From assembly GCA_003987725.1 (NCBI GenBank), contig RXJH01000013.1, positions 277,995 to 341,994 of the forward strand: a stretch of DNA of 64,000 nucleotides. The letters run 5' to 3'. The translations under genes were made by a program, and so were the position numbers. Below, piece by piece: positions 1-64,000 of this stretch. This stretch comes from Hyphomicrobium sp. (GTDB lineage: Bacteria > Pseudomonadota > Alphaproteobacteria > Rhizobiales > Hyphomicrobiaceae). The first letter of the stretch is position 1. The number at the start of each line of letters is the position of its first letter. Under the pieces are notes generated by a model, which saw only the letters and a list, made by a program, of their open reading frames with translations, did no database searches and had not been told where the DNA came from.

Positions 1-33
1 GATTGGGGGATCGAAGCGCGACAATCGCGCAAA

Positions 34-2376
34 TTACTCGTCCTGTTTGCCGAGGAATTTGTTCAGCAGATCTTTCGCTTTCTTCTTGTTGGTCGCAGCG
101 GTGCTCGACGGATCCTCGTCGGCTTTCTTGCCGAAGAGCTGATCGACGATCTCGTTGGCGTTCTTGCCTTTGAACTTTTTGCCGATCTCCTTGATCGTCT
201 CCACCGTCTTGTCCTTATCCGAAAGCACGGCTTTGAAGTCCGGACGGTAGGAAGGCTTGTCCCAGGACCCCGTGATGTGGACCGGAACCTCGATCCCGGA
301 GGCTTCCGCACCGCTCTGCTGACCCTCCGCCGCGGCAATGAGCTTCGGCCGGATCGTGTAATCGACGGTGCGCTCGGGCATGCGTGCGGTGCCAGAACCC
401 GTAACCCTCAGCATCGGGCTGATGAGCTGTAGATCCTGGTTCTGTGCCACGCCGTTGACGACCGTGAACGTCGCGCCGAGCGCGCTGAAGTCGGTCTTTT
501 CCGACGGCGCGGTTTTAAATCCGCCGAGATTGCCCTGTGTCAGGCCCTGTATCGCGCCGGGCAGGTTGAATCCGACAATGGCGCCATCCGCGAACTGGAA
601 GCCCGCCGTGCCGTTGAGGCTTTCGATCAGCTGCAACTGGCTGGCACCGTTCGCCGTCAGCTGCAGCGCCACGTTGGCGTTCCCAGAAATCCAGCCGAAA
701 TTCGCGGAATCCCTGAGGAAAGGCAGCGCTGAAACGCCGTCGAGCTTGAAGTTGGCGTCGACATTGGCGCTGCCCCCCGATCCGTCGACGGTGAGGACGC
801 CGTTGCCGTGCCCCTTGTAGAGCGCGACGTCGTTGAACTTCGCCTGCATCACCAGATTTTTGACCGCGACCTCGACCGAGGATTTGCCGATAGCGATGTT
901 CTTGAACTGAAGCTTGTCGACGCTCACGCGCGCATTGCCGTCGGCAACGCCGAGAAGCGTCAGGTTCAGCGCCTCGCTCGACCAGCCGAGCCGCTGTTCG
1001 ACGCCATAGACTTTCGAGCCTTGCAGCAATTTCTCGATCTGATCGGGCGTCGCCGGTGTCGGCTGTCTCGCGGGAGGCGCTGGTGCTTGCTCCGGCTCAG
1101 GTTCCGGCGTGGCATCGCGGCTGGGCGCTGCGCCCTCGGTTGCGAGGGGGGCGGTCACCGCACTGGTCAGGTATTTGTTGAGATCGAGTGCCGAAATGCC
1201 GAGGTCGGCCTCGACGTAAGGCCTGATACCGCCCGTCGTGACCTTGATCGTGCCCCTTGCAGCTGCGCCATCGAGTCCGAATTCGGCATCCGAGAACACC
1301 GTGACGTTGTCGAACGTCTTCAGCCGTCCCTGGATCGACATGGGGCCGAAACCGGAGACGGGCGGCAGCTGAGTGCCGAACCAGGTGGCAAGCCCGCGCG
1401 TCGAATTCGATTGCGCGTTGACTTGGCCGTCAAGGAAGGCGCCGTCTTTGAGCACGAGGCCGCCGTCGTAGGATGCGGTGATCAAGGGATTGTTGGCGTT
1501 GAAGGCGAGGTGAGTGGGCTTTTCGGCGGCGAGCCCGCGGACGTCGTCGACTTTGCCGTCGAAATCGAGCCGCCGGTCGTGCCAGACGAGATTGCCGTTG
1601 GCGACGAGCGGGCTTTCGAGCGACGGCAGCCTGAGCGAAACGTTCACCTCCGAGACTTCCGAAACCTTCCCCGAACGCTCGTCGGTGAAGCGGAAGGTGC
1701 CATTCTGCAGCGTGACGTTCTCGATTTTCACATCCGCCGCATTCTCTCCGGTGCCGCCATTGTCCGCCATAGCGACGGCGATCGGCGCCGCGTCAAGCCG
1801 GGTTCCCCGCATCTGCAACTCCGCAAGCCGCGTCGGCGCGCTGAAGGCCGCGAACTTCCAATTTCTGCGGCCGTCCTTATCGATGCGCAGGTCGAGCGTG
1901 GGAGTCTTGAGCGTCACCGCATTGATCTTCGGCTGTCGCTGCAAAAGCGTCATCGGATCGACGCTCGCCTCGAGCGCCTGCGCCTTGAGGAAAGCGCCGT
2001 CCATCCCCGGCGGACCAGACAGCGACACGTCTTTCAGCGAGATGCCGAGAGCCGGGAAGAAAGTGAAGGAGGCTGGTCCCGCGATGACGAGATCGCGGCC
2101 GGTCCGTGCCTTGACCTGCTCGGTGATCGTCTGCCGGATCAAGTCGCTCGGCGGATTGAGCAGCAGATAACCGACGCCAGCGCCGGCGACAGCGAGGATG
2201 AGAAGGCTGACGTAAAGCACGCCGGTCCAGAGACTGCTCCGAGGTGCGGGCGGTCTCCGCCGTCCACCTCCGCCCCCCGGCGGTGGCGGCGTGCGGCGGG
2301 GGCCTGAACCAAGGGGGGCGCGCTCGAAGCTCGGCCTGATTGGCGGCAGCGGCGGCGGCGCGGAATTATACGTCAT
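34..2376 (-). CDS. AsmA family inner-membrane protein
   Basis: 780 aa. A proline/glycine-rich cytoplasmic head (about residues 1-48) precedes one membrane segment (about 50-74). The long remainder looks periplasmic and has AsmA features: an N-terminal AsmA region (GRDLVIAGPASFTFFPALGI, about 93-112) and a C-terminal AsmA_2-like part ending in a lysine-rich tail. A P/E/A-rich linker lies near residues 410-440. AsmA/TamB-type proteins are thought to help lipid transport or outer-membrane assembly; that role is inferred from the family. The start is supported by GAGGA five bases upstream of the ATG. It is the leftmost gene and reads toward the window edge. Confidence 0.9.
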   Translation of the reverse strand: MTYNSAPPPLPPIRPSFERAPLGSGPRRTPPPPGGGGGRRRPPAPRSSLWTGVLYVSLLILAVAGAGVGYLLLNPPSDLIRQTITEQVKARTGRDLVIAGPASFTFFPALGISLKDVSLSGPPGMDGAFLKAQALEASVDPMTLLQRQPKINAVTLKTPTLDLRIDKDGRRNWKFAAFSAPTRLAELQMRGTRLDAAPIAVAMADNGGTGENAADVKIENVTLQNGTFRFTDERSGKVSEVSEVNVSLRLPSLESPLVANGNLVWHDRRLDFDGKVDDVRGLAAEKPTHLAFNANNPLITASYDGGLVLKDGAFLDGQVNAQSNSTRGLATWFGTQLPPVSGFGPMSIQGRLKTFDNVTVFSDAEFGLDGAAARGTIKVTTGGIRPYVEADLGISALDLNKYLTSAVTAPLATEGAAPSRDATPEPEPEQAPAPPARQPTPATPDQIEKLLQGSKVYGVEQRLGWSSEALNLTLLGVADGNARVSVDKLQFKNIAIGKSSVEVAVKNLVMQAKFNDVALYKGHGNGVLTVDGSGGSANVDANFKLDGVSALPFLRDSANFGWISGNANVALQLTANGASQLQLIESLNGTAGFQFADGAIVGFNLPGAIQGLTQGNLGGFKTAPSEKTDFSALGATFTVVNGVAQNQDLQLISPMLRVTGSGTARMPERTVDYTIRPKLIAAAEGQQSGAEASGIEVPVHITGSWDKPSYRPDFKAVLSDKDKTVETIKEIGKKFKGKNANEIVDQLFGKKADEDPSSTAATNKKKAKDLLNKFLGKQDE

Positions 2377-2669
2377 GTAGTCCTCTTAAGAGCGGCGAAC
2401 GGGCCGCGTAAAGCGGCGCAAAATATCGATGCGAATTATGTCACTTGCGGGCCGCGGGCTCAGCCTGCGGCGCACGGTCTGAACGCCTGGGCAAGGCGCG
2501 TGCGGCCGTCAAATTACCATCCATCTCCGTCTCGGCTTCGAAGGCACGCAGTCCTGCATTCGGCAGGTTCATCGAGTTTCAGGCTCCGGTTGCACGAGCA
2601 CTCATAGGTTGCATAATTGGAACATAACTTCGCCAAGGTTGCGACGCATATTTCCCCCAGACTTTGGCA

Positions 2670-3392
2670 ATGCCAGAATCGTCTTTCCCGTTACGACTAT
2701 CGCGCACTTGCCTTCGGGCAGGTGCGCTCTTTCTCCTGTCGGTTCCGCCAATTGCGGCCATCGCGACGACGGCGCCGGAAAACGGCCCGGCAATCATCAC
2801 AGGTTTAGGCCGAGTCGTTGACGGCGACACACTCGATGTCGGCGACATCCGCGTTCGCCTCGAAGGCATCGATGCCCCGGAAACGGCGCAGACCTGTCAA
2901 ACCGCATCTGGGGAGACCTGGCCCTGCGGGAAGGCTGCGACGGCCCTGATGCGCAAATTGGCGGAGCGCCAGGACGTCGCCTGCGACCGCACGGGCACTG
3001 ATCGCTATCATAGGACGCTCGCGACCTGCTTTGTCGATGGCATCGACATTGGCGAGGCAATGGTGCGTGCTGGGCTCGCCTGGGCCTTCGTCAGATATTC
3101 GACGGTCTACGTCGCCACCGAAGCCCAAGCGCGAAAGGGAAACATCGGCGTGTGGCAAGGCCCCGCCGAAGCGCCTTGGGATTTTCGCCGCAACGAATGG
3201 CAAGTCGCCGAGGTCGCCGCTCCAAAAGGCTGCGCGATCAAAGGCAACGTCTCATCGCACGGCCGCATCTATCACATGCCGTGGGACCCTTGGTACGACA
3301 AGGTCAAGATGGACGAAAGGCGCGGCAAGCGCTGGTTCTGTTCTGAAGGAGAGGCTGCGGCGGCAGGCTGGCGTCGCGCAGCATCCTACTAG
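2670..3392 (+). CDS. Secreted thermonuclease-like (SNase) protein
   Basis: About 240 aa. A signal-peptide-like N-terminus is followed by a staphylococcal-nuclease fold: GRVVDGDTLDV, then RLEGIDAPE (the metal and arginine region), then DRYHRT and a GLAWAF strand. The C-terminal extension has two cysteines (GCAIKGN, WFCSEGE) and resembles the extension of many alphaproteobacterial SNase homologues. Export to the periplasm and phosphodiester cleavage are family inferences. A TTG at 2664 is an alternative start; neither start has a strong ribosome binding site. Its stop overlaps the stop of the convergent gene within the palindrome CTAG. Confidence 0.85.
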   Translation: MPESSFPLRLSRTCLRAGALFLLSVPPIAAIATTAPENGPAIITGLGRVVDGDTLDVGDIRVRLEGIDAPETAQTCQTASGETWPCGKAATALMRKLAERQDVACDRTGTDRYHRTLATCFVDGIDIGEAMVRAGLAWAFVRYSTVYVATEAQARKGNIGVWQGPAEAPWDFRRNEWQVAEVAAPKGCAIKGNVSSHGRIYHMPWDPWYDKVKMDERRGKRWFCSEGEAAAAGWRRAASY

Positions 3393-5083
3393 GCGCTGAT
3401 TGACATCTCATCCAGGTTCGGCTCGGCAGCGTTCTTCTTCGCTGGCTCGAGCCACCCGCGATAGTGCGCCAGCAGCCCGACAAGCGGCAGCCCAATTCTG
3501 ACGTCGAAATGAAAGCGCCCGTCATCGCCTTCGAATTCGCGCGTATCGGACGTCGGCGCCAGAAAGAGCGGCAGCTTAACCGGGCCGATGCGCCAGCCGA
3601 CGACCGGCATCCGCACGTTGCAGCTTTCGGCGCTGAGCCCGAGCAGAATATCGAATGGCCCGAAGCGTTCCGAAACGATGTTCCCGCGTTCGTGTCTGAG
3701 GCGGGACGTAAAGCGGTTCTCGGCGAAATTCCGCTGCCAAATTTCTTCCCCTCCGCACCGGTCGACCGTAACCGTCACGTCGACGTCGCGCGCCGGTCCC
3801 GGCAAACCGGCGAAAGCTCTCACTAGACGTCCGGCGAGGGACGTCGTCGCTTCGATGTCTGCCTTGCCCGTCCAGACCGGCGGCGCGTCCTGATCGTGAA
3901 ATGCGCGAACGGCGCTGGGCAATCGACTGTAGCTTGAGCTTCCACAGGCGGAAGCAACGAGGCAACCCGGGCCAGCATGCTGAATGGTCCGCGAGGTCGT
4001 AAGCGACGGCGGCGACATCTCCGCCTCGATCGCTGCGAGCGGCAACCCCGCGATTTTCGCCCCTGTCGTCTCGCCGCCGAGGAGCAACGACCGCGTCAAC
4101 GCTACGGCTGGAAGAACCGGAACGTCGGGACCTGCGCCTTTGCCGGCAATGAGAAGCCAGCGCGCCCTGATCTGCCGTCCGTTCGCATCCATGCCGGCGC
4201 ACGTCACCGTCATGCCGCCGCGATCGGTCGAAAAGAGACGCGTGATGCGTCGCGCTTTCGCCAGCAACGGGGCCAGAGATTCGATTTTTAAAATCACGCC
4301 GCGCTGTCTGAGCTGCGCGAGAGCGATGAGTCCGAACTGCTCGATGCGCGACTGCAGCCCGGCGCTGAACGACACCCGTGACCGAACGTTGAAGCGTCGC
4401 TGCATCAGCTCCGCGTCGGCCGTCTCGACAGGCGAGAGATAGCGCGTTCCAAGCCGCTCGATCCTGGTGCGGCGAACGCGGCTCCAACCCGCAATTTTGC
4501 GTTGCCTGCCCTCTTCGAAGACCGCGACGGGTGTGCCGCAATAGGAAAGAATGGCGCGAATGACGGCCTCACCGACATCGCCGCCGCCTCCCGGCATGAT
4601 CGCGATATCGATGCTGTCGACCCGCTGCCATCCGGCGGTCAGGTCTTCGACGACAGCCATCGACAACGCCGGTGTCGAACTTGCCCCGGCACGAGCGGCA
4701 ACGCCCCTGGAGCGCGCTAGGGCGTCAAGCGCTGTTCCAAAGTTGAGAAGGTAGTCGCGCGCATCGGCAAGATCGATCCAGTGCGCGCCAAAGCCTACAG
4801 CCGCGCGCGCAAGATCGTAGTTGGCGAATTGAAATGGGCCCGAGGCATCGATGACGAGCCACGGCGATAGCGATCGCAGCCGCGCCATGCTCGACGGATC
4901 GTTCCGGTCAAAAGCAAAGGGGGTGCAACGTGCACCCCCTTCCAATTTCTGCGTGAGAGCTTTGGCGCGCTCTTCGCTACGTGACGTGAGCGTGAGCTCG
5001 ACGCCCTCGATCATCGAAAGACGCCATGCTAACCGCTGCCCGAAGAAGCCCGTCGCTCCTATCAGCACGATGCGGCGAAGCAC
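3389..5083 (-). CDS. Saccharopine dehydrogenase-type NAD(P)-binding protein with DUF4166 domain
   Basis: 564 aa. The N-terminus is a Rossmann fold (RRIVLIGATGFFGQRLAWRL, residues 3-22) of the saccharopine dehydrogenase family. The C-terminal 180 or so residues match the DUF4166 layout, including GGEEIWQRNF, a RFGPFDILLGL stretch and a terminal GLPLVGLLAHYRGWL. Such fusions are common in Alphaproteobacteria and their substrate is unknown; membrane association is possible. It begins 17 bases after the OmpA gene on the same strand, so the two are probably co-transcribed. Confidence 0.85.
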   Translation of the reverse strand: MLRRIVLIGATGFFGQRLAWRLSMIEGVELTLTSRSEERAKALTQKLEGGARCTPFAFDRNDPSSMARLRSLSPWLVIDASGPFQFANYDLARAAVGFGAHWIDLADARDYLLNFGTALDALARSRGVAARAGASSTPALSMAVVEDLTAGWQRVDSIDIAIMPGGGGDVGEAVIRAILSYCGTPVAVFEEGRQRKIAGWSRVRRTRIERLGTRYLSPVETADAELMQRRFNVRSRVSFSAGLQSRIEQFGLIALAQLRQRGVILKIESLAPLLAKARRITRLFSTDRGGMTVTCAGMDANGRQIRARWLLIAGKGAGPDVPVLPAVALTRSLLLGGETTGAKIAGLPLAAIEAEMSPPSLTTSRTIQHAGPGCLVASACGSSSYSRLPSAVRAFHDQDAPPVWTGKADIEATTSLAGRLVRAFAGLPGPARDVDVTVTVDRCGGEEIWQRNFAENRFTSRLRHERGNIVSERFGPFDILLGLSAESCNVRMPVVGWRIGPVKLPLFLAPTSDTREFEGDDGRFHFDVRIGLPLVGLLAHYRGWLEPAKKNAAEPNLDEMSISA

Positions 5084-5100
5084 GGCAGTCCCTCATGATC

Positions 5101-7002
5101 TCAGTACCGCGGGTCGCGCGGCGGTGGGCCATCGTAAGAACCGTACCCGCCCTGCCGGTCATCGCCATACGGCCGGTCTCCACCCGGTGGCGGCGGCGGA
5201 GGTCCACCATCACGGGCCAGAAGCGGCGTAATGCGTCGAACGGCAACGCGACGGTTCAAACGTTCCGGGGCTGACGTCGGCACTTTCAGATACTGTTTGC
5301 CATAGCCCTGGGTCGTCATGTTTTCGAACGGCACCTGGAACTGCTCACTCAACACGGCGGCAACGGATTCCGCGCGCCGGTCCGAAAGCGACAGGTTGTC
5401 TTCCATCGAACCGACGGCATCCGTGTAGCCTTCGATCATGAAGACCTCATAGGGATTGCGATTGATGATGCGGTTCATGCCGCGCGCAATGCGCTCGAGC
5501 TTGCGATACTGGCTCGGATCGACATCCCACGAACCGAACTCGAAGGTGATATCGTCGAGATCGACACGGCGCATGCGGTCGCGAAGAGCGACGGTCGCGC
5601 GGATTTCGTCCAGCGTATAGCGATCGCTGAAATCGTCGACCGGCGGCGCGCTCAAAGCCTCGTAGATGTCGTCGTCACTCGCACGCCCATAATCGACGAT
5701 GTACTGGTCGCGCGGAATTCGGACGCGGGGTGGCGGCACGTCGAGAACCGAATTCAGGATCGCCGCACCGGCAGCGACGCCGATACCGATGCCGATGCCC
5801 GTTGCGATGCCTTTACCGAAACCACCGCCGCCGCGGCGGCGATTGTCGATGATGATCACGTCGCGCCCGTCTGGCCCGCGCCGGTAGCGGCGGAGAAGCT
5901 GTCCGTTGGCGTCGGTCTCCGAATAAACCTTGTAGCCGCCCGGCCGATCGATGATCGAAACGTTCGTGCCGCCCTGGCCTTTTTCAAAGCGTGCACCGGG
6001 GTCCACACGCCGCAAGCGCTCGTTCTCGTCGTGTTGAATGACGATGCGATTGTTCTCTTTGAAAATACGGCGCTTGCCTGGCTCTTCGATGACGACACCC
6101 TTGCCGCCGTCGATTTTCACTTCCTTGCGCTGTTCGCGCATGTTTTCGAAACGGCGCTTGGCGTCCGCGGGCGAAAGAGGTCTGTTCGGCTCGCCGAAGG
6201 TGTTCGTCTGCGCAGGCGGCAACGGCCGGATCCCGCCGCCGGGATTGTCGATGACAGGACGATTCTGCGGCTGGTTCGCTCCCGGGCTTGGCGCCTGATC
6301 GCGGTCGCGTCCGCCGAACTGCTTCGATTTGTCTGGCTGGTTCCGGTCGTTGCCCGGGCCGCCGAACTGTTCGTTGGAGTTTTTCGGCTTGCCGTTGAAC
6401 GGCTGCTGTTGCGGTTGCGGCTCGGCCTGCTGCTGTTGCGGGGGCGGAACCTTCACCGGGTTGTTCACGACCGGCGGCTTTATCTGCTGATTTTTCTGCT
6501 GCGGATTGCCGAATGAGTTCGGGTTGCCCTGAGGCTCGTTGCCGCCACCGAAGTCTCTCGAAGGTCTTTCCCGTTTCTGATTGCCGAATGAGTTCGGGTT
6601 GCCTTGAGGCTGGTTACCGCCACCGAAGTCTCTCGACGGTCTTTCTCGCTTCTGATTGTCGAACGCGTTCGGGTTGCCTTGAGGCTGGTTGCCGCCACCG
6701 AAGTCTCTCGACGGTCTTTCTCGCTGCGGGCGCTGCTGATCCTGCTGCTGCCCCTGCTGCTTCTGCCACGACCGATCTGGCCGATTCTGATCCTGTCCGC
6801 CGCCCGGCTGTCGAGGCTGCTGCCTCTGATCGTTGCCGCCGCCGCGATCGTCCTTGCCGTGACGCTTCGAATTGTCGTCCTTGCCGTTATTGTCGCCAGC
6901 CGGTGGCTGATGCTGGTCGTCGGCGCGAACGAGCGTCGGCGCCGCGGCAAATGCTGCCAACAGCGAAGCGGCCGCCAAGATCGCATTTCGGGTAGATGTC
7001 AT
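5101..7002 (-). CDS. OmpA family protein with low-complexity, repeat-bearing N-terminal half
   Basis: 633 aa. A signal peptide (about 1-27) is followed by some 250 residues rich in Q, N, P, G, K and D that contain three tandem 25-residue repeats (RERPSRDFGGGNQPQGNPN core). A glycine-zipper segment (GKGIATGIGIGIGVAAGAAI) could sit in a membrane. The C-terminal OmpA peptidoglycan-binding domain carries IEGYTDAVGSMEDNLSLSDR and ends before a G/P/Y/D-rich tail. The expected role is linking outer membrane and peptidoglycan. GAGGG lies upstream of the ATG. The DUF4166 gene follows on the same strand. Confidence 0.9.
   Translation of the reverse strand: MTSTRNAILAAASLLAAFAAAPTLVRADDQHQPPAGDNNGKDDNSKRHGKDDRGGGNDQRQQPRQPGGGQDQNRPDRSWQKQQGQQQDQQRPQRERPSRDFGGGNQPQGNPNAFDNQKRERPSRDFGGGNQPQGNPNSFGNQKRERPSRDFGGGNEPQGNPNSFGNPQQKNQQIKPPVVNNPVKVPPPQQQQAEPQPQQQPFNGKPKNSNEQFGGPGNDRNQPDKSKQFGGRDRDQAPSPGANQPQNRPVIDNPGGGIRPLPPAQTNTFGEPNRPLSPADAKRRFENMREQRKEVKIDGGKGVVIEEPGKRRIFKENNRIVIQHDENERLRRVDPGARFEKGQGGTNVSIIDRPGGYKVYSETDANGQLLRRYRRGPDGRDVIIIDNRRRGGGGFGKGIATGIGIGIGVAAGAAILNSVLDVPPPRVRIPRDQYIVDYGRASDDDIYEALSAPPVDDFSDRYTLDEIRATVALRDRMRRVDLDDITFEFGSWDVDPSQYRKLERIARGMNRIINRNPYEVFMIEGYTDAVGSMEDNLSLSDRRAESVAAVLSEQFQVPFENMTTQGYGKQYLKVPTSAPERLNRRVAVRRITPLLARDGGPPPPPPGGDRPYGDDRQGGYGSYDGPPPRDPRY
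6499..6723 (-). repeat. Three tandem 75-bp coding repeats
   Basis: Three consecutive 75-bp units at about 6649-6723, 6574-6648 and 6499-6573 encode RERPSRDFGGGNxPQGNPNx followed by FxNQK. The first two are nearly identical in DNA; the third has QP changed to EP and a slightly longer end. Because the unit is a multiple of three, copy number could change without breaking the reading frame. Confidence 0.9.
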
Positions 7003-7611
7003 ACTGATCCCTCGAATTATTGCAGCGTCCCCGTATGACGCTGCGAATCGATTTAGCTTCGACGTTCTTCTTAGTTGGAATCCCGGCTATTGCCGCATCC
7101 GACGGCGCCGAAACTATCCCGTCGACGCTGAGGGATAAAGGCAACCGTATGAAGCCAACGTGAATAGGTTGCGGCGAAATAGTGGCGGGCGATGTCCCTC
7201 CAAACTGCAATCGTCACGCATACACGCGCAAAAATCCGCATTGCCGTTTTAGCGGAGTGAATGCGCGACATTCTCGATCTCTCGCGCTCAACGAGCCGCA
7301 GATCGCGTCTCCGCGCACCGACTATTCAATGATTAAAGCCTCGCATCGGCAAAGCTGGATCGCGGCGACAGTGCCGAATACGAAGCCGTTGGACGCCCCC
7401 GGCTGAGTCTTCGCGGCCAACCGCGACGCTTGCAAGCGCAACTCGCTAAATCGCGTCGGTGCCGTGGGTACCCGGTCGAGGCTGAGGCAACGGAATTTCC
7501 AAGCGTCGGTCATAAGTTATTCACGACGTGTCGGCTCTTGAGGCACGACGTTCGGTTTTGTCGTATTGTCCGTAGTATGATTTATCACTCCAACACACGG
7601 GAGTTTGACAA
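7003..7611. other. Intergenic region, no gene seen
   Basis: This lies between the divergent OmpA and HdeD-like genes, so it should hold both promoters. Reading frames here are short with no family resemblance. GGGAG at about 7601 is the likely ribosome binding site for the gene at 7612. I could not place a convincing -35/-10 pair. Confidence 0.5.
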
Positions 7612-8199
7612 ATGACGTTCGATCAATCGGGTGCACGCAGTTTTAGAATGGAACTCGCGTCGTCGCTTCAGGCTCATTGGAAGCTCTATTTGTTTGAAGG
7701 CATCGTACTGATCATTCTTGGCATCGCCGCAATTCTCATTCCTCAAATCGCGACGCTGACTGTCGAGCTATTTATTGGCTGGCTCCTGCTGTTCAGCGGC
7801 ATAGCCGGTCTCTTTACGACCTTCTCGATTCGTCCGATGCCGGGCTTCTGGTGGTCGCTCTTCTCTGCGCTGATCGGGATCGCAGCAGGCTTGATGCTTC
7901 TCTTCTGGCCTATTTCCGGCGTGATATCGCTCACGCTCGTCCTGATTGCCTTCTTCATACTCGAGGGCATCGCTTCCATCCTGTTCGCGTTGGAACATCG
8001 CGCGGAATTGCCGGGAAGCTGGTGGGCCATGCTGTTGAGCGGAATTGTCGACTTGGTGCTCGCGGCCTTGATCTTCCTTGGCCTGCCGTCCTCGGCGGGC
8101 TGGGCGATCGGCCTCCTGGTCGGCATCAACTTGATCTTCGGCGGATGCGCGTTGAGCGCGATGGCGCTGCAGGCACGGAATATCGACACCCGGGCGTAA
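7612..8199 (+). CDS. HdeD/DUF308 family multi-pass membrane protein
   Basis: 195 aa and almost entirely hydrophobic, with about six membrane segments arranged as three repeated helix hairpins. The pattern of HWKLYLFEGIVLIILGIAAI followed by GIAAGLMLLFWP and a third similar unit is typical of HdeD/DUF308 proteins. Escherichia coli HdeD is linked to acid resistance; the role here is not known. It stands alone, with a convergent alcohol dehydrogenase downstream. Confidence 0.88.
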   Translation: MTFDQSGARSFRMELASSLQAHWKLYLFEGIVLIILGIAAILIPQIATLTVELFIGWLLLFSGIAGLFTTFSIRPMPGFWWSLFSALIGIAAGLMLLFWPISGVISLTLVLIAFFILEGIASILFALEHRAELPGSWWAMLLSGIVDLVLAALIFLGLPSSAGWAIGLLVGINLIFGGCALSAMALQARNIDTRA

Positions 8200-8269
8200 G
8201 CGGAACGCTCCTCGTTGAGCGTTTCTGTCTATCTCCGAGATGCACGGTCGAAGGAGCGGCGCGGCGGGC

Positions 8270-9253
8270 TTAAGGAACAAGCACCGCCGCCCCGGAAAAG
8301 CGTCCCGCTCTAAGATCCGCCAATGCCTCGTTCGCGGCCGTCAACGGATAGATTGTCGTCGTTGTCTTGACCCCGGCCTTCGGCGCAATAGCGACAAACT
8401 CTCTGCCGTCCTGCCGGGTCAAGTTGGCCACCGATCGTATTTCCCGCTCCTCCCAGAGTGTGTAGTAGGGGAACGAGGGAATGTCGCTCATGTGGATTCC
8501 TCCGCAGACGACGCGGCCGCCCTTGCGAACGGTCTTGAGCGCCGCGGGCACCAGCGATCCGACCGGCGCGAAGATGATGGCGGCATCGAGAGGGTCCGGC
8601 GGCGTAGCGTCGGATGTGCCGCTCCAGCGTGCGCCGAGAGAGAGGGCGAACCGTTGCGCCGCTTCGTCTCCGGATCGGGTGAACGCATAGACCTCGCGGC
8701 CCTGCCACCGGCACACTTGCGTGATGATGTGCGCCGCCGCCCCGAAGCCATAGATGCCGATCCGCTCGCCTTCGCCGGCAAGCCGCAATGATCGCCAGCC
8801 GATGAGGCCCGCGCACATCAAAGGTGCCGCTGCGACGGGATCATCGAAATTCGCCATCGGAAACGCGAAATCGGCATCCGCGATGGTGTGTGTCGCGAAA
8901 CCGCCGTCACGCGTGTAGCCGGTGAAGAGCGGGAAGTCGCAGAGGTTCTCTCGACCACTGGCGCAATAAGGACAGTGTCCGCAGACGTGTCCGAGCCAAG
9001 GCACACCGACGCGATCGCCAACACGATGATCCGTCGTTCCAGGGCCCACCGCGTCCACGATGCCGATGATCTGATGACCAAGAACGATCGGCACTTTCGG
9101 AAACGGCAATTCGCCGTCGATGATGTGAAGATCCGTCCGGCAGACGGCACAAGCCTCGACGCGAATGCGTATCTGGCCGCTTTCGGGTATAGGATCGGGC
9201 CGCTCTTCGAGCTCCAGTGGCCGTCCGACGGCGTGGAAGACCATGGCTTTCAT
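8270..9253 (-). CDS. Zinc-dependent alcohol dehydrogenase family protein
   Basis: 327 aa medium-chain dehydrogenase. CAVCRTDLHI holds the catalytic zinc cysteine, GHQIIGIVDAVGPG the conserved glycine/histidine region, and CGHCPYCASGRENLC the four structural zinc cysteines. The nucleotide-binding fold is at IGIYGFGAAAHI. It best fits the AdhA-like family of NAD(P)-dependent dehydrogenases that carry HQIIG at the zinc site. The ATG at 9253 was chosen over an upstream in-frame start because the family begins MKAMVFH and a GGAAAG lies at good spacing. Confidence 0.9.
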   Translation of the reverse strand: MKAMVFHAVGRPLELEERPDPIPESGQIRIRVEACAVCRTDLHIIDGELPFPKVPIVLGHQIIGIVDAVGPGTTDHRVGDRVGVPWLGHVCGHCPYCASGRENLCDFPLFTGYTRDGGFATHTIADADFAFPMANFDDPVAAAPLMCAGLIGWRSLRLAGEGERIGIYGFGAAAHIITQVCRWQGREVYAFTRSGDEAAQRFALSLGARWSGTSDATPPDPLDAAIIFAPVGSLVPAALKTVRKGGRVVCGGIHMSDIPSFPYYTLWEEREIRSVANLTRQDGREFVAIAPKAGVKTTTTIYPLTAANEALADLRAGRFSGAAVLVP

Positions 9254-9728
9254 CGATCGATCTTTCCGGGCAAAAAGGTTGGCGAAACAGGGTAGTCGAA
9301 ACCTCTCGCCAATTGATCCTACAAAACGCGCGCACGCTATGGGCTTTTCAAGCAAATGGCCCTGACGGTTTCGACAGTTGATTGGCCGCGCCTATGTGAG
9401 ACTTTAGGCGAGCCAGCGAAGCCTCCGTCCGCGCGTTGGCCAGATAGCGGGCGTCTCGTTTCTCTCCCAGACCGGGGCGCCCGCACGCGAGAAGCTCTCG
9501 CAATACTCTCTGCGCAGATCAGCCTGTCATTGCCACCGGAAAATTTGCATCCGGTGAGTGTATAGAAATCGCGCAAGCCCCGCCCGCGGACGTTCTATTT
9601 CCAATTTGAACCGAATTCTCGAAGCGCCACTGTCGTTCCGATCAGGTTCTTGAACGATGCTTATCCGGCATTGTTCGCGCCCAGCAAAGCTTGCCAGAAA
9701 CGTCGCCCTGCATCGATAGGAGAGGTGG
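9254..9728. other. Intergenic region with one small inverted repeat
   Basis: There is no supported gene. The inverted repeat CACCGGA (9534-9540) / TCCGGTG (9550-9556) with a nine-base loop could be an operator or weak hairpin; no T-run follows it. The region upstream of the 9729 gene ends in a strong AGGAG. Confidence 0.4.
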
Positions 9729-9983
9729 ATGAACGATCAAACTCCGTCGCAGCCCCCGAAAGTCGGCCGCAGCCTCCATCGTCATCTCGCCTGTCGCCTC
9801 CGCAGGAACATCATCAGCCAGCGGATGACGCGTGGTCGCTGCCGGGTAAGATCGATCTTTCGGCAAGAGATTGGAGCCACCTCGCAGCCGTTTCCCGCAC
9901 ATCATTTGACGGCATCGAACATCGATCTCGATCATTTGACCAGCACGCTCGACCTATTCGAGGCCGGACATGCCAGCGGCTGA
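9729..9983 (+). CDS. Hypothetical 84-aa protein preceding the ABC-permease remnant
   Basis: I do not recognise this protein. It is basic in its first half and ends in HLTSTLDLFEAGHASG. Support for translation is local: AGGAG lies six bases before the ATG, and its last 14 bases overlap the start of the next gene, a typical coupling arrangement. It could instead be a decayed fragment of a longer gene, since the neighbour is itself degenerate. Confidence 0.35.
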   Translation: MNDQTPSQPPKVGRSLHRHLACRLRRNIISQRMTRGRCRVRSIFRQEIGATSQPFPAHHLTASNIDLDHLTSTLDLFEAGHASG

Positions 9984-10971
9984 GCAGAATGCCTCTCTAA
10001 CAAGTGGTTGTGACGCAAGCGGAACCGTTATTCCGCATCCGGCATTACGGCGGCTTGTGAACATTCAGCGCGAGTTCGAGCAATCGTTCGCACCACAGTC
10101 ACTCCATGAAACCTCATCGCCGCAGCCCGAGCGCGCCAACGAGACGCTGGCGCGTTGGCGGCAGATGGCAAAGCGGACGCTCATCCGCGTCGCGATGTTC
10201 TCGATTTTCGCCAACGTCTCGGTGTTGATCGTTCCGGTCTCTCTTCTTCAACTATCCGATTTCGTTTTGCCGGACCGAGGGCTCGCGCCGCTTCTGTCAT
10301 TGCCGCTGCTGACGCTGATCCTGATCGCCGCGATGGCGATGCTCGACATCCGTCGAGGGACGATGTTGAACGGCCTGGCGGTCTCGATGGAAATGCTCCT
10401 CGGCAACGCGCTACTCTCTGCCATGCTGGCCTCCGGGCCGACGCAGGAACGAGGCTATGTGGAAGTCTTGCGCGACCTACACAAAGTGCGCATTTTCCTC
10501 GGAAGCCCGACAATGCTGCATCTCATTGATGCGCCGATGCTGCCGCTTTTTCTCACCTTACTCATCCTCATAAATCCCGGTCTCGGCGTGATCGTGTTGA
10601 TCGCTGCCCTCGTATCGGGGAGTGTTGTTCTGAAGGGCGCACGGGCCTCCTCCATGGCCCAGGCGCTGACGGCGGCCGCGATCCTTGGCTGGGGTATGCA
10701 TCTCGTGCTCGCCGGCACGCTGACCATCGGAATGATGATCGCGGCAGCCATCATCGCCGGTCGTGCGCTTCGGTCATTTGAATGCGTGATCGGCGGGTGG
10801 AAGTCTGCGACGCACGCATGGAGGGCATATGCCCGCGTTCGCGCAACGCTTGTGGAGCTTGCCACCGTTGCGCCGGCCGTGCCGTCACTGTCGCCGGGAA
10901 TTGCGACGGCAAAGGTGCTGCCGCTTGGGAATACCAAGCAGAGAAGCCATCATATCGCGATGAGTTGTTGA
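9970..10971 (+). CDS. Truncated type I secretion ABC permease (PrtD-like membrane part only)
   Basis: 333 aa resembling the membrane domain of PrtD/HlyB-type exporters that secrete proteins with a dedicated ABC pump. Recognisable pieces are two helices (about 75-125), the coupling block VEVLRDLHKVRIFLGSP (about 164-180) with DAPMLPLFLTLLIL after it, and the last helices with GMMIAAAIIAGRAL then YARVRATL (about 254-294). The cytoplasmic helix extension expected between residues 222 and 226 (about 80 residues) is missing, and there is no Walker A, signature or Walker B. GAGG precedes the ATG. It runs into the tail of the convergent LuxR gene. It is probably a non-functional remnant; a half-transporter partner elsewhere is the alternative. 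Confidence 0.6.
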   Translation: MPAAEQNASLTSGCDASGTVIPHPALRRLVNIQREFEQSFAPQSLHETSSPQPERANETLARWRQMAKRTLIRVAMFSIFANVSVLIVPVSLLQLSDFVLPDRGLAPLLSLPLLTLILIAAMAMLDIRRGTMLNGLAVSMEMLLGNALLSAMLASGPTQERGYVEVLRDLHKVRIFLGSPTMLHLIDAPMLPLFLTLLILINPGLGVIVLIAALVSGSVVLKGARASSMAQALTAAAILGWGMHLVLAGTLTIGMMIAAAIIAGRALRSFECVIGGWKSATHAWRAYARVRATLVELATVAPAVPSLSPGIATAKVLPLGNTKQRSHHIAMSC

Positions 10972-11624
10972 GCAACGACCTTCGCGACGGCTTGCGTCGT
11001 CGTCGTGCAGTTCAGCTTTTCTCGCGCGGAATTCAGATGGAACCGTACCGTGCGCTCGCTGATCCCGAGGATCACGCTTGCCTCCCACGCCGATTTGCCG
11101 GCCGCCACCCACCGCAAGCAGTCCAGTTCTCTCGCCGATATGACGAGCGCATCGGATGTATCGATGCCGTTCCGGCGCAGCATATGGCTATGGAAATAGT
11201 CACCGAGCGTTTTGATCTCGGCACTGGAGGGTGCGCCTTCCGCTTCCGTGTCGCCCGCCAGGGGCAAACTGCGCGTGTATCCTAAAATCGCTATCTCGCG
11301 GCCGCGGGCCGCCAGCTCGATCGCCGACTCCGAAGCTTCGCTGGTGTTGCGGCCTCTCCATCGCTGTGCGAGTTTGGTGATTTCCAAGTCCGCCAGTTGC
11401 GCAGCCGGAATGGGGTAAGGCGTAATCGCCTGGCTCGCAAAATCACTGCTGAACGCACAATGCACGAACGCGCGGCTCGAATGCCGGGGGATATTCACAC
11501 CCAAATAGAAAAGATCATTGAGACGATAAATCGAACGCGTGGCAGAAAGAAATGCGACGCCCTTGTCTCGCTCGACGATCGCCGCCGGATCCGGCACGAT
11601 CTGCGCTAATACGCCCTTCAGCAC
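10950..11624 (-). CDS. LuxR-family transcriptional regulator
   Basis: 224 aa with a GTG start. The C-terminal helix-turn-helix is clear: ISARELDCLRWVAAGKSAWE, ILGISERTVRFHLNSAREKL. The N-terminal 140 residues align only loosely with the autoinducer-binding domain of quorum-sensing LuxR proteins, and its front appears short, so a signal ligand cannot be asserted. Its 3' end overlaps 22 bases of the convergent permease remnant. No luxI homologue is in the window. Confidence 0.8.
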   Translation of the reverse strand: MLKGVLAQIVPDPAAIVERDKGVAFLSATRSIYRLNDLFYLGVNIPRHSSRAFVHCAFSSDFASQAITPYPIPAAQLADLEITKLAQRWRGRNTSEASESAIELAARGREIAILGYTRSLPLAGDTEAEGAPSSAEIKTLGDYFHSHMLRRNGIDTSDALVISARELDCLRWVAAGKSAWEASVILGISERTVRFHLNSAREKLNCTTTTQAVAKVVAQQLIAI

Positions 11625-11985
11625 TGTAAAATAAATCCGGAGTATAAAGAGGCTCTAAAATATTTTTGATTGTAACGCTGTCGCGTGGAGTATGCGTAAA
11701 GCGGCGCTGCATCATTTTAAATTAAATGCGTACGCGGACGATTTTCCGAAAGTGCCGAGCTAGGCAAGGCTTCGAAGCATCGATGAGCGTGGAGGTTGGG
11801 CAACGCCGTGCCGTTATGAGAGTCAAGCGACTGCACTTGGCTCGACGTTTTATGGCGAATCACATCACCTGTGCTTGAGCCTTCGTTGGAATTCCAATTT
11901 TTCTGATTTTGATTTTCTCAGATTTCGATTTTTCGACGACGAATGTCAGATTTTTCAAATCAGTTTTCAGACGGGTTCTCATATT
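11625..11985. other. AT-rich intergenic region with repeated TCAGATTT motifs
   Basis: This separates the divergent LuxR and outer-membrane genes. The last 90 bases are T-rich and repeat a short motif: TCTGATTTT at 11902-11910 and TCAGATTT at 11918-11925 and 11946-11953, followed by AAATCAG that can pair back with the last copy. It could be the leader of the barrel gene mRNA. Promoter elements are not clear. Confidence 0.4.
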
Positions 11986-12753
11986 ATGAAAATAGCTCAG
12001 CTGTTGACAGCGCTACTCTTGTGCCTGCTCGGAGCTTCGGCGGCACATGCCGATGGCCCGAATCTTCCCTGGGGTGGGCCGCCCGGAACGCCATGCGGCG
12101 GAATTTATTCCGGTCTCTACGTTGGCGGAATGCTCGGCGGCGGCAGTATGAGAACGAAGGCAACCGCGGATCTGGGCTCCATCAGCGCGAATGATGGAGG
12201 CTTCACCATTGGTGAGTACAGCGGCTACAACTACCAGTGCGGTGATGCGCTCATTGGCATTGAATCTGACTTCAGCTATTTCGGCGCCGAAACCCGGCCC
12301 GGATGTCCGGGATGCGGCGAAGCCTTCAACTCATCGATGAACTGGTTCAGCTCGCTTCGCGGCAGAGTGGGCGTAGTGGCTGATGACAACATCCTGTTGT
12401 TCGCCACAGGCGGCCTCGCATATTCCAACGTCAACCACGAATTCACCGATCCATTTGCGCCCGGCGGACCGTTTGGACGTTCGGATAACGATACGAAATT
12501 GGGCTGGACGGTCGGCGGCGGTTTCGAAATGTTTCTGAGGGACAACTGGGCGCTGCGCGGCGACGCTCTGTTCGTCGATCTGGGAAGTAACGACGAAAAC
12601 TTTTCGTTCGGTTCCTGCGGCGGCGGACCCTGCAACGTGCGTGTAAGCTGGGATGACAGCTTCTGGGTCGTTCGCTTAGGCCTGACCTATCTCTTCAATG
12701 CCACGCCGGTACCCGTGATCCCGGAGTACGCCCCGGAATACAGCGTGAAGTGA
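11986..12753 (+). CDS. Outer-membrane beta-barrel protein (Omp25/RopB type)
   Basis: 255 aa. A clear signal peptide (MKIAQLLTALLLCLLGASAAHA) is followed by SGLYVGGMLGG, alternating beta strands such as SSLRGRVGVV and LFATGGLAYSNV, and a WTVGGGFEMFLRDNWALRGD segment. It ends with barrel strands and a short Pro/Glu tail. This is the eight-strand porin-like family common in Brucella and Bradyrhizobium. An unusual CPGCGEAF lies in an early loop. The internal ATG was chosen because it begins a textbook signal peptide; an in-frame extension to 11875 is unlikely. Confidence 0.9.
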   Translation: MKIAQLLTALLLCLLGASAAHADGPNLPWGGPPGTPCGGIYSGLYVGGMLGGGSMRTKATADLGSISANDGGFTIGEYSGYNYQCGDALIGIESDFSYFGAETRPGCPGCGEAFNSSMNWFSSLRGRVGVVADDNILLFATGGLAYSNVNHEFTDPFAPGGPFGRSDNDTKLGWTVGGGFEMFLRDNWALRGDALFVDLGSNDENFSFGSCGGGPCNVRVSWDDSFWVVRLGLTYLFNATPVPVIPEYAPEYSVK

Positions 12754-12798
12754 GGCCCCTCTCGGCGCGTCGCTCAGGCAATGAAACGGCAAAGAAAT

Positions 12799-12824
12799 AG
12801 GGCGGACGATGCCATGTCCGCCCT
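12799..12824. terminator. Bidirectional hairpin terminator
   Basis: AGGGCGGAC pairs perfectly with GTCCGCCCT across an eight-base loop. The hairpin lies between two convergent genes. CTATTCTT follows on the plus strand and ATTTCTTT on the minus strand, so it could stop transcription from both sides. Confidence 0.7.
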
Positions 12825-12854
12825 CTATTCTTGATCGGCAAACGGCTGCGTCTG

Positions 12855-13067
12855 TTACGCCGCAGACGCTTCGGAGACTTCCGGCTCCCACGCTTTGGAT
12901 GCATCTGCTGCAGCGGCAAAAGCGACGAGATAGGTCGTCGAAATTTCTCCGGACTGAAACATCGCATCGACGCGGGCGGCCTCGGCCATCATGTCCGCGA
13001 TTTCGTCGTCGGAAAGGCGCTCGGAATAGGCCGCGGAAAGCTCGATCTTGGAATTGCATTCAACCAT
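12855..13067 (-). CDS. Hypothetical small acidic protein
   Basis: 70 aa, alanine-rich and acidic, starting MVECNSKIELSAAY and ending EVSEASAA. No family recognised. The amphipathic pattern (SDDEIADMMAEAARVDAMF) suggests helices. The ATG at 13067 was preferred over a longer in-frame start because the upstream residues look non-coding. A terminator-like hairpin just beyond its stop supports a real transcript. Confidence 0.45.
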   Translation of the reverse strand: MVECNSKIELSAAYSERLSDDEIADMMAEAARVDAMFQSGEISTTYLVAFAAAADASKAWEPEVSEASAA

Positions 13068-13256
13068 GACGCCACTCGATCCCGTTGATGTCTTCGCACT
13101 TGTCCGGCCATCTCGATCTTCGAGTTGATCGGCGCGCATATGCTCGGTATCGGCGATATTCCCTAAGATCTTCAAAGCTTTCGCTCGTCCGATGCGGAGT
13201 TGCTTAAAATGCGGTTAGCGCTGCTCCTTATTGGATCGAAATAGGCGCGGCTCCCT

Positions 13257-13721
13257 TCATTTGGGCTGCCGCAATAGGTCGAGCCGGTTCAAAAATTCGC
13301 CCTGGCTTTTCAGGATTTTCGCGCGAGCTGTGGTCAGATCGAACCACGACGCGCGATCAATCTCGGGAAAAGTTTGCATTCGACCGGAGTGCGGTGGCCA
13401 TTCTATGCTGAACGTATTGCTAATGAGCGTTTCAGGATCCCAATCGGCCTCTATGGCCCACACGTGAACGCTCTTTCCCCCGGCTTGCCGGACCGATCCG
13501 AGCGGCGTCGCCGCGCCCTTCGGCTGAAACCCTGTCTCCTCGGTGAACTCGCGCAATGCGGCTTTATATAAGTCTTCTCCATCCCGAACTTCACCTTTGG
13601 GCACGGTCCAGGAACCTTCATCTTTTCTGCGCCAGTAGGGTCCCCCGGGGTGTCCAAGCAGGACTTCGAGCCCGTTCCGATCGCGATACAACAATACGCC
13701 GGCGCTCGTCGCAGTTTTCAC
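13257..13721 (-). CDS. NUDIX hydrolase
   Basis: 154 aa, starting at GTG with GGAAAG seven bases upstream. The NUDIX box is complete (GEVRDGEDLYKAALREFTEE, then TGF). N-terminal TSAGVLLYRDRNGLEVLLGHPGGP and the closing HSGRMQTFPEIDRASWFD place it with the diadenosine-polyphosphate/ADP-ribose-like house-cleaning NUDIX proteins. Substrate unknown. It is divergent from a second NUDIX gene only 30 bases away. Confidence 0.9.
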   Translation of the reverse strand: MKTATSAGVLLYRDRNGLEVLLGHPGGPYWRRKDEGSWTVPKGEVRDGEDLYKAALREFTEETGFQPKGAATPLGSVRQAGGKSVHVWAIEADWDPETLISNTFSIEWPPHSGRMQTFPEIDRASWFDLTTARAKILKSQGEFLNRLDLLRQPK

Positions 13722-13751
13722 GTTGCCGCTTTCCACGTAAATAGGATGGCC

Positions 13752-14159
13752 ATGTCGCTTCCTCGAACGCCTGCTCTTACTGCCGACTGCGTTGTCGTCG
13801 ACCCGGACCGCGGCGTGCTGATGGTCCGGCGAAAGAATCCGCCCTACAAGGGTTATCTGGCGCTTCCCGGTGGATTTGTCGAAATCGGCGAAGCCGTCGA
13901 GGATGCGGCGCGGCGTGAGCTCAAGGAAGAAACGGGCCTCGAGGCGATGAACCTTGCTCTCGTCGGCGTCTATTCGCACCCCGACCGCGATCCGCGCGGT
14001 CACGTCTGCTCGGTCGCGTTCCTGACGAGAGATGCGCGAGGGGACGCGAAAGCGGGTGACGACGCGGAAGCTTTCGACTGGATAAAAAAGTTCGATGGCG
14101 TTGAAATCGCCTTCGATCACCGGGAAATTATCACTGACGCGCTGAACCTCATCCGATGA
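13752..14159 (+). CDS. NUDIX hydrolase, ADP-ribose pyrophosphatase-like
   Basis: About 135 aa. The NUDIX box reads GGFVEIGEAVEDAARRELKE then ETGLE, preceded by VLMVRRKNPPYKGYLALPGG, which is typical of the ADP-ribose/8-oxo-dGTP class. The ATG at 13752 is five bases after AGGA; an ATG at 13746 is also possible. cbpA starts 11 bases downstream, so the NUDIX, cbpA and cbpM genes may form one operon, with the kinase gene following. Confidence 0.9.
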   Translation: MSLPRTPALTADCVVVDPDRGVLMVRRKNPPYKGYLALPGGFVEIGEAVEDAARRELKEETGLEAMNLALVGVYSHPDRDPRGHVCSVAFLTRDARGDAKAGDDAEAFDWIKKFDGVEIAFDHREIITDALNLIR

Positions 14160-14170
14160 TGTGAGCCCCA

Positions 14171-15112
14171 ATGGAATTCAAGGACTACTACAAAATCCTG
14201 GGCGTCGAACGGAACGCCACCGAGGATGACATCAAACGTGCGTACCGCAAGCTCGCGCGGACGTATCATCCAGACATCAATAAAGAGGCCGGCGCCGAGG
14301 CGAAGTTCAAAGAAATCGGCGAAGCCAATGACGTCCTGAGCAATCCCGAAAAGCGTGCAGCTTACGATCAGCTTGGCAAGGATTACCAAGCCGGACAGGA
14401 TTTCCGGCCGCCACCTAACTGGGACGCCGGGTTCGAATTTTCGGGGCGGCCCGGGCAGGGCGAGTTCAGCGACTTTTTCGAGTCGATTTTCGGAGCCGCC
14501 CGCGCCCAGCGACCCGGCCACACGCAGACGCACGCCACGTTTCGCATGCGCGGCGAAGATCACCACGCCAAAATCATCGTCGATTTGCAAGACGCGTTGG
14601 ATGGCGCAACACGCACCATTACCCTTCGCGTGCCCGAGGTCGACGATGGTGGTCACGTCTTGGTCCGCGACAAAAGCCTGACGGTTCAGATTCCGAAAGG
14701 CGTTACCGAGGGCCAGAGCATTCGCCTGAAGGGACAGGGCTCGCCCGGTATCGGCGGCGGACCGGCCGGCGATCTCTACCTCGAAATTCGCTTCAAACCC
14801 GATTCCGTCTACCGCGTTGTCGGCAAGGACCTTTACTTCGATCTTCCGATTGCCCCTTGGGAAGCCGCATTGGGTGCAAGTGTGAAGATGCCGACCCCTG
14901 CGGGGGCCATCATGCTCAAAATTCCTCCCGGGTCCGCGCACGGCCGCGAATTGCGCGTGAAGGGACGTGGAATTCCGGCGACGCCGCCCGGTGACCTCTA
15001 CGCGGTTCTCAAGATTGTCTGGCCGCCCGCGAACAACGAAAAGGCTCGGCACGTTTATGAGGAAATGGCGAAGGAGCTGGCGTTCGATCCGCGCGCCGGC
15101 CTCGGAATTTGA
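14171..15112 (+). CDS. cbpA: DnaJ-class co-chaperone CbpA
   Basis: 313 aa. An N-terminal J domain (about 3-70) has the HPD motif at residues 33-35, which stimulates DnaK ATPase. A G/F-rich linker follows, then two DnaJ C-terminal substrate domains with no zinc-finger cysteines, as in CbpA rather than DnaJ. The protein binds unfolded clients and, in E. coli, curved DNA. The next gene encodes its partner CbpM. Its stop codon lies in the first unit of a 14-bp tandem repeat. Confidence 0.93.
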
Positions 15113-15142
15113 GGCTCGGAATCTGAGGCTTGGAGTTTGAGA
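15101..15142 (+). repeat. Three 14-bp tandem repeats across the cbpA-cbpM junction
   Basis: CTCGGAATTTGAGG, CTCGGAATCTGAGG and CTTGGAGTTTGAGA follow each other directly. The first contains the cbpA stop codon. The third provides a GGAG placed eight bases before the cbpM ATG. Confidence 0.85.
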
Positions 15143-15143
15143 C

Positions 15144-15506
15144 ATGGCAAATGGAGAGCGTGAGCCCATGCCCGTTGAATTGATCGGTCCGGCAGCAGTC
15201 TATTCACTCGAAGAACTGAGCCAGAATTGCCATGTCGAGGTGGCATGGATCTCGGAACTCGTAGCGCAAGGCATCGTCGAGCCGCAGGGAAGCAATCCAT
15301 CCGAATGGAAGTTCTCTGGCCTGAGCATCGTCCGCATCGCGAAAGCAAAACGGTTTGAACGCGACCTCGGAGTGAATCCCGCCGGCATTGCGCTGGCTTT
15401 CGAACTGCTGAACGAGATCGAGCAGCTGCACGCGCGATTGAATGTCCTTGCGGGCACGAAAAGCTCGCTTGCCGACAGCACCGATCAGCATCGCCAACTC
15501 CCCTGA
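15144..15506 (+). CDS. cbpM: Chaperone modulator CbpM
   Basis: 120 aa. A MerR-like winged-helix fold: YSLEELSQNCHVEVAWISEL, then EPQGSNPSEWKFS, then a helical RIAKAKRFERDLGVNPAGIA and a leucine-rich end. CbpM proteins bind the J domain of CbpA and inhibit its activity. An internal ATG at 15168 is possible, but GGAG favours 15144. It lies 31 bases after cbpA. Confidence 0.85.
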   Translation: MANGEREPMPVELIGPAAVYSLEELSQNCHVEVAWISELVAQGIVEPQGSNPSEWKFSGLSIVRIAKAKRFERDLGVNPAGIALAFELLNEIEQLHARLNVLAGTKSSLADSTDQHRQLP

Positions 15507-15532
15507 AATCCGTTTTTGTCGCGACACGCATC

Positions 15533-16462
15533 ATGCCGGGAAAACACATCATCGCGGTCGGCCATGCCGCACTCGATTATGTTTATCGGATCGAGGCATT
15601 TCCGTCGTCTCCGACAAAAATCCGCGCGCTCGATCACATCGCGAGCGGCGGCGGCATGGCCGCAAACGCTGCAGCCGCGATCGCGCGCCTCGGAGGCGAC
15701 GTCTCGCTCTGGGCCCGCATCGGCGATGATCCGTCAGGCGCAATAATTCGCCAGCAATTGGATGCGGTCGGCGTCGGCACCACCCATGTCCGCTCATGCG
15801 CCGGCGTTTCATCGGCGACGGCCGCGGTGATCGTCGATCGCAAGGGCGAACGGCTTGTCATTAGCGAGGACGATCGCGAATTCCCTCTGCCCGCCGATTG
15901 GCTTCCGATCGCCGATATTCAAGATGCGAAAGCCGTATCGAGCGACCTGACTTGGCTTGAAGGAACAGTCGCCGCATTTGGCGCCGCTCGCTCGCGCGCC
16001 ATTCCGACCGTGCTCGATATTGATTTGAATAGTGGGCAGCTGCTTTCGAAGGTTCTCGCGCTCACCGATTACGCGATCTTTTCGGCACCGGCCTTTAGGC
16101 AGTTTGTCAAAGGCGGAAGTGATGAAGAACGCCTTGCGGCACTGGTCCACTCAGGAGTTCGCCATGCCGGCGTAACGCGCGGTGCGCACGGATACCTCTG
16201 GATGAACCGCGAGAGAGAGCGAGGTCTTGAGCCCGCCTTCCCCGTTGCCGTCGTCGACACGACAGGCGCCGGCGATGCGTTTCACGGGGCTTTCGCATGG
16301 GCGATCGCAGAAGGACTGAGAGATGAGGAATGCGCGCGCATCGCTTCCGCTGTCGCCGCCATGAGCTGTCGCGGACTAGGCGCTCGCGCAGCCTTGCCGA
16401 CTCAAAGCGAGGTTGAGGAGTTCCTGGCGACGCATCAATCTCTTTCGGCACCGCGGGCATAA
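15533..16462 (+). CDS. PfkB-family carbohydrate kinase
   Basis: 309 aa ribokinase-like fold. The substrate-binding front has ASGGGMAANAAAAIARLGG. The catalytic base motif DTTGAGDAFHGAF is near residues 240-252, with the anion-hole glycines and the aspartate base. It most resembles the sulfofructose kinase/ribokinase-like subgroup, but the sugar cannot be read from sequence. It follows cbpM by 26 bases and may share its transcript. Confidence 0.88.
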   Translation: MPGKHIIAVGHAALDYVYRIEAFPSSPTKIRALDHIASGGGMAANAAAAIARLGGDVSLWARIGDDPSGAIIRQQLDAVGVGTTHVRSCAGVSSATAAVIVDRKGERLVISEDDREFPLPADWLPIADIQDAKAVSSDLTWLEGTVAAFGAARSRAIPTVLDIDLNSGQLLSKVLALTDYAIFSAPAFRQFVKGGSDEERLAALVHSGVRHAGVTRGAHGYLWMNRERERGLEPAFPVAVVDTTGAGDAFHGAFAWAIAEGLRDEECARIASAVAAMSCRGLGARAALPTQSEVEEFLATHQSLSAPRA

Positions 16463-16712
16463 AGCCTGCCCTTCTGCTGTTGCGGTGCGGGATGGCCGTT
16501 GATCTGTGCTGCGCATTTCTTGTGGTTCCTCGTGAGCACAAGGGGATGGTATCGCTAGCTAAAACCGAATCCCGCAACCTTGAACCCATTTGGACTAAAT
16601 TGTGCGCCGCCGCGCAAATATAGAAAAAATGATGGTGTTTGCGACAGAGATGATTGGCTTTTCCGAGCGATCGGCGTTTTATCATCCCCATAAAAACAAA
16701 GGGGGAAGCCCA

Positions 16713-16850
16713 ATGCCCGAGTCAGCCTACACGATGATCTTCGCAGTCGAGGCACTTCTCGTATTTGGCGCCATAGGAACCGGCGTGGTCGTTTTCCTCA
16801 CGAACCGCAATCACCGTGCGGACCAAAAAGTAGCTGCTCGCAGGGAGTAG
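16713..16850 (+). CDS. Small single-pass membrane protein (45 aa)
   Basis: The protein begins MPESAYTMIFAVEALLVFGA, has one hydrophobic segment (about 8-30), and ends in a basic tail NRNHRADQKVAARRE, so the C-terminus should be cytoplasmic. GGGGGAAG precedes the ATG at good spacing. No family recognised. Confidence 0.6.
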   Translation: MPESAYTMIFAVEALLVFGAIGTGVVVFLTNRNHRADQKVAARRE

Positions 16851-17404
16851 CAAATTCTTGCTAAAGGCTGAGGTTCGGTTGGCGGGCGGCGCAATCCGGC
16901 CGCGCCGCCTGATCGCGCGTGGATGAGCAAGCCGGATCAATAAAATTCATTTCCGGAGTTTATTGCGGGTCGCGTTTGAGACTGGCCGTCCGGCTGATAC
17001 GCAAATGTTATAGACTGAATTTTTTTTGGATATCGCCGTAACTTTATTCGCACAAGATGAACGAATTCAAAATCGGATCTGCACCGCATTTTGTTCTGAC
17101 TTTCCCTCGACATCATTCGCAGCCTTCGCAGCGTTCTTGAAGAGAAATGCGGTTTTTCTCTATCTATGACTTTTGGTCTGGATGACTCTGGACTGATCTG
17201 GCCCCTATTAATAACTGCGAATAGGCGGTACACTGCACATTGTATATTGCAGCAATAATTTTTTTCTTACGTATTAATTTTATCAATCTTCGAACTTGAC
17301 CCCGTCGACACGGCAATATTGCCGTTTCACCGCCGGGGTCTTTTCCATAATAGCGGCTCTTGCAAGTAGCGCCCCCAGGTTCAGCGCTCTTCACGAAGGG
17401 TGCG
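16851..17404. other. AT-rich intergenic region without a gene
   Basis: More than 500 bases with poly-T and poly-A stretches (for example around 17030 and 17260) and no plausible protein. It ends in the nested hairpin at 17298-17345. A small untranslated RNA read on the plus strand and stopped by that hairpin is possible but unproven. Confidence 0.4.
17298..17345 (+). terminator. Nested hairpin followed by a short T-run
   Basis: GACCCCG (17298-17304) pairs with CGGGGTC (17334-17340). Inside lies the perfect 16-bp palindrome ACGGCAATATTGCCGT (17310-17325). TTTT follows immediately on the plus strand, so it resembles an intrinsic terminator in that direction. No T-run follows on the minus strand, where the adjacent gene ends. 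Confidence 0.55.
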
Positions 17405-19375
17405 CTATTCGCCTCGCGCCGGACGGCGGCGTTCATGAAACCAGGCGCGATACTCCGCCATCTTCGTACGTTGCGCCGAGGGAGCTCGACGCTTGCACGT
17501 TGCAGCCTCGTCGCTCTTCTCCGAAGCACCCCAACGAAGCTCGACGCAGTCGTTGACGTTATAAGCCATCTCGAGTTCCGCAGCCCTGTCCACAACGTCC
17601 TTCATCGCCAGCGTCCATGTGGAACCGTCGCTGCGAGGATAGGAAAACTTTCGCGCCGCGAGCTCTGCTGCAAGCGTACTTTCCAATTCGGCTTTGACTT
17701 CCGCCGGCGTTTTATCCTTGGGCATGGCATACCGGTCGGCGCGCCGTGCGACGCGATCCGGAAAACCGCGCACGACATCGATGGCGATCAGCAAGCGCAG
17801 ATCCCGCGAGGGCGTTGAATAGTCTTCCCACGCGCCGGTCGTCTCGAAGATCGCTGAGCCTGCTGGAATAGCAACCTCTGCACCGCCGCCGTTTTGATAC
17901 TTCCGGCCGTTCTCGACGGACGTGACGCGCGTTTTGATCTGCTCTTCGAGCGCTGTGATGGTCTCCTTCATCGCGCGCATAGGATCGAGCGCATCGGGCG
18001 ACATCACATCGTCCATGCGATCGTAAAAGTCTTCGACCCCGAGCGTCGATTGCTCGAGTGAGAAGTCGCCGTACTGCGGTTCCTTCGAAATATCAGCGTT
18101 GGCGAGCCGCCGCAAATTGCCGTTAGCATCGGCCACGATCGGCCGGAAGCGCTTGAAGCCGGGACTTCCGAGTGATGGGTTTTGCGCAAAGAGAAAGTTG
18201 CCGCGCCAAAAGCGCTTCCGCGCCACAGTTCCGTCCGGCTGGCCATCGACGGCCAGGAACACACCCGCAGAGTCATTCGTCTGAGCGATCCGCTTCACGA
18301 GCACGAGCACATGCCCATAGGGGTCGGCGTAGATCGTTCCGGGGCGGAGCGTTTCGGCTTTGAGCGGAACAGGATAATAATCGGTATTGTCGTCAGCCGC
18401 TGCGGTTCGGCCGGAACCGGAATGAACGGCATTGGCAACCGTCGTGCGCAGGTAATAGCCGAAACCCGGCACGAGCCCTTGGGGCCGCGACGATGTTTTC
18501 GCCGGCGCACTTTCGCCGCCGGTTGCCCCGAAAACAGCGAGAATGGAACCGGCTCCGCCTTGCCCGTCTTTCTGGTTCGTTGCCGTCTGAGAAGACTCTT
18601 CGCGCTGAATGTTGAACCACTGCGGACACCTCGGCGCCTTGCCGCCTCCACCGCGCGAGCACTTCGAATATCCGAATGGCAGTCCCACCTTGAAGGCGAA
18701 ATACGCGCGTAGGAAATACGGAAGGTCGGCGCAATCCGGCTGCAGAATTAATTTTTTATCGTCTTCGCCGAGTCCCAGATGGTTGAAGAGAAAATTCCGC
18801 GATTTATCGCGGAGCACCTCGTGCAGCGCCGGCCAGGAGAGTTCTTGCTCGATCGGCGCATCGAATAGTTTTTCGATCCACGCCGAATAGAGGTTCTCCG
18901 TCGCGCGATTCCATTGGGTCCGCACGGGCCACACACTTTTGCCTGTCGCGCGAACCGGCGCCGACGCCGCGCGTCCGACGGCGATCTCCTTCGTGATCGT
19001 CGCGCAGTCCCCGTCGCCCGCGTCACGCGTGAGCTTGGCATGCCATGTTCCAGAAGCGGGAGCGGCGACCTCCGCGAACCAGAAATACGGCGGCCCGCCG
19101 TGGCGCTCTCGCGACGCAATCGCGACCGCGCCATCGGGACCGACGAGGGAAAGCTCCGCGGTGATCGGTTGCTCGGACGAGAAGACAACGCGCAACGGCG
19201 CGCCCTTCCACGGCGCAACCGGAGAGGCGAGCATGGAGATCCCGATCGCCGTTTCGCAACTGGCTGCAGCGTCTTTCGCCTGCGCGTCGGCGGCTGGGCC
19301 GGCGAGAGCAAGAGCGACGGCAAGGATCGGCAAAAGGGCCGGCCTCTTGCCGGTTATGCGTCTATGGGGAAACAA
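17405..19375 (-). CDS. Large secreted protein, possible papain-fold (NlpC/transglutaminase-like) hydrolase
   Basis: 656 aa with a signal peptide cleaved after about residue 33 (DAQA). I do not recognise a named family. An N-terminal beta-rich part (about 40-135) could be an Ig-like domain. The middle has DCADLPYFLRAYFAFKVGLP (Cys215), YADPYGHVLVLV (His355) and LAVDGQPDG (Asp377), an order and spacing compatible with a Cys-His-Asp papain-fold triad. A 70-residue low-complexity insert separates the Cys and His parts. Substrate unknown; a cell-wall or protein cross-link target is speculation. It is not closely spaced with either neighbour. Confidence 0.7.
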   Translation of the reverse strand: MFPHRRITGKRPALLPILAVALALAGPAADAQAKDAAASCETAIGISMLASPVAPWKGAPLRVVFSSEQPITAELSLVGPDGAVAIASRERHGGPPYFWFAEVAAPASGTWHAKLTRDAGDGDCATITKEIAVGRAASAPVRATGKSVWPVRTQWNRATENLYSAWIEKLFDAPIEQELSWPALHEVLRDKSRNFLFNHLGLGEDDKKLILQPDCADLPYFLRAYFAFKVGLPFGYSKCSRGGGGKAPRCPQWFNIQREESSQTATNQKDGQGGAGSILAVFGATGGESAPAKTSSRPQGLVPGFGYYLRTTVANAVHSGSGRTAAADDNTDYYPVPLKAETLRPGTIYADPYGHVLVLVKRIAQTNDSAGVFLAVDGQPDGTVARKRFWRGNFLFAQNPSLGSPGFKRFRPIVADANGNLRRLANADISKEPQYGDFSLEQSTLGVEDFYDRMDDVMSPDALDPMRAMKETITALEEQIKTRVTSVENGRKYQNGGGAEVAIPAGSAIFETTGAWEDYSTPSRDLRLLIAIDVVRGFPDRVARRADRYAMPKDKTPAEVKAELESTLAAELAARKFSYPRSDGSTWTLAMKDVVDRAAELEMAYNVNDCVELRWGASEKSDEAATCKRRAPSAQRTKMAEYRAWFHERRRPARGE

Positions 19376-19648
19376 ATCACCCTCTTCGAAATGCCCGCGA
19401 TCGGGTCAGACACTAGCGCGTGTGCTCCGCCGAAACGATGGCAGAAGTTGCTCACGCGATGCTGCGTTGCAAAGGCACCGCGCAATTCACGCGTGATCGT
19501 GCCAGAAATGCAATCATCTCGAGGATGTTAACCGATTGACTGAATGGCTGAAAGTGCATCGATGTCGGAGATTGGAGGCCGGCCGAGCCTTCCCGCGCTG
19601 CGAAGCACGTCGGCTCGCGACATCTGTCGTGTCACTACGCGGATCCGC

Positions 19649-20440
19649 TCAAATCCCCCCATACCAGTCGTAACCGCGATCTTCCCAATATCCGCCCTTG
19701 CCAAGACCGAACCGGCTGAAGCTATCGGCCAACTCGATGGTGTAAACGTATTTGGGCTGCTTGTACCCGAGCGCGCGCTCGATGCGTACGCGGACCGGCG
19801 CCCCGTTGGCAACGGGCAAGCTTTGGCCGTTGAGCCCGTAGGCCAAGATCGTCTGCGGGTGGCGAGCATCGATCAGATCGCAGCTCTCGTAATAGGCCGC
19901 CGGATCGCTTTCGTCGTAAATGTCATAGCAATGGAATACGACGAAGCGCGCGTTAGGCTTCACACCGGCCTCGTCTAGGACGCGGGATAGTTGCGTGCCG
20001 GTCCATTTGGCAATGCAGCTCCAGCCCTCGACGCAATCGTGTCGCGTGATCTGCGTCCGCGACGGCATGTTGCGCAGCTCCGCGAGCGAATAGCTGCGCG
20101 GCCGCTCCACAAGACCGGTTATCGAGAGACGGTAGTCGGCGAACGAATTGCTCTTCAGCGCCAGATATTCGGCCGTTTGCGGATCCGTCGATCCGTTGGG
20201 ACGCTGCCCTTGACGGATCTCGGTCTCGGAATACTCCGTCGCGAGCGCGCCGTTGCGGATCAACAGCCGTTGAGCGCGGTATGTAAGATCGTTCGCTTTT
20301 TCGAGGACGGAACGCGTCTTGCTTTCGCCCTCTCCCAGGAAATCGAACGTGTCGCAGCCCGCGAGAACGAGTGATGATGCCCCGGCAGCGCCCGCGGATA
20401 ACAAGCTGCGGCGGCTGAGCAGGATCTTGCTCTGGGTCAT
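19649..20440 (-). CDS. Molybdopterin-dependent oxidoreductase, Tat-exported lipoprotein (sulfite oxidase family)
   Basis: 263 aa. The N-terminus has the twin arginine SRRSLLSAGAAG and then a lipobox LAGC (Cys29), so it is probably exported folded and lipid-anchored. The molybdopterin domain has RHDCVEGWSC (Cys136 is the expected molybdenum ligand) and NGAPVRVRIERALGYKQPKY near the end. The ATG at 20440 has GGAG eight bases upstream and overlaps the cytochrome b stop as ATGA. Substrate unknown. A homologue is cut by the right window edge. Confidence 0.9.
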   Translation of the reverse strand: MTQSKILLSRRSLLSAGAAGASSLVLAGCDTFDFLGEGESKTRSVLEKANDLTYRAQRLLIRNGALATEYSETEIRQGQRPNGSTDPQTAEYLALKSNSFADYRLSITGLVERPRSYSLAELRNMPSRTQITRHDCVEGWSCIAKWTGTQLSRVLDEAGVKPNARFVVFHCYDIYDESDPAAYYESCDLIDARHPQTILAYGLNGQSLPVANGAPVRVRIERALGYKQPKYVYTIELADSFSRFGLGKGGYWEDRGYDWYGGI

Positions 20441-21300
20441 CGCTTGTCTCCTTCGATCTCCGGAGTGCCGGGGCTGGCACGATACCATCCCGTTATCATT
20501 GACCGCAGTTCGTTGAAGGGCCCCGCCAGCAACACCATCAGAATATGGATGACAAAAAACGAGACGAGCAGAAACATTGCGAGGAAGTGCAGCGTGCGCG
20601 CGCTCTGCCGACCGCCGAACAGCTCGAGCAGCCATGGAAATCCGGCGTCGAATCCGGGGCTCATCGTCAGCCCCGTCGCGATGATGAGCGGAAACAAAAT
20701 GAAAAACACGCTGCAATAGGCAAGCTTTTGCAGGACATTGTAGCTGCGCCCGTGATGAAACCGGAAGCGCGCGTGATCGGCGACGTCCCTTGGAAAATTC
20801 TGCAGGTCCTTGCGCGTCGGCGCGATGTCACGGCGCAGATGACCATTGAAAAAGCTCGCTAGCAGCCAAACGAGGAGCGTTGCAACGAGCAGCCACGCAA
20901 AGAAGAAATGAACGACTCGCCCGGTGCCGAGGTCCCGATAGGAGGGAATAGTAAGCGCCGACGGAATACCGCGAACCTTCAGATTGTCCGCGGGGCCGCT
21001 CAAACCGAAGACGCCCGTCGTGTTGAATTCGTGTCCAAGGATATTCGTCCGGCCCTCCGGCCCTTGCGGCGTATCCACCGCGCGCATGCTGAGCACGGCA
21101 TTGTCGTATCCAAAGCCGCTCTCGTTGCCGACGTAGAGAGTGGGATGCGCGTTGAAAATTTGCAAACCCGACAGCAGCAGGAAGAACAAGCACACCGCCC
21201 ATGTCCAGTGCGTGATCCGCGTCACGACACTCTGCCGGTAGATGAGCGGCCCTAGCGCAGGCGCATCTACGGAATCTGCATTCTCACGAATTATAGACAT
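20437..21300 (-). CDS. Cytochrome b561-type membrane subunit
   Basis: 287 aa with four or five membrane helices. Likely haem ligands are histidines in ITHWTWAVCLF, RVVHFFFAWLL and the RTLHFLAMFLL / SFFVIHILMVLL helices. It should pass electrons between quinone and the molybdoenzyme whose start codon overlaps its stop (ATGA). The ATG at 21300 was chosen because GGAAGAG lies directly upstream. A long loop after the first helix (about 45-100) is unusual for plain b561 and common in oxidoreductase-partner forms. Confidence 0.88.
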   Translation of the reverse strand: MSIIRENADSVDAPALGPLIYRQSVVTRITHWTWAVCLFFLLLSGLQIFNAHPTLYVGNESGFGYDNAVLSMRAVDTPQGPEGRTNILGHEFNTTGVFGLSGPADNLKVRGIPSALTIPSYRDLGTGRVVHFFFAWLLVATLLVWLLASFFNGHLRRDIAPTRKDLQNFPRDVADHARFRFHHGRSYNVLQKLAYCSVFFILFPLIIATGLTMSPGFDAGFPWLLELFGGRQSARTLHFLAMFLLVSFFVIHILMVLLAGPFNELRSMITGWYRASPGTPEIEGDKR

Positions 21301-21401
21301 TGGCTCTTCCACTTCGCGAAAGTGCAACGAGGCAAGTTCCGCGCTTAGCCCATGAATGAAAAGTCGGGGGCTAAAGCGCGGAACTTTGAATTCCAGAAAT
21401 C

Positions 21402-21692
21402 TTACTTCTTTTCCGGAGCCATCGAGTCATGCGTTTTGGCCATGGCGTCGGATCCCATGCTATCCGCCTTCATGGAGTCTAAACCCTTGGCATCTTTGCC
21501 CATGCTGTCCTTGTGCGTGGCGCCGGACCCCATAGTATCGCTTTTCATCGAGTCCGAACTCTTTGCCATGCTGTCGCTATGCATGGAATCGCCCGCTTTG
21601 CTCATCGAATCCTCGGCCAAGGCCGCGCTCGAAGGCCCGCAGACGACGGCAAGAGCGATTGCACAGGCAATATTGCGAATTGGGTGAAGCAT
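21402..21692 (-). CDS. MXKDX-repeat secreted protein
   Basis: 96 aa. A signal peptide ending near SAALAED is followed by a chain of short repeats built from DSM, K and S (for example DSMKSDTMGSG, DSMGKDAKG), matching the pentapeptide MXKDX family. The mature part is almost wholly repeat and rich in Met, Ser, Asp and Lys. Function unknown; Met-rich periplasmic repeats are sometimes thought to bind metal. GGAG precedes the ATG by eight bases. It lies about 100 bases upstream of the next same-strand gene only in the sense of transcription order reversed: the cytochrome gene is upstream of the molybdoenzyme, and this gene precedes both. Confidence 0.85.
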   Translation of the reverse strand: MLHPIRNIACAIALAVVCGPSSAALAEDSMSKAGDSMHSDSMAKSSDSMKSDTMGSGATHKDSMGKDAKGLDSMKADSMGSDAMAKTHDSMAPEKK

Positions 21693-21883
21693 AAATGATC
21701 TCCGGGACCGAAGCGTGACCACCCGGACCCCATGGCCGGCGTGCACGCTGCTTCCCGTAGTTCGAGCCCGGCCAGCCTAAGGTTACATTGAGCCGAAAAA
21801 AAATTTCCGTAGGCCATACGGTCTATCGGAAACCAATGCGCAGCGAATCTACCCCGATCACCGGAGCAGTATGGTGGAACGCG

Positions 21884-22411
21884 TCAGTTCGGCCTTTGAT
21901 CGCGTTTCGCCTGAGCTCTAGCGTTCGCCTTCAGGATGCTGCCGACTTTCGCGCCGGGCGTGCGAACGCGCTTCGGCCCACCGCCTTTGGCCTTTTGACC
22001 GGGATTGGCAGTTGGACCTGCGTCCGGATGATGCACGAATTGGCTTGCACGGTGAAGCGCCAACGCACGGTGTGCGGCGTCCACGTTTGCGGTCCGCGCT
22101 TCGAGATTATGGAGGCGAGCGCGCTCTTTTTTTACGCGTTTCAGCGCTTGGGCAAAAACTTGCTTTCGCCGTGCTGGCTGATCGGCGGTTCCTGGAAAGC
22201 TCTTGCCGCGCTTATCGGCTGTTCCCTTGGCCTCGCGCCGCTTCTGGCGCGCGAACGTCTGCGCCTTGTCGCGGTAGCTCTCGAGCCGCAACGTGAGGTT
22301 CCGTAGGCCGTCCTTGTCGAGGCTGTAGATCGCCGGATGATGGGCTGAATTGACGGCTTCGTATTCCTCGTGGCTGAGCAGCCTTTGTTCGTCCTTGTTC
22401 GAATAAGACAT
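21884..22411 (-). CDS. Conserved basic hypothetical protein
   Basis: 175 aa. Starts MSYSNKDEQRLLSHEEYEAV and is rich in Lys, Arg, Ala and Gln, with long helical stretches (LRNLTLRLESYRDKAQTFAR; ALKRVKKERARLHNLEAR) and a disordered basic C-terminus. I recall similar proteins across Rhizobiales without an assigned function. The charge suggests nucleic-acid or ribosome contact, which is inference. AGGTGA lies just before the ATG. An ABC-F gene is immediately upstream on the same strand. Confidence 0.75.
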   Translation of the reverse strand: MSYSNKDEQRLLSHEEYEAVNSAHHPAIYSLDKDGLRNLTLRLESYRDKAQTFARQKRREAKGTADKRGKSFPGTADQPARRKQVFAQALKRVKKERARLHNLEARTANVDAAHRALALHRASQFVHHPDAGPTANPGQKAKGGGPKRVRTPGAKVGSILKANARAQAKRDQRPN

Positions 22412-22582
22412 GGTTCACCTCATCGAAATCGGCGCGAGCCCAGCGGTGAACCTACGCGAAACAGGCCAGGCGAACCCGCAAGCCTGTGCTTCGTCGTTAA
22501 CGAGGGATGTACGGGCGTTTCTGTCGAGTTCACGGCCTGCATCAAACAATGCCGCGAGTCCTGCAAGGAGGCGGTTTCGAAC

Positions 22583-24205
22583 TCAGCTGCGCAGGCCCGG
22601 TGCCTCGTAGCCGGTGCGCTCGACGTACTCCGTGTACCCACCGCCGTACTGATGAATGCCGTCGGGCGTGAGTTCCAGAACCCTGTTCGACAACGCAGCC
22701 AGGAAGTGCCGATCGTGCGAAACGAACAGCATCGCGCCCTCATATTGGGAAAGCGCGGTAATGAGCATCTCCTTCGTCATGACGTCGAGGTGGTTGGTCG
22801 GCTCGTCGAGAACGAGGAAGTTGGGCGGATCGTACAGCAGCTTCGCCATGACCAGCCGGGCCTTTTCACCGCCTGAGAGCACACGGCATCTCTTCTCGAC
22901 GTCGTCGCCGGAAAAGCCGAAGCAACCGGCGAGCGAGCGCAACGAACCTTGCCCGGCTTGCGGAAACGAATACTCGAGCGACTGAAACACGGTCTGTTCG
23001 CCGTCGAGCAGATCCATCGCATGCTGGGCGAAATAGCCCATCTTCACGCTGGCCCCGATTGCGACCGTACCTTCATCAGGTTTGGCCGAGCCGGCGATGA
23101 GTTTGAGTAGTGTCGACTTTCCGGCGCCATTGACGCCCATCACGCACCAGCGCTCTCTTCGCCGGACCTGGAAGGTCAGCCCCTCGTAGATGTTCCGCGA
23201 ACCATAGCTTTTGTGTACGTTCTTGAGCGTCGCCACGTCCTCGCCGGATCGCGGCGCTGGCGGAAATTCGAACGCGATATTCTGGCGGCGCTTCGGCGGC
23301 TCGACCCGTTCGATCTTTTCGAGTGTTTTGACCCGGCTCTGCACTTGGGCGGCGTGCGACGCGCGCGCCTTGAACCGCTCGATGAATTTCATTTCTTTCG
23401 CAAGCATCGCCTGTTGCCGGTCGAACTGCGCTTGCTGCTGCTTCTCGGCGAGTGCGCGTTGCTGAACGTAGAATTCGTAGTCGCCGGTGTACGTCGTCAG
23501 CGTTCCGCCGTCGATTTCGACGATCTTGCCGACGATGCGATCCATGAACTCGCGATCATGCGAGGTCATCATCAAAGCACCCTCGTAGCCCTTGAGGAAG
23601 TCTTCGAGCCAGATAAGACTCTCGAGATCGAGATGGTTGCTCGGCTCGTCGAGTAGCATCACATCAGGGCGCATGAGCAGAATGCGGGCCAAGGCCACGC
23701 GCATCTTCCACCCGCCGGACAGCGCGCCGACATCGCCGTCCATCTTCTCCTGGTCGAAGCTCAGGCCAGCAAGAACCTCACGGGCTCGGCCCTCGAGCGC
23801 ATAGCCGCCGAGTTCTTCAAAGCGCCCCTGCACTTCGCCGTAGCGCTCGATAATCTCTTCCATCTCGGCAGCACGGTCCGGATCAGCCATCGCCGCTTCG
23901 AGTTCAACGAGCTCGGCGGCGACAGTGCTGACAGGCCCGGCGCCGTCCATCACTTCGGCGACGGCGCTGCGCCCGCGCATGTCACCCACGTCCTGGCTGA
24001 AATAGCCGATCGTGATGCCGCGATCGACTGAGACTTGCCCTTCGTCCGGGTGCTCTTGCCCCGTGATCAGTCGAAAAAGCGTCGTCTTGCCAGCGCCGTT
24101 GGGGCCGACGAGCCCGATCTTTTCGCCCCTATTGAGGACGGCCGACGCTTCGATGAAGACAATCTGGTGACCATTCTGCTTGCTGATGCTGTCGAGACGA
24201 ATCAT
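22583..24205 (-). CDS. ABC-F family ATPase (ribosome-associated, YbiT-like)
   Basis: 540 aa with two ATP-binding cassettes and no membrane part. The first has GPNGAGKTTL, LSGGWKMR and MLLDEPSNHLD. The second has GVNGAGKSTLL, LSGGEKARL and LVLDEPTNHLD. A charged linker (KQQQAQFDRQQAMLAKEMKF region) joins them, as in ABC-F proteins that act in the ribosome E site. YbiT is the closest E. coli type by length and linker; the exact subfamily needs a tree. Confidence 0.92.
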   Translation of the reverse strand: MIRLDSISKQNGHQIVFIEASAVLNRGEKIGLVGPNGAGKTTLFRLITGQEHPDEGQVSVDRGITIGYFSQDVGDMRGRSAVAEVMDGAGPVSTVAAELVELEAAMADPDRAAEMEEIIERYGEVQGRFEELGGYALEGRAREVLAGLSFDQEKMDGDVGALSGGWKMRVALARILLMRPDVMLLDEPSNHLDLESLIWLEDFLKGYEGALMMTSHDREFMDRIVGKIVEIDGGTLTTYTGDYEFYVQQRALAEKQQQAQFDRQQAMLAKEMKFIERFKARASHAAQVQSRVKTLEKIERVEPPKRRQNIAFEFPPAPRSGEDVATLKNVHKSYGSRNIYEGLTFQVRRRERWCVMGVNGAGKSTLLKLIAGSAKPDEGTVAIGASVKMGYFAQHAMDLLDGEQTVFQSLEYSFPQAGQGSLRSLAGCFGFSGDDVEKRCRVLSGGEKARLVMAKLLYDPPNFLVLDEPTNHLDVMTKEMLITALSQYEGAMLFVSHDRHFLAALSNRVLELTPDGIHQYGGGYTEYVERTGYEAPGLRS

Positions 24206-24339
24206 CGGGAACCGCGCCTAAGTGGAGTTTCGGCGCTCTTATGCCAGATGGCGCGGTCGCGGGAAGTGCAATGTCGCCGAGTGTGCTTATTTGCGCGGCG
24301 ATACGGGCGGGCACAAAAACCGGCACGGAATGCCTTGCG

Positions 24340-24939
24340 TCAGGGTTCGTCCTTCGGCGGCAACGTCGGTGGCGGCAAAGGCGCGAATTCGATGGACGGG
24401 CCGCCCCCGCTGAGAAATTTTGTATCGAGAGGTCCGCCGCCCGGTGGATCTCCACCGATGCCACCACCAATGCGCACTGCCGCGCCTCCAGGATTGTCTT
24501 CTCCGCCTCCAGAGCCGAAATCCTTCGGTTTTCCCCATAGGTGGTGACCAAGCATGAGCTCGCTTTTTGCAGCTTCAACTTTTTGCGCAAGCGCCGCTGA
24601 ATAGGGCAGCACAAATGCTCGCGGCACCTGACTCGGCCGATTTTTCTCGTCCAGCTCCTCGACCCAAAGATGGATCGCGCCGGCTTCGTTGTTGACGAAA
24701 TTGCTTTCGACAACCCGCGCCCATAGGAGCTCAAATTTCGGCGGCATGGCTTCGTAGGCAGACCACCCGAGCAGCCCGTGCAGCCTGAAGAAGACGAAGA
24801 CGTAGAGCACGCTCGTCGCGATGATTGCACCTGTCTTGGCCTTCACAGGCAGATTGGTGCGCGTGAGCGCGATCAGGAGCAGGACGCCGAGCGCCGCATA
24901 AGCGATGGCAAGGCCGAGAATTTCGCTTTGCAGGCTCAT
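24340..24939 (-). CDS. Membrane-anchored hypothetical protein, third gene of ExbB-like operon
   Basis: 199 aa. Two N-terminal membrane helices (about 7-25 and 35-55) are followed by a soluble part with PPKFELLWARVVESNFVNN and then a Gly/Pro-rich tail (GGGIGGDPPGGG, LPPPTLPPKDEP). No family recognised. Its ATG overlaps the stop of the upstream gene as ATGA, so it is translationally coupled with it. Confidence 0.75.
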   Translation of the reverse strand: MSLQSEILGLAIAYAALGVLLLIALTRTNLPVKAKTGAIIATSVLYVFVFFRLHGLLGWSAYEAMPPKFELLWARVVESNFVNNEAGAIHLWVEELDEKNRPSQVPRAFVLPYSAALAQKVEAAKSELMLGHHLWGKPKDFGSGGGEDNPGGAAVRIGGGIGGDPPGGGPLDTKFLSGGGPSIEFAPLPPPTLPPKDEP

Positions 24940-25601
24940 TTGCCGTCGCCTTTGTCCATGCCCATGCCGGTCCACACCGTGCCGTTGAACGAGGCGAGCT
25001 GACGCAACAACGACTTCTGCTCGCGATTGATGGCGGTGACCTGCCCTGCCTTATCCATCGTGAAGCGAACAGCCGTTTTCTCTTCACCACTGGCGTCAAG
25101 TTCGATCGTGTCGTAGTGCACGACTTGCACGGTGGGATTGAGCCTCTCGACCTTCACCGAAACCGGCACGGGTTTCCCGGTGACAGCCGTGAAATGGTAG
25201 ACGTTGACCGTGTATTCGCCCGCGACGATGCCGCGAATGCTCACGATTTCCTGTCGTATTGGCGAATCGACCTTCGTGTCTCCGACCATGATGAAGTCGT
25301 TCGCACCGCCGCGATCGTCGCGATCGAGCACCATGAAGCCGGCCTCGCGCCGGCGATAGAAAGCAATATGGCCGAGCGGATCTTGCACGAAGAGATCAAT
25401 GTCGTCCGGATGTTTGTCCGGCCACGTAATGGTGATCAGAAATTCCGCCTTCGTGTCGACCTTGCCGCTCTTCGCATCGGGCGTCACCATGACGAGCGTG
25501 ATGAAGAACAGAAAGGCGATGACCTGAAGCGCTTTGAACAGCATGACGCCAAAGGGATCGAAGGGCTCGTCGCGAGGGACGAGATCGAATTCGTCGATCA
25601 T
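24936..25601 (-). CDS. Single-pass membrane protein with DUF2135-like domain, second gene of ExbB-like operon
   Basis: 221 aa. A short cytoplasmic head (IDEFDLVPRDEPFDPFG) and one membrane helix (about 22-40) precede a periplasmic beta domain. The stretch PDDIDLFVQDPLGHIAFY, with later IVAGEYTVNVYHFT, resembles the DIDLHV...P.G pattern of DUF2135 domains. The topology (short N-terminus, one helix, periplasmic domain) is that of ExbD/TolR, although the sequence is different. Both ends overlap neighbours as ATGA. Confidence 0.75.
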   Translation of the reverse strand: MIDEFDLVPRDEPFDPFGVMLFKALQVIAFLFFITLVMVTPDAKSGKVDTKAEFLITITWPDKHPDDIDLFVQDPLGHIAFYRRREAGFMVLDRDDRGGANDFIMVGDTKVDSPIRQEIVSIRGIVAGEYTVNVYHFTAVTGKPVPVSVKVERLNPTVQVVHYDTIELDASGEEKTAVRFTMDKAGQVTAINREQKSLLRQLASFNGTVWTGMGMDKGDGK

Positions 25602-26434
25602 TTGCTCGCCGCCGATTGCCGTTCCAATGCTGAGACGACATGGACCTCTGTCATGCCGACCGCGTGGTTGAACAAGCGGTTCGTGGCGTCATCCAGCATG
25701 TAGTATTGAATTTTGATGAGGATCGAGCCGACAAGTCCGGCAAGTGTCGTGTACATGGCAACCGCCATGCCGTCGCTCATCAGCGTCATGGATGACTTGA
25801 GCGCGCCGCGATTGTCCGCATCGAGACCGGCGATCGGCGCCAGCATCATGATGAAGCCGATGATCGTGCCGAGCAGGCCGAGCTTCATCAACGTGTCGCT
25901 CGCGAAAGAACCGAAGTGATTTGAGCCGCGAAGCTGGCCGGCCAACCCCCTGAGCAGCAGCGTCTGGTCGAGGCGCGTGCCGCCCTGCAGGCTGGCCTTC
26001 GTCGCCAGGTTGCGAATGTGCGCTGTGATCAGTCCATCGGGAAGTTCTCCCGCGGCGCTCGGACCGCCCTTGCCCAAGGCGAGAAAGCGGCTGTCTGCGG
26101 CTACGAGTTCTCCTGCCAGCCTTGCCGCATCCTCTTCCCTCGAAATGATGATGGTCCGCCAGAGGCAGTGCAGAGATGCACCGATATAGAGAAGCGCGAT
26201 CAACGACGAAATGTGCGTCCGGTCGCTGACGACCATCTGCTGGATGAGTCCGAAGTGCCATAGCAGCACCGCCGCGAAGGCCGTCACGCCGGTGAAAATC
26301 AGCCAGTACAACAGGGGCGTGCGCCGCATCCATGTCGCTGCCTCGGTCGGCAATTCCTTACGATATTCCAAGTTCACTTGTCCCACGCCGGTTGAAGTCC
26401 CTGTTCGCGCCGAGATTGAGGACAACGCCGCCAT
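25598..26434 (-). CDS. MotA/TolQ/ExbB-type proton channel protein
   Basis: About 278 aa. Helix one is at LLYWLIFTGVTAFAAVLLWH. The conserved C-terminal pair of helices reads LMKLGLLGTIIGFIMML and DGMAVAMYTTLAGLVGSIL, which is the MotA/TolQ/ExbB signature. Such channels couple proton flow to work in the cell envelope. The start is uncertain: ATG 26434 or GTG 26455, neither with a clear ribosome binding site. It heads a three-gene coupled operon and is divergent from a histidine kinase. Confidence 0.82.
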   Translation of the reverse strand: MAALSSISARTGTSTGVGQVNLEYRKELPTEAATWMRRTPLLYWLIFTGVTAFAAVLLWHFGLIQQMVVSDRTHISSLIALLYIGASLHCLWRTIIISREEDAARLAGELVAADSRFLALGKGGPSAAGELPDGLITAHIRNLATKASLQGGTRLDQTLLLRGLAGQLRGSNHFGSFASDTLMKLGLLGTIIGFIMMLAPIAGLDADNRGALKSSMTLMSDGMAVAMYTTLAGLVGSILIKIQYYMLDDATNRLFNHAVGMTEVHVVSALERQSAASK

Positions 26435-26553
26435 TTCGAAAAGGGCACCGGCCACGCGAAGGGTTGGGCAATATGCCCGAAGATGGGCTAGGGTATTGCC
26501 AACGGCGCCGTTGTCGGTGCCAATTCGGAAGACGCGAAATATGGAGCTGTGCC

Positions 26554-27957
26554 GTGCATCTGATGTTCCACCTCGTAGGGCGCCTTTTAGCCGTTGTGCT
26601 GTTGTGTCTGGCTGGCGCGATCGGGTGGGTCATGATCGATGCCCATCGCTCGATTGATGCTCAAACGGCGGGGACAGCGGACCGCGTCAGCCAGCGTCTC
26701 GCGGCCCTTTATTGGCAAAAACTGGTATGGCGTAACGGCGTGAGCAGAGAGACGCTTCTGCCGATGCCCGACTGGGAAACGCTGGCAACCGCAAGCATCG
26801 TTTCTCCTGGAATTTGCGTGACGGCCAAACTTCCCGGCCTCGATCCTCGTCAGCTCTGCAGTCAGATCGAAGCGCTCGGCGAGCCCGCCCCTGGTTGGTT
26901 CGCGGCGACGTATGATTTCCTCTTCGGTCCGCAGACCGAGCAGAAGCGTTATCTGACCGTCCGCGACAAGGACGCGGGATATGTCCTGTCCTCCGCTCAG
27001 CCAGACGCTGCGTTGCGCCTTTCCTGGCATCAGGTCTCGATCGTCGTCGGCGTTGCAATCGCCATGGCGGCAGCCATCACCATTCTCGCGACACTGATGA
27101 TCGGCCACGCACTGATTCCGGCGCGTACCATCATCGAGGGCCTGCGAAGGTTGGAGCAGGGCGATCTGGGATGGCGGCTGCCACGGTTCCAGACGGCGGA
27201 GTTCAATCTCATCGCCCGCGCCGTCAACGATCTCTCGGAGGAGCTGGCACGCACGAATGCAGCGCGCACTGCGCTGACGACGCGGCTGTTTCAGGTGCAG
27301 GAAGAGGAGCGTCGCGCACTCGCACGGGATCTGCATGACGAATTCGGCCAGTGCCTGACCGCAACGGCCGCTCTCGCGGCGAGCATTGAAGCGGGTGCGC
27401 CGCCTGACCGCGAGGATCTCGCGGACGATGCGCGGGCGATCACCCGCGCCCAGCAGCGTATGATGGAAAACCTGCGCGGCGCGCTCGTTCGGCTGCGGTC
27501 GCAGAACATCGACGAGATCGGGCTCGAAGCCAGCCTTCATCAACTCGTCTCGGATCACAACGCGCAAGCCTCTCGCGCCGTTGTCCGCCTGAACGTCATC
27601 GGCAAACTGACGGCCCTGCCGAAGCAGGTCGCGATCGACATCTACCGCGTTGCTCAGGAATGTCTAACCAATGCCATGAAACACGGGTCGCCGACGGAAG
27701 TGCGCCTCAAAGTCGAGCACGTCGGGATGGACCGCGATACGATCAGCCTGACCGTGGAAGATGACGGCGGCGGAGATGCAACCTACATCAATCGTGGCCA
27801 GGGTCACGGCCACGGAATTCTTGGAATGCGCGAGCGCATTTCCGCTCTCGGCGGCAGCCTGTCCATTGGCAAGGCTGCGAAGGGCGTGCGCGTCGCCGCT
27901 CTCATCCCGCTCCTCGGCTCGCGTGGCGATTTGGCGTTCGGCGAGGCGACCGCATGA
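26554..27957 (+). CDS. Sensor histidine kinase (HisKA_3/NarL-type partner)
   Basis: 467 aa from a GTG with GGAG seven bases upstream. One N-terminal helix (about 4-28), a periplasmic sensor region of about 130 residues, a second helix (about 165-190), then HAMP. The phosphoacceptor is His in RALARDLHDEFGQCLTATAA. The ATPase part has ECLTNAMKHG, VEDDGGGD and GHGILGMRERISALGGSL. The stop overlaps the regulator start as ATGA. The divergent neighbour is the ExbB-like operon. Confidence 0.9.
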   Translation: MHLMFHLVGRLLAVVLLCLAGAIGWVMIDAHRSIDAQTAGTADRVSQRLAALYWQKLVWRNGVSRETLLPMPDWETLATASIVSPGICVTAKLPGLDPRQLCSQIEALGEPAPGWFAATYDFLFGPQTEQKRYLTVRDKDAGYVLSSAQPDAALRLSWHQVSIVVGVAIAMAAAITILATLMIGHALIPARTIIEGLRRLEQGDLGWRLPRFQTAEFNLIARAVNDLSEELARTNAARTALTTRLFQVQEEERRALARDLHDEFGQCLTATAALAASIEAGAPPDREDLADDARAITRAQQRMMENLRGALVRLRSQNIDEIGLEASLHQLVSDHNAQASRAVVRLNVIGKLTALPKQVAIDIYRVAQECLTNAMKHGSPTEVRLKVEHVGMDRDTISLTVEDDGGGDATYINRGQGHGHGILGMRERISALGGSLSIGKAAKGVRVAALIPLLGSRGDLAFGEATA

Positions 27958-28622
27958 GCGCGGTTACGATTCTTCTCGTGGATGATCACCCGATCGTTCG
28001 CGAAGGGTACCATCGCCTTCTCGAGCGTCAGGAGGAATTTCACGTTTGCGCGGAAGCCGGTGACGCACAGGAGGCCTACCGGGCTTACAAGGAGCATCGG
28101 CCGAACGTCGTCGTCATGGATCTCGCCCTTCCGGGAGCGAGCGGCATCGAAGGCGTGCGCCACATCCGCCAGTGGGATAAGGACGCTAAGATCCTGGTCT
28201 TCACGATGCATCTAGGCGTTGCATTCGCGCTCAAGGCATTCGAAGCCGGTGCATCCGGATACGTAACGAAAAGCAGCGCGCCGGGGGAACTGGTGCGCGC
28301 CGTTAAGGCCGTTGCTGCGGGCGGCCGCTTCTTGAGCGAAGACGTTTCGCGCGCCATCGCAGCCGATCGCCTTGCGGGGCCTGAGCGCGTGATCGACCAA
28401 CTCGGCCCACGCGAAACCGAAATTCTCCGGCTGTTGGCGTCGGGTCTAACGAGCGAAGCCATCGCCGAGATGCTCAATCTCAGCACGAAGACGGTCCGCA
28501 ACCATCACTATGCGATCAAAGGCAAGATCGGAGCGCAGAACGATGCGCATCTCGTCTGGCTTGCCGTGAGTGCGGGATTGGTCAAAATCGACGATGCGAG
28601 CTTCGACGGTCACTCATCCTAG
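27954..28622 (+). CDS. Response regulator, NarL/FixJ type
   Basis: 222 aa. The receiver has LLVDDHPIVREGYHRLLE, the phosphorylation Asp in VVVMDLALPGASG and the Lys in GYVTKSSAPGEL. The C-terminal LuxR helix-turn-helix reads LGPRETEILRLLASGLTSEA then LSTKTVRNHHYAIKGKIG. It is translationally coupled to the kinase. Targets are unknown; the divergent operon is the nearest candidate. Confidence 0.92.
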   Translation: MSAVTILLVDDHPIVREGYHRLLERQEEFHVCAEAGDAQEAYRAYKEHRPNVVVMDLALPGASGIEGVRHIRQWDKDAKILVFTMHLGVAFALKAFEAGASGYVTKSSAPGELVRAVKAVAAGGRFLSEDVSRAIAADRLAGPERVIDQLGPRETEILRLLASGLTSEAIAEMLNLSTKTVRNHHYAIKGKIGAQNDAHLVWLAVSAGLVKIDDASFDGHSS

Positions 28623-28688
28623 ATTTTTCCGCGTCCGACGATGCGCGCCATCGTCCCTCAGCGGGACGGCGCCTCGCCAACCCGCGCC

Positions 28689-29522
28689 TCAATGCGTTCT
28701 GAGTTTGGACCAGCCAAGGCTCATCCATTCCGCGGCGTGCCGCATCGGAGAGGTTAGCCGCCACGAGGCCGATCGGCGCATCGTTTTAAATCGCGCGCGA
28801 AGGGCCGCATGCTGATTGATGAGTTCGGTATGCTGCGCGTTTAGCTCCGCGTGTTTCGCGATCAGTTCTGCATGCTGCGCACTGAGTGACGCGACATGCC
28901 GTATTGAGAACTGCTCGGCGGCGCTGACGACGGCGTTGTTCGTCGATCGTGCTTCGGGCGCCGCCTCACGAAGCCCGCCTTCGCCGGTCCCGTACACTTT
29001 GAGCAGCGAAATGATATCCTCGAGGTCGCCCGAGACGCCATTCGCGCGAATTCGCTCGGGTGACCACGGCGAGTATCGTCGTTCGACCTTTTGACGTATT
29101 TGTTCGGCGGCGGTGGTGCAACGGACAACCCGGCCGTTAATAGTGCCTACCCCGGACAGACCGGCGGCGGAAGAGATGTAGACGTATTTCTGATCCGAAG
29201 TATCGCAGTCGATATGTATCGCCGTGCCATCAGGATTGAATGTCATCGGGTGGATGTCGATTTCGTGCTTGTCGGAATCCCTGAAGACGACTCGGACCGG
29301 CATGTCGGTTTCGCGGTCGTCTCTCTGAAAGCCGAGCTGGCTGAGAATGGCTTCTGCGGATTCGACACAGTCTATCGGAACAATGAGATCCAGATCCGTG
29401 TGTTCTCTGGTCTCCGACTTCAGTAACGCGTCGATCGCCCATCCGCCATCGATCCAAACGGGCACCCCCCCATCTTCGAGTGCACGAAAAACCTTCGTAA
29501 CGTTCTCTGCGAGGAATTTCAT
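28689..29522 (-). CDS. Nucleotidyltransferase with heptad stalk and SWRLT tail
   Basis: 277 aa from the ATG at 29522. The N-terminus is a pol-beta-type nucleotidyltransferase of the aminoglycoside/lincosamide adenylyltransferase kind (WIDGGWAIDALL, then HTDLDLIVP with Asp43 and Asp45, and later HEIDIHPM). Near the C-terminus are four tandem seven-residue units (215-242; AQHAELI, AKHAELN, AQHTELI, NQHAALR), then SASWRLTSPMR (251-261). That tail is a motif often found at the ends of glycosyltransferases in polysaccharide clusters. The tail argues against simple antibiotic resistance. The activity is not known. Confidence 0.75.
   Translation of the reverse strand: MKFLAENVTKVFRALEDGGVPVWIDGGWAIDALLKSETREHTDLDLIVPIDCVESAEAILSQLGFQRDDRETDMPVRVVFRDSDKHEIDIHPMTFNPDGTAIHIDCDTSDQKYVYISSAAGLSGVGTINGRVVRCTTAAEQIRQKVERRYSPWSPERIRANGVSGDLEDIISLLKVYGTGEGGLREAAPEARSTNNAVVSAAEQFSIRHVASLSAQHAELIAKHAELNAQHTELINQHAALRARFKTMRRSASWRLTSPMRHAAEWMSLGWSKLRTH
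28797..28880 (-). repeat. Four 21-bp coding repeats (heptads)
   Basis: Four 21-bp units encode AQHAELI, AKHAELN, AQHTELI and NQHAALR. The spacing of Leu and His fits a coiled coil. The unit is a multiple of three, so copy number can vary in frame. Confidence 0.85.
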
Positions 29523-29870
29523 ACGTCGGATCCCCCTATCGTAATCCGCGCGTGCGTCGGCCGCTACGGACGGACGCCGCATGTCGTCCGCATACGGCAA
29601 CTACAACGCACTGGAATTCTTCAAGTACTCAAAATGAAGTGAAGTATCATTGGGGTCTGATGCGAGAAAGCTTACTCCTGGCCGGACGCAGGTCAACCGC
29701 AGCTCCTCGTCTAGGACGTTCAGACGAAGTATTATTGGCTAGGCGCTCAATGTTCATATCGGCAGCGATATCCAGTCATGTTCGTCTTTTGGGCAGCGCA
29801 GCGATTTACCATGCACACAAAGTGATGATCTTGACCGTTGGGTATCCGAGCGTCACACTTCGCCGTGACC
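29523..29870. other. Divergent intergenic region
   Basis: Separates the nucleotidyltransferase and the AI-2E-type transporter. It should hold both promoters. Nothing else is apparent. Confidence 0.4.
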
Positions 29871-30929
29871 ATGTCCCCATCCTCCAACCCTCCGCAGATC
29901 AACCGCTCGCTTGTCGCGATGCTTGGCGTGTGCACGGCCGTTCTGGCGGTCTGGGCACTCGCGGTGGCACAGTCAGTGTTCGCGCCGCTTGCCTTCGCTC
30001 TGTTCATCATTGCCATGGTGTGGCCGCTGCAGGATCGGTTGCAGGCCGGCATCCCGCGGCTTCTGGCCCTGGCGCTCACAATGATGGCGACAATTCTCGT
30101 CGTGATCGTCTTCGCAGCTCTGGTGGCTTGGGCGGCGGGACGCGTCGGACGTTTCGCCGTAAGCGACGCTGCCCGCCTTCAGGCGCTTTACGGTCAGATG
30201 ACCACGTGGCTGGAGGGACATGGCATCGAGATTGCTGGCGTCTGGGCGAATTATTTCAGCACCGATCAGTTGGTTCGCTTGGCTCAGCAGGTGACGGTCC
30301 GTCTCAATACGGCGGTCAGCTTCCTCGTCGTCGTCTTCATCTATGTGCTGCTCGGCCTCCTGGAGGTGGATGACGCCCGCCTCAGACTTCGAACCTGGCG
30401 CCATGGCAAGTTGGGCGAAGTGCTGCTTGCCGGCAGCGCAAAGACGGCCGCCAAACTCAGGCGGTATATGCTGGTGCGAACGCTGATGAGCGCGATTACC
30501 GGCCTATTGGTGTGGGGCTTCGCGTGGCTGGTCGGGCTGCCGCTCGCGCCGGAATGGGGCGTCATAGCCTTCGCGCTGAACTTCATTCCCTTCATCGGCC
30601 CGCTGATCGCGACCGTCTTTCCGACGATCTTCGCCATCGCGCAGTTCGAGTCATGGCAGATGGCCGTCGTCGTATTCGCGTGCCTCAATGTCATTCAATT
30701 CATTGTCGGCAGCTATCTCGAGCCACGGTTCGTTGGCAACGCGCTGTCTATTTCGCCGTTCATTGTGTTGTTCGCTGTCTTCTTCTGGGCCTTCCTTTGG
30801 GGCTTGGCGGGAGCCTTCATTGGTGTGCCGATCGTAATTGCCCTGCTTACATTTTGTGAGGAGAATCCATCGACGCGCTGGATCTCCGACCTGTTCGGTG
30901 CGCCTGAGCCTGATCGCACGCGGCCATAG
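29871..30929 (+). CDS. AI-2E family transporter (PerM/YdgG type)
   Basis: 352 aa with about eight membrane helices. Family marks include the helix pair LAFALFIIAMVWPLQDRL, the central soluble block (QALYGQMTTWLEGHGIEIAG), the conserved ALNFIPFIGPLIA and a final FLWGLAGAFIGVPI. Members export small molecules or ions; autoinducer-2 export is known for TqsA, and other members are ion antiporters. The start is uncertain because no ribosome binding site is evident (TTG 29838 is an alternative). The last 83 bases overlap the convergent phosphoesterase gene. Confidence 0.85.
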   Translation: MSPSSNPPQINRSLVAMLGVCTAVLAVWALAVAQSVFAPLAFALFIIAMVWPLQDRLQAGIPRLLALALTMMATILVVIVFAALVAWAAGRVGRFAVSDAARLQALYGQMTTWLEGHGIEIAGVWANYFSTDQLVRLAQQVTVRLNTAVSFLVVVFIYVLLGLLEVDDARLRLRTWRHGKLGEVLLAGSAKTAAKLRRYMLVRTLMSAITGLLVWGFAWLVGLPLAPEWGVIAFALNFIPFIGPLIATVFPTIFAIAQFESWQMAVVVFACLNVIQFIVGSYLEPRFVGNALSISPFIVLFAVFFWAFLWGLAGAFIGVPIVIALLTFCEENPSTRWISDLFGAPEPDRTRP

Positions 30930-32685
30930 GGCCGTCCTCGCGTGCTGAATCGATGCCGCCCCGAAGAACGACGCGTTGCGGCTCGAACAACGTGAAAGCG
31001 CCCTCTGCTCCAGTGCCAACGCTATGAATATAAAAATGCGTGTCACGGTCGTCCGTCACATCCATCACGGGTGACGGCGCGGAGACAATAACGACTTCGC
31101 CGCAACTTCCGATCCAGTCGATATGGCGATGCCCGTGCATGAGCATTGCCCGCCCGCCGAGCCGCTGCATCCGCCGCACAAACCATGTTCCATTGACCAG
31201 CGCGGTGCCGATGCGTTCCGACAGGGCCTTTGCGGCCCTCGGATATTCGACCACGTGATGATGCAACGCTATGATCCATTTTGCCTTCGAATAGCGCCGG
31301 GCCAGCGTCTCGATGGCCTTTGTCTGCTCCCTCGTCACGAGCCCGAGTGCATTGGTGAATGAGAAGTGCGTTTGCGCGTTTGAATCCAGAAGTATGATGC
31401 CGAGACCATCCTCCGTCTTCGGTAGCATCACCATCGGAAACGCCTGGGGCCACACGTTCGCGAGTTCCCACGCGCCGCGCATCGTTCCCCGGTCGGCGAA
31501 ACGGGCGATGCGTTCGGCATAGGGTTCGAGAAACGCATTCAGAGTGGACCGAGGCTCGCCCGTCGCGTCATCGACCACGTGCACGCGGTCGCCTTGCAGT
31601 GCCGCCATTGTTGAAAGTGCCCGGATCTCACGCAAACGCCTGTTCGGGCTTGTCGGCAAGTCCAGACGCGCGGGGTTCGCCCGATCCACGACATTCAGGT
31701 CATGATTCCCCGGAATCATGATCATCAATTCGGTCAGGTGCGGATAAGGCGATAGCGCATCGAGAAACTCCGCCCACTCCGATGAACGTCCCGCGTCGGT
31801 GATGTCTCCGCTGATGAGTATGAGGTCGAGCGGCTCGCTCGCGTGAATTGCATCGAGCTTCGCGAGTGCCGCCTTGAAGTGTTCGTTCCCTCTCGGGCCT
31901 GAACGGCCGCCTTCGATCCGAAAGCCGAATCTTTCTCCGACGACATGAATGTCGGAGAGATGGGCAACCCGCCAAATTTTCCCGGACACTGGTGCTGGTC
32001 CGATGAGCGGAAGATCGCGCGGCTGGGGCATCAGCGTATCCGCCAGTCCCCACGTCAATCCGGCGACGGCCAGGTATCCGGCGACGATGACGATGCTGTT
32101 GTGCAAGGCCGCGTGCGCGAGCGTTGATACCGATGAGAGATCGGCCAGCGTGCCGGTCCAGCGCGTGCCCGGCCACGCGAGCGCGACAATCAAAATCGAA
32201 AGCCCGCAAATCAGCAAACCCGATACGGCGGCGCTCAGCGCGCGCGTCGTGTCGCGCGAGCGTTGATCGGCGTCAGCGGGCAGAAATCTCTCGGCGAGCT
32301 GACGCAGCGCCTCGCGCGAGAGCGCATAGGCGGGTTGCACGGCGAGCGCGTTCAATGTCCAGAAATTCGCTTCCATCATCCGCCACAGCGGCCTTCCGCC
32401 GAACCATGCCAATCCGATCAGGACGACCAGCAGCAGGGCAGGCAGCACACCCGAGAAAATCGCCAGAGCCTTCGACGAGACCATGCTGATCCATATCGAG
32501 ATAAGAAGTGGCGCCACGCCGAGCAGCAAAGCCGGCAAGACAATGAGGATTGTCCACGCGGCTAAGAGCTTCGGAATGCTGATCTCGGCCAACAGGCTTC
32601 CGGCCAGCGATACGAGCGTCCTCTGCTTGGTGCTCGATGCGTCATCCTCGACATCGCCTTCGCGCGGATCGACGATCGGGCGCAT
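30847..32685 (-). CDS. Membrane-anchored metallophosphoesterase
   Basis: 612 aa. The N-terminal 220 residues hold several membrane helices. The calcineurin-like domain follows with the full metal-binding set: LSDIHVVG, LISGDITDAG, MIPGNHDLN, ALHHHVVE and MHGHRHIDW. Substrate unknown. The C-terminal 28 codons (83 bp) are antisense to the end of the transporter gene; the same protein without that tail would be complete, so the tail may be an extension. Confidence 0.88.
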   Translation of the reverse strand: MRPIVDPREGDVEDDASSTKQRTLVSLAGSLLAEISIPKLLAAWTILIVLPALLLGVAPLLISIWISMVSSKALAIFSGVLPALLLVVLIGLAWFGGRPLWRMMEANFWTLNALAVQPAYALSREALRQLAERFLPADADQRSRDTTRALSAAVSGLLICGLSILIVALAWPGTRWTGTLADLSSVSTLAHAALHNSIVIVAGYLAVAGLTWGLADTLMPQPRDLPLIGPAPVSGKIWRVAHLSDIHVVGERFGFRIEGGRSGPRGNEHFKAALAKLDAIHASEPLDLILISGDITDAGRSSEWAEFLDALSPYPHLTELMIMIPGNHDLNVVDRANPARLDLPTSPNRRLREIRALSTMAALQGDRVHVVDDATGEPRSTLNAFLEPYAERIARFADRGTMRGAWELANVWPQAFPMVMLPKTEDGLGIILLDSNAQTHFSFTNALGLVTREQTKAIETLARRYSKAKWIIALHHHVVEYPRAAKALSERIGTALVNGTWFVRRMQRLGGRAMLMHGHRHIDWIGSCGEVVIVSAPSPVMDVTDDRDTHFYIHSVGTGAEGAFTLFEPQRVVLRGGIDSAREDGPMAACDQAQAHRTGRRSSASMDSPHKM

Positions 32686-32705
32686 TGCTTGTCTCCGATA
32701 GCTTT

Positions 32706-34157
32706 TCAGAATGATCCGAACACCGTGCCTAGGATGATCACCGCTGCCAATGCGATAATGGCACCGACGATAGCAACCATGATGATATCAAAATAACTTT
32801 CCCGATGCGTCGTCCCACAGACGGCGAGCACAGAAACGATTGCGCCGTTGTGGGGCAGGCTATCGAGCGTACCGGCGCCTATCACAGCGACACGGTGCAA
32901 GAGGGCCGGATCAATGCCGTGCTGTGCAGCAAGGTTCATGTAAGTCGGTCCGAGCGCGTCGAGCGCAATCGTCAGTCCACCCGACGCTGAACCTGTCAGC
33001 GCGGAGAGGACGTTGGCTGCGACCGCGAGCGAGACGAGCGGACCGCCCCCAATTGACAACACCCACTCTCGCACCGTCGCAAAGGCAGGTAGCGCCGCGA
33101 CGACCGCGCCGAAGCCGACGAGACTTGCCACGCTTAAGGCGGGCAAGACCGAAGCATTCGCGCCGGCGTCCATGCTCTCGCGAAGAGCCGTCAGGCGTTG
33201 TCGGTTGATGATGATGAGCGTCACGATTGCGGTAAAGAGCGCGACCACCACGGACCATACGCCGCCGACTGCCGAAAGAGACGTGGCTCCCCACTGGGGC
33301 TCGGCAAGAAAGGCCGCGTCGTGTCGCGGCAAGACGAACATCGACATCAGAAAGTTGACGCCGACGACCACGATCAGCGGTAACGCTGCCACCAAAATGG
33401 GCGGTGAAGTCTCGCTGCGATGACCGCGATGTATTTCTGCAGGATCGAATTCACGTGCGGTCGTGGCGAGTTCGCGCACCAATTCATTGTCCACTGCGCT
33501 ATCGGCGGTCGTGTCAGCAACGCCGGCGCTCTCGCCAGAGAGGCGCGCGGAGGTCTCGGCGCGGTTGAGCCACCAGAGGCCAAAACTCAGCATGATGGCC
33601 GAAGCAATGATGCCAAGCCCTGGAGCGGCAAAGGGCGTCGTGCCGAAGAACGGCATCGGGATTGCATTTTGAATAGCCGGCGTGCCCGGCAACGCCGACA
33701 TGGTGAAAGTCGACGTGCCGAGGACGATCGCCGCTGGCATGAGCCGAAGAGGAATAGCGGCGGCGCGAAATAATGCGCCAGCCATAGGCGCCAAGACAAA
33801 GAACGCTACGAAAAGGCTCACGCCACCGTAGGTCACGATAGCGCCGGCGAGCACGACGGCGAGTATCGCGTGCTCCTTTCCAAGCCTTTCGGTCATGGCG
33901 TTGGAAATAGCAGTAACCGAGCCGCTGTCTTCCATTAGCTTGCCGAAAAGCGCGCCCAGCAGAAAGATTGGGAAGAACTGAGCGAGGAAATGCGCCGCGC
34001 TCCCCATGAACGTTTGCGTCCAATGGGCGAGCAACGGCTCTCGCGCGAACGCAGCAGCAACGAGGGCGCCAGCGGGAGCGAGCAGCAGAACGCTCCATCC
34101 TCTGAACGCAAACCAAACAAGGAGACCGAGGCCGATCAGGATACCGATAAGACCCAT
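32706..34157 (-). CDS. GntP family permease
   Basis: 483 aa, about 12 membrane helices with a central hydrophilic loop (around 210-255). Early blocks MGLIGILIGLGLLVW and FFPIFLLGALFGKLMEDSGS and later TGSASGGLTIALD, with LPHNGAIVS near the end, are characteristic of GntP gluconate/organic-acid proton symporters. The ATG at 34157 lies four bases after the patatin stop, and the patatin's last codons (GAAGGGG) provide its ribosome binding site, so the pair is coupled. Confidence 0.88.
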   Translation of the reverse strand: MGLIGILIGLGLLVWFAFRGWSVLLLAPAGALVAAAFAREPLLAHWTQTFMGSAAHFLAQFFPIFLLGALFGKLMEDSGSVTAISNAMTERLGKEHAILAVVLAGAIVTYGGVSLFVAFFVLAPMAGALFRAAAIPLRLMPAAIVLGTSTFTMSALPGTPAIQNAIPMPFFGTTPFAAPGLGIIASAIMLSFGLWWLNRAETSARLSGESAGVADTTADSAVDNELVRELATTAREFDPAEIHRGHRSETSPPILVAALPLIVVVGVNFLMSMFVLPRHDAAFLAEPQWGATSLSAVGGVWSVVVALFTAIVTLIIINRQRLTALRESMDAGANASVLPALSVASLVGFGAVVAALPAFATVREWVLSIGGGPLVSLAVAANVLSALTGSASGGLTIALDALGPTYMNLAAQHGIDPALLHRVAVIGAGTLDSLPHNGAIVSVLAVCGTTHRESYFDIIMVAIVGAIIALAAVIILGTVFGSF

Positions 34158-34161
34158 CGCG

Positions 34162-35217
34162 TCATACCCCTTCAAGCAGCGCGTCGAGATCGAATGAGGA
34201 CTGTCGGCCGACGTTCATCCCATCCTTCTCGAGAAAAGACTCAGCCGAACGTCGTCCCTCGTCGCGCAGCATGCACAGGAATCCCCATTCGGCGTTCAGC
34301 TTCGAGGAGTAACCGAGCGTGGCCATTGCTTCGCTGGCAATGCGGTGGATGCGCATGCCTGCCCATAGCGCGCCTTCGCTGTTTCCCGGATCGGCGACCT
34401 GCCGCAGCATCGCGATCATGCGCAGCTCCTTCATCAGGACGGCATTGAACGAAACCTCGTTGAGCCGGTTGAGAATGTCACGCGCCGATTGCGGTATCTC
34501 GCTCCGCTCAATCGGATTGATCTGAACGAGGATCGTATCTTTGGAGGTGCATTCGCGAACGAGGGGTGTGATCGTGGGATTGCCGGAGTAGCCGCCGTCC
34601 CAATAGCTTTGTCCGTCGATTTCGACGGCCTGGAACAACGTCGGCAGACACGCCGACGCAAGCAGGACCTCAGGAGTGATGTCGGCGTTACGGAACACTC
34701 GGCCGCGGCCGGTATGCACGTTTGTAGCGGTAACGAACAGTTTGATGGGCGCGCGTGCCAGCCGTTCGAAATCGATGTTCCGGGTCAGAATCTCATGCAG
34801 CGGATTGGCGCCACCTGGATTGAGGTCATAGGGAGAGAAAACACGCGACATCAGATCCATCGCGATGAACATCGGCGAGGTGTCGAGCGTCCAGCGCCCG
34901 AGCATGACGTCGAGCGGCGTGCGCTGAAAAGGGCTGAGGAGCGCCGCTTGCGATACTTGACGCCAGTAGGCCTCTAAGGCGGCGCGAGCCTCTTCTGCTC
35001 CGCCGCGCGCGTGACCGTCGATTAAAACAGCGGCATTCATCGCACCGGCCGAGGTGCCGGAGATGCCGTCGATCTTCAGCCAGGGCTCTTCCAATAGGCG
35101 ATCGAGCACGCCCCAAGTAAAGGCGCCGTGCGAGCCACCGCCTTGCAAGGCAAGATCCACCGAACAGATATCGCGGTTGAGTTTCTTTCGAGCTTCAGAT
35201 TTTGCGTCGCCCATCAT
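34162..35217 (-). CDS. Patatin-like phospholipase
   Basis: 351 aa. The catalytic dyad and oxyanion hole are visible: GGGSHGAF (26-33), GTSAGAMNA (nucleophile Ser in GTSAG, about 54-58) and WDGGYSGNP (aspartate). It acts on lipid esters, probably in the cytosol or at the membrane; no signal peptide is seen. It is directly upstream of, and coupled to, the GntP permease, which hints at a link between lipid or polyester breakdown and organic-acid transport, but that is inference. Confidence 0.88.
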   Translation of the reverse strand: MMGDAKSEARKKLNRDICSVDLALQGGGSHGAFTWGVLDRLLEEPWLKIDGISGTSAGAMNAAVLIDGHARGGAEEARAALEAYWRQVSQAALLSPFQRTPLDVMLGRWTLDTSPMFIAMDLMSRVFSPYDLNPGGANPLHEILTRNIDFERLARAPIKLFVTATNVHTGRGRVFRNADITPEVLLASACLPTLFQAVEIDGQSYWDGGYSGNPTITPLVRECTSKDTILVQINPIERSEIPQSARDILNRLNEVSFNAVLMKELRMIAMLRQVADPGNSEGALWAGMRIHRIASEAMATLGYSSKLNAEWGFLCMLRDEGRRSAESFLEKDGMNVGRQSSFDLDALLEGV

Positions 35218-35582
35218 CGCTCACGTTGAAGCTTGAATACGCCTAAGCGCAGTGTAGAGAGCACGCGCAGAATGTCTCTTGTTTGAATGAAAGTATTTTT
35301 TGCAACGCGCGCTCTTCCTTATCGAAGTGTTTCCATTGCGCGTGTTGTTCAAATTCTATCGCGCGATTGAAGGAGAGATTAGCCTTAACCGGGCAAACGT
35401 TTGTCACGGCAGAATCGCGGGCATAGCTTTACGTCGCCGGGATTCTACAACTCGGCTTTAACTGCGCTCATCTCGAACGAACCACCTCACGCTAGCGACA
35501 TCCTAAGCACGCCGCGCCACGAACTCCTGGCTCACAACGCGCTTGCCCATCGGTGAAGTCTACCAATCGCGAGGTATTCCAA
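35218..35582. other. Divergent intergenic region
   Basis: Lies between the patatin and P450 genes and should contain both promoters. No clear promoter pair or operator seen. GAGG eight bases before 35583 is the P450 ribosome binding site. Confidence 0.45.
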
Positions 35583-37130
35583 ATGGAACGACGAGCATTT
35601 TTGTTCGGCACGGCAGCTGCCGCAACCGCAATAACGGCTCAACCCGCCGCCTCTCAATCACCCCCCGCCGCGGGACAACCGCTTGCGCCTGGCGATATAG
35701 AGGCAGCGGTGGCCCGGCTGCGCAAACAATACCTTGCGGAATTTGACCCGGCCTACGTTGAGAACGTGATCGTCCCGCATTTTCTCGTGAGTACGTATGC
35801 AGGCGAGCGCCTGTACCTTCCGATGATCGACGTCAAATTCACGAAGGAGAATGCACTTCCCTACGACCTTTGGGGCTTGCTGAGCGAAAGCTGGAAGCCC
35901 GCGCCTCAAGACGGAGTCACGGTTTTTCTGCAGGGTCTGGAGAAGCGAGGCCCGGACAATCGCCGGAAGCGCATCTACATGTCCGCGCTGACGCCGGATT
36001 TGTATGAGCCGATGTATAGCGAGAAGGTCGAGAATTTTTTCGATAAGCTTCTCGCCGAGAGCAACGCAAACAAGCCTCTGATGCGTCCCTATCTCGAAAC
36101 TTATTTCGACCTCTACTGGGATTTGCACTTGGGCGTTAAGGGAGACGCGGTTCCCGCCCGTGTCCGTCAGATTGGAGAGAGCTTCAATACCGTTCTCGCC
36201 TATCGCGACCCCACGCAAAAGATCGTCTACGATAACTATATGGAGGTGCGTAAACACCTTGCGTACCTGAAGGAATGGATTGACGAACGGATCGCAGATC
36301 TCAACAGCGGCGCGACGCCTGATCCCGAAAAAACCTTCACGTACTATTGGATCAAGAACGCGGGCGACGGAGAATATTTCGCGCATCAGGATGTGGTCTT
36401 CGAGGTCTTTCACAACTTTGTGGCGCTGAGCCAGTGGGGCAACACTCTCTACAACATCATGCTGAAGCTCGCGCGGGATACCGGCGATCCCGACACGAAG
36501 GCCTGGTTCACGAAGACAATGGAAAGCGATTACGACGACGCTGGAGGTAATGCGTTCACTCCACTCGAGCGATTTGTCATGGAGCTGTTTCGAACCATCA
36601 CGCCGAATGGCGGCAGCATCTCGGCTATGGAAGAGGTGCGGACGCCGCCCTATCAGCGCTTCGGCTATGTCGTAAGCCCGCATTGGGACACGAGCTTCGA
36701 CCCTGTGCAGTGGACAGATGCCGACAAGTTCAACCCGGATCGTTACAACAGCGTGCCGACAAGTCATCAAATCGATGAAGTCAAAGCCAAGCAGATTGGG
36801 TTTGCCAAATGCCCGTTCGATAGAACGGGGTTCGAGGTCAGCGATGGCCGGAAGGTGACGATGCACAACAGCGGTTTCGGTACGGTCTATGGCATCGTCG
36901 ACGAGAAGCCTTTGCCGGTATGTGACCATGCCGGCTTTGCGTCCTTTGGATTCGGCTATCGGCGCTGTCCGGGCGAGCAACTGACCATTCAAGTCTTCGA
37001 GGACTTCCTGCGGAAGGTATGGAAGAACAAGATCGATTTTCAAAAGCTCAACATCGCGAGCCCCGAGCCGCTGCCCATCGGTCCGACAACCGTCATTGCC
37101 GACAATGTCGGATTTACCAGGATGGCTTAG
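35583..37130 (+). CDS. Cytochrome P450-like protein with Tat signal
   Basis: 515 aa. The N-terminus is a twin-arginine signal (MERRAFLFGTAAAATA, with Ala-X-Ala near 21-24). The P450 body shows the K-helix ExxR as E334-L-F-R337, FNPDRYNS (383-390) as the PERF-like region, and the haem loop FGFGYRRCPGEQL (455-467) with Cys462. The I-helix region (FHNFVALSQWGNT, about 276-288) lacks the usual acid-threonine pair that handles oxygen, as in peroxygenase or isomerase-type P450s. Tat export carries folded, cofactor-loaded proteins. Substrate and electron donor are unknown; no ferredoxin or reductase adjoins it. The ATG at 35583 follows GAGG. Confidence 0.85.
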   Translation: MERRAFLFGTAAAATAITAQPAASQSPPAAGQPLAPGDIEAAVARLRKQYLAEFDPAYVENVIVPHFLVSTYAGERLYLPMIDVKFTKENALPYDLWGLLSESWKPAPQDGVTVFLQGLEKRGPDNRRKRIYMSALTPDLYEPMYSEKVENFFDKLLAESNANKPLMRPYLETYFDLYWDLHLGVKGDAVPARVRQIGESFNTVLAYRDPTQKIVYDNYMEVRKHLAYLKEWIDERIADLNSGATPDPEKTFTYYWIKNAGDGEYFAHQDVVFEVFHNFVALSQWGNTLYNIMLKLARDTGDPDTKAWFTKTMESDYDDAGGNAFTPLERFVMELFRTITPNGGSISAMEEVRTPPYQRFGYVVSPHWDTSFDPVQWTDADKFNPDRYNSVPTSHQIDEVKAKQIGFAKCPFDRTGFEVSDGRKVTMHNSGFGTVYGIVDEKPLPVCDHAGFASFGFGYRRCPGEQLTIQVFEDFLRKVWKNKIDFQKLNIASPEPLPIGPTTVIADNVGFTRMA

Positions 37131-37526
37131 CTTCGGGTTCTACGACACACCGGAACGACGCGGATGGCACAGAGCGCAAAATCCTCGTGCCTCCGCAACA
37201 CAGGGCAATTCTCGTTTACGGCGAAGGTTCGCGCTCACCCGCACAACAGCACGCCAGATAAGAGGTCAGTCCCGTTGGCCGAATGTTGAAAATCATTCGT
37301 CGAAGCTGATTGTGATTCTCCACGGAGAGCTCAATTCCAACTCCTGATCGTCGACGCATGGCCGAGTTATCAACATTCTCACTTCGCGAACCGAGAGATT
37401 TTTCCCAGCTGCGAGCGGAAGCGCCGCCTTGTCCACATGTTGCCGACGCGTGTTGCTGGCAATTTTTTGCATCAATACGCTATCGTGTTCTCCTCCACGA
37501 AATTTAATCGACAGACCCAAGAGCAG
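37131..37526. other. Intergenic region, no gene seen
   Basis: Nothing convincing is coded here. An in-frame extension of the next gene to 37437 would use part of it but lacks a ribosome binding site. Confidence 0.45.
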
Positions 37527-38492
37527 ATGATCGACCTCACCGCCACTATGCGAACTGATATGGAGCTCTTCCTGATGCAGTTTGCCGGCGAGAGGGTGCT
37601 ATTCGTTCCCAACGAAGGCAATGTCGGCGATTGCTTGATTTTCGCAGCCACACTCGACTCCTTTTCGAAAGCATCCATCGACTTCGAGGTCGTCAACGGA
37701 AGCGCGGATTTCCGCAATCGGACTGTGCTACTCGGCGGCGGCGGAAATCTTGTCGGCATTTATCGAGGAATGCGGAAGACGATCGAAGCCTGCAGAGATC
37801 GGGCAGAGCGCATCGTCTTGCTCCCTCATACGATAAGGGGTAACGCCGATCTCATCCAATCACTCGATGATCGCGCGACCGTCTGGTGCCGGGATAGCAG
37901 GTCGTTCGAACATGTGAGCACGCTCAATCCAAGTTTGGATTGCCGTCTTGGACACGACATGGCGTTCCACTGTGATGTGGATCAGCTGATGAATGATCGG
38001 AAATGCAACGAACTTGGACCGCCGCTGCTCAACGCGGGTCTCGCGCAATATCGCACCAGCCTCGATAAAATTTCTCGCTTGCCTGTCGTTCGGTTTATGC
38101 GAACCGATCGCGAAGCACTCTCATCGCGAGCTCAAACCGACTTGGATGTGTCTAGGGCCTTCGGCGGCGTTACCGATGCTGAAGCATCAAAACTCGCCTC
38201 CTGGTGCTTTTTGAAAACCATATCGAGTGCGCGGCGCGTCGTCACCGACCGGCTGCATGTGGCAATTGCTTGCGCGCTCCTGCAGATCGACTGTGAGCTT
38301 CTCGATAACTCCTATAACAAGAACAGAGAAATATACGCCCACAGCCTCTATGGTTTCGAGCGGATAGCGTTCTTGAAGACAGCGGGAGAAAGGATCGCTG
38401 ACCGGCCCGCACGAAAGAAGTCGCTTCTCGCAAGGGCTGCGCGGCGCACGCTAATTCTCCGCGACCGCTTGCGGGAGATCGCAGCGCAATGA
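37527..38492 (+). CDS. Polysaccharide pyruvyltransferase family protein
   Basis: 321 aa. Early NEGNVGDCLIFAATLDSF and LLGGGGNLVGIYRG, then VWCRDSRSFEHV, then VTDRLHVAIACALL, follow the pyruvyltransferase (CsaB/PssM) order. These enzymes add pyruvate ketals from phosphoenolpyruvate to exopolysaccharide sugars. The start is uncertain: ATG 37527 (weak AAGAG) or an upstream ATG at 37437. No other glycan gene is directly adjacent; the larger glycan cluster lies 9 kb downstream. Confidence 0.85.
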   Translation: MIDLTATMRTDMELFLMQFAGERVLFVPNEGNVGDCLIFAATLDSFSKASIDFEVVNGSADFRNRTVLLGGGGNLVGIYRGMRKTIEACRDRAERIVLLPHTIRGNADLIQSLDDRATVWCRDSRSFEHVSTLNPSLDCRLGHDMAFHCDVDQLMNDRKCNELGPPLLNAGLAQYRTSLDKISRLPVVRFMRTDREALSSRAQTDLDVSRAFGGVTDAEASKLASWCFLKTISSARRVVTDRLHVAIACALLQIDCELLDNSYNKNREIYAHSLYGFERIAFLKTAGERIADRPARKKSLLARAARRTLILRDRLREIAAQ

Positions 38493-38828
38493 CCGGGCCG
38501 TCGCATCCGCCCAATTCAATTCCATACGCGCGGAAGACGAAGGTGCCGGCGCGCGAAGACGGTCGCACCCAAGCTCCACACTGAATTCGGAAAAGCGGTC
38601 TCGCTGCAATTTCGCGAGGGTTGAAGGCCAACTGCGCGTCGCGTTGCCATGCAACGGCAAGCGAAATGGGAAATGGTGGCAATGACCGCTTTTCGTCATC
38701 TGCCTGATATCGACCAAAGCGGTCGAGCCAGACTGTCTTTTTATTCGACAGATGCTAGAAGCAGGCACCGTCGCCGAAATGCTGAGACGACCGCGGAACG
38801 CCACGGTCAGGGCAATAAGGAGGGTGTC
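38493..38828. other. Intergenic region, no gene seen
   Basis: No supported gene. It ends in AATAAGGAGG, the ribosome binding site of the gene at 38829. Confidence 0.5.
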
Positions 38829-39641
38829 ATGTTTCACCTAAGCCGCGTTTCTTCGGCCGTCTTCGCCCTATTGCTGCCGCTCATTCTTTCGAACGGCATT
38901 CGAGCCGAGAACCAGTTGCCCGATGATGGGCCTGCGTGGGCCAGCCTTCGTAAGGAAGTTTTCGGCGAAAGTGCCGTCGCCGATGGAAACGGCCTTGTCA
39001 TGCTGCAGGCGCCCGAGCGAGCGGAAGATGCGGCCATTGTTCCGATCACCGTCCGTTTGGCGCCGGCCTTCGCGAACAAGGTGAAGTTTCTGACGCTGAT
39101 CATTGATCAGAATCCGTCTCCCGTCGTCGCCAAATTCACATATGGCGAGGCCTCGGGAGGCGGCGAGCGGATAATGGGAACGCGAGTTCGTGTCGATCGA
39201 TATACCTTCATACGTGCGATTGCTGAGACGCGTGACGGCCAGCTATATATGACGCGGTCCTTTATCAAAGCTTCGGGTGGCTGCTCGGCTCCCGCGAGCC
39301 GAGATCCGGAAGAGGCCGAAAAAGCGATGGGCAAAATGCGGGTAAGAACCGCAATCCAAGCGGACGGATCGAGTCTGGGCGAGGTGATGATCCGCCATCC
39401 GAATATTTCCGGAATGGCGATTGACCAGATCTCGGGGGGCTACCCGCCAGCACGCTTTATCTCGAAGCTTGCGGTGACCACCGGCGGCAAGCTGATATTC
39501 GCGTTGGAAGGCGGGATCTCGATCAGCGAAGATCCGCATTTCCGCTTTTCATATGAGGCGAAGCCGGCCGATTCAATCGATGTCACAGCCGAGGACTCGA
39601 TGGGCACGAAATTCAGCGGGCGCTCCGGAAACCCGTCGTAG
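38829..39641 (+). CDS. Quinoprotein dehydrogenase-associated SoxYZ-like carrier
   Basis: 270 aa with a signal peptide (cleaved after about residue 26, IRA). The first part is SoxY-like and carries IKASGGCSAPASRD, with Cys152 where SoxY binds its sulfur cargo; the last 90 residues are SoxZ-like (MRVRTAIQ to the end). This fused carrier family usually accompanies PQQ-dependent alcohol dehydrogenases in methylotrophs; none is in this window. GGAGG lies six to seven bases before the ATG; a longer in-frame start at 38649 is unlikely. Confidence 0.88.
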   Translation: MFHLSRVSSAVFALLLPLILSNGIRAENQLPDDGPAWASLRKEVFGESAVADGNGLVMLQAPERAEDAAIVPITVRLAPAFANKVKFLTLIIDQNPSPVVAKFTYGEASGGGERIMGTRVRVDRYTFIRAIAETRDGQLYMTRSFIKASGGCSAPASRDPEEAEKAMGKMRVRTAIQADGSSLGEVMIRHPNISGMAIDQISGGYPPARFISKLAVTTGGKLIFALEGGISISEDPHFRFSYEAKPADSIDVTAEDSMGTKFSGRSGNPS

Positions 39642-39729
39642 TCGTGAGTGCACGCGTCTACTTCTCGACAAGCCAAATAAATCCGAAGGAATCGCCAACG
39701 ATTTCGGCGGATGGAATGACCGAACCGGA

Positions 39730-40014
39730 TCAGCTTCTTTGCGATGCTCCGGCTTGGCCTTGCGTGCAATGCCAGTCGTTGTCGATCGGTGCCGCGAGGC
39801 AAAAGTCATCGAGTTCCAGGGCGCGGTTTTCATTGACGCAACTCGCGCGTGCCGAATTCCTTGCGCCGGGTTCGTCGCCACTAAGTCCCTGGTAGACCTT
39901 TTTGCCCATGCCACTGAAGCTCCAGACCGGTTTGCACGACCAGGTCACCGGCTCGGCGAAACAGCAAGTGACTGTTGATACGGCGACAACGAGCGTAGCG
40001 AAAAAGCGGATCAC
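39730..40014 (-). CDS. Small secreted cysteine-containing protein
   Basis: 94 aa from a GTG with GAGGTG just upstream. A signal peptide (MIRFFATLVVAVSTVTCCFA) is followed by a mature part with four cysteines (WSCKP, ASCVNE, DFCLAA, WHCTQG), suited to two disulfides. No family recognised. It is convergent with the SoxYZ-like gene. An upstream in-frame extension exists but lacks any signal. Confidence 0.5.
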   Translation of the reverse strand: MIRFFATLVVAVSTVTCCFAEPVTWSCKPVWSFSGMGKKVYQGLSGDEPGARNSARASCVNENRALELDDFCLAAPIDNDWHCTQGQAGASQRS

Positions 40015-40633
40015 GGCGCACCTCTGAGAATGGGACAAAGCTGCCCTTGGCCGAATCCTGAAGTGCTCCCGAGATTCGACGCGCGCAATTGGAATACGCG
40101 CAAACTCTTTGCCAGATTTTCCCGCGAGAGGCCGCTTTCTGCGGCGCATCGGAGTGAGAGCATCTTCTATGCTCAAAGCATTGATAAATGCCGGTAAGCC
40201 CGCCGCGTTGGCGTCGGCTATATCGTCGAGCACCCACGCGATGATGTGTGAGGGCGCCAGCAGTGACACACAAGAAACAAGCCACCGAAAAGGCAAATCT
40301 GACCAGAAATCGTCAGTCATCCGTACACGGCAAATTTTAGAAGTCTGAGGAATTTCGCGCCAAAGTTTACAAGGCCCGTGAAGTGGGGGTTAGCTTGAAC
40401 TGACGATGTCCATTGCCAAAGGGACGATCAACCCTCGATATCACCGAGGCGTTGCTTTTCATCGAAGCGGGTCGCCCGACATCCGATATTGCAAAAGCGA
40501 ATTTATTTTAGCCGGATCCACTTCGCGCCCTCCATGCGAAACAAATGAGATCTGAACGATAAAAATAATAGCTCAGCCTTCGACAAGAAACGTCAGCCCT
40601 AGTAACGGATTTTAGTGAGCGAGCGTCCTCACG
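40015..40633. other. Intergenic region, no gene supported
   Basis: Reading frames on both strands are short and show no family. The stretch from about 40430 to 40511 can be read as a short protein-like fragment (EALLFIEAGRPTSDIAKA), but nothing joins it to a start. The AT-rich part after 40500 could hold the promoter of the gene at 40634. Confidence 0.4.
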
Positions 40634-42709
40634 ATGCCGAAGCAAGTCAATGTAGCAATTATCGGCGGTGGGCCCGGTGGATTATTTTCTGCTTGGCACT
40701 TGGCAGAGAAGGCCGGTTCCAGCTGCCAAATCACAATTTATGAAGCAAGTGAGCGTCTGGGAGGCAAGATCTCCACCGGACAATTCGCAGGCATTGGCCC
40801 CTACGAAGCCGGCGTCGCCGAGATCTACGATTACTCACGCATTGGACCCGATCCGCTACGCGATTTGATCGTCGATTATCTCGGTCTGAAGGTCAAATAT
40901 CTGGAGGGCGGACCGTGCGTTCTTGACGGCAAGATCGTCCCGACATCCGACGACCTTGGGAGAGAGTTTGGGGAACGCACCCAAGATGAAGTGAATGCAT
41001 TTCTGAAGCGCTGCGTCGATTTGATGAGCCCGGAAGATTATTATCTTTCCAATGCGCGAATGGATAACGAGCATTGTTGGGCCAACGTCTCTGCCGAATA
41101 CGTTCTTGCCACAGAGATCAAGGATGACGCCGCCCGGCGGTATGTGCGTGCATCAGCTCACAGCGACGTTGCCGCTCCTCCCCATCTGACGAATGGGCTC
41201 AATTTTCTGAAAAACGTCGTCGTCGATATTGACGGCTATATGGATATCTTCTCCGTCGTCGGTGGCAATGAGCAGATCGTTACGGGGCTTGTCGAAGAAC
41301 TCGATGCGGAAATACGCCTCGGCTCCAACGTCGTCGCGGTTGAGCCCCTGCTCGACGGTACATATAAAATAGAATTGCAGGCCAATGGCGTTCAAGAGAT
41401 AGCAACTGCCGACCTCGTCATTGTCGCACTGCCACTCACATCCCTTTCGACGATCTATTGGCGATCCGAGCCGCTGCAACAGGCGATCGGTAAACACGTC
41501 GCGTATTACGATCGTCCCGCTCACTATGTTCGAGCCACGCTGCTATTCAAGAGACCGTTCTGGCGTGAGCATCTTCCCACAGACTGGTGGTATATCGACG
41601 CGTTCGATGGAAGCTGCGTCTATGATGAAGGCGCTCGAAATGATTTTTCCGGTTGCGGAGCCTTAGCCTTCTTGATTGCTGGCAATGCCGCGCTGGCGCT
41701 GGCGAACTTGTCCGATGACCGCATCGAACGACTGTGCCTCGATGCCTTGCCGCCAGAACTCGCCGAAGGAAGAGATCTTATCATCGATCGGCGGATCCAT
41801 CGCTGGATGGCGTCGGTCAACGCTATACCCGGCGGCCTGCCGGTACGCCAACGCACCGATAGCCACCGCCCGGATCCAGAAAATCTTCCCGGACTTGTCC
41901 TGGTTGGAGATTATATTTTTGACGCGACGCTTAACGGCGCCTTTGATTCTGCGGACGCCGCAACAGACATCGTGATGGCGGAAATTCTGATCCGCCGCCG
42001 TGCGGAGCTTGGTGCACCAGACAGCGAACCAGCTCCGATAGCTGAAACTTTGGAGCAGCTGTGCCCCGTCTCGATTCTCGCCGACATACTGAGGGCGACA
42101 TGGGGCTTAGATAGAAATTCAAAGCTACTGCACGTCGGTGCTGGGCCGGGACGAACCGTCGCCGCACTGAGGGCTCTTGGCTACGACGCGATTGGTGTCG
42201 AGTGCAACAGGTCCGCGAACGCACCAATTTCACCGGAAGTTGCAGCATTTAGTGTCTGTTGTGAGTTTGACGACTTGCCATTCAAAGACCAGTCCTTTGA
42301 CGCTGTCATAGAGAGTGGGCTTTTCCGCCTTCCACAAAACAGGATTTCAAAAGCGATTGAGGAAATTCGGCGCGTAACACGGCATGGTCTCGTACTTGGG
42401 TCCGTTGCAACAGATTTGCCGATCGATCTGATCGAACGTCACGAACTTCTCAATAGTGTGGAGACGCTAGGCTCTCGGTGGGACTGGTCAGAGAAGCTTT
42501 GCGAAGCCGGCTTCAGTCACGCGCTGATGGATCCGGTGCTGCTCAACGAAGCCTGGAAGATCGCTGAAGCAGCCGGCGCCGGACCCGGACATTGGTTCGA
42601 AGATGCGGAAAGCCTGATGTACTGCATCTACGAGACCAAGCACGTTGAAGCCCAAAATGAGCTCCCCGGGCTCAGCTCACGCGATGACGTTTCGATTGCT
42701 GCCGAATAG
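40634..42709 (+). CDS. FAD-dependent amine oxidase fused to a SAM methyltransferase
   Basis: 691 aa. Residues 1-460 are a protoporphyrinogen-oxidase/amine-oxidase-like flavoprotein: VAIIGGGPGGLFSAWHL (7-23), ASERLGGKIST, and a C-terminal FAD contact LVLVGDYIFDATLNGAFDSA. Residues 480-650 are a class I methyltransferase with LLHVGAGPGRTVAAL (about 496-510) and an acidic GVECN. No signal peptide. Both halves look intact, so one chain could oxidise and methylate the same small molecule; that is inference. It is followed 15 bases later by a tail-anchored protein. A cluster of carotenoid or porphyrin genes is not seen nearby. Confidence 0.85.
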   Translation: MPKQVNVAIIGGGPGGLFSAWHLAEKAGSSCQITIYEASERLGGKISTGQFAGIGPYEAGVAEIYDYSRIGPDPLRDLIVDYLGLKVKYLEGGPCVLDGKIVPTSDDLGREFGERTQDEVNAFLKRCVDLMSPEDYYLSNARMDNEHCWANVSAEYVLATEIKDDAARRYVRASAHSDVAAPPHLTNGLNFLKNVVVDIDGYMDIFSVVGGNEQIVTGLVEELDAEIRLGSNVVAVEPLLDGTYKIELQANGVQEIATADLVIVALPLTSLSTIYWRSEPLQQAIGKHVAYYDRPAHYVRATLLFKRPFWREHLPTDWWYIDAFDGSCVYDEGARNDFSGCGALAFLIAGNAALALANLSDDRIERLCLDALPPELAEGRDLIIDRRIHRWMASVNAIPGGLPVRQRTDSHRPDPENLPGLVLVGDYIFDATLNGAFDSADAATDIVMAEILIRRRAELGAPDSEPAPIAETLEQLCPVSILADILRATWGLDRNSKLLHVGAGPGRTVAALRALGYDAIGVECNRSANAPISPEVAAFSVCCEFDDLPFKDQSFDAVIESGLFRLPQNRISKAIEEIRRVTRHGLVLGSVATDLPIDLIERHELLNSVETLGSRWDWSEKLCEAGFSHALMDPVLLNEAWKIAEAAGAGPGHWFEDAESLMYCIYETKHVEAQNELPGLSSRDDVSIAAE

Positions 42710-42724
42710 CTCAAGGAGCTCCTA

Positions 42725-43561
42725 ATGCTAGATGTTCAAGTGCGCAATGGTGAAGGCATATCGGCGCGGGCTTGGATAATTACCTTCGAAGAAGGGAGGG
42801 ACCCGCCCGATTTTGGTTCGATTATCCTCACGCAGCCGCGCAATCTGATTGCCGTGATGACCGAAATCGAAACGGAGCAGATCCTCACTTCGATCGCTTC
42901 GGAAACTCCTGGAGCCTTGACCATCGTTGGCTTGCCGCTTGGCGTGAATGATCCCAAGAATATCGAGCGCGACGCGGAGTCTTGGATGCGTGACGCTGCC
43001 GGCCAAACGGTTAGAGCAGGCGTACGCACAGTCAGGGTGTTCTGTGCGCAAGATCGAGCTTTGATCTACGCAGCGTCTGATCATATTCATTCCATCATCG
43101 ATGCCGTCGTTCGGTTCACTGTCGCACAACGCGAAACGATCGAACTCGAAAAGGCAATGAACGCGGCATGGTCATCGATCGACGCCGATGTGCCGTTGAC
43201 TCGTTCCGCAACGCGTCATCGGCAGGCATATCAAAAGCATTTGGACGAAATGAACGAACGCGCGGCGCGCATGAAAGCCAAGCATCTTCGAATTTGCCGC
43301 GCACTGGAGCAGCTCGATACGGATTCTGATGAGTTATCCAGGCGCGTCTTTTCGGAGCTGGTGCTCGCCGGCGCGCTGTACGAGCGCGTCGAAGAGTTGG
43401 AAGACCCAATCGAGTTCGCCTTAGATCAGTATGAAATTGCCAACACAAAGCTGTTCGAAGAAAAAAATGCGGCGAAAGAGCAACGAACGGCAATGATCGG
43501 ACACTTCCTCGAAGCCGGAATCATCGTTCTGCTGCTTCTTCAATTGCCATTTTTCAAATAA
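42725..43561 (+). CDS. Tail-anchored membrane protein, RMD1/DUF155-like in layout
   Basis: 278 aa. A mixed alpha/beta front (about 1-130) is followed by long charged helices (TRHRQAYQKHLDEMNERAAR and around), and a single C-terminal membrane helix (AGIIVLLLLQLPFF). The order resembles RMD1/DUF155 proteins, with EDPIEFALDQYEI before the helix, but the match is weak. AGGAG precedes the ATG and it lies 15 bases after the oxidase/methyltransferase gene, so the two probably work together. Confidence 0.65.
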   Translation: MLDVQVRNGEGISARAWIITFEEGRDPPDFGSIILTQPRNLIAVMTEIETEQILTSIASETPGALTIVGLPLGVNDPKNIERDAESWMRDAAGQTVRAGVRTVRVFCAQDRALIYAASDHIHSIIDAVVRFTVAQRETIELEKAMNAAWSSIDADVPLTRSATRHRQAYQKHLDEMNERAARMKAKHLRICRALEQLDTDSDELSRRVFSELVLAGALYERVEELEDPIEFALDQYEIANTKLFEEKNAAKEQRTAMIGHFLEAGIIVLLLLQLPFFK

Positions 43562-43643
43562 GCCCGCGAGCAGTCAAATGCTTGCTGGCCGGCGCATAGC
43601 CACAAACGGATAACCTGTGACAACGAATAGTAGGAATTTGCAA

Positions 43644-43982
43644 ATGGCCATCAAAACTCGGGCGCTCGGCTACGCCATCGCCTTCTCCTCAATCATGATG
43701 CTCTCGGCTCTCAACCCGCAGTTCCGGCACATTGTCGTTGCCGACGCATTTGCTGGCTGTGGTTACGATAATCGGAGTTGGGATGAGTTGCCCTATCGGG
43801 TACGACGGGCCTGGGCGATGCTTGGCTATAGTCGCGGCGTCTGGGACGCAGATGGATCAACGCGTTCGGAGGCGGAAAGCTGGTCCCAGCTCACCGCGAG
43901 ACAGAGGCAGGCTGCCGCGGCACTCGGCTACTCACAGTCGTCCTGGGATAACGACTGTGGAGCTGCTGCAGACATCGACTAA
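43644..43982 (+). CDS. Secreted protein with two W..L..R.A..LGYS..WD repeats
   Basis: 112 aa. A signal-like N-terminus is followed by two copies of a repeat of about 23 residues with the pattern W-x2-L-x4-R-x-A-x3-LGYS-x3-WD (copies at about residues 46-68 and 80-102). Cysteines flank them (GCGYD, DNDCGA), so a disulfide could close the fold. I recall this Trp/LGY repeat from other secreted proteins but know no function. AGGA lies eight bases before the ATG. Confidence 0.6.
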   Translation: MAIKTRALGYAIAFSSIMMLSALNPQFRHIVVADAFAGCGYDNRSWDELPYRVRRAWAMLGYSRGVWDADGSTRSEAESWSQLTARQRQAAAALGYSQSSWDNDCGAAADID

Positions 43983-44115
43983 GCCCGAGCTGGTGGGATC
44001 CAAGCCCGGGCCCTGTTGCAAAGTCGAAATCCATATCTCAGGCTACTTCGGCGTTACCGCTTGGGTTCGGTGACTGTTCTGCTTATCGCGAGCGCAGCGC
44101 GCTTTTGATGAAAGA

Positions 44116-44967
44116 TCAGGAAAGGAAGTTACGAATTTCCGCGGCGATCTGATCCGCGTGGGTCTCGAGCGCGAAATGGCCTGTGTCCAAAAATTTGACA
44201 ACCGCCTTCGGATTATCGCGCTTGAATGCCTCGGCTCCCGGCGGCAGAAAGAATGGGTCGTTCTTCCCCCAGATCGCCAGAAAACGCGGTTTATGCGTGC
44301 GGAAGTAGTCCTGGAATTTCGGATAGAGCGCGACGTTGCTCTTGTAGTCCCCGAAGAGGTCGAGCTGCACCTCGTCTGATCCGGGCCGTGCAAGATAAAA
44401 ATTATCAAGTGAATAGCCGTCGGGGGAGACGGCGGTCGCATCTGAGACACCGTGCGTATACTGCCAGAACGTCGCTTCCGGCGTCAGGAACTGGCGAAGC
44501 GCCGCGCGATTGGCTTCAGAGGGATTTTTCCAGTAGGCCTGAATGGGGTTCCACCCCTCACTCAGGCCTTCCTCATAGGCATTGCCATTTTGCGAGATGA
44601 TTGCAGTGATGCGCTCAGGGCGCTTCAAGGCGAGACGGAAGCCTGTAGGAGCGCCATAGTCGAAAACGTAGATCGCGAACTTCTTAAGGCCAAGGACTTC
44701 GGTGAAGCGGTCGATGACGGCAGCGATGTTGTCGAACGTGTACGTGAATTTCTCGCGAGACGGCATGTCTGATCGGCCGAAGCCTGGAAGATCGGGTGCA
44801 ACGACATGAAAGCGGTCCGCGAGAAGAGGGATGAGATCGCGGAACATATGGCTTGAGCTCGGAAACCCATGAAGCAGTAGGAGTGTCGATCCGTCCTTCG
44901 GGCCTGCCTCGCGATAGAAAACGTTGAATCCGTCGACATTGATCTTCTGGAAGCTGACTTTGGTCAT
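44116..44967 (-). CDS. Alpha/beta hydrolase with aspartate nucleophile (haloalkane dehalogenase/epoxide hydrolase-like)
   Basis: 283 aa. HGFPSSSHMFRDLIP gives the oxyanion segment. The nucleophile elbow reads YVFDYGAPTGF, placing Asp103 where most esterases have Ser, as in haloalkane dehalogenases and epoxide hydrolases. The base histidine is in LDTGHFALE. No signal peptide. GGAG eight bases upstream supports the ATG at 44967. It lies 84 bases downstream of another hydrolase on the same strand. Confidence 0.88.
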   Translation of the reverse strand: MTKVSFQKINVDGFNVFYREAGPKDGSTLLLLHGFPSSSHMFRDLIPLLADRFHVVAPDLPGFGRSDMPSREKFTYTFDNIAAVIDRFTEVLGLKKFAIYVFDYGAPTGFRLALKRPERITAIISQNGNAYEEGLSEGWNPIQAYWKNPSEANRAALRQFLTPEATFWQYTHGVSDATAVSPDGYSLDNFYLARPGSDEVQLDLFGDYKSNVALYPKFQDYFRTHKPRFLAIWGKNDPFFLPPGAEAFKRDNPKAVVKFLDTGHFALETHADQIAAEIRNFLS

Positions 44968-45051
44968 CGCTGCTCTCCATTCCATCCGGTTAAAGCAAGT
45001 TTTAGTGGTTATCAATGCGCGCGCCGCGTTCGCACGCGTGGCCGTGATCTC

Positions 45052-45744
45052 TCATCCTCTGACAGACCGCACGGCATCGAGGATCGTGTCGACGACCTTC
45101 CTTGGAGCGGTCACCAAAGGCGTGTGGTCGACTATCTCCGAACGGACCTTTGCGGCCATCCGTTCGGCCATGAAGTGCTCGGTCTTTGGATTGATCATGC
45201 GATCTTCTTCGGCGATCAGAAACCAGGAAGGTCTCGATCGCCATAAGGGTTTGGGTGCCTTCTCATGAATGCAGGCAACGTTGATTGGCCTTTGCGTTGC
45301 TGCAAGCAGGGCTAATCGCTGTGCCGTGGCGTGCTGCGCAAAAGCCGATTTGAAGCCCGAGTCCGGCATCCAGATAAATCCGTCGGCATCGGGCACAAGT
45401 TGCGGCGCGTCCGCATGCGGCGCCTCACGATAGAAGACGTCGGCGACGGTCTCGCCTTCATCTGGCATCAAGGCTGCGATGTAGGCGAGCGCTTCGATCT
45501 GCGCGCTCTTGGCGGCTGAGATGACCGCTCCTGCATAGGCATGAGCTGTAAGAACGACTGGCCCTTGCGTTCGAGCGATAGCCCGGTCAAGAGCCGCAAC
45601 GTCGTCTGAGAGAGAGGTGAGTGGGAGAGGTGCTGCGATGACCGAAATCCCCTGACGCTGCAGGGGCGTGATCACCTCGTTCCAACTTGAGCCATCAGCC
45701 CAAGCGCCGTGAGCTAGAACCACATTCACGTTCCCTTTCGTCAC
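45052..45744 (-). CDS. Alpha/beta hydrolase lacking the nucleophile serine
   Basis: 230 aa from a GTG with GGAGG eight bases upstream. LAHGAWADGSSWNEV and the terminal IVDHTPLVTAP with the base His are typical of the EstC/salicylate-esterase-like family. The nucleophile elbow, normally GHSYGG or AHSYAG, reads TAHAYAGA, so position 69 is Ala (codon GCC). The protein may be inactive as an esterase, may bind a ligand, or may use another residue. It is divergent from a CGNR regulator. Confidence 0.8.
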   Translation of the reverse strand: MTKGNVNVVLAHGAWADGSSWNEVITPLQRQGISVIAAPLPLTSLSDDVAALDRAIARTQGPVVLTAHAYAGAVISAAKSAQIEALAYIAALMPDEGETVADVFYREAPHADAPQLVPDADGFIWMPDSGFKSAFAQHATAQRLALLAATQRPINVACIHEKAPKPLWRSRPSWFLIAEEDRMINPKTEHFMAERMAAKVRSEIVDHTPLVTAPRKVVDTILDAVRSVRG

Positions 45745-45790
45745 GCGCCGATCCTCCGTTGTGACGATCCAGCAAACGGATCAAGTATAA

Positions 45791-45805
45791 CTGCTGAAAC
45801 AGCAG
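45791..45805. promoter_or_regulatory. Palindrome CTGCTG-AAA-CAGCAG, likely operator
   Basis: A perfect six-base inverted repeat with a three-base spacer sits in the 166-bp divergent region. On the minus strand it lies just upstream of TATACT, a good -10 for the hydrolase gene, so a bound repressor would block that promoter. The adjacent CGNR protein is the obvious candidate binder, by inference only. Confidence 0.4.
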
Positions 45806-45849
45806 ATAAAAGGTTATTACAGCGAGTGTGTAAAACGGGTGTGCATAAC

Positions 45850-45878
45850 TTGTCAATAGCCGTTTTGCTGGTTATAGC
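45850..45878 (+). promoter_or_regulatory. Sigma-70-like promoter of the CGNR gene
   Basis: TTGTCA (45850-45855) and TATAGC (45873-45878) are separated by 17 bases and lie about 30 bases upstream of the CGNR start. Confidence 0.5.
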
Positions 45879-45910
45879 GTTGGGGTCCAATTGATTGCAG
45901 GTCAATCGCC

Positions 45911-46540
45911 ATGAGTAACATCCGCCCAGCACCCATATTCATCGCCGATGCCAAGGGTTTGGACTTCCTGAACTCCCTTGCCACGCCGGTTGATACCCCT
46001 GTCGAATGGCTTGGTTCCGGCGACGACTTCTTGGCATGGCTCAAAGCGGCTGATCTCGTTCCAACCGATGTTCTTAAAACTTTAAAGGCTGGAGCCTTGC
46101 CGGGCGAATTGGATGCAGTTGCTGCGCATGCCCGCTCGCTGCGCGAGTGGTTTCGCGGCTTTGTTCGAAAGCACAAGGGCAGGACCCTGAAGCCGAGTAC
46201 CCTGCAGCAGCTAGACCCCCTCAATCGGATTCTGGAGCGTGACGAGGTTTTTGGCCAGGTCGCTCCTCGCGACCACGAAACCATGGCGACGAACGGGTCT
46301 TCCCTGATGTGGGTAGAGCAACGCCGTTGGCGTTCACCGGAAAGCCTTCTTCAGCCGATTGCACGAGAAATGGCGAACGTGATCTGTAATGAGGATTTCA
46401 ACCTCATCAGAGCTTGCGAGGGACATGCCTGTACGCTGATGTTCGTCGATCGCACCAAAAGTCACCGAAGGCGGTGGTGCAGCATGGCTGTCTGTGGTAA
46501 CCGCGCAAAACAGGCCGCGCTTCGCGAACGATCAAGGTGA
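45911..46540 (+). CDS. CGNR zinc-finger (ABATE-domain) protein
   Basis: 209 aa. The ABATE front (GLDFLNSLATPVDTPVEWLGSG, shortened to GLDFLNSLATP) and helical middle end in a zinc finger: HACTLMFVDRTK, then CSMAVCGNRAKQAA. CGNR proteins are thought to be transcription regulators of adjacent stress or catabolic genes. The divergent hydrolase operon and the palindrome between them fit that. Confidence 0.88.
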   Translation: MSNIRPAPIFIADAKGLDFLNSLATPVDTPVEWLGSGDDFLAWLKAADLVPTDVLKTLKAGALPGELDAVAAHARSLREWFRGFVRKHKGRTLKPSTLQQLDPLNRILERDEVFGQVAPRDHETMATNGSSLMWVEQRRWRSPESLLQPIAREMANVICNEDFNLIRACEGHACTLMFVDRTKSHRRRWCSMAVCGNRAKQAALRERSR

Positions 46541-46755
46541 TCTCTGAGCTGAACCGAAGTCGCCCGCGCGATGTTAGCAACGCTGCAATCTGGGTTCGTA
46601 CATCCCAATGCAGACGCGATTGCGCTTAGAAAGAAATGTCACCGGAAATACCTAAACATTTTCGATACAATATGCTTTGGATAATCGGCGCGCTTTGGGA
46701 GGGGCTAGCCGGGCAATCTTACCAATAAGTCCTTTTTTTCTATGAGGGCGAGGCA

Positions 46756-47970
46756 ATGCGATTTTTCAATTTTCGGAAATCTCAGGCCCGCGGGTCTAAA
46801 CGCGGTTTTCGAATTCCCGACATGACGTATGTGCGGGATCTCGGCGAACTTTTAGAAAGTCGCGCGGAGTTGGCCTCGTACCCTGTTGTTTCAAGAATCC
46901 CAGATTGTGAACTCAGGCCAACACCGCCTCTCCTTTTCCCGGCGTCTCAAGAAATCGCCTCAGATCATTACATGGTCCCATCCATCAGAGATGTAGTAAT
47001 GGCCGGGATGAAGAACGTCACGATAACGGAAAATTCCGTTATCGGAACGGAAGATGAGATTCTCTCGCCCGGTGATGCCGTGCAACCGATGTACGTCTCG
47101 ATATATCTGAGAAATGGCTGGGTGCCCGATGCGGAGACACGGCCCGGAGCCAAGAAACAACTCAAGTGCAAGGGTATCGGTGTTCTTCTCACTCACTTCA
47201 ACAGCAGTGTTTACGGGCACTGGCTTTACGAAGGCTTGCCGCAGCTACTTCTCCTAAAACATCTGAGGAGCGAGCTACCGGACCTTTCGATCGTACTCCC
47301 GAGCCGGCCTCAGTACTTGAGCGAATGGTGTCGCTTCCTTGTTCCAGACGTCCGGATTTTCAGTTATGATCCACGCCGTGAAACTGTTTTTTGCGAGCAG
47401 CTCCTGATTCCGGGAATCTTCCACTCCAACTCAGCGTTCATGCACCCATTCTTGGACGTCATGATTGAGGATGCTGTATCGACAGCGACCCGAGAGAGCG
47501 AACGTCCGCTCCCATCCCATATTTATCTGACACGAAATAAGCCGAGCCATTTCCGGCAGTTGGGAAATCAGGATGAGATCGAACAAATTGCCAAATCGGC
47601 GGGCCTCACGTTATTAAGCCCTGAAGACTATTCGATACCGGCCCAAATCCGATTGTTTTCTGGAGCCAAGCTCGTTGTCAGCGAGTTCGGCTCGGCTCTC
47701 CACAATACGATGTTCTCCGGTCCCTGTGACATCATCAGCCTCAATTGGATCACCTGCATACAGTCGAGAATCGCGCAGCTGAGGCAACAGAACATTGGAT
47801 ATGTCCTGCCGCCTCTCGGCCCTCTTACGTTTCAACGCGAGCTCGAGCAGACAAAGCGCGAATATTGGATTGACCCTGAGGACTTCCGTCGCAAGCTTGC
47901 GGAGCGCCTCCATCGCGAACCCTTGCGCGTGCCCGAAAACGATTCCACTTCTGTCGACTTCCAAGGTTGA
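46756..47970 (+). CDS. Glycosyltransferase family 61 protein
   Basis: 404 aa. YGHWLYEGLPQLLLL is the first GT61 block. Near the C-terminus HIYLTRNKPSHFRQ, GLTLLSPEDYSIPAQIRLF and KLVVSEFGSALHNTMF are the donor-binding DUF563 pattern. Likely adds a sugar to a surface glycan in the cytoplasm; sugar unknown. GAGGG precedes the ATG. It opens a lower-GC cluster of glycan genes. Confidence 0.87.
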   Translation: MRFFNFRKSQARGSKRGFRIPDMTYVRDLGELLESRAELASYPVVSRIPDCELRPTPPLLFPASQEIASDHYMVPSIRDVVMAGMKNVTITENSVIGTEDEILSPGDAVQPMYVSIYLRNGWVPDAETRPGAKKQLKCKGIGVLLTHFNSSVYGHWLYEGLPQLLLLKHLRSELPDLSIVLPSRPQYLSEWCRFLVPDVRIFSYDPRRETVFCEQLLIPGIFHSNSAFMHPFLDVMIEDAVSTATRESERPLPSHIYLTRNKPSHFRQLGNQDEIEQIAKSAGLTLLSPEDYSIPAQIRLFSGAKLVVSEFGSALHNTMFSGPCDIISLNWITCIQSRIAQLRQQNIGYVLPPLGPLTFQRELEQTKREYWIDPEDFRRKLAERLHREPLRVPENDSTSVDFQG

Positions 47971-48201
47971 AAACCGATGGGCCGACGTCCGGGAATGGTT
48001 GAGAGGCCGATGCATCGTTGTCACCAAGCACCATTGGTTTCCTATTGTTCGACTTCGCTGAACTATTGTTGCGGCGAACATGGGCTTTGCCCTAATATGA
48101 GTCTCTCTCCAGACTAGGGCGAACTGTTGTGGCCGGCATCGCAATGGGCCGGTCTGCTGAACTCAACGTTTGCGCCCTGAGAAGCGAGTTTACCTGCCAC
48201 C

Positions 48202-49089
48202 ATGACACACACTTCTCGTCACACATATGAGTACGACGTCGATCTCGACAGCGACGCAGCGCCTGCTCGAGTGATCAGAATGGTAGGCAGCGGTAAGAAG
48301 GTTCTCGAAATCGGGGCGGGGCCAGGGTCCATCACCAAACATCTGTCCGGCACGCTTGGTTGCGATGTGGTCGCCGTCGAGATCGACCCATCGGCCTTGG
48401 AAAGGCTCGCGCCCTTTGCGCGAAGAGTTTATGCGTTGGACCTGAATGATGGTTCTTGGAATGATCGCATCAGAGCTGACGAAGGCACCTTTGACGTCGT
48501 GATTGCCGCGGATGTTCTAGAGCATGTCTACGACCCTTGGGCCGTTTTAAGCGGCATGAAATCGCTCTTGAACGAAAGCGGAGCGGTCATCTTATCCATC
48601 CCCCACGTCGGCCATGCGGCTATTGCGGGCTGTCTCTTCGATGAAGACTTCGAGTACAGGCCCTGGGGGCTTCTCGACCGTACTCACATTCGCTTTTTTG
48701 GATTGAAGAACATCCAGCAGCTGTACAATTCTCAGGGCTTATCGATCGAGCATTCGGAATTCGTCGTCAGAACTCCAGAAATGACCGAGTTTGTACGGCG
48801 GTGGAATAGGCTTCCGCGCAAGGTGCAGGAAGCACTCGAGAGCAATCGCTTTTCCCATGTATATCAGGTCGTCAGCCGAGCGGTCCCGCAAAGTCGGGCG
48901 GAGCTCAATTTGCGGCTCATGGATTTGGACGTGCCCGCCCCAGACGACCGAACTGTGAGGTACTGGAAAAAGACGATGAGTTCGATTCCCCCGCTGGAGG
49001 ACGAAGACGCATCTTCTTCATTGATCAAAAAGAGCGGTGTTTCGATTGGTAATTTTTTTAAGCTAACGCAGAGTCGCGGGAGAGCCTAA
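48202..49089 (+). CDS. Class I SAM-dependent methyltransferase
   Basis: 295 aa. VLEIGAGPGSITKHL (about 34-48) is the SAM loop; VVAVEIDPSAL and VVIAADVLEHVYDPW follow the standard order. DRTHIRFFGLKN is frequent in methyltransferases of surface-glycan clusters. It ends two bases before the WbsX gene, so they are co-translated and probably modify the same glycan. Confidence 0.88.
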   Translation: MTHTSRHTYEYDVDLDSDAAPARVIRMVGSGKKVLEIGAGPGSITKHLSGTLGCDVVAVEIDPSALERLAPFARRVYALDLNDGSWNDRIRADEGTFDVVIAADVLEHVYDPWAVLSGMKSLLNESGAVILSIPHVGHAAIAGCLFDEDFEYRPWGLLDRTHIRFFGLKNIQQLYNSQGLSIEHSEFVVRTPEMTEFVRRWNRLPRKVQEALESNRFSHVYQVVSRAVPQSRAELNLRLMDLDVPAPDDRTVRYWKKTMSSIPPLEDEDASSSLIKKSGVSIGNFFKLTQSRGRA

Positions 49090-49091
49090 AC

Positions 49092-50309
49092 GTGTCTGAT
49101 CGTTCCCGTGTCAAGCTGCTTGCATTCTATTTGACCCAATTTCATCCAATTCCCGAAAATGACGCTTGGTGGGGAAAGGGGTTCACGGAGTGGACCAATG
49201 CTGCAAAGGCAACCCCTCTTTTCCCAGGCCACTATCAACCGCACTTGCCGACGGATTTGGGCTTCTATGATTTGCGGGTTGCTGAAACGAGAAGGGAGCA
49301 AATACAGCTAGCCAAGCAATACGGAATCCACGGTTTCTGTTATTATTATTATTGGTTCGCGGGCAAACGCCTCCTCGAAAGGCCGCTCGATGACATGCTG
49401 GCCGATCCTCAAAGCGATATGCCGTTTTGTCTTTGCTGGGCGAATGAGAATTGGACGCGCAGGTGGGATGGCGCTGAAAAAGAAATTTTGATTGAGCAAA
49501 GTTATGGTCCGGATTCAGATCTAAGAGTTATTCAGGATCTTCTGAAGTATCTGCGAGATCCTCGATATATCCGCGTTGATGGGGCTCCACTTATTATTGT
49601 CTACTGCCCTCAGCGTCTTCCTGATTGCCGTGAAACCCTTAGGGTTTGGCGCGAATATTGCGCCGAACAGGGAATACCCCGCATCCACACGGCTTGTGCC
49701 CTCACCCATTCGAATTGGGATCACAAAGAATTGGGATTCGATAGCGCTGTAGAGTTTCCCCCACACAACATGAAGTTCGAAAACCTAGCGCAGCAGATGT
49801 CATTCTTTCAGACATTCCACGGCTACTGCTCGGATTATGCCGATGTTGCTGAAATGTATTTGCAGCGCCGTTATAGTTCTGAGGCAAGTGGGTTTAGGGG
49901 GGTGTTTCCGTCTTGGGACAACACGGCGCGATGCGGTGAAAGGGCAACCGTTGTTTTGAACGGTTCGCCGGAAAACTATGAGTACTGGCTATCCGAGGCG
50001 ATATCGAGAACGGTTGAGGATTTCCCGACTGAAGAACGGTTTGTATTTATAAACGCCTGGAATGAATGGGCCGAGGGTTGTCATCTTGAGCCTGACCGCA
50101 AGTTTGGTCATCGCTATTTGGAAGCTACCGTACGGGCAAAAAAGGGTTCGTCGCTCCGAGGGTGGACGCACCGGGGAGTTCCCCGGACCGAGCAATCCTC
50201 TCCGGCCGCAGCCATGGCAAAACATCGGTTGGCAGAAAAGTCATGGCTGAGCCGCAACTGGCGTACGTTAAAACGAACTTTGCGGCCGAAGAAGACGGCG
50301 AATAACTAA
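49092..50309 (+). CDS. WbsX-like glycan enzyme (GH99-like domain)
   Basis: 405 aa from a GTG two bases after the methyltransferase stop. LAFYLTQFHPIPENDAWWGK, the tyrosine run GFCYYYYWFAGKRLLE, CWANENWTRRWDG and FINAWNEWAEGCHLEPD are the WbsX signature. WbsX proteins occur in O-antigen clusters and have a GH99/TIM-barrel-like fold. Their precise reaction is unsettled. Base composition is lower in GC than the flanks. Confidence 0.87.
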   Translation: MSDRSRVKLLAFYLTQFHPIPENDAWWGKGFTEWTNAAKATPLFPGHYQPHLPTDLGFYDLRVAETRREQIQLAKQYGIHGFCYYYYWFAGKRLLERPLDDMLADPQSDMPFCLCWANENWTRRWDGAEKEILIEQSYGPDSDLRVIQDLLKYLRDPRYIRVDGAPLIIVYCPQRLPDCRETLRVWREYCAEQGIPRIHTACALTHSNWDHKELGFDSAVEFPPHNMKFENLAQQMSFFQTFHGYCSDYADVAEMYLQRRYSSEASGFRGVFPSWDNTARCGERATVVLNGSPENYEYWLSEAISRTVEDFPTEERFVFINAWNEWAEGCHLEPDRKFGHRYLEATVRAKKGSSLRGWTHRGVPRTEQSSPAAAMAKHRLAEKSWLSRNWRTLKRTLRPKKTANN

Positions 50310-50440
50310 CTAGAAAATTTCATGTGTTTTCTGAAATCGACGCGGAAACTTCCCGTTGGCTCCAACCGAAGCCGGAAGGAAGTTCGCGATGGCTCGATCC
50401 AATTCATAAAATACGGCCAAATTGAATTTGGAAGGTTCCG

Positions 50441-51214
50441 TCAACCGGAAATCACCCGGCCTATATTCCAAATTCGACGAAAGCGGTTGCGAAACTTTCT
50501 TTTCGCAAAAGCGTATATCTCTTGGTCGACTTCTGTCATCGAGTAGATCGCTTTAAGAGTGGCAGAGGAGAGCGAAGATTTCTTGATCTCCACGCTGGAA
50601 TTCTCATGGGGCACATACGACCGATCAAAATCGAGCTGCTTGCCAATCACGAGCGCATCTTCGTCGAATGTCTCTGTAAATCCGACAAAGTCGAAACGCT
50701 CAAGATTGCGTTTTGCAAACTTCAGCACATCGTCGACAGAGTAGTCCTTTATGGTCGGCGCTGATTTTCCGTCAGGTTTATAATCCCAGCCTCGAGCGAG
50801 TTGCCAAGCTTGATTATTCCAAATCAGATTATGGCAATCTTGTCGAAGAGGATCGTCGCCGTGATCGCCGACAGCCAGCTCGATGAACTGGTCGATATCC
50901 AATCGAGATGCAGCTTCATAAATAGCATATTCGCGAGGATCCCGGCCTCGGCAGAACGAGTAAAAGGAGATGATCCGATCTAGCGGGTCCCGCAGAAAGG
51001 TGAATGAATATCTGCCCGCAAAAAAGCGCTCCGCCAACGAAAAACCGAAATGGCCCGAAATAAAGGGTTTCGGGCAATAATCCTCGGGCTCTTGCGTCAG
51101 CCAATCTCCGTGGCTGATTATGTTTTCGGCTCCGTAGTGCTCGCGAGCCATGTAGACGATAGATGTGCCCGCCGTCTTCTGAGTATGAAGAAAAACCGCT
51201 TGTCGAAACGCCAA
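50441..51214 (-). CDS. Sulfotransferase family protein
   Basis: 257 aa starting at TTG, chosen because AGGAGG lies seven bases upstream; an in-frame start at 51250 would add 12 poor residues. FLHTQKTAGTSI is the 5'-phosphosulfate loop of PAPS and TFLRDPLDRIISFYSFC the 3'-phosphate motif. It should transfer sulfate from PAPS, most likely to a glycan given the neighbours. Confidence 0.85.
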   Translation of the reverse strand: MAFRQAVFLHTQKTAGTSIVYMAREHYGAENIISHGDWLTQEPEDYCPKPFISGHFGFSLAERFFAGRYSFTFLRDPLDRIISFYSFCRGRDPREYAIYEAASRLDIDQFIELAVGDHGDDPLRQDCHNLIWNNQAWQLARGWDYKPDGKSAPTIKDYSVDDVLKFAKRNLERFDFVGFTETFDEDALVIGKQLDFDRSYVPHENSSVEIKKSSLSSATLKAIYSMTEVDQEIYAFAKRKFRNRFRRIWNIGRVISG

Positions 51215-51380
51215 GTCGCAGCCTCCTGAAAAGCAATCTCGGCCGCGCAAGCAGGCAGAAAGTCTATGCCGTTTGATCCTGGCTAAAGATTATAAAATCG
51301 CAAAAATTCAACACAAGCGACACGGGACGGGTTACCCACTGCTTGTGCACGCCGGGATTCGGTATTGATTTGAACTACAT

Positions 51381-52199
51381 CTAAAGACGCCAGCGTCGTC
51401 TCTCAGCCGCGCCTCTCTTGATATAATGTTCTCTTGGCTTCATGCCGCTGATGAGGACGTCGGGATTTAAAGCCAGATAAACAGCATCGTTGAATGCTCG
51501 TGGCAGGCGCGGTCCTTTTTCAACCGGCCAATTCATAAGCGCATTGTCGTCAAGCTTGCCGTCAAAATAGCCCGCCTGAAATCCCAGGCGCCGTGCCACA
51601 AAATTGAACGAGAGCTGATCGCGGTAGGAATACTTACGCACCTCATCAAACCAGGCGGACATTAAAGTCCGAACGCGCGGATCATTATGTCGACGCAGAA
51701 TCATACTGCCCGCGATGAGGCCTGCGTTTTCAGGATGCCCCAAACGCCGATATTCATCCATCTGCTTAGAAACAGTTCCGGCAGCGTCAATCTTCCAGTC
51801 AATCACGACCTGAGCTTCCGCATAGATGCAGCACCGCTCCGGATGTCGGAAGACGACCATAGGTTCCAAAGAATCGTGAAGATAGCGGAATATGCGATCT
51901 AAGTTCACTTTCGGTTCGACACGATTGTCGATGTACAGGCTCAGGTCGTATGGGGCGACAAACTCGTGCGCGAGTATCTTGACCATCTTCGATGTTCTGA
52001 CGGGACCGAGCGAGGGTGAATCAACGTAGCGGAACTGCCAATGCTTGGAGGTCAATGATCGATCATCCGTAAAGCAAATGGCGTCGGTTTTGGCGTCGAC
52101 TTCGATTGGCCAATCGGCGAATGGCTCCGAATGTCCGAACATGCATGTATAGATGACGCGATCTTTTTGCCCCATCGTGTGAAGAGTGTCCCTCAGCAT
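51381..52199 (-). CDS. DUF616-type glycosyltransferase-like protein
   Basis: 272 aa. RVIYTCMFGHSEPFAD, then FTDDRSLTSKHW, SLYIDNRVEPKVN and FRHPERCCIYAEAQVV are the DUF616 pattern of putative cytoplasmic glycosyltransferases. The final 40 residues (FNDAVYLALNPDVLIS, GMKPREHYIKRGAAE) match a short repeat found at the ends of many surface-glycan glycosyltransferases. It follows the sulfotransferase on the minus strand in map order but is transcribed away from the WbsX group. Confidence 0.8.
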   Translation of the reverse strand: MLRDTLHTMGQKDRVIYTCMFGHSEPFADWPIEVDAKTDAICFTDDRSLTSKHWQFRYVDSPSLGPVRTSKMVKILAHEFVAPYDLSLYIDNRVEPKVNLDRIFRYLHDSLEPMVVFRHPERCCIYAEAQVVIDWKIDAAGTVSKQMDEYRRLGHPENAGLIAGSMILRRHNDPRVRTLMSAWFDEVRKYSYRDQLSFNFVARRLGFQAGYFDGKLDDNALMNWPVEKGPRLPRAFNDAVYLALNPDVLISGMKPREHYIKRGAAERRRWRL

Positions 52200-52894
52200 T
52201 ACCTAGGTCTCGCGAAAGACTTCGGCGCAACAAAATCACGAAACGGCCGGAAGCAAGATGGTCGGCCGATTTCTTCATATAGTCGCCATGACTCACGAGA
52301 TGAATGAGCGTGATACATGATCGACAAACTGGTCTAGTCTGCTCGGCGGAATGTTCCGCACAGGCGGCTGGCCTCAAACTTTGATGATTGATTGCTCCTT
52401 CGCGTCTGCTGGCAGTGATCGATCGCTTCTCTGCTAGAAGACCCCTTTCAGTTTACCGGAATATTCCGTGGCCGCAAACCTCCGAAAGCTTGTGCCCGCA
52501 GTAGATCGAACCCGCGTCCAGAACTTTGTTTGCTTTGTGAGCTAAGACGCGCTGACCGGATTGTCTCCTCCGCACCGTGAGCCTTCGCGCTCGTTGTCAC
52601 CGCCTAGGCCGATCGATTTTAGGCGGGCGCTCGCGGACAAAATGGCTTCAGGTTTTCGCGCCGCACGAAGAAGCACACCGCCGCGCGAACCAACGTCAAT
52701 CCGGACAGTTGCGTTGCAGCATTACAAATGAGGCCTCTCCTCCTGAGTATCATTTCATGATCCCCCCCATAAGTTTACGAGTAATTGCAAAATATATATG
52801 CGCTGCGGAATCATGAAAACGCATTGAACTCGCGCGTTTGGAGGATACGCTGTCGACCGAGGCGACCAGCGTCTCAAGGGCCTTCTGAATTAAC
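52200..52894. other. Divergent intergenic region, no gene seen
   Basis: Nearly 700 bases between the DUF616 gene and the sulfatase-type gene. Reading frames are short and unconvincing. The AT-rich stretch around 52740-52815 may be the promoter of the gene at 52895. Confidence 0.4.
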
Positions 52895-54622
52895 ATGAGT
52901 GCCGAACTGGTTCATCGAACTGGATCGCCGATCCTCATCGGCACGCATGCGCTTGATCGCAAGCTTTCGGCTTCCGCAGTTTGGTATGCGACGAGCGCAA
53001 TTGCGGTTGGTCTTGCTTATTACCACTGGTGTTATGAAGGTTGGCGCGACACCATCATCTTCGCGGGAGCTATCACGGCAGCACTTATTTTTGCGCTGAC
53101 GTTTGTTTCCAGACGCATCCTTTTTTCTATTACGCTCATTGCCCTCTTGGTTGCGACGATCGTGATTGCCGCCGATGTCAAGCAGCACTACGTCGAGATG
53201 GTGCTGCATGCCTACGACGTTGTGTTTTACCTGACGTCCTGGTCGACAATCGTCTTCCTCTGGGTCGACCACAGATCGTTGCTGCTCGCGCTTCTCGCGA
53301 TGATCGCGGTTGCCATCGTCTCGGGCCTAGTGCTTTGGCATTTCGACAGCTCGCGTGTCCCTCGTCGCTTCAGTGGCGGATTGTTCGTTCTCTGTGTGGC
53401 GCTGAGTATGGGGGCGAGCTACGCAAAAGGAGAGCGGGGGAATACCCAGTTTTACTGGGATCATCTTTACGTCTCGTCATTTTATTCATCGTGGTCGGAG
53501 ACGCTCCAGACGTTGTGGAAGGGTCAACTGTTCGATGCTCTGAAATCTCAACCGATGCCGCCCTTCAAAATACCAACATGCGCGCTCAACCGGAAGCCGC
53601 CGCACATTATTCTCATTCACCAGGAAAGCGCCTTTCCACCCTCATACTTTTCGGAAATCAGCTATGACCACCGGCTCGATCCATTCTTCAAATCGTTCGA
53701 CGGCCGCCTCCACAAGCTGCGCGTAGAAACCTACGGTGGAGCATCATGGCTCACCGAGTTCTCGGTCCTCGCTGGCGTCTCATCCTATTCATTTGGCGGT
53801 ATGCGTACGTTCGTCCAATCGCTGATGCAGGGGAAGATCCACGACGCCGTTCCGCAGGTTCTGGCGCGCTGCGGATATCACAATAGTGTCTTCTACCCGG
53901 TTCCGAAGGCATTCGTATCGAACGATCGCTTCTACACGTCCGTCGGAATGCCGGAGATTTTTGATTACCGGGCGCAGGGGGCAAAGCGCTTCGATGAGCG
54001 CGATCGATTCTACTACGCTAACGCGCTGAACGATATCGAACGCCACATTGCATTGTCGAATAGCCCGCTTTTCACCTTCGTTATAACGTCGGCGACGCAC
54101 CTTCCGTACACCAAGACGTACGAACCGAACGTGCAAGTCTCGGGCGGCGGCCCTGGAACTGATCCCGAAATGAACGAATACCTGCGCCGTCTTGGGTTGG
54201 CGCACATGGACTACGACGAATTTAGGACGGCACTCTCAAAGCGCTTTCCAGGCGAGCGCTTCCTCATCGTCCAATACGGTGATCACCAACCGATCGCAAC
54301 GCGCACGCTTCTCGGCTTCGACGCGACTTCGTTCGCGGAAGACATCAAGCTGACGCCGGAAAGCCGCGGCCTGCTGACCTACTACTCCGTCGATGGCGTA
54401 AACTACGATCCCCCGTCCTTGCCGGAGATCGACGTTCTTGATGTGCCTTATCTTGGCACGATCATGCTTCAAGCGGCGCGGTTGCCATTGCCTGATTCCT
54501 ATCAAGAACGGCTACGCCTGTTGGCTCTCTGCCAAGGCCGCTACTTTACATGTACGAAGTCGCAGGAGATCCTGGCCTTTCACCGAAGGCTTATGGATTC
54601 GGGCCTGATTGAAGCGCGATGA
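52895..54622 (+). CDS. Sulfatase/LTA-synthase-like membrane enzyme
   Basis: 575 aa. Five N-terminal helices (to about residue 175) are followed by a periplasmic alkaline-phosphatase-superfamily domain. HIILIHQESAFPPSYFS carries the first metal-site Glu, TEFSVLAG is the conserved middle, VITSATHLPYT and VQYGDHQP are the later metal ligands. This is the layout of MdoB/LTA-synthase phosphoglycerol transferases and of cell-surface phosphoethanolamine transferases. The substituent is not readable from sequence. It ends the glycan cluster. Confidence 0.87.
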   Translation: MSAELVHRTGSPILIGTHALDRKLSASAVWYATSAIAVGLAYYHWCYEGWRDTIIFAGAITAALIFALTFVSRRILFSITLIALLVATIVIAADVKQHYVEMVLHAYDVVFYLTSWSTIVFLWVDHRSLLLALLAMIAVAIVSGLVLWHFDSSRVPRRFSGGLFVLCVALSMGASYAKGERGNTQFYWDHLYVSSFYSSWSETLQTLWKGQLFDALKSQPMPPFKIPTCALNRKPPHIILIHQESAFPPSYFSEISYDHRLDPFFKSFDGRLHKLRVETYGGASWLTEFSVLAGVSSYSFGGMRTFVQSLMQGKIHDAVPQVLARCGYHNSVFYPVPKAFVSNDRFYTSVGMPEIFDYRAQGAKRFDERDRFYYANALNDIERHIALSNSPLFTFVITSATHLPYTKTYEPNVQVSGGGPGTDPEMNEYLRRLGLAHMDYDEFRTALSKRFPGERFLIVQYGDHQPIATRTLLGFDATSFAEDIKLTPESRGLLTYYSVDGVNYDPPSLPEIDVLDVPYLGTIMLQAARLPLPDSYQERLRLLALCQGRYFTCTKSQEILAFHRRLMDSGLIEAR

Positions 54623-55287
54623 GATCCTGACCGCGGCTCAACTCAAGCTTTTGAACCGGGCTGCCGGAATTCAGAGATCGCTCGACGCCTCGACGATGTC
54701 CCGGCCGAGGCTCGCGAGGCGCGCTCTGACGATCATCCATGGTGAACAATCCATGCGCCGCGATGATCGAGCCAAGCACTAGTCCAAGCTTTGGCCGGAT
54801 CGTTGCCGGGCCAGACAGCAGCAAGAGCAGGATTCAAAAACGAGAACAACTCTGCGAGCGCCACCAGCGTGGCGATGCCAATAACGACACCCGGTACGAC
54901 GATGGCAGCCGAAAGGAGACCATCGAATGCCGCCCTCCAGGAAACGGGTATCATTTGAAATGAATTTGATCAGCGAAATCGGGGCAGGCACGTCTCTAAC
55001 AGCAAAGGGGCCAAACAGGACGGGTCCCTTGAATCCCCACGAATGAAGAAACATTTGATGAGAGTATTTTGGATTGATCTTTTTTGCCGTTGCGCTTGCG
55101 ACAGGCGCGGTGAGGCAATAGCCGCAGCGAAGATGCGTGCGCCACAAAGTCTCTACATGGCTTGTGGAAGTACGGCCGGCGCAAGCTAGTGGCTCCGCCT
55201 CCTGTTCGCAGCCTTATGTAGCGAGAGCGAGTCCAATCTAGGCCTTGCTACGGGTCTCACGACCATTTCGTAACCGGGAGGTAGAGG
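54623..55287. other. Intergenic region; one doubtful small reading frame
   Basis: No supported gene. A minus-strand frame at 54733-54954 would encode 73 residues with one long hydrophobic stretch (SAAIVVPGVVIGIATLVALA), but it has no ribosome binding site. The RND gene's GGGAGG lies at the right end. Confidence 0.4.
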
Positions 55288-58200
55288 TTGGGCATCGTCC
55301 GCTTCGCGCTGAGGTTTCCGTATACTTTTTACGTCCTCGCCGCCTTCATCGTCTTTATCGGCGTTACTGCAATTCGCACGATGCCGACCGATATCTTCCC
55401 GGAGATCAACATCCCGGTCGTCACGGTGATTTGGCAATTCACCGGTCTCAGCACGCCGGAAATGGAACAGCGCGTCACCACATACAGTCAGTACGCGATT
55501 AGCGCGAACGTCAACGGCATCAAGAATATGGAAGCGCAGACGCTGAACGGGCTGTCTGTGCAAAAGCTATATTTTCAATCGGATGTGAACCTCGATCTTG
55601 CGATCGCCCAGATCGTCTCTGCGACGAACGCGATCCGCGCCCTGCTGCCTGTTGGAATTGAGCCGCCGATCGTCGTGCAGTTTAATGCTTCGAGTGTTCC
55701 TGTTCTTCAAATCAGCCTCAGCTCTGACACGCTGAACGAACAACAGCTTTACGATTACGGTATCTACCGCGTGCGTCAGCAGTTGGCGCCGATCCCGGGT
55801 CTCACGCTGCCGACTCCGGCAGGCGGAAAGTACCGGCAGATCATGGTCGATATCGATCCGGATAAGTTGCAGTCGCGCGGTCTGACACCCCTCGACGTCG
55901 TGAACGCGGTCAATACGCAAGCCCTGACGTTGCCATCCGGAACGGCGAAGATCGGGGACACTCAATACACAGTCCGCACCAACGCGATGCCGCCGAGCAT
56001 CGATGATCTCAACAATATTCCGATAAAGTTTACGAACAACGCCACCGTCTTCATCAAGGACGTCGCCCAGGTCCACGACGGATGGTTGGTCCAACAGAAC
56101 ATCGTGCGGGACGACGGCAAACGCTCTGTGCTCCTCAGCATCATCAAGAATGGCAATGCCTCGACGCTCGATGTGGTCAATCGGGTCAAAGCTGCATTGG
56201 TTACCATGCGCCTTTCGGCGCCGCCGGGCATGAAGTTCAGCGAGTTGTTCGATCAATCTCAATTCGTTACTTCTGCCGTGCAGGGAGTTCTTCGCGAGGG
56301 TGCGATCGCAGCAGGTCTTACCGCGCTGATGATACTGCTCTTTCTAGGCTCTTGGCGTTCGACGCTGGTGGTGATGATCTCGATCCCACTCGCCATTCTC
56401 TCGTCGCTGGTCGTTCTGTATTTCCTCGGAGAGACGCTCAACACGATGACCCTTGGCGGGCTCGCGCTGGCCGTTGGTATTCTCGTCGATGACTCTACCG
56501 TGACGATCGAGAATACGCATCGGCTGCTGAACGAAGAACACATGCCGCTGCCCGAGGCGACACTGCACGGGGCAGCCGGCATCGCCATACCGACGCTCGT
56601 ATCGACACTCGCCATCAGCTGTGTGTTCACGTCCGTCGTCTTTCTCGACGGCCCTGCGAAATATCTGTTCACACCGCTCGGGCTTGCGGTCGTGTTCGCG
56701 ATGCTCGCCTCATACGGGCTCTCGCGTACGTTGACGCCCATCACGATCGGGCTGCTCCTGCAGAGCGAGCATCGTGGAGCGGATGATGGCCGGAGAAGTT
56801 GGGCGCGCCGCTTTCAGGCAGCCTTCGACCGCAATTTCGAGCGCATGCGTACTGGCTATGTCGCGTTGCTGACGACGCTCCTGAAGAGGAGATTCATAAT
56901 TCCGATTGTGGTCGTTCTGATACTCGGCCTTGGAGTCTCGATGTTCCTTCTGGTCGGACGTGACTTCTTTCCAATTATCGACGGTGGACAGATTCAGCTG
57001 CATGTCAGAGCACCAGCCGGAACGCGAATTGAAACGACCGAACGAATTTTCCAGGCGGTCGAGAACAAGATTCGCGAAGTCATCCCAGAGAACGAGCGTG
57101 AGCTGATCGTCGACAATATTGGACTGCCAGCGCGCGCGTACAACTTGGCGTTTGCGGATGGATCGACGATCGGCGTCAACGACGGTGTCATCCTTGTAGC
57201 GCTCAAAGAGGGCCACGCGCCGACAGCCAACTACGTTCGCCAGCTTCGCGAAGCGCTGCCCGCAGCGTTTCCAGAGGAGGTGTTCTATTTCCAGCCTGCC
57301 GATATCGTCACCCAGATACTCAATTTCGGTCTCCCCGCGCAGATCGATGTACGAACGGTCGGCTACGATCGGACGACGAACCTTCGCGTGGCCGAGGAAT
57401 TGCGCAGGCGAATGGCAGCTATTCCCGGTGTCGCCGATGCGCATCTGCAGCAAGAGGTCTACGCGCCGGCATTCTACGCGACCATTGATCGGGCTCGCGC
57501 TCAACAGCTCGGCCTCAACGCGAACTCCGTTGCGACCAACGTCAATATCAGTTTGAGTTCGTCCGAGCAGGTTACGCCGAATTTCTGGACTGATCCGAAA
57601 TCCGGCATTCCATACTACCTGGCAGTGCAGACGCCGGAGCCGCGGGTCGCGTCATTAAACGACTTGGCCAACACGCCAGTGTCCTCGGTGGTAACGGCTG
57701 CAGGCGCCCTGATCCCCGGGCTGCTCAGCAACGTGGCGACATTCAAGCGCGACACGGTGCCGACCAACAGCAACCAGACCAATATCCAACCCGTTTACGA
57801 GGTTTACGCCAGTATCGAGGGCCGAGATCTCGGTGGTGTCGCAGCTGACATCAATAAGATCGTCACGGACCTTCAGAGCCAGCTGTCACCAGGGAATACG
57901 ATCCAAGTGGTGGGACAGATCCAAAGTATGAAGGACTCGTTCCGTAATCTCGGCATCGGCCTCCTGTTTGCGGCGGTGTTCGTCTATCTTTTGATGGTCG
58001 TGAATTATCAGAACTTCGGCGATCCGTTCGTCGTGATTTTGGCGCTGCCAATAACGTTCTGCGGCATCCTCACGATGCTGTTCATTACTGGAACGACGCT
58101 TAACGTTCCGTCGTTGATGGGCGCGATCATGGCCGTCGGCGTGGCGTCCGCGAACTCAATTCTGCTTGTCACGTTCGCCCGCGAGCAGCAGCTTGCAGGA

Positions 58201-58467
58201 AAGCCCGCGAGCGAGGCCGCGGTCGATGCCGGGCGTACTCGTATTCGCCCAGTGCTCATGACTGCGGCGGCAATGATCGTCGGCATGATCCCGATGGCGA
58301 TCGGCGGCGCCGGCGACGAGCAGAATTCGGTGCTGGCCCGCGCCGTGATTGGCGGTCTCTTGTTTGCGACGCCCACAACTCTGCTCGTTGTTCCGTACCT
58401 ATTTGCCAAGCTGCGGAAGCGCAATGACGGTAAGCCCGCGAAGGGCGTGTTTGAAAGGCAGGTCTAA
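55288..58467 (+). CDS. Efflux RND transporter permease (HAE1/AcrB type)
   Basis: 1059 aa from a TTG with GGGAGG six bases upstream. Twelve helices in two halves, with large periplasmic loops after helices one and seven. TMPTDIFPEINIPVV, the helix-four block LGGLALAVGILVDDSTVTIE (proton relay Asp-Asp) and the helix-ten to twelve block LMGAIMAVGVASANSILLVT are RND hallmarks. The one-base gap to the adaptor makes this a translationally coupled pair in the order permease then adaptor, unlike most acrAB-type operons. No outer-membrane channel follows. Confidence 0.93.
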   Translation: MGIVRFALRFPYTFYVLAAFIVFIGVTAIRTMPTDIFPEINIPVVTVIWQFTGLSTPEMEQRVTTYSQYAISANVNGIKNMEAQTLNGLSVQKLYFQSDVNLDLAIAQIVSATNAIRALLPVGIEPPIVVQFNASSVPVLQISLSSDTLNEQQLYDYGIYRVRQQLAPIPGLTLPTPAGGKYRQIMVDIDPDKLQSRGLTPLDVVNAVNTQALTLPSGTAKIGDTQYTVRTNAMPPSIDDLNNIPIKFTNNATVFIKDVAQVHDGWLVQQNIVRDDGKRSVLLSIIKNGNASTLDVVNRVKAALVTMRLSAPPGMKFSELFDQSQFVTSAVQGVLREGAIAAGLTALMILLFLGSWRSTLVVMISIPLAILSSLVVLYFLGETLNTMTLGGLALAVGILVDDSTVTIENTHRLLNEEHMPLPEATLHGAAGIAIPTLVSTLAISCVFTSVVFLDGPAKYLFTPLGLAVVFAMLASYGLSRTLTPITIGLLLQSEHRGADDGRRSWARRFQAAFDRNFERMRTGYVALLTTLLKRRFIIPIVVVLILGLGVSMFLLVGRDFFPIIDGGQIQLHVRAPAGTRIETTERIFQAVENKIREVIPENERELIVDNIGLPARAYNLAFADGSTIGVNDGVILVALKEGHAPTANYVRQLREALPAAFPEEVFYFQPADIVTQILNFGLPAQIDVRTVGYDRTTNLRVAEELRRRMAAIPGVADAHLQQEVYAPAFYATIDRARAQQLGLNANSVATNVNISLSSSEQVTPNFWTDPKSGIPYYLAVQTPEPRVASLNDLANTPVSSVVTAAGALIPGLLSNVATFKRDTVPTNSNQTNIQPVYEVYASIEGRDLGGVAADINKIVTDLQSQLSPGNTIQVVGQIQSMKDSFRNLGIGLLFAAVFVYLLMVVNYQNFGDPFVVILALPITFCGILTMLFITGTTLNVPSLMGAIMAVGVASANSILLVTFAREQQLAGKPASEAAVDAGRTRIRPVLMTAAAMIVGMIPMAIGGAGDEQNSVLARAVIGGLLFATPTTLLVVPYLFAKLRKRNDGKPAKGVFERQV

Positions 58468-58468
58468 C

Positions 58469-59782
58469 GTGACCGATTCAAACGACTCGCTATCGATCCG
58501 GCCAACGGATGAGAGACGCGAGAACAGGGGGCAGCCGGATCTCGTGACCCCGGTACCGAAAGGTCATGGCGGTCTATGGCTCGGAGTAGGAGTCCTTTTG
58601 CTACTGACCGGCGCGCTGGTCGTTGGCGGCATCAATGCCCGTGCGTTGAGACAACAGACTTTGGCCACGTCCGAGCGGCACCGCAATTTTGTGCCGAAAG
58701 TTCGGGTAGCGCCGGTGAAAGCCAGCAGCGACATCAATTCCGTGTCCTTGCCGGCGACGACGTTGGCGTTCACAACGGCGAACATCTTTGCCCGCGCGAG
58801 CGGTTACATAGGCAAGCGTAACGTCGATATCGGCGATCGCGTCAAGAAAGGAGAGCTGCTGGCGGAAATTGTCGCCCCCGAGCTCGATCATCAGATTGCG
58901 CAAGCTGAGGCCACGCTCGAACAGGACAAAGCTACGCTGCGCCAAAACGTGGCCAACCGGGATCTCGCCAAGATCACCTGGGATCGAGACAAGCCCGTAG
59001 TCGCCAAAGGCTGGGTGACGCAACAGCAAGGCTCGATCGATGAGCAGAATCTGAAGGCGCAGATCGCCGGTGTAGGGGTCGCCGAGCAAAACATTGCTGC
59101 GCAGGAAGCGACGATCAAGGTTCTTCAGCAGCAAAAGGACTATCAGAGTGTCGTCGCTCCGTTCGACGGAGTCGTCACTCAACGCAACATCGATGTCGGA
59201 AGCTTGGTGCAGGCAGACGCGACGAGTGGCACCTTTATGTTCAATCTCATTCAGACCGACATCATAAGAACCCAGGTTTACGTTCCGCAGGACCAGGCGT
59301 TCGGGGTTCAGCCTGGCGTTGAAGCCGTCGTGCGCATTCCAGAAATTCCGGACCGCACATTTCCGGGAAAGGTCACGCGCATTGCCGATGCGTTGAACCC
59401 CGTCACCCGGACGTTGTTGACGGAAATTGACGTTCCCAATCCGGACGGAGCGCTGTCTGCTGGCGTCTACTGCACCGTCGAGCTTCATATTCCGCGCAAG
59501 GAGCCTTCCCTCCTGGTGCCGGCAGAAGCGATCGTGTTTGATCGGAACGGCCTGCACGTGGCCGTCGTCGAAGGCGGAATTGTCAATCTGCAAAAAATTT
59601 CGGTCGCACGGGACTTGGGGACCGAAGTCGAGGTGCACGACGGCCTTAAGAAGGGTGACTTGGTGGTGCTCAACCCGTCGGTCGACTTGGCTCAAGGAAG
59701 TAAGGTTGAGGTGCGGTCCGAGGGATCTGATAAAACCGCCAGTGAACCAGCCTTGCGGCCGTCAACGAAAAATCGTTCGTGA
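58469..59782 (+). CDS. RND periplasmic adaptor (HlyD-like)
   Basis: 437 aa from a GTG one base after the permease stop, with AGGCAGG upstream. A cytoplasmic head, one membrane helix (about 34-55), then ARASGYIGKRNVDIGDRVKK (biotinyl-lipoyl half), a helical hairpin (AEATLEQDKATLRQN, then QSVVAPFDGVVTQRNIDVG), and beta-barrel domains to VEVHDGLKKGDLVVLNP. It links the RND pump to an outer-membrane channel encoded elsewhere. Confidence 0.92.
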   Translation: MTDSNDSLSIRPTDERRENRGQPDLVTPVPKGHGGLWLGVGVLLLLTGALVVGGINARALRQQTLATSERHRNFVPKVRVAPVKASSDINSVSLPATTLAFTTANIFARASGYIGKRNVDIGDRVKKGELLAEIVAPELDHQIAQAEATLEQDKATLRQNVANRDLAKITWDRDKPVVAKGWVTQQQGSIDEQNLKAQIAGVGVAEQNIAAQEATIKVLQQQKDYQSVVAPFDGVVTQRNIDVGSLVQADATSGTFMFNLIQTDIIRTQVYVPQDQAFGVQPGVEAVVRIPEIPDRTFPGKVTRIADALNPVTRTLLTEIDVPNPDGALSAGVYCTVELHIPRKEPSLLVPAEAIVFDRNGLHVAVVEGGIVNLQKISVARDLGTEVEVHDGLKKGDLVVLNPSVDLAQGSKVEVRSEGSDKTASEPALRPSTKNRS

Positions 59783-60018
59783 TCGAGATGCTTGTATGCC
59801 GCAGCTGTCTACCGGCGGAAGCAGCTGTCCACGACTTTGCCGCCAGCGCAAGTGGACCCGACCGCCAATTGGAATCCGGCGATGGACAACAACGGCCGCG
59901 AACCTGTTGTCGCTGAAGAGCAACCCAAGTGCATAGTCGGCGAGAAACGTCCCACACCGACCATGCTTGCAACGGACATCCTCCAGGCGCAAGGGCCGGA
60001 CAAACGCCGCGGCGATCG

Positions 60019-60744
60019 CTACATACCGGCTGCGGTCGGGCGGACGATCACCTCGTTGACGTCGACGCCTTCGGGTTGCTCGAGGGCATAGAGGATCGCG
60101 CGGCCGATGGCGTCCGGGGTCAGCGATTTCTTGCGCCAGCCCTGTAGGGCGGCTGCTGTTTGTGCGTCGCTGATGTCGTTCCCGAGTTCGGTCTCAACGA
60201 CACCGGGCGAAATGATCGTGGCGCGGATGTCGTCGTGTTCTTGACGGAGCCCTTCCGTGATCGCCCAGACGGCATATTTGGTCGCGCAATAGACTGCGCC
60301 CGTTGGGACGACCAGATGGGCGCCGATAGACGCAACATTGACGATATGTCCCGACCGCTGCGCGACGAAGCGCGGGAGCACGGCGGCGATTCCGTTCAGA
60401 ACGCCGTGAATGTTCACGTCGATCATCTTCTTCCATTCGTCGCGCTTCAACGCGGCAAGCGGCGACAATGGCATCACGCCGGCGTTGTTCACCAACGCGT
60501 CGATGCGCCCGAGTTTTTGTTCAGCCGCGTCGACAAAGGCGCCGAAGTTGGCGGCGTCCGTAACGTCCAGCTCGCGCCAAGCGACGTTCGAACCTAGCTC
60601 CTGGGCCAATGCCTGCAGGCGGTCACCCCGTCGGGCGCCGATGAACAGGCGAGCCCCGGCCTTGGCGAGTTCGCGAACTGCTGCTTCGCCGATCCCACTC
60701 GATGCGCCGGTTATCAGTACGGCCTTGTCTTTCACTCCAGTCAT
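60019..60744 (-). CDS. Short-chain dehydrogenase/reductase
   Basis: 241 aa. LITGASSGIGEAAVREL (cofactor loop), LVNNAGVMPLSP, a serine in VNVASIGAH and the catalytic YCATK (Tyr-x3-Lys) are all present; PGVVETEL follows. The GAR(R) after the second strand suggests NADP(H). It is divergent from an AraC regulator that starts 150 bases away, an arrangement usual for regulator and target. Confidence 0.92.
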   Translation of the reverse strand: MTGVKDKAVLITGASSGIGEAAVRELAKAGARLFIGARRGDRLQALAQELGSNVAWRELDVTDAANFGAFVDAAEQKLGRIDALVNNAGVMPLSPLAALKRDEWKKMIDVNIHGVLNGIAAVLPRFVAQRSGHIVNVASIGAHLVVPTGAVYCATKYAVWAITEGLRQEHDDIRATIISPGVVETELGNDISDAQTAAALQGWRKKSLTPDAIGRAILYALEQPEGVDVNEVIVRPTAAGM

Positions 60745-60894
60745 TCACTCTTCCTTCCGGTTGGAATTGCCGGACGGAAGATGAAGCGGAGGCTGTCCCA
60801 GGTGTTAGAGCGATCCCACGCGGACTTTGCACGATTCTCCAAATGTGCGAGCACCGCTTGCGCTGGTCCTAGGGTTGATGGGAAACAAGGCGCA

Positions 60895-61791
60895 ATGGAA
60901 AGGGTCAAGACACTCGCTGCACTCATCAAGCGGCATGCCCCGGAATCCGGGATGGCGCCTACGGCCGTTCCTCGACTGTCTCTCATTCGGGCAGATCGGC
61001 CGACGGTGCCGGTTCCGGCGGTATACGAGGCCTCACTTTGCCTGATCGCCCAGGGCTCGAAGCGCGTGTCCCTTGCGGACCACAGCGTGATCTACGACGC
61101 TGCCAGGTATCTGCTGGTGTCGGTTGACTTGCCGCTGGTGGGACACGTCATCGATGCGAGCCCGGACGCGCCATACCTCTGCTGCAAGATTGACTTTGAT
61201 CTGCCGACGCTCGCCGACTTGATTATTGCCGAGAATGCTCCGGTCCGATCGTCGGACCTAAGTGTTCTCGCCGTGTATCCGATCGATCCCGACTTGGTGG
61301 ATGCAGCTTGCCGGCTCGTTTCGCTTCTTGAGCGGCCCGAAAGCGTGCCAACACTTGCGCCGCTGATCGAGCGCGAGATCCTTTATCGGCTATTGACAGG
61401 CCCGCACGGCCCCGTGCTGCGCCGCATTGCAAGCGCAGACAGCCACTTGGGACAAGTGAGCCGAGCGATCGGCATGATCCGTAGCGGCTATCAGCAGCGG
61501 TTGCGGATCGACGACATCGCCGCCGTGGCGGGCATGAGCACGTCTTCGCTTCACGCGCATTTCAAGGCGATCACCCGGATGACACCAGTGGAATACCAGA
61601 AACACCTTCGACTCCAGGAGGCGCGACGGCTGATGCTGACGGAAGGCGTGAGCGCCGGATCGGCAGGCTTCGCAGTCGGCTACGAAAGTCAGTCGCAATT
61701 CAGCAGAGAGTACCGGCGTCTCTTTGGTGTCCCGCCACGGCGCGATATAGCGCGCCTGCAGGCTGCAGCGGACTTCGTGCCGACGGTTTAG
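60895..61791 (+). CDS. AraC-family transcriptional regulator
   Basis: 298 aa. The N-terminal part (CLIAQGSKRVSLADHSVIYD, YLLVSVDLPLVGHV) is the AraC_N domain seen in regulators of aldehyde or reductase genes. The C-terminal double helix-turn-helix has DDIAAVAGMSTSSLHAHFKA and GFAVGYESQSQFSREYRRLF. AAGG lies five to six bases before the ATG at 60895; a longer start at 60781 is unlikely. It probably controls the divergent SDR gene. Confidence 0.9.
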   Translation: MERVKTLAALIKRHAPESGMAPTAVPRLSLIRADRPTVPVPAVYEASLCLIAQGSKRVSLADHSVIYDAARYLLVSVDLPLVGHVIDASPDAPYLCCKIDFDLPTLADLIIAENAPVRSSDLSVLAVYPIDPDLVDAACRLVSLLERPESVPTLAPLIEREILYRLLTGPHGPVLRRIASADSHLGQVSRAIGMIRSGYQQRLRIDDIAAVAGMSTSSLHAHFKAITRMTPVEYQKHLRLQEARRLMLTEGVSAGSAGFAVGYESQSQFSREYRRLFGVPPRRDIARLQAAADFVPTV

Positions 61792-62336
61792 CCAACGAAC
61801 GAGGCGGCCTGCGAGAGATGCACCAAGCAGCAATTAGCGCCAAGCAAGGGCAAAGCTAACGATGCCTTGCCCGATTTGCGAAGCATTTGTGGCGCGCAGA
61901 CCGAGCATCTCGGTGCCGAGGTCTCATCTTGATCCGCTGCCGTGCAGTTCTAATGGCTGGCTTATTTGATATTTTTGCTGTGGCGCGCCGGAGATGATGA
62001 AGATGAGAACTTCAGCATTCTTGTTAAGGTTGATGGGTAAACGACCTATTGCATTTCTTGTTCGCGAGTTTCGCTTTCTGGCTCTCAGCGGAAGTAGGCT
62101 GGCCCGGTAACGACTTCCGAAATGGGCCATCAGCGGCCGTTCCCTGCTACTTCGATGACGGCGGCTCATCGCATCAATGCTGACATCTAGGGCGGAACTG
62201 CCTCGGGCCAGAGGGACCATGTCCGCCATCCGCTTTTGCATAAGAGTGCCAGGAACAGGTCCAGAAATGTGCTTGGCCGCCGCGACCGATACCCACCATC
62301 GACGATGACAACACGATGAGCGGATGTAACTCTCAT
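61792..62336. other. Intergenic region, no gene seen
   Basis: Separates the AraC and DUF488 genes, which converge. No supported reading frame, repeat or terminator hairpin with a T-run was found. Confidence 0.45.
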
Positions 62337-62885
62337 TCATGCCTCCGATCGATTCGAAGCGGGGTAGATGACCGTCCCATCGGGTTGAACGACAGCTCCC
62401 GGAGTAAGGCGAGCAGGCTCCAGGCGCTCCCGCCCCATAATGTGGAAAATAGCCTCTCCACTGGCGATAAGATAGTCGGCGACGATGCGGCGATGGCATC
62501 GCCACCATACCGCTTCCGAACACATGATCGCGCAGCGTCGGTTGCGTCCCTCTTCGAGCAAATGCGCAAGGCCCGCGTGGAACCCTGCTGAGAGCGCGTA
62601 GTCGGCGTAGTTATGAAAGCTCTCATTCGTCCAAAAACCATTGATGCTAGGGGACAAGCTTTTGGCTTTCCCGCGAAGGCCGCCGAGCGCAGTCACATGT
62701 TCGTACGAAATGTCGAAGGCCGCCAGGGCTTCGGGTAGCGTGTCCTTGTTGAACTGCGGATTGGATCTCGATCTCGGAACCTTTCTGATGTCCACGATCC
62801 GACCGACATGGGGTCCGCGCAACAGCTCAACGAAGTCCTCAAGGCTTCGGTTGGAATGGCCGATGGTGAAGAACGGAAGCTTCAT
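62337..62885 (-). CDS. DUF488 family protein
   Basis: 182 aa. FFTIGHSNRSLEDFVELL, then VDIRKVPRSRSNPQFN, LGGLRG and the cysteine/arginine block CAIMCSEAVWWRCHRRIVAD are the DUF488 pattern. Function unknown; the family is often next to stress genes. The GTG at 62888 is an alternative start; GTGATGA joins it to the end of the DUF2945 gene, so the pair is coupled. Confidence 0.85.
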   Translation of the reverse strand: MKLPFFTIGHSNRSLEDFVELLRGPHVGRIVDIRKVPRSRSNPQFNKDTLPEALAAFDISYEHVTALGGLRGKAKSLSPSINGFWTNESFHNYADYALSAGFHAGLAHLLEEGRNRRCAIMCSEAVWWRCHRRIVADYLIASGEAIFHIMGRERLEPARLTPGAVVQPDGTVIYPASNRSEA

Positions 62886-63094
62886 CACGCGTAGTCGAGC
62901 GCACCGCCCTTATGGGCCGCGATATGATCGGTCGTATCGCTTTTGATCTCGTATTGGGGATCGCGTTCCGAAGCGTGATGCACATGACCTTTGTAGTCGA
63001 AGTCCGTGGTGTGAATAGCGATAATCGTCCCCGACACGCGGCCCGCCTCGGAATTCCAGCGCACATGATCGCCGATTTTGAACCTTTTAGCCAT
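62885..63094 (-). CDS. DUF2945 (HVA1 family, Tudor-like) small protein
   Basis: 69 aa. FKIGDHVRWNSEAGRVSGTI, then YEIKSDTTDHIAAHKGGAL is the whole DUF2945 fold, a short Tudor-like beta barrel. The ATG at 63094 was chosen because the domain starts there. It overlaps the DUF488 start through TGATG. Often found near DUF488 and other stress genes. Confidence 0.82.
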   Translation of the reverse strand: MAKRFKIGDHVRWNSEAGRVSGTIIAIHTTDFDYKGHVHHASERDPQYEIKSDTTDHIAAHKGGALDYA

Positions 63095-63309
63095 CTCGCG
63101 GAGTCCTACTCGAAGCGCTTTCTTCAATAGGGTCCCATCGTTGGGTCTCTCGTGTCTCACACAGCCTCATCTAATTCGGGCCATGGGCGGACCGCAGAGA
63201 TTGAACCAGATATCGAAGTTGGCGACCGTCTAGAGACGGCGATAAAGGCAGTGGCGAGTCCCTCAGCCGGCTTTGGTTTTGATCACCAAGAACGATTTTA
63301 ATTCGCAAA

Positions 63310-63660
63310 TTAGGTGCGAAAGTGCGCCGAACGTTCAACAAGATCTATCATATGGGCTGCAGCGTGCACAGTAAGCGGATGGTGTGTAAAGCCTGGGCGC
63401 GGAGAGATGAAGCCCGCCATTTCGCGCGCCAGATTGAGTTGTTCATCCGATGCTGTGGCGAGCAAAGAGATCAGTAAGTTTTCCAATGCAATGACCCGCA
63501 CATGCAATGCCACCAACTCTGCATTGGTCATTTCTGGAATGGAAATCTGTTCTCCGGTAAGTATCGAAGCTCTTGGCGCAGCTCCCCCTTCGTTGTCCCA
63601 CCTTGATAGAGCGCGCTGACGCTGGGTAAAGTCGTCTGGATCGGAGCTTTGGCGCGACAT
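63310..63660 (-). CDS. Hypothetical protein
   Basis: 116 aa, not recognised. It starts MSRQSSDPDDFTQRQRALSR, has a helical middle (NAELVALHVRVIALENLLIS) and no membrane or signal segment. AGGA seven bases before the ATG supports translation. Similar short proteins occur in Rhizobiales without a name. Confidence 0.6.
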   Translation of the reverse strand: MSRQSSDPDDFTQRQRALSRWDNEGGAAPRASILTGEQISIPEMTNAELVALHVRVIALENLLISLLATASDEQLNLAREMAGFISPRPGFTHHPLTVHAAAHMIDLVERSAHFRT

Positions 63661-63780
63661 GGTTAGTCCTTTTAAGTAACACTCATCATCATTCAGAAAT
63701 CACAGCCAGACCCGAGAATCGCCGAAGTTGGGCTACAATATCGGTCTTCGTGACGATACCGGTGCCAATCAATATTTGTT

Positions 63781-64000
63781 TCATATCGGCATTCGGTAGC
63801 CATAAAATTCATGATCCTCGTTATAGCCTCCCTCGCCAGCGCCCAAGTCAGCGAAGTCGTGAACAAACTCAATCGCTGCAATCCACTTCACCATCTTGAA
63901 GCCCAATTCGTTCTCGCAACGTAACCGCAATGGCGCTCCGTGCAGAACGCTGACCGGCGCGCCGTTCATCTCGTAGGCGAGGATTGTCAAGTCGTGAGAC
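63781..64000 (-). CDS. Molybdopterin oxidoreductase, C-terminal part cut by the window edge
   Basis: Partial. The last 70 or so residues (TILAYEMNGAPVSVLHGAPL to the end YGYRMPI) align with the end of the molybdoenzyme at 19649-20440: both have NG-x-P, GAPVR/GAPLR, and a terminal GGYxED...YG. The reading frame continues through the right edge, so the true start lies outside the window. Confidence 0.8.
   Translation of the reverse strand, partial: SHDLTILAYEMNGAPVSVLHGAPLRLRCENELGFKMVKWIAAIEFVHDFADLGAGEGGYNEDHEFYGYRMPI

What the first reader, a model, noticed from the sequence alone, without database searches (positions are those of the whole stretch)
35583..37130. A cytochrome P450 with a twin-arginine export signal
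Bacterial P450s are cytoplasmic as a rule. Here ERRAFLFG plus a hydrophobic stretch and Ala-X-Ala precede a body with ExxR (334-337), FNPDRY and a clear haem loop (Cys462). The I-helix lacks the acid-threonine pair used to activate oxygen, as in peroxide-using or rearranging P450s, which need no electron partner and so would suit the periplasm. This may be a periplasmic peroxygenase or hydroperoxide isomerase.
Basis: partly seen in the sequence, partly recalled or inferred. Interest (0 to 1): 0.82.

Follow-up and report, generated by a model that had tools for sequence, protein, structure and literature searches.

The report
Exported cytochrome P450 in soil bacteria
The gene encodes an unusual member of the cytochrome P450 enzymes with a built-in export tag, so it probably works outside the cell's main compartment, where the normal electron supply of such enzymes is missing and a peroxide may drive it instead.

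Summary
Window 35583-37130 (+) encodes a 515-residue, very divergent P450: haem loop FGFGYRRCPG (Cys462), ExxR 334-337, FNPDRY 383-388. The genome is of the genus of Hyphomicrobium facile. The N-terminus MERRAFLFG plus a hydrophobic stretch is a convincing Tat signal: translated and under purifying selection in four Hyphomicrobium copies, and N-terminal and in frame in 11 of 13 family members against 0 of 52 ordinary P450s. In a twelfth member it lies in another reading frame; the Calothrix member lacks it. All four mycobacterial signals end in a lipobox, a second export mark.

The family is rare and scattered: Hyphomicrobium, mycobacteria, plasmids of Paraburkholderia, Serratia and Calothrix, and a prophage-like contig. 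Helix I has invariant Gln284-Trp285 where 28 of 31 ordinary P450s have Asp/Glu and 30 of 31 have Thr. About 50 extra residues precede the haem loop, with two invariant cysteines.

It is not a CYP152 (no Arg-Pro); CYP74 membership is unsupported. Best reading: a Tat-exported P450 using peroxide or a hydroperoxide in the periplasm. Export is well supported; peroxide use is inferred, and ferredoxin or Rieske-reductase genes near the P450 gene in two of five Hyphomicrobium loci speak against it. The substrate is unknown.

The parts
35571..35574 (+). GAGG, ribosome-site-like, 8 nt before the ATG
   Evidence: GAGG 7-8 nt before the ATG in 4 of 4 close Hyphomicrobium copies
35583..37130 (+). Tat-signal-bearing divergent cytochrome P450, 515 aa
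35583..35654 (+). Twin-arginine signal peptide, residues 1-24 (MERRAFLFGTAAAATAITAQPAAS)
   Evidence: cleavage site read by eye
36384..36473 (+). Helix I, residues 268-297, broken at residue 284 in the model; invariant HNFVA.SQWGN
36432..36443 (+). Gln284-Trp285-Gly286-Asn287 where ordinary P450s have acid-Thr-(Thr/Ser)
   Evidence: ungapped; one search gives a register one residue off
36582..36593 (+). ExxR, residues 334-337 (ELFR)
   Evidence: E334 and R337 invariant in 41 aligned P450s
36729..36746 (+). FNPDRY (PERF-like), residues 383-388
36747..36944 (+). Stretch between FNPDRY and the haem loop: 66 residues here, 66-67 in 10 family rows, 7-16 in 31 ordinary P450s
36810..36812 (+). Cys410, invariant in 13 of 13; possible disulfide partner
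36921..36923 (+). Cys447, invariant in 13 of 13; possible disulfide partner
36945..36974 (+). Haem-binding loop FGFGYRRCPG, residues 455-464, ligand Cys462

Best explanation
The gene encodes a cytochrome P450 that takes up haem and folds in the cytoplasm, is carried folded through the Tat pore, and works in the periplasm (as a lipid-anchored protein on the outer face of the membrane in mycobacteria). There NAD(P)H-ferredoxin chains are not at hand, and the protein lacks the acid-threonine proton relay that ordinary P450s use to split O2. It most likely reacts directly with hydrogen peroxide, or with a substrate that is itself a hydroperoxide, to oxidise or rearrange a hydrophobic compound from outside the cell; in three relatives the gene is followed by an outer-membrane channel gene of the Phenol_MetA_deg type. 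The gene has no partner gene conserved across the family and travels between bacteria on plasmids and apparently a prophage. Shown: P450 motifs, translated Tat signal, lipoboxes, missing acid-threonine pair, patchy spread, changing neighbours. Inferred: export in the living cell, haem binding, peroxide use, hydrophobic substrate.
For: P450 identity; model pLDDT 76.8, pTM 0.83, all 50 PDB fold matches shown are P450s. Tat signal N-terminal in 11 of 13 family rows against 0 of 52 ordinary P450s; a twelfth, L005, has MRRRVFLAGG...SVAGC in another frame just upstream. Lipobox (MAGC, LAGC, LTAC, VAGC) in 4 of 4 mycobacterial copies. Purifying selection on codons 1-24. TatC in the genome. Gln284-Trp285 in 13 of 13 where 31 ordinary P450s have D/E in 28 and T in 30. 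No neighbour conserved across the family: apart from synteny between the two closest Hyphomicrobium genomes, only the Phenol_MetA_deg gene recurs next to it (by BLAST in 2 loci; by Pfam domain in 3). PGAP calls both proteobacterial plasmid copies 'twin-arginine translocation signal domain-containing protein'. Precedent: the b-haem oxygenase Lcp takes up haem in the cytoplasm and leaves by Tat (PMC6311187, passages); Tat export of haem proteins needs haem loading (PMC6708511, passages).
Against: Localisation was not measured and no signal-peptide predictor was available; only 2 of 13 members match TIGR01409 and 2 of 13 Pfam TAT_signal at E up to 1. The Calothrix member has no usable signal in the 450 bases upstream (one short RRRVYFAFFY piece runs into a stop), yet keeps the same helix I and both cysteines, so neither is tied strictly to export. 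Possible electron partners lie near the gene in two Hyphomicrobium genomes, on the same strand downstream: in H. facile a Fer4 ferredoxin (about 1.3 kb) and a Rieske-flavoprotein reductase (about 1.9 kb), with two minus-strand ORFs between; in G060 the Rieske-flavoprotein gene, in two frames, about 0.2 kb downstream. I found none beside the window's gene or in the other loci, by a crude motif search within 4 kb. Some P450 monooxygenases lack the acid-alcohol pair (recalled). No peroxide-forming partner is conserved.
Confidence: 0.5

Rival explanations
1. P450 monooxygenase that uses O2 and is fed electrons, either in the periplasm by an unknown donor (cytochrome c, quinol, a surface flavoprotein) or, before or without export, by a ferredoxin chain.
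For: Ferredoxin and/or Rieske-flavoprotein reductase genes downstream on the same strand in 2 of 5 Hyphomicrobium loci. A ferric-reductase-like gene about 0.9 kb upstream of the M. hodleri copy. A SoxYZ-like quinoprotein-associated carrier gene 1.5 kb downstream in the window.
Against: None of these recurs across the family; the acid-threonine pair is absent in 13 of 13.
Confidence: 0.25
2. A special case inside the best explanation (the odds overlap): hydroperoxide isomerase or lyase of the kind of CYP74, prostacyclin synthase or linoleate diol synthase, acting on lipid hydroperoxides in the cell envelope.
For: Invariant amide residues Gln284 and Asn287 in helix I; such enzymes often have Asn or Gln near the iron and are self-sufficient (PMC13049297 and PMC10813956, passages).
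Against: The register of the amides differs; none of these enzymes is in the 50 fold matches shown of 1258 or the 27 PDB sequence matches. No lipoxygenase (0 of 10 genomes or records) or animal-type haem peroxidase (0 of 7) was found in hosts, but neither search rang in its 14 controls, so this is weak.
Confidence: 0.2
3. Exported haem-thiolate protein that is not an oxygenase, for example a peroxide scavenger or a haem or gas binder.
For: Trp285 may crowd the oxygen site if the ungapped register is right.
Against: ExxR, PERF-like and haem-loop motifs are kept together with a large invariant core, as expected of an active P450.
Confidence: 0.12
4. Ordinary cytoplasmic P450; the N-terminus is not a working signal.
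For: The Calothrix member lacks a signal; bacterial P450s are cytoplasmic as a rule (recalled).
Against: N-terminal Tat motif in 11 of 13 against 0 of 52, purifying selection on it, lipoboxes in 4 of 4 mycobacterial copies.
Confidence: 0.1

Closest known systems
CYP152 fatty-acid peroxygenases (CypC/P450BSbeta, SPalpha, OleT)
   Same: P450 fold; acid-threonine pair missing; RCPGE..T stretch at the haem loop. The CypC model is the NCBIfam model matched by most members, 12 of 13 at E up to 1, best E 3.8e-5.
   Different: No Arg-Pro at the pair; the window's protein scores 14.7 bits against a cut-off of 600; about 50 extra residues before the haem loop; Tat signal; profile comparison no better than with other P450 groups.
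CYP74 clan, prostacyclin synthase (CYP8A1), fungal linoleate diol synthase P450 domains
   Same: Amide residues in helix I; these act on O-O bonds without redox partner.
   Different: Register of the amides does not coincide; not in the 50 fold matches shown; bacterial export.
Lcp rubber oxygenases (Tat-exported b-haem oxygenases)
   Same: Works like: haem taken up inside, folded protein exported by Tat (PMC6311187, passages); acts on hydrophobic matter outside.
   Different: His/Lys-ligated haem in Lcp of strain K30; the Pfam scan of this protein gives p450 only.
Ordinary bacterial P450s
   Same: ExxR, PERF-like and Cys haem loop, overall fold.
   Different: 12-18% identity to 31 of them; no acid-threonine pair; insertion; export signal.

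Membership tests
Cytochrome P450 superfamily | Cys haem loop FxxGxRxCxG, ExxR and PERF-like motif | tested here: met
   E334, R337, F455, G458, C462, G464 invariant in the 41 rows of A4; in the 13 family rows G458 is Ser in L011 and L012
Cytochrome P450 superfamily | P450 fold | tested here: met
   pLDDT 76.8, pTM 0.83; all 50 PDB matches shown of 1258 are P450s, but at modest TM-scores of about 0.45-0.63 and rmsd 5-9 A. Partly circular: 31 of 41 alignment rows were ordinary P450s; with family rows alone the model failed (pLDDT 41.7)
Cytochrome P450 superfamily | Haem-thiolate spectrum (450 nm CO band) | not testable with these tools
   needs purified protein
Pfam PF00067 | score over the curated cut-off of 22.8 bits | tested here: not met
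   21.2 bits for this protein; all 13 members match at E up to 1, best 6.8e-7
Tat substrates | N-terminal RR motif, moderately hydrophobic stretch, peptidase or lipobox site | tested here: met
   11 of 13 in frame, a twelfth in another frame, against 0 of 52 N-terminal controls; sites read by eye
Tat substrates | match to the TAT signal models TIGR01409 / Pfam TAT_signal | tested here: inconclusive
   2 of 13 members each at E up to 1; the window's protein matches neither
Tat substrates | TatC-dependent export | not testable with these tools
   TatC gene present
CYP152 peroxygenases | Arg-Pro in place of the acid-alcohol pair | tested here: not met
   Gln-Trp in 13 of 13; Arg-Pro as the family mark from PMC5818669 (passages) and in 9 fetched CYP152s
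CYP152 peroxygenases | NCBIfam NF053744 score over cut-off | tested here: not met
   14.7 bits against 600 for the window's protein
CYP152 peroxygenases | uses H2O2 to oxidise fatty acids | not testable with these tools
   assay needed
CYP74/PGIS/LDS type | Asn or Gln of helix I at the distal iron position | tested here: inconclusive
   Gln284 and Asn287 invariant, register unsettled; no model coordinates to measure
CYP74/PGIS/LDS type | closest in sequence or fold to this clan | tested here: inconclusive
   not among the 27 PDB sequence matches or the 50 fold matches shown of 1258; no direct comparison with CYP74 sequences was made
Lcp rubber oxygenases | Lcp domain | tested here: not met
   Pfam scan at E 0.01 lists p450 only

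The most novel reading that the evidence does not exclude
A mobile family of bacterial P450s that live outside the cytoplasm: exported by Tat in Pseudomonadota, lipid-anchored on the outside of the membrane in mycobacteria, carried by plasmids and a prophage, driven by peroxide through a Gln-Trp-Gly-Asn helix I seen in none of the P450s compared here, with a disulfide-locked insertion beside the haem loop.
Probability: 0.38. Interest if true: 0.85.

Novelty: new variant of a known kind. Interest (0 to 1): 0.72.

Why it matters
Bacterial P450s are taken to be cytoplasmic enzymes tied to NAD(P)H electron chains (recalled). A family exported by Tat would show that P450 chemistry also runs in the periplasm or at the mycobacterial surface, with another oxidant. 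It would also give naturally secreted bacterial P450s, which biocatalysis currently seeks among fungal peroxygenases (recalled), and a new setting of the distal site in which to ask what replaces the acid-threonine pair.

Tried and rejected
Membership in CYP152 was tried by motif, by NCBIfam score and by profile comparison with nine of the ten CYP152-type loci fetched for the purpose (L086, split into two genes, was left out). hhalign scores of the family profile: CYP152 88.2 (E 4.9e-11); a mycobacterial group 93.4 (E 1e-11; these rows had been found with the family profile, so biased); a class I-like group 88.0 (E 7.4e-11); two other groups 81.5 and 74.8 (the group names are mine). There is no preference for CYP152. 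Of 27 PDB sequence matches at E up to 10 about half are CYP152-type by their names, but the best of these has E 0.025 and the best of all 0.022; two rows are chance matches to a clostridial neurotoxin chain.

Neighbours as a clue to substrate: the divergent patatin gene (34162-35217), transporters, acyl-CoA dehydrogenases and others differ between loci (Pfam was run on chosen neighbours, not all). Only the Phenol_MetA_deg gene recurs next to the P450 gene, in 3 loci: 112 bp downstream in Serratia, 161 bp in Paraburkholderia, about 0.9 kb in Calothrix. Two mycobacterial loci share a zinc alcohol dehydrogenase at 34% identity some 2-5 kb away, taken as chance. The first neighbour comparison used ORFs of 90 aa or more, which could miss ferredoxins; a second with shorter ORFs and iron-sulfur patterns brought out the H. 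facile ferredoxin, and its other pattern hits look like chance (most not tested by Pfam).

A source of lipid hydroperoxides: no animal-type haem peroxidase in 7 genomes and no lipoxygenase in 10 genomes or records, but both controls were silent, so nothing follows. A first structure model from family rows alone was useless (pLDDT 41.7). A disulfide Cys410-Cys447 could not be measured: no coordinates, and low confidence there.

Papers: searched for periplasmic, secreted, exported or Tat-borne bacterial P450s; none was seen in the listings (20 of 24, 8 of 8, 15 of 35, 12 of 13 and 2 of 2 papers listed). The library lacks most subscription journals.

The isomerase rival went from 0.25 to 0.20 and the cytoplasmic one from 0.08 to 0.10 to make the odds consistent.

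Full report
What is there. Window 35583-37130 (+) is one open frame of 515 residues in a genome of 4.25 Mb of the genus of Hyphomicrobium facile: the H. facile relative (88% identity) lies on a contig of the same length as that of a same-genus genome (list). It is a P450 at the edge of recognition: Pfam p450 E 1.4e-4, just under the curated cut-off, and no phmmer match in the PDB at E up to 1. All 13 family members match p450, and a profile of the family matches 24 ordinary P450s with E 8e-12 over 312 columns (20 of the 24 had been found with the family profile). ExxR (334-337), FNPDRY (383-388) and the haem loop with Cys462 are where they should be. The genome has four ordinary P450s besides.

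The family. Thirteen distinct members were collected: the window and four other Hyphomicrobium copies, four mycobacterial copies (two in one genome, Mycolicibacterium komossense), plasmids of Paraburkholderia, Serratia and Calothrix, and a viral contig represented by two records. Identity across phyla is 54-65%. The family is rare: 5 of 103 genomes of the bacterial family searched, all in one genus, 22 of whose genomes are listed; only the window's own genome among 385 of its class and 398 of its phylum, both drawn evenly; only the seed among 396 of the actinobacterial phylum. Among 301 genomes of the mycobacterial family, 21 matched, but 20 of these are weak matches to ordinary P450s. 3 of 72,556 plasmid records match, 0 of 50,697 phage records, and none of the E. 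coli genomes with the Serratia gene as DNA query. The genome-contig scan (4 loci) uses exact short patterns and will have missed members.

Mobility. In the tree, one Hyphomicrobium copy (L009) groups with the viral contig and the two proteobacterial plasmids (100/99), apart from the other four Hyphomicrobium rows (99/100), and the mycobacterial copies form their own group (100/99). The viral contig carries integrase pieces, head-maturation protease, portal and terminase beside the P450 gene. The plasmid copies lie among transposase genes in Paraburkholderia and Serratia. The gene appears to move.

Export. MERRAFLFGTAAAATAITAQPAAS has the twin arginines, a mild hydrophobic stretch and a plausible cleavage site. 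In a uniform test 11 of 13 family rows have such a motif in the first 10 residues; of 52 scored ordinary P450s (53 examined) two were flagged, both about 50 residues inside the frame. Of the two family rows without it, L005 has an RR...SVAGC signal in another frame immediately upstream of its body, so its gene is either broken or mis-sequenced; the Calothrix gene has no usable one in 450 bases upstream (a short RRRVYFAFFY piece there ends in a stop). All four mycobacterial signals end in a lipobox (MAGC, LAGC, LTAC, VAGC). The signal is translated: over codons 1-24 the six pairings of four Hyphomicrobium copies give pN/pS of 0.09-0.25, and a GAGG sits 7-8 nt before the ATG in all four. NCBI's pipeline named both proteobacterial plasmid copies for the Tat signal, though only 2 of 13 match TIGR01409 at E up to 1 here. 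TatC is encoded in the genome.

Active site. In an alignment with 31 ordinary P450s without gaps in helix I, Gln284 stands at the acid position (D or E in 28 of 31) and Trp285 at the alcohol position (T in 30 of 31); the family has HNFVA(L/F)SQWGN in 13 of 13. A profile alignment shifts this by one residue (Ser283-Gln284), and a CYP152 profile alignment places the helix differently again; in none of the three does an acid-alcohol pair or an Arg-Pro fall at that site. The model breaks helix I at 284. Between FNPDRY and the haem loop the family has 66-67 residues (10 rows) against 7-16 in the 31 others, with Cys410 and Cys447 invariant in 13 of 13; in four Hyphomicrobium proteins these are the only cysteines besides the ligand. 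A disulfide would fit the periplasm, but Calothrix keeps both without a signal.

Neighbours. Across 13 loci no gene is conserved beside the P450 gene except the outer-membrane channel gene of the Phenol_MetA_deg type in three, leaving aside the synteny of H. facile and G060. Against a partner-free enzyme speaks that these two genomes have, downstream on the same strand, a Rieske-flavoprotein reductase gene (G060 at about 0.2 kb, in two frames; H. facile at about 1.9 kb) and in H. facile a Fer4 ferredoxin gene at about 1.3 kb. I found nothing of the kind beside the window's gene or in the other loci by a crude pattern search within 4 kb.

Mechanism. Outside the cytoplasm there is no NAD(P)H chain (established knowledge), no partner gene is conserved, and the proton relay for splitting O2 is absent. 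Peroxide or hydroperoxide use is the simplest reading; it is an inference. The channel gene hints at a hydrophobic substrate from outside. The Tat route for a b-haem oxygenase has a precedent in Lcp (PMC6311187, passages), and Tat export of haem proteins needs haem loading (PMC6708511, passages). Comparison with known peroxygenases and isomerases used passages of PMC5818669, PMC13049297 and PMC10813956.

Novelty. Five searches of open-access full texts listed no Tat-exported or periplasmic bacterial P450; most subscription papers are not held, and not every hit was listed, so this is not proof. It is a new family within a known superfamily, with a new location, hence a new variant of a known kind.

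Noticed in passing
L013 1-8225 and L014 1-6991: A Tat-signal P450 beside integrase pieces and phage head genes (protease, portal, terminase) in IMG/VR contigs, apparently prophage cargo.
   Followed up: partly
L005 about 5950-6060: M. neglectum copy: Tat plus lipobox signal in a different frame from the P450 body; broken gene or sequencing error.
   Followed up: partly
L002 8884-10926 and L037 10768-12296: Ferredoxin and Rieske-flavoprotein reductase genes downstream of the P450 gene in H. facile; Rieske-flavoprotein gene in two frames in G060.
   Followed up: partly
window 38649-39641: SoxYZ-like fusion of the quinoprotein-dehydrogenase-associated type (TIGR04557, E 9.8e-77).
   Followed up: no
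window 40634-42709: Flavin amine-oxidase domain and methyltransferase domain in one 691-residue protein.
   Followed up: no
window 34162-35217: Patatin-like phospholipase gene divergent from the P450 gene; not found beside the gene in relatives.
   Followed up: partly
window 46501-54000: G+C of 50-55% against about 60% in the first half of the window.
   Followed up: no
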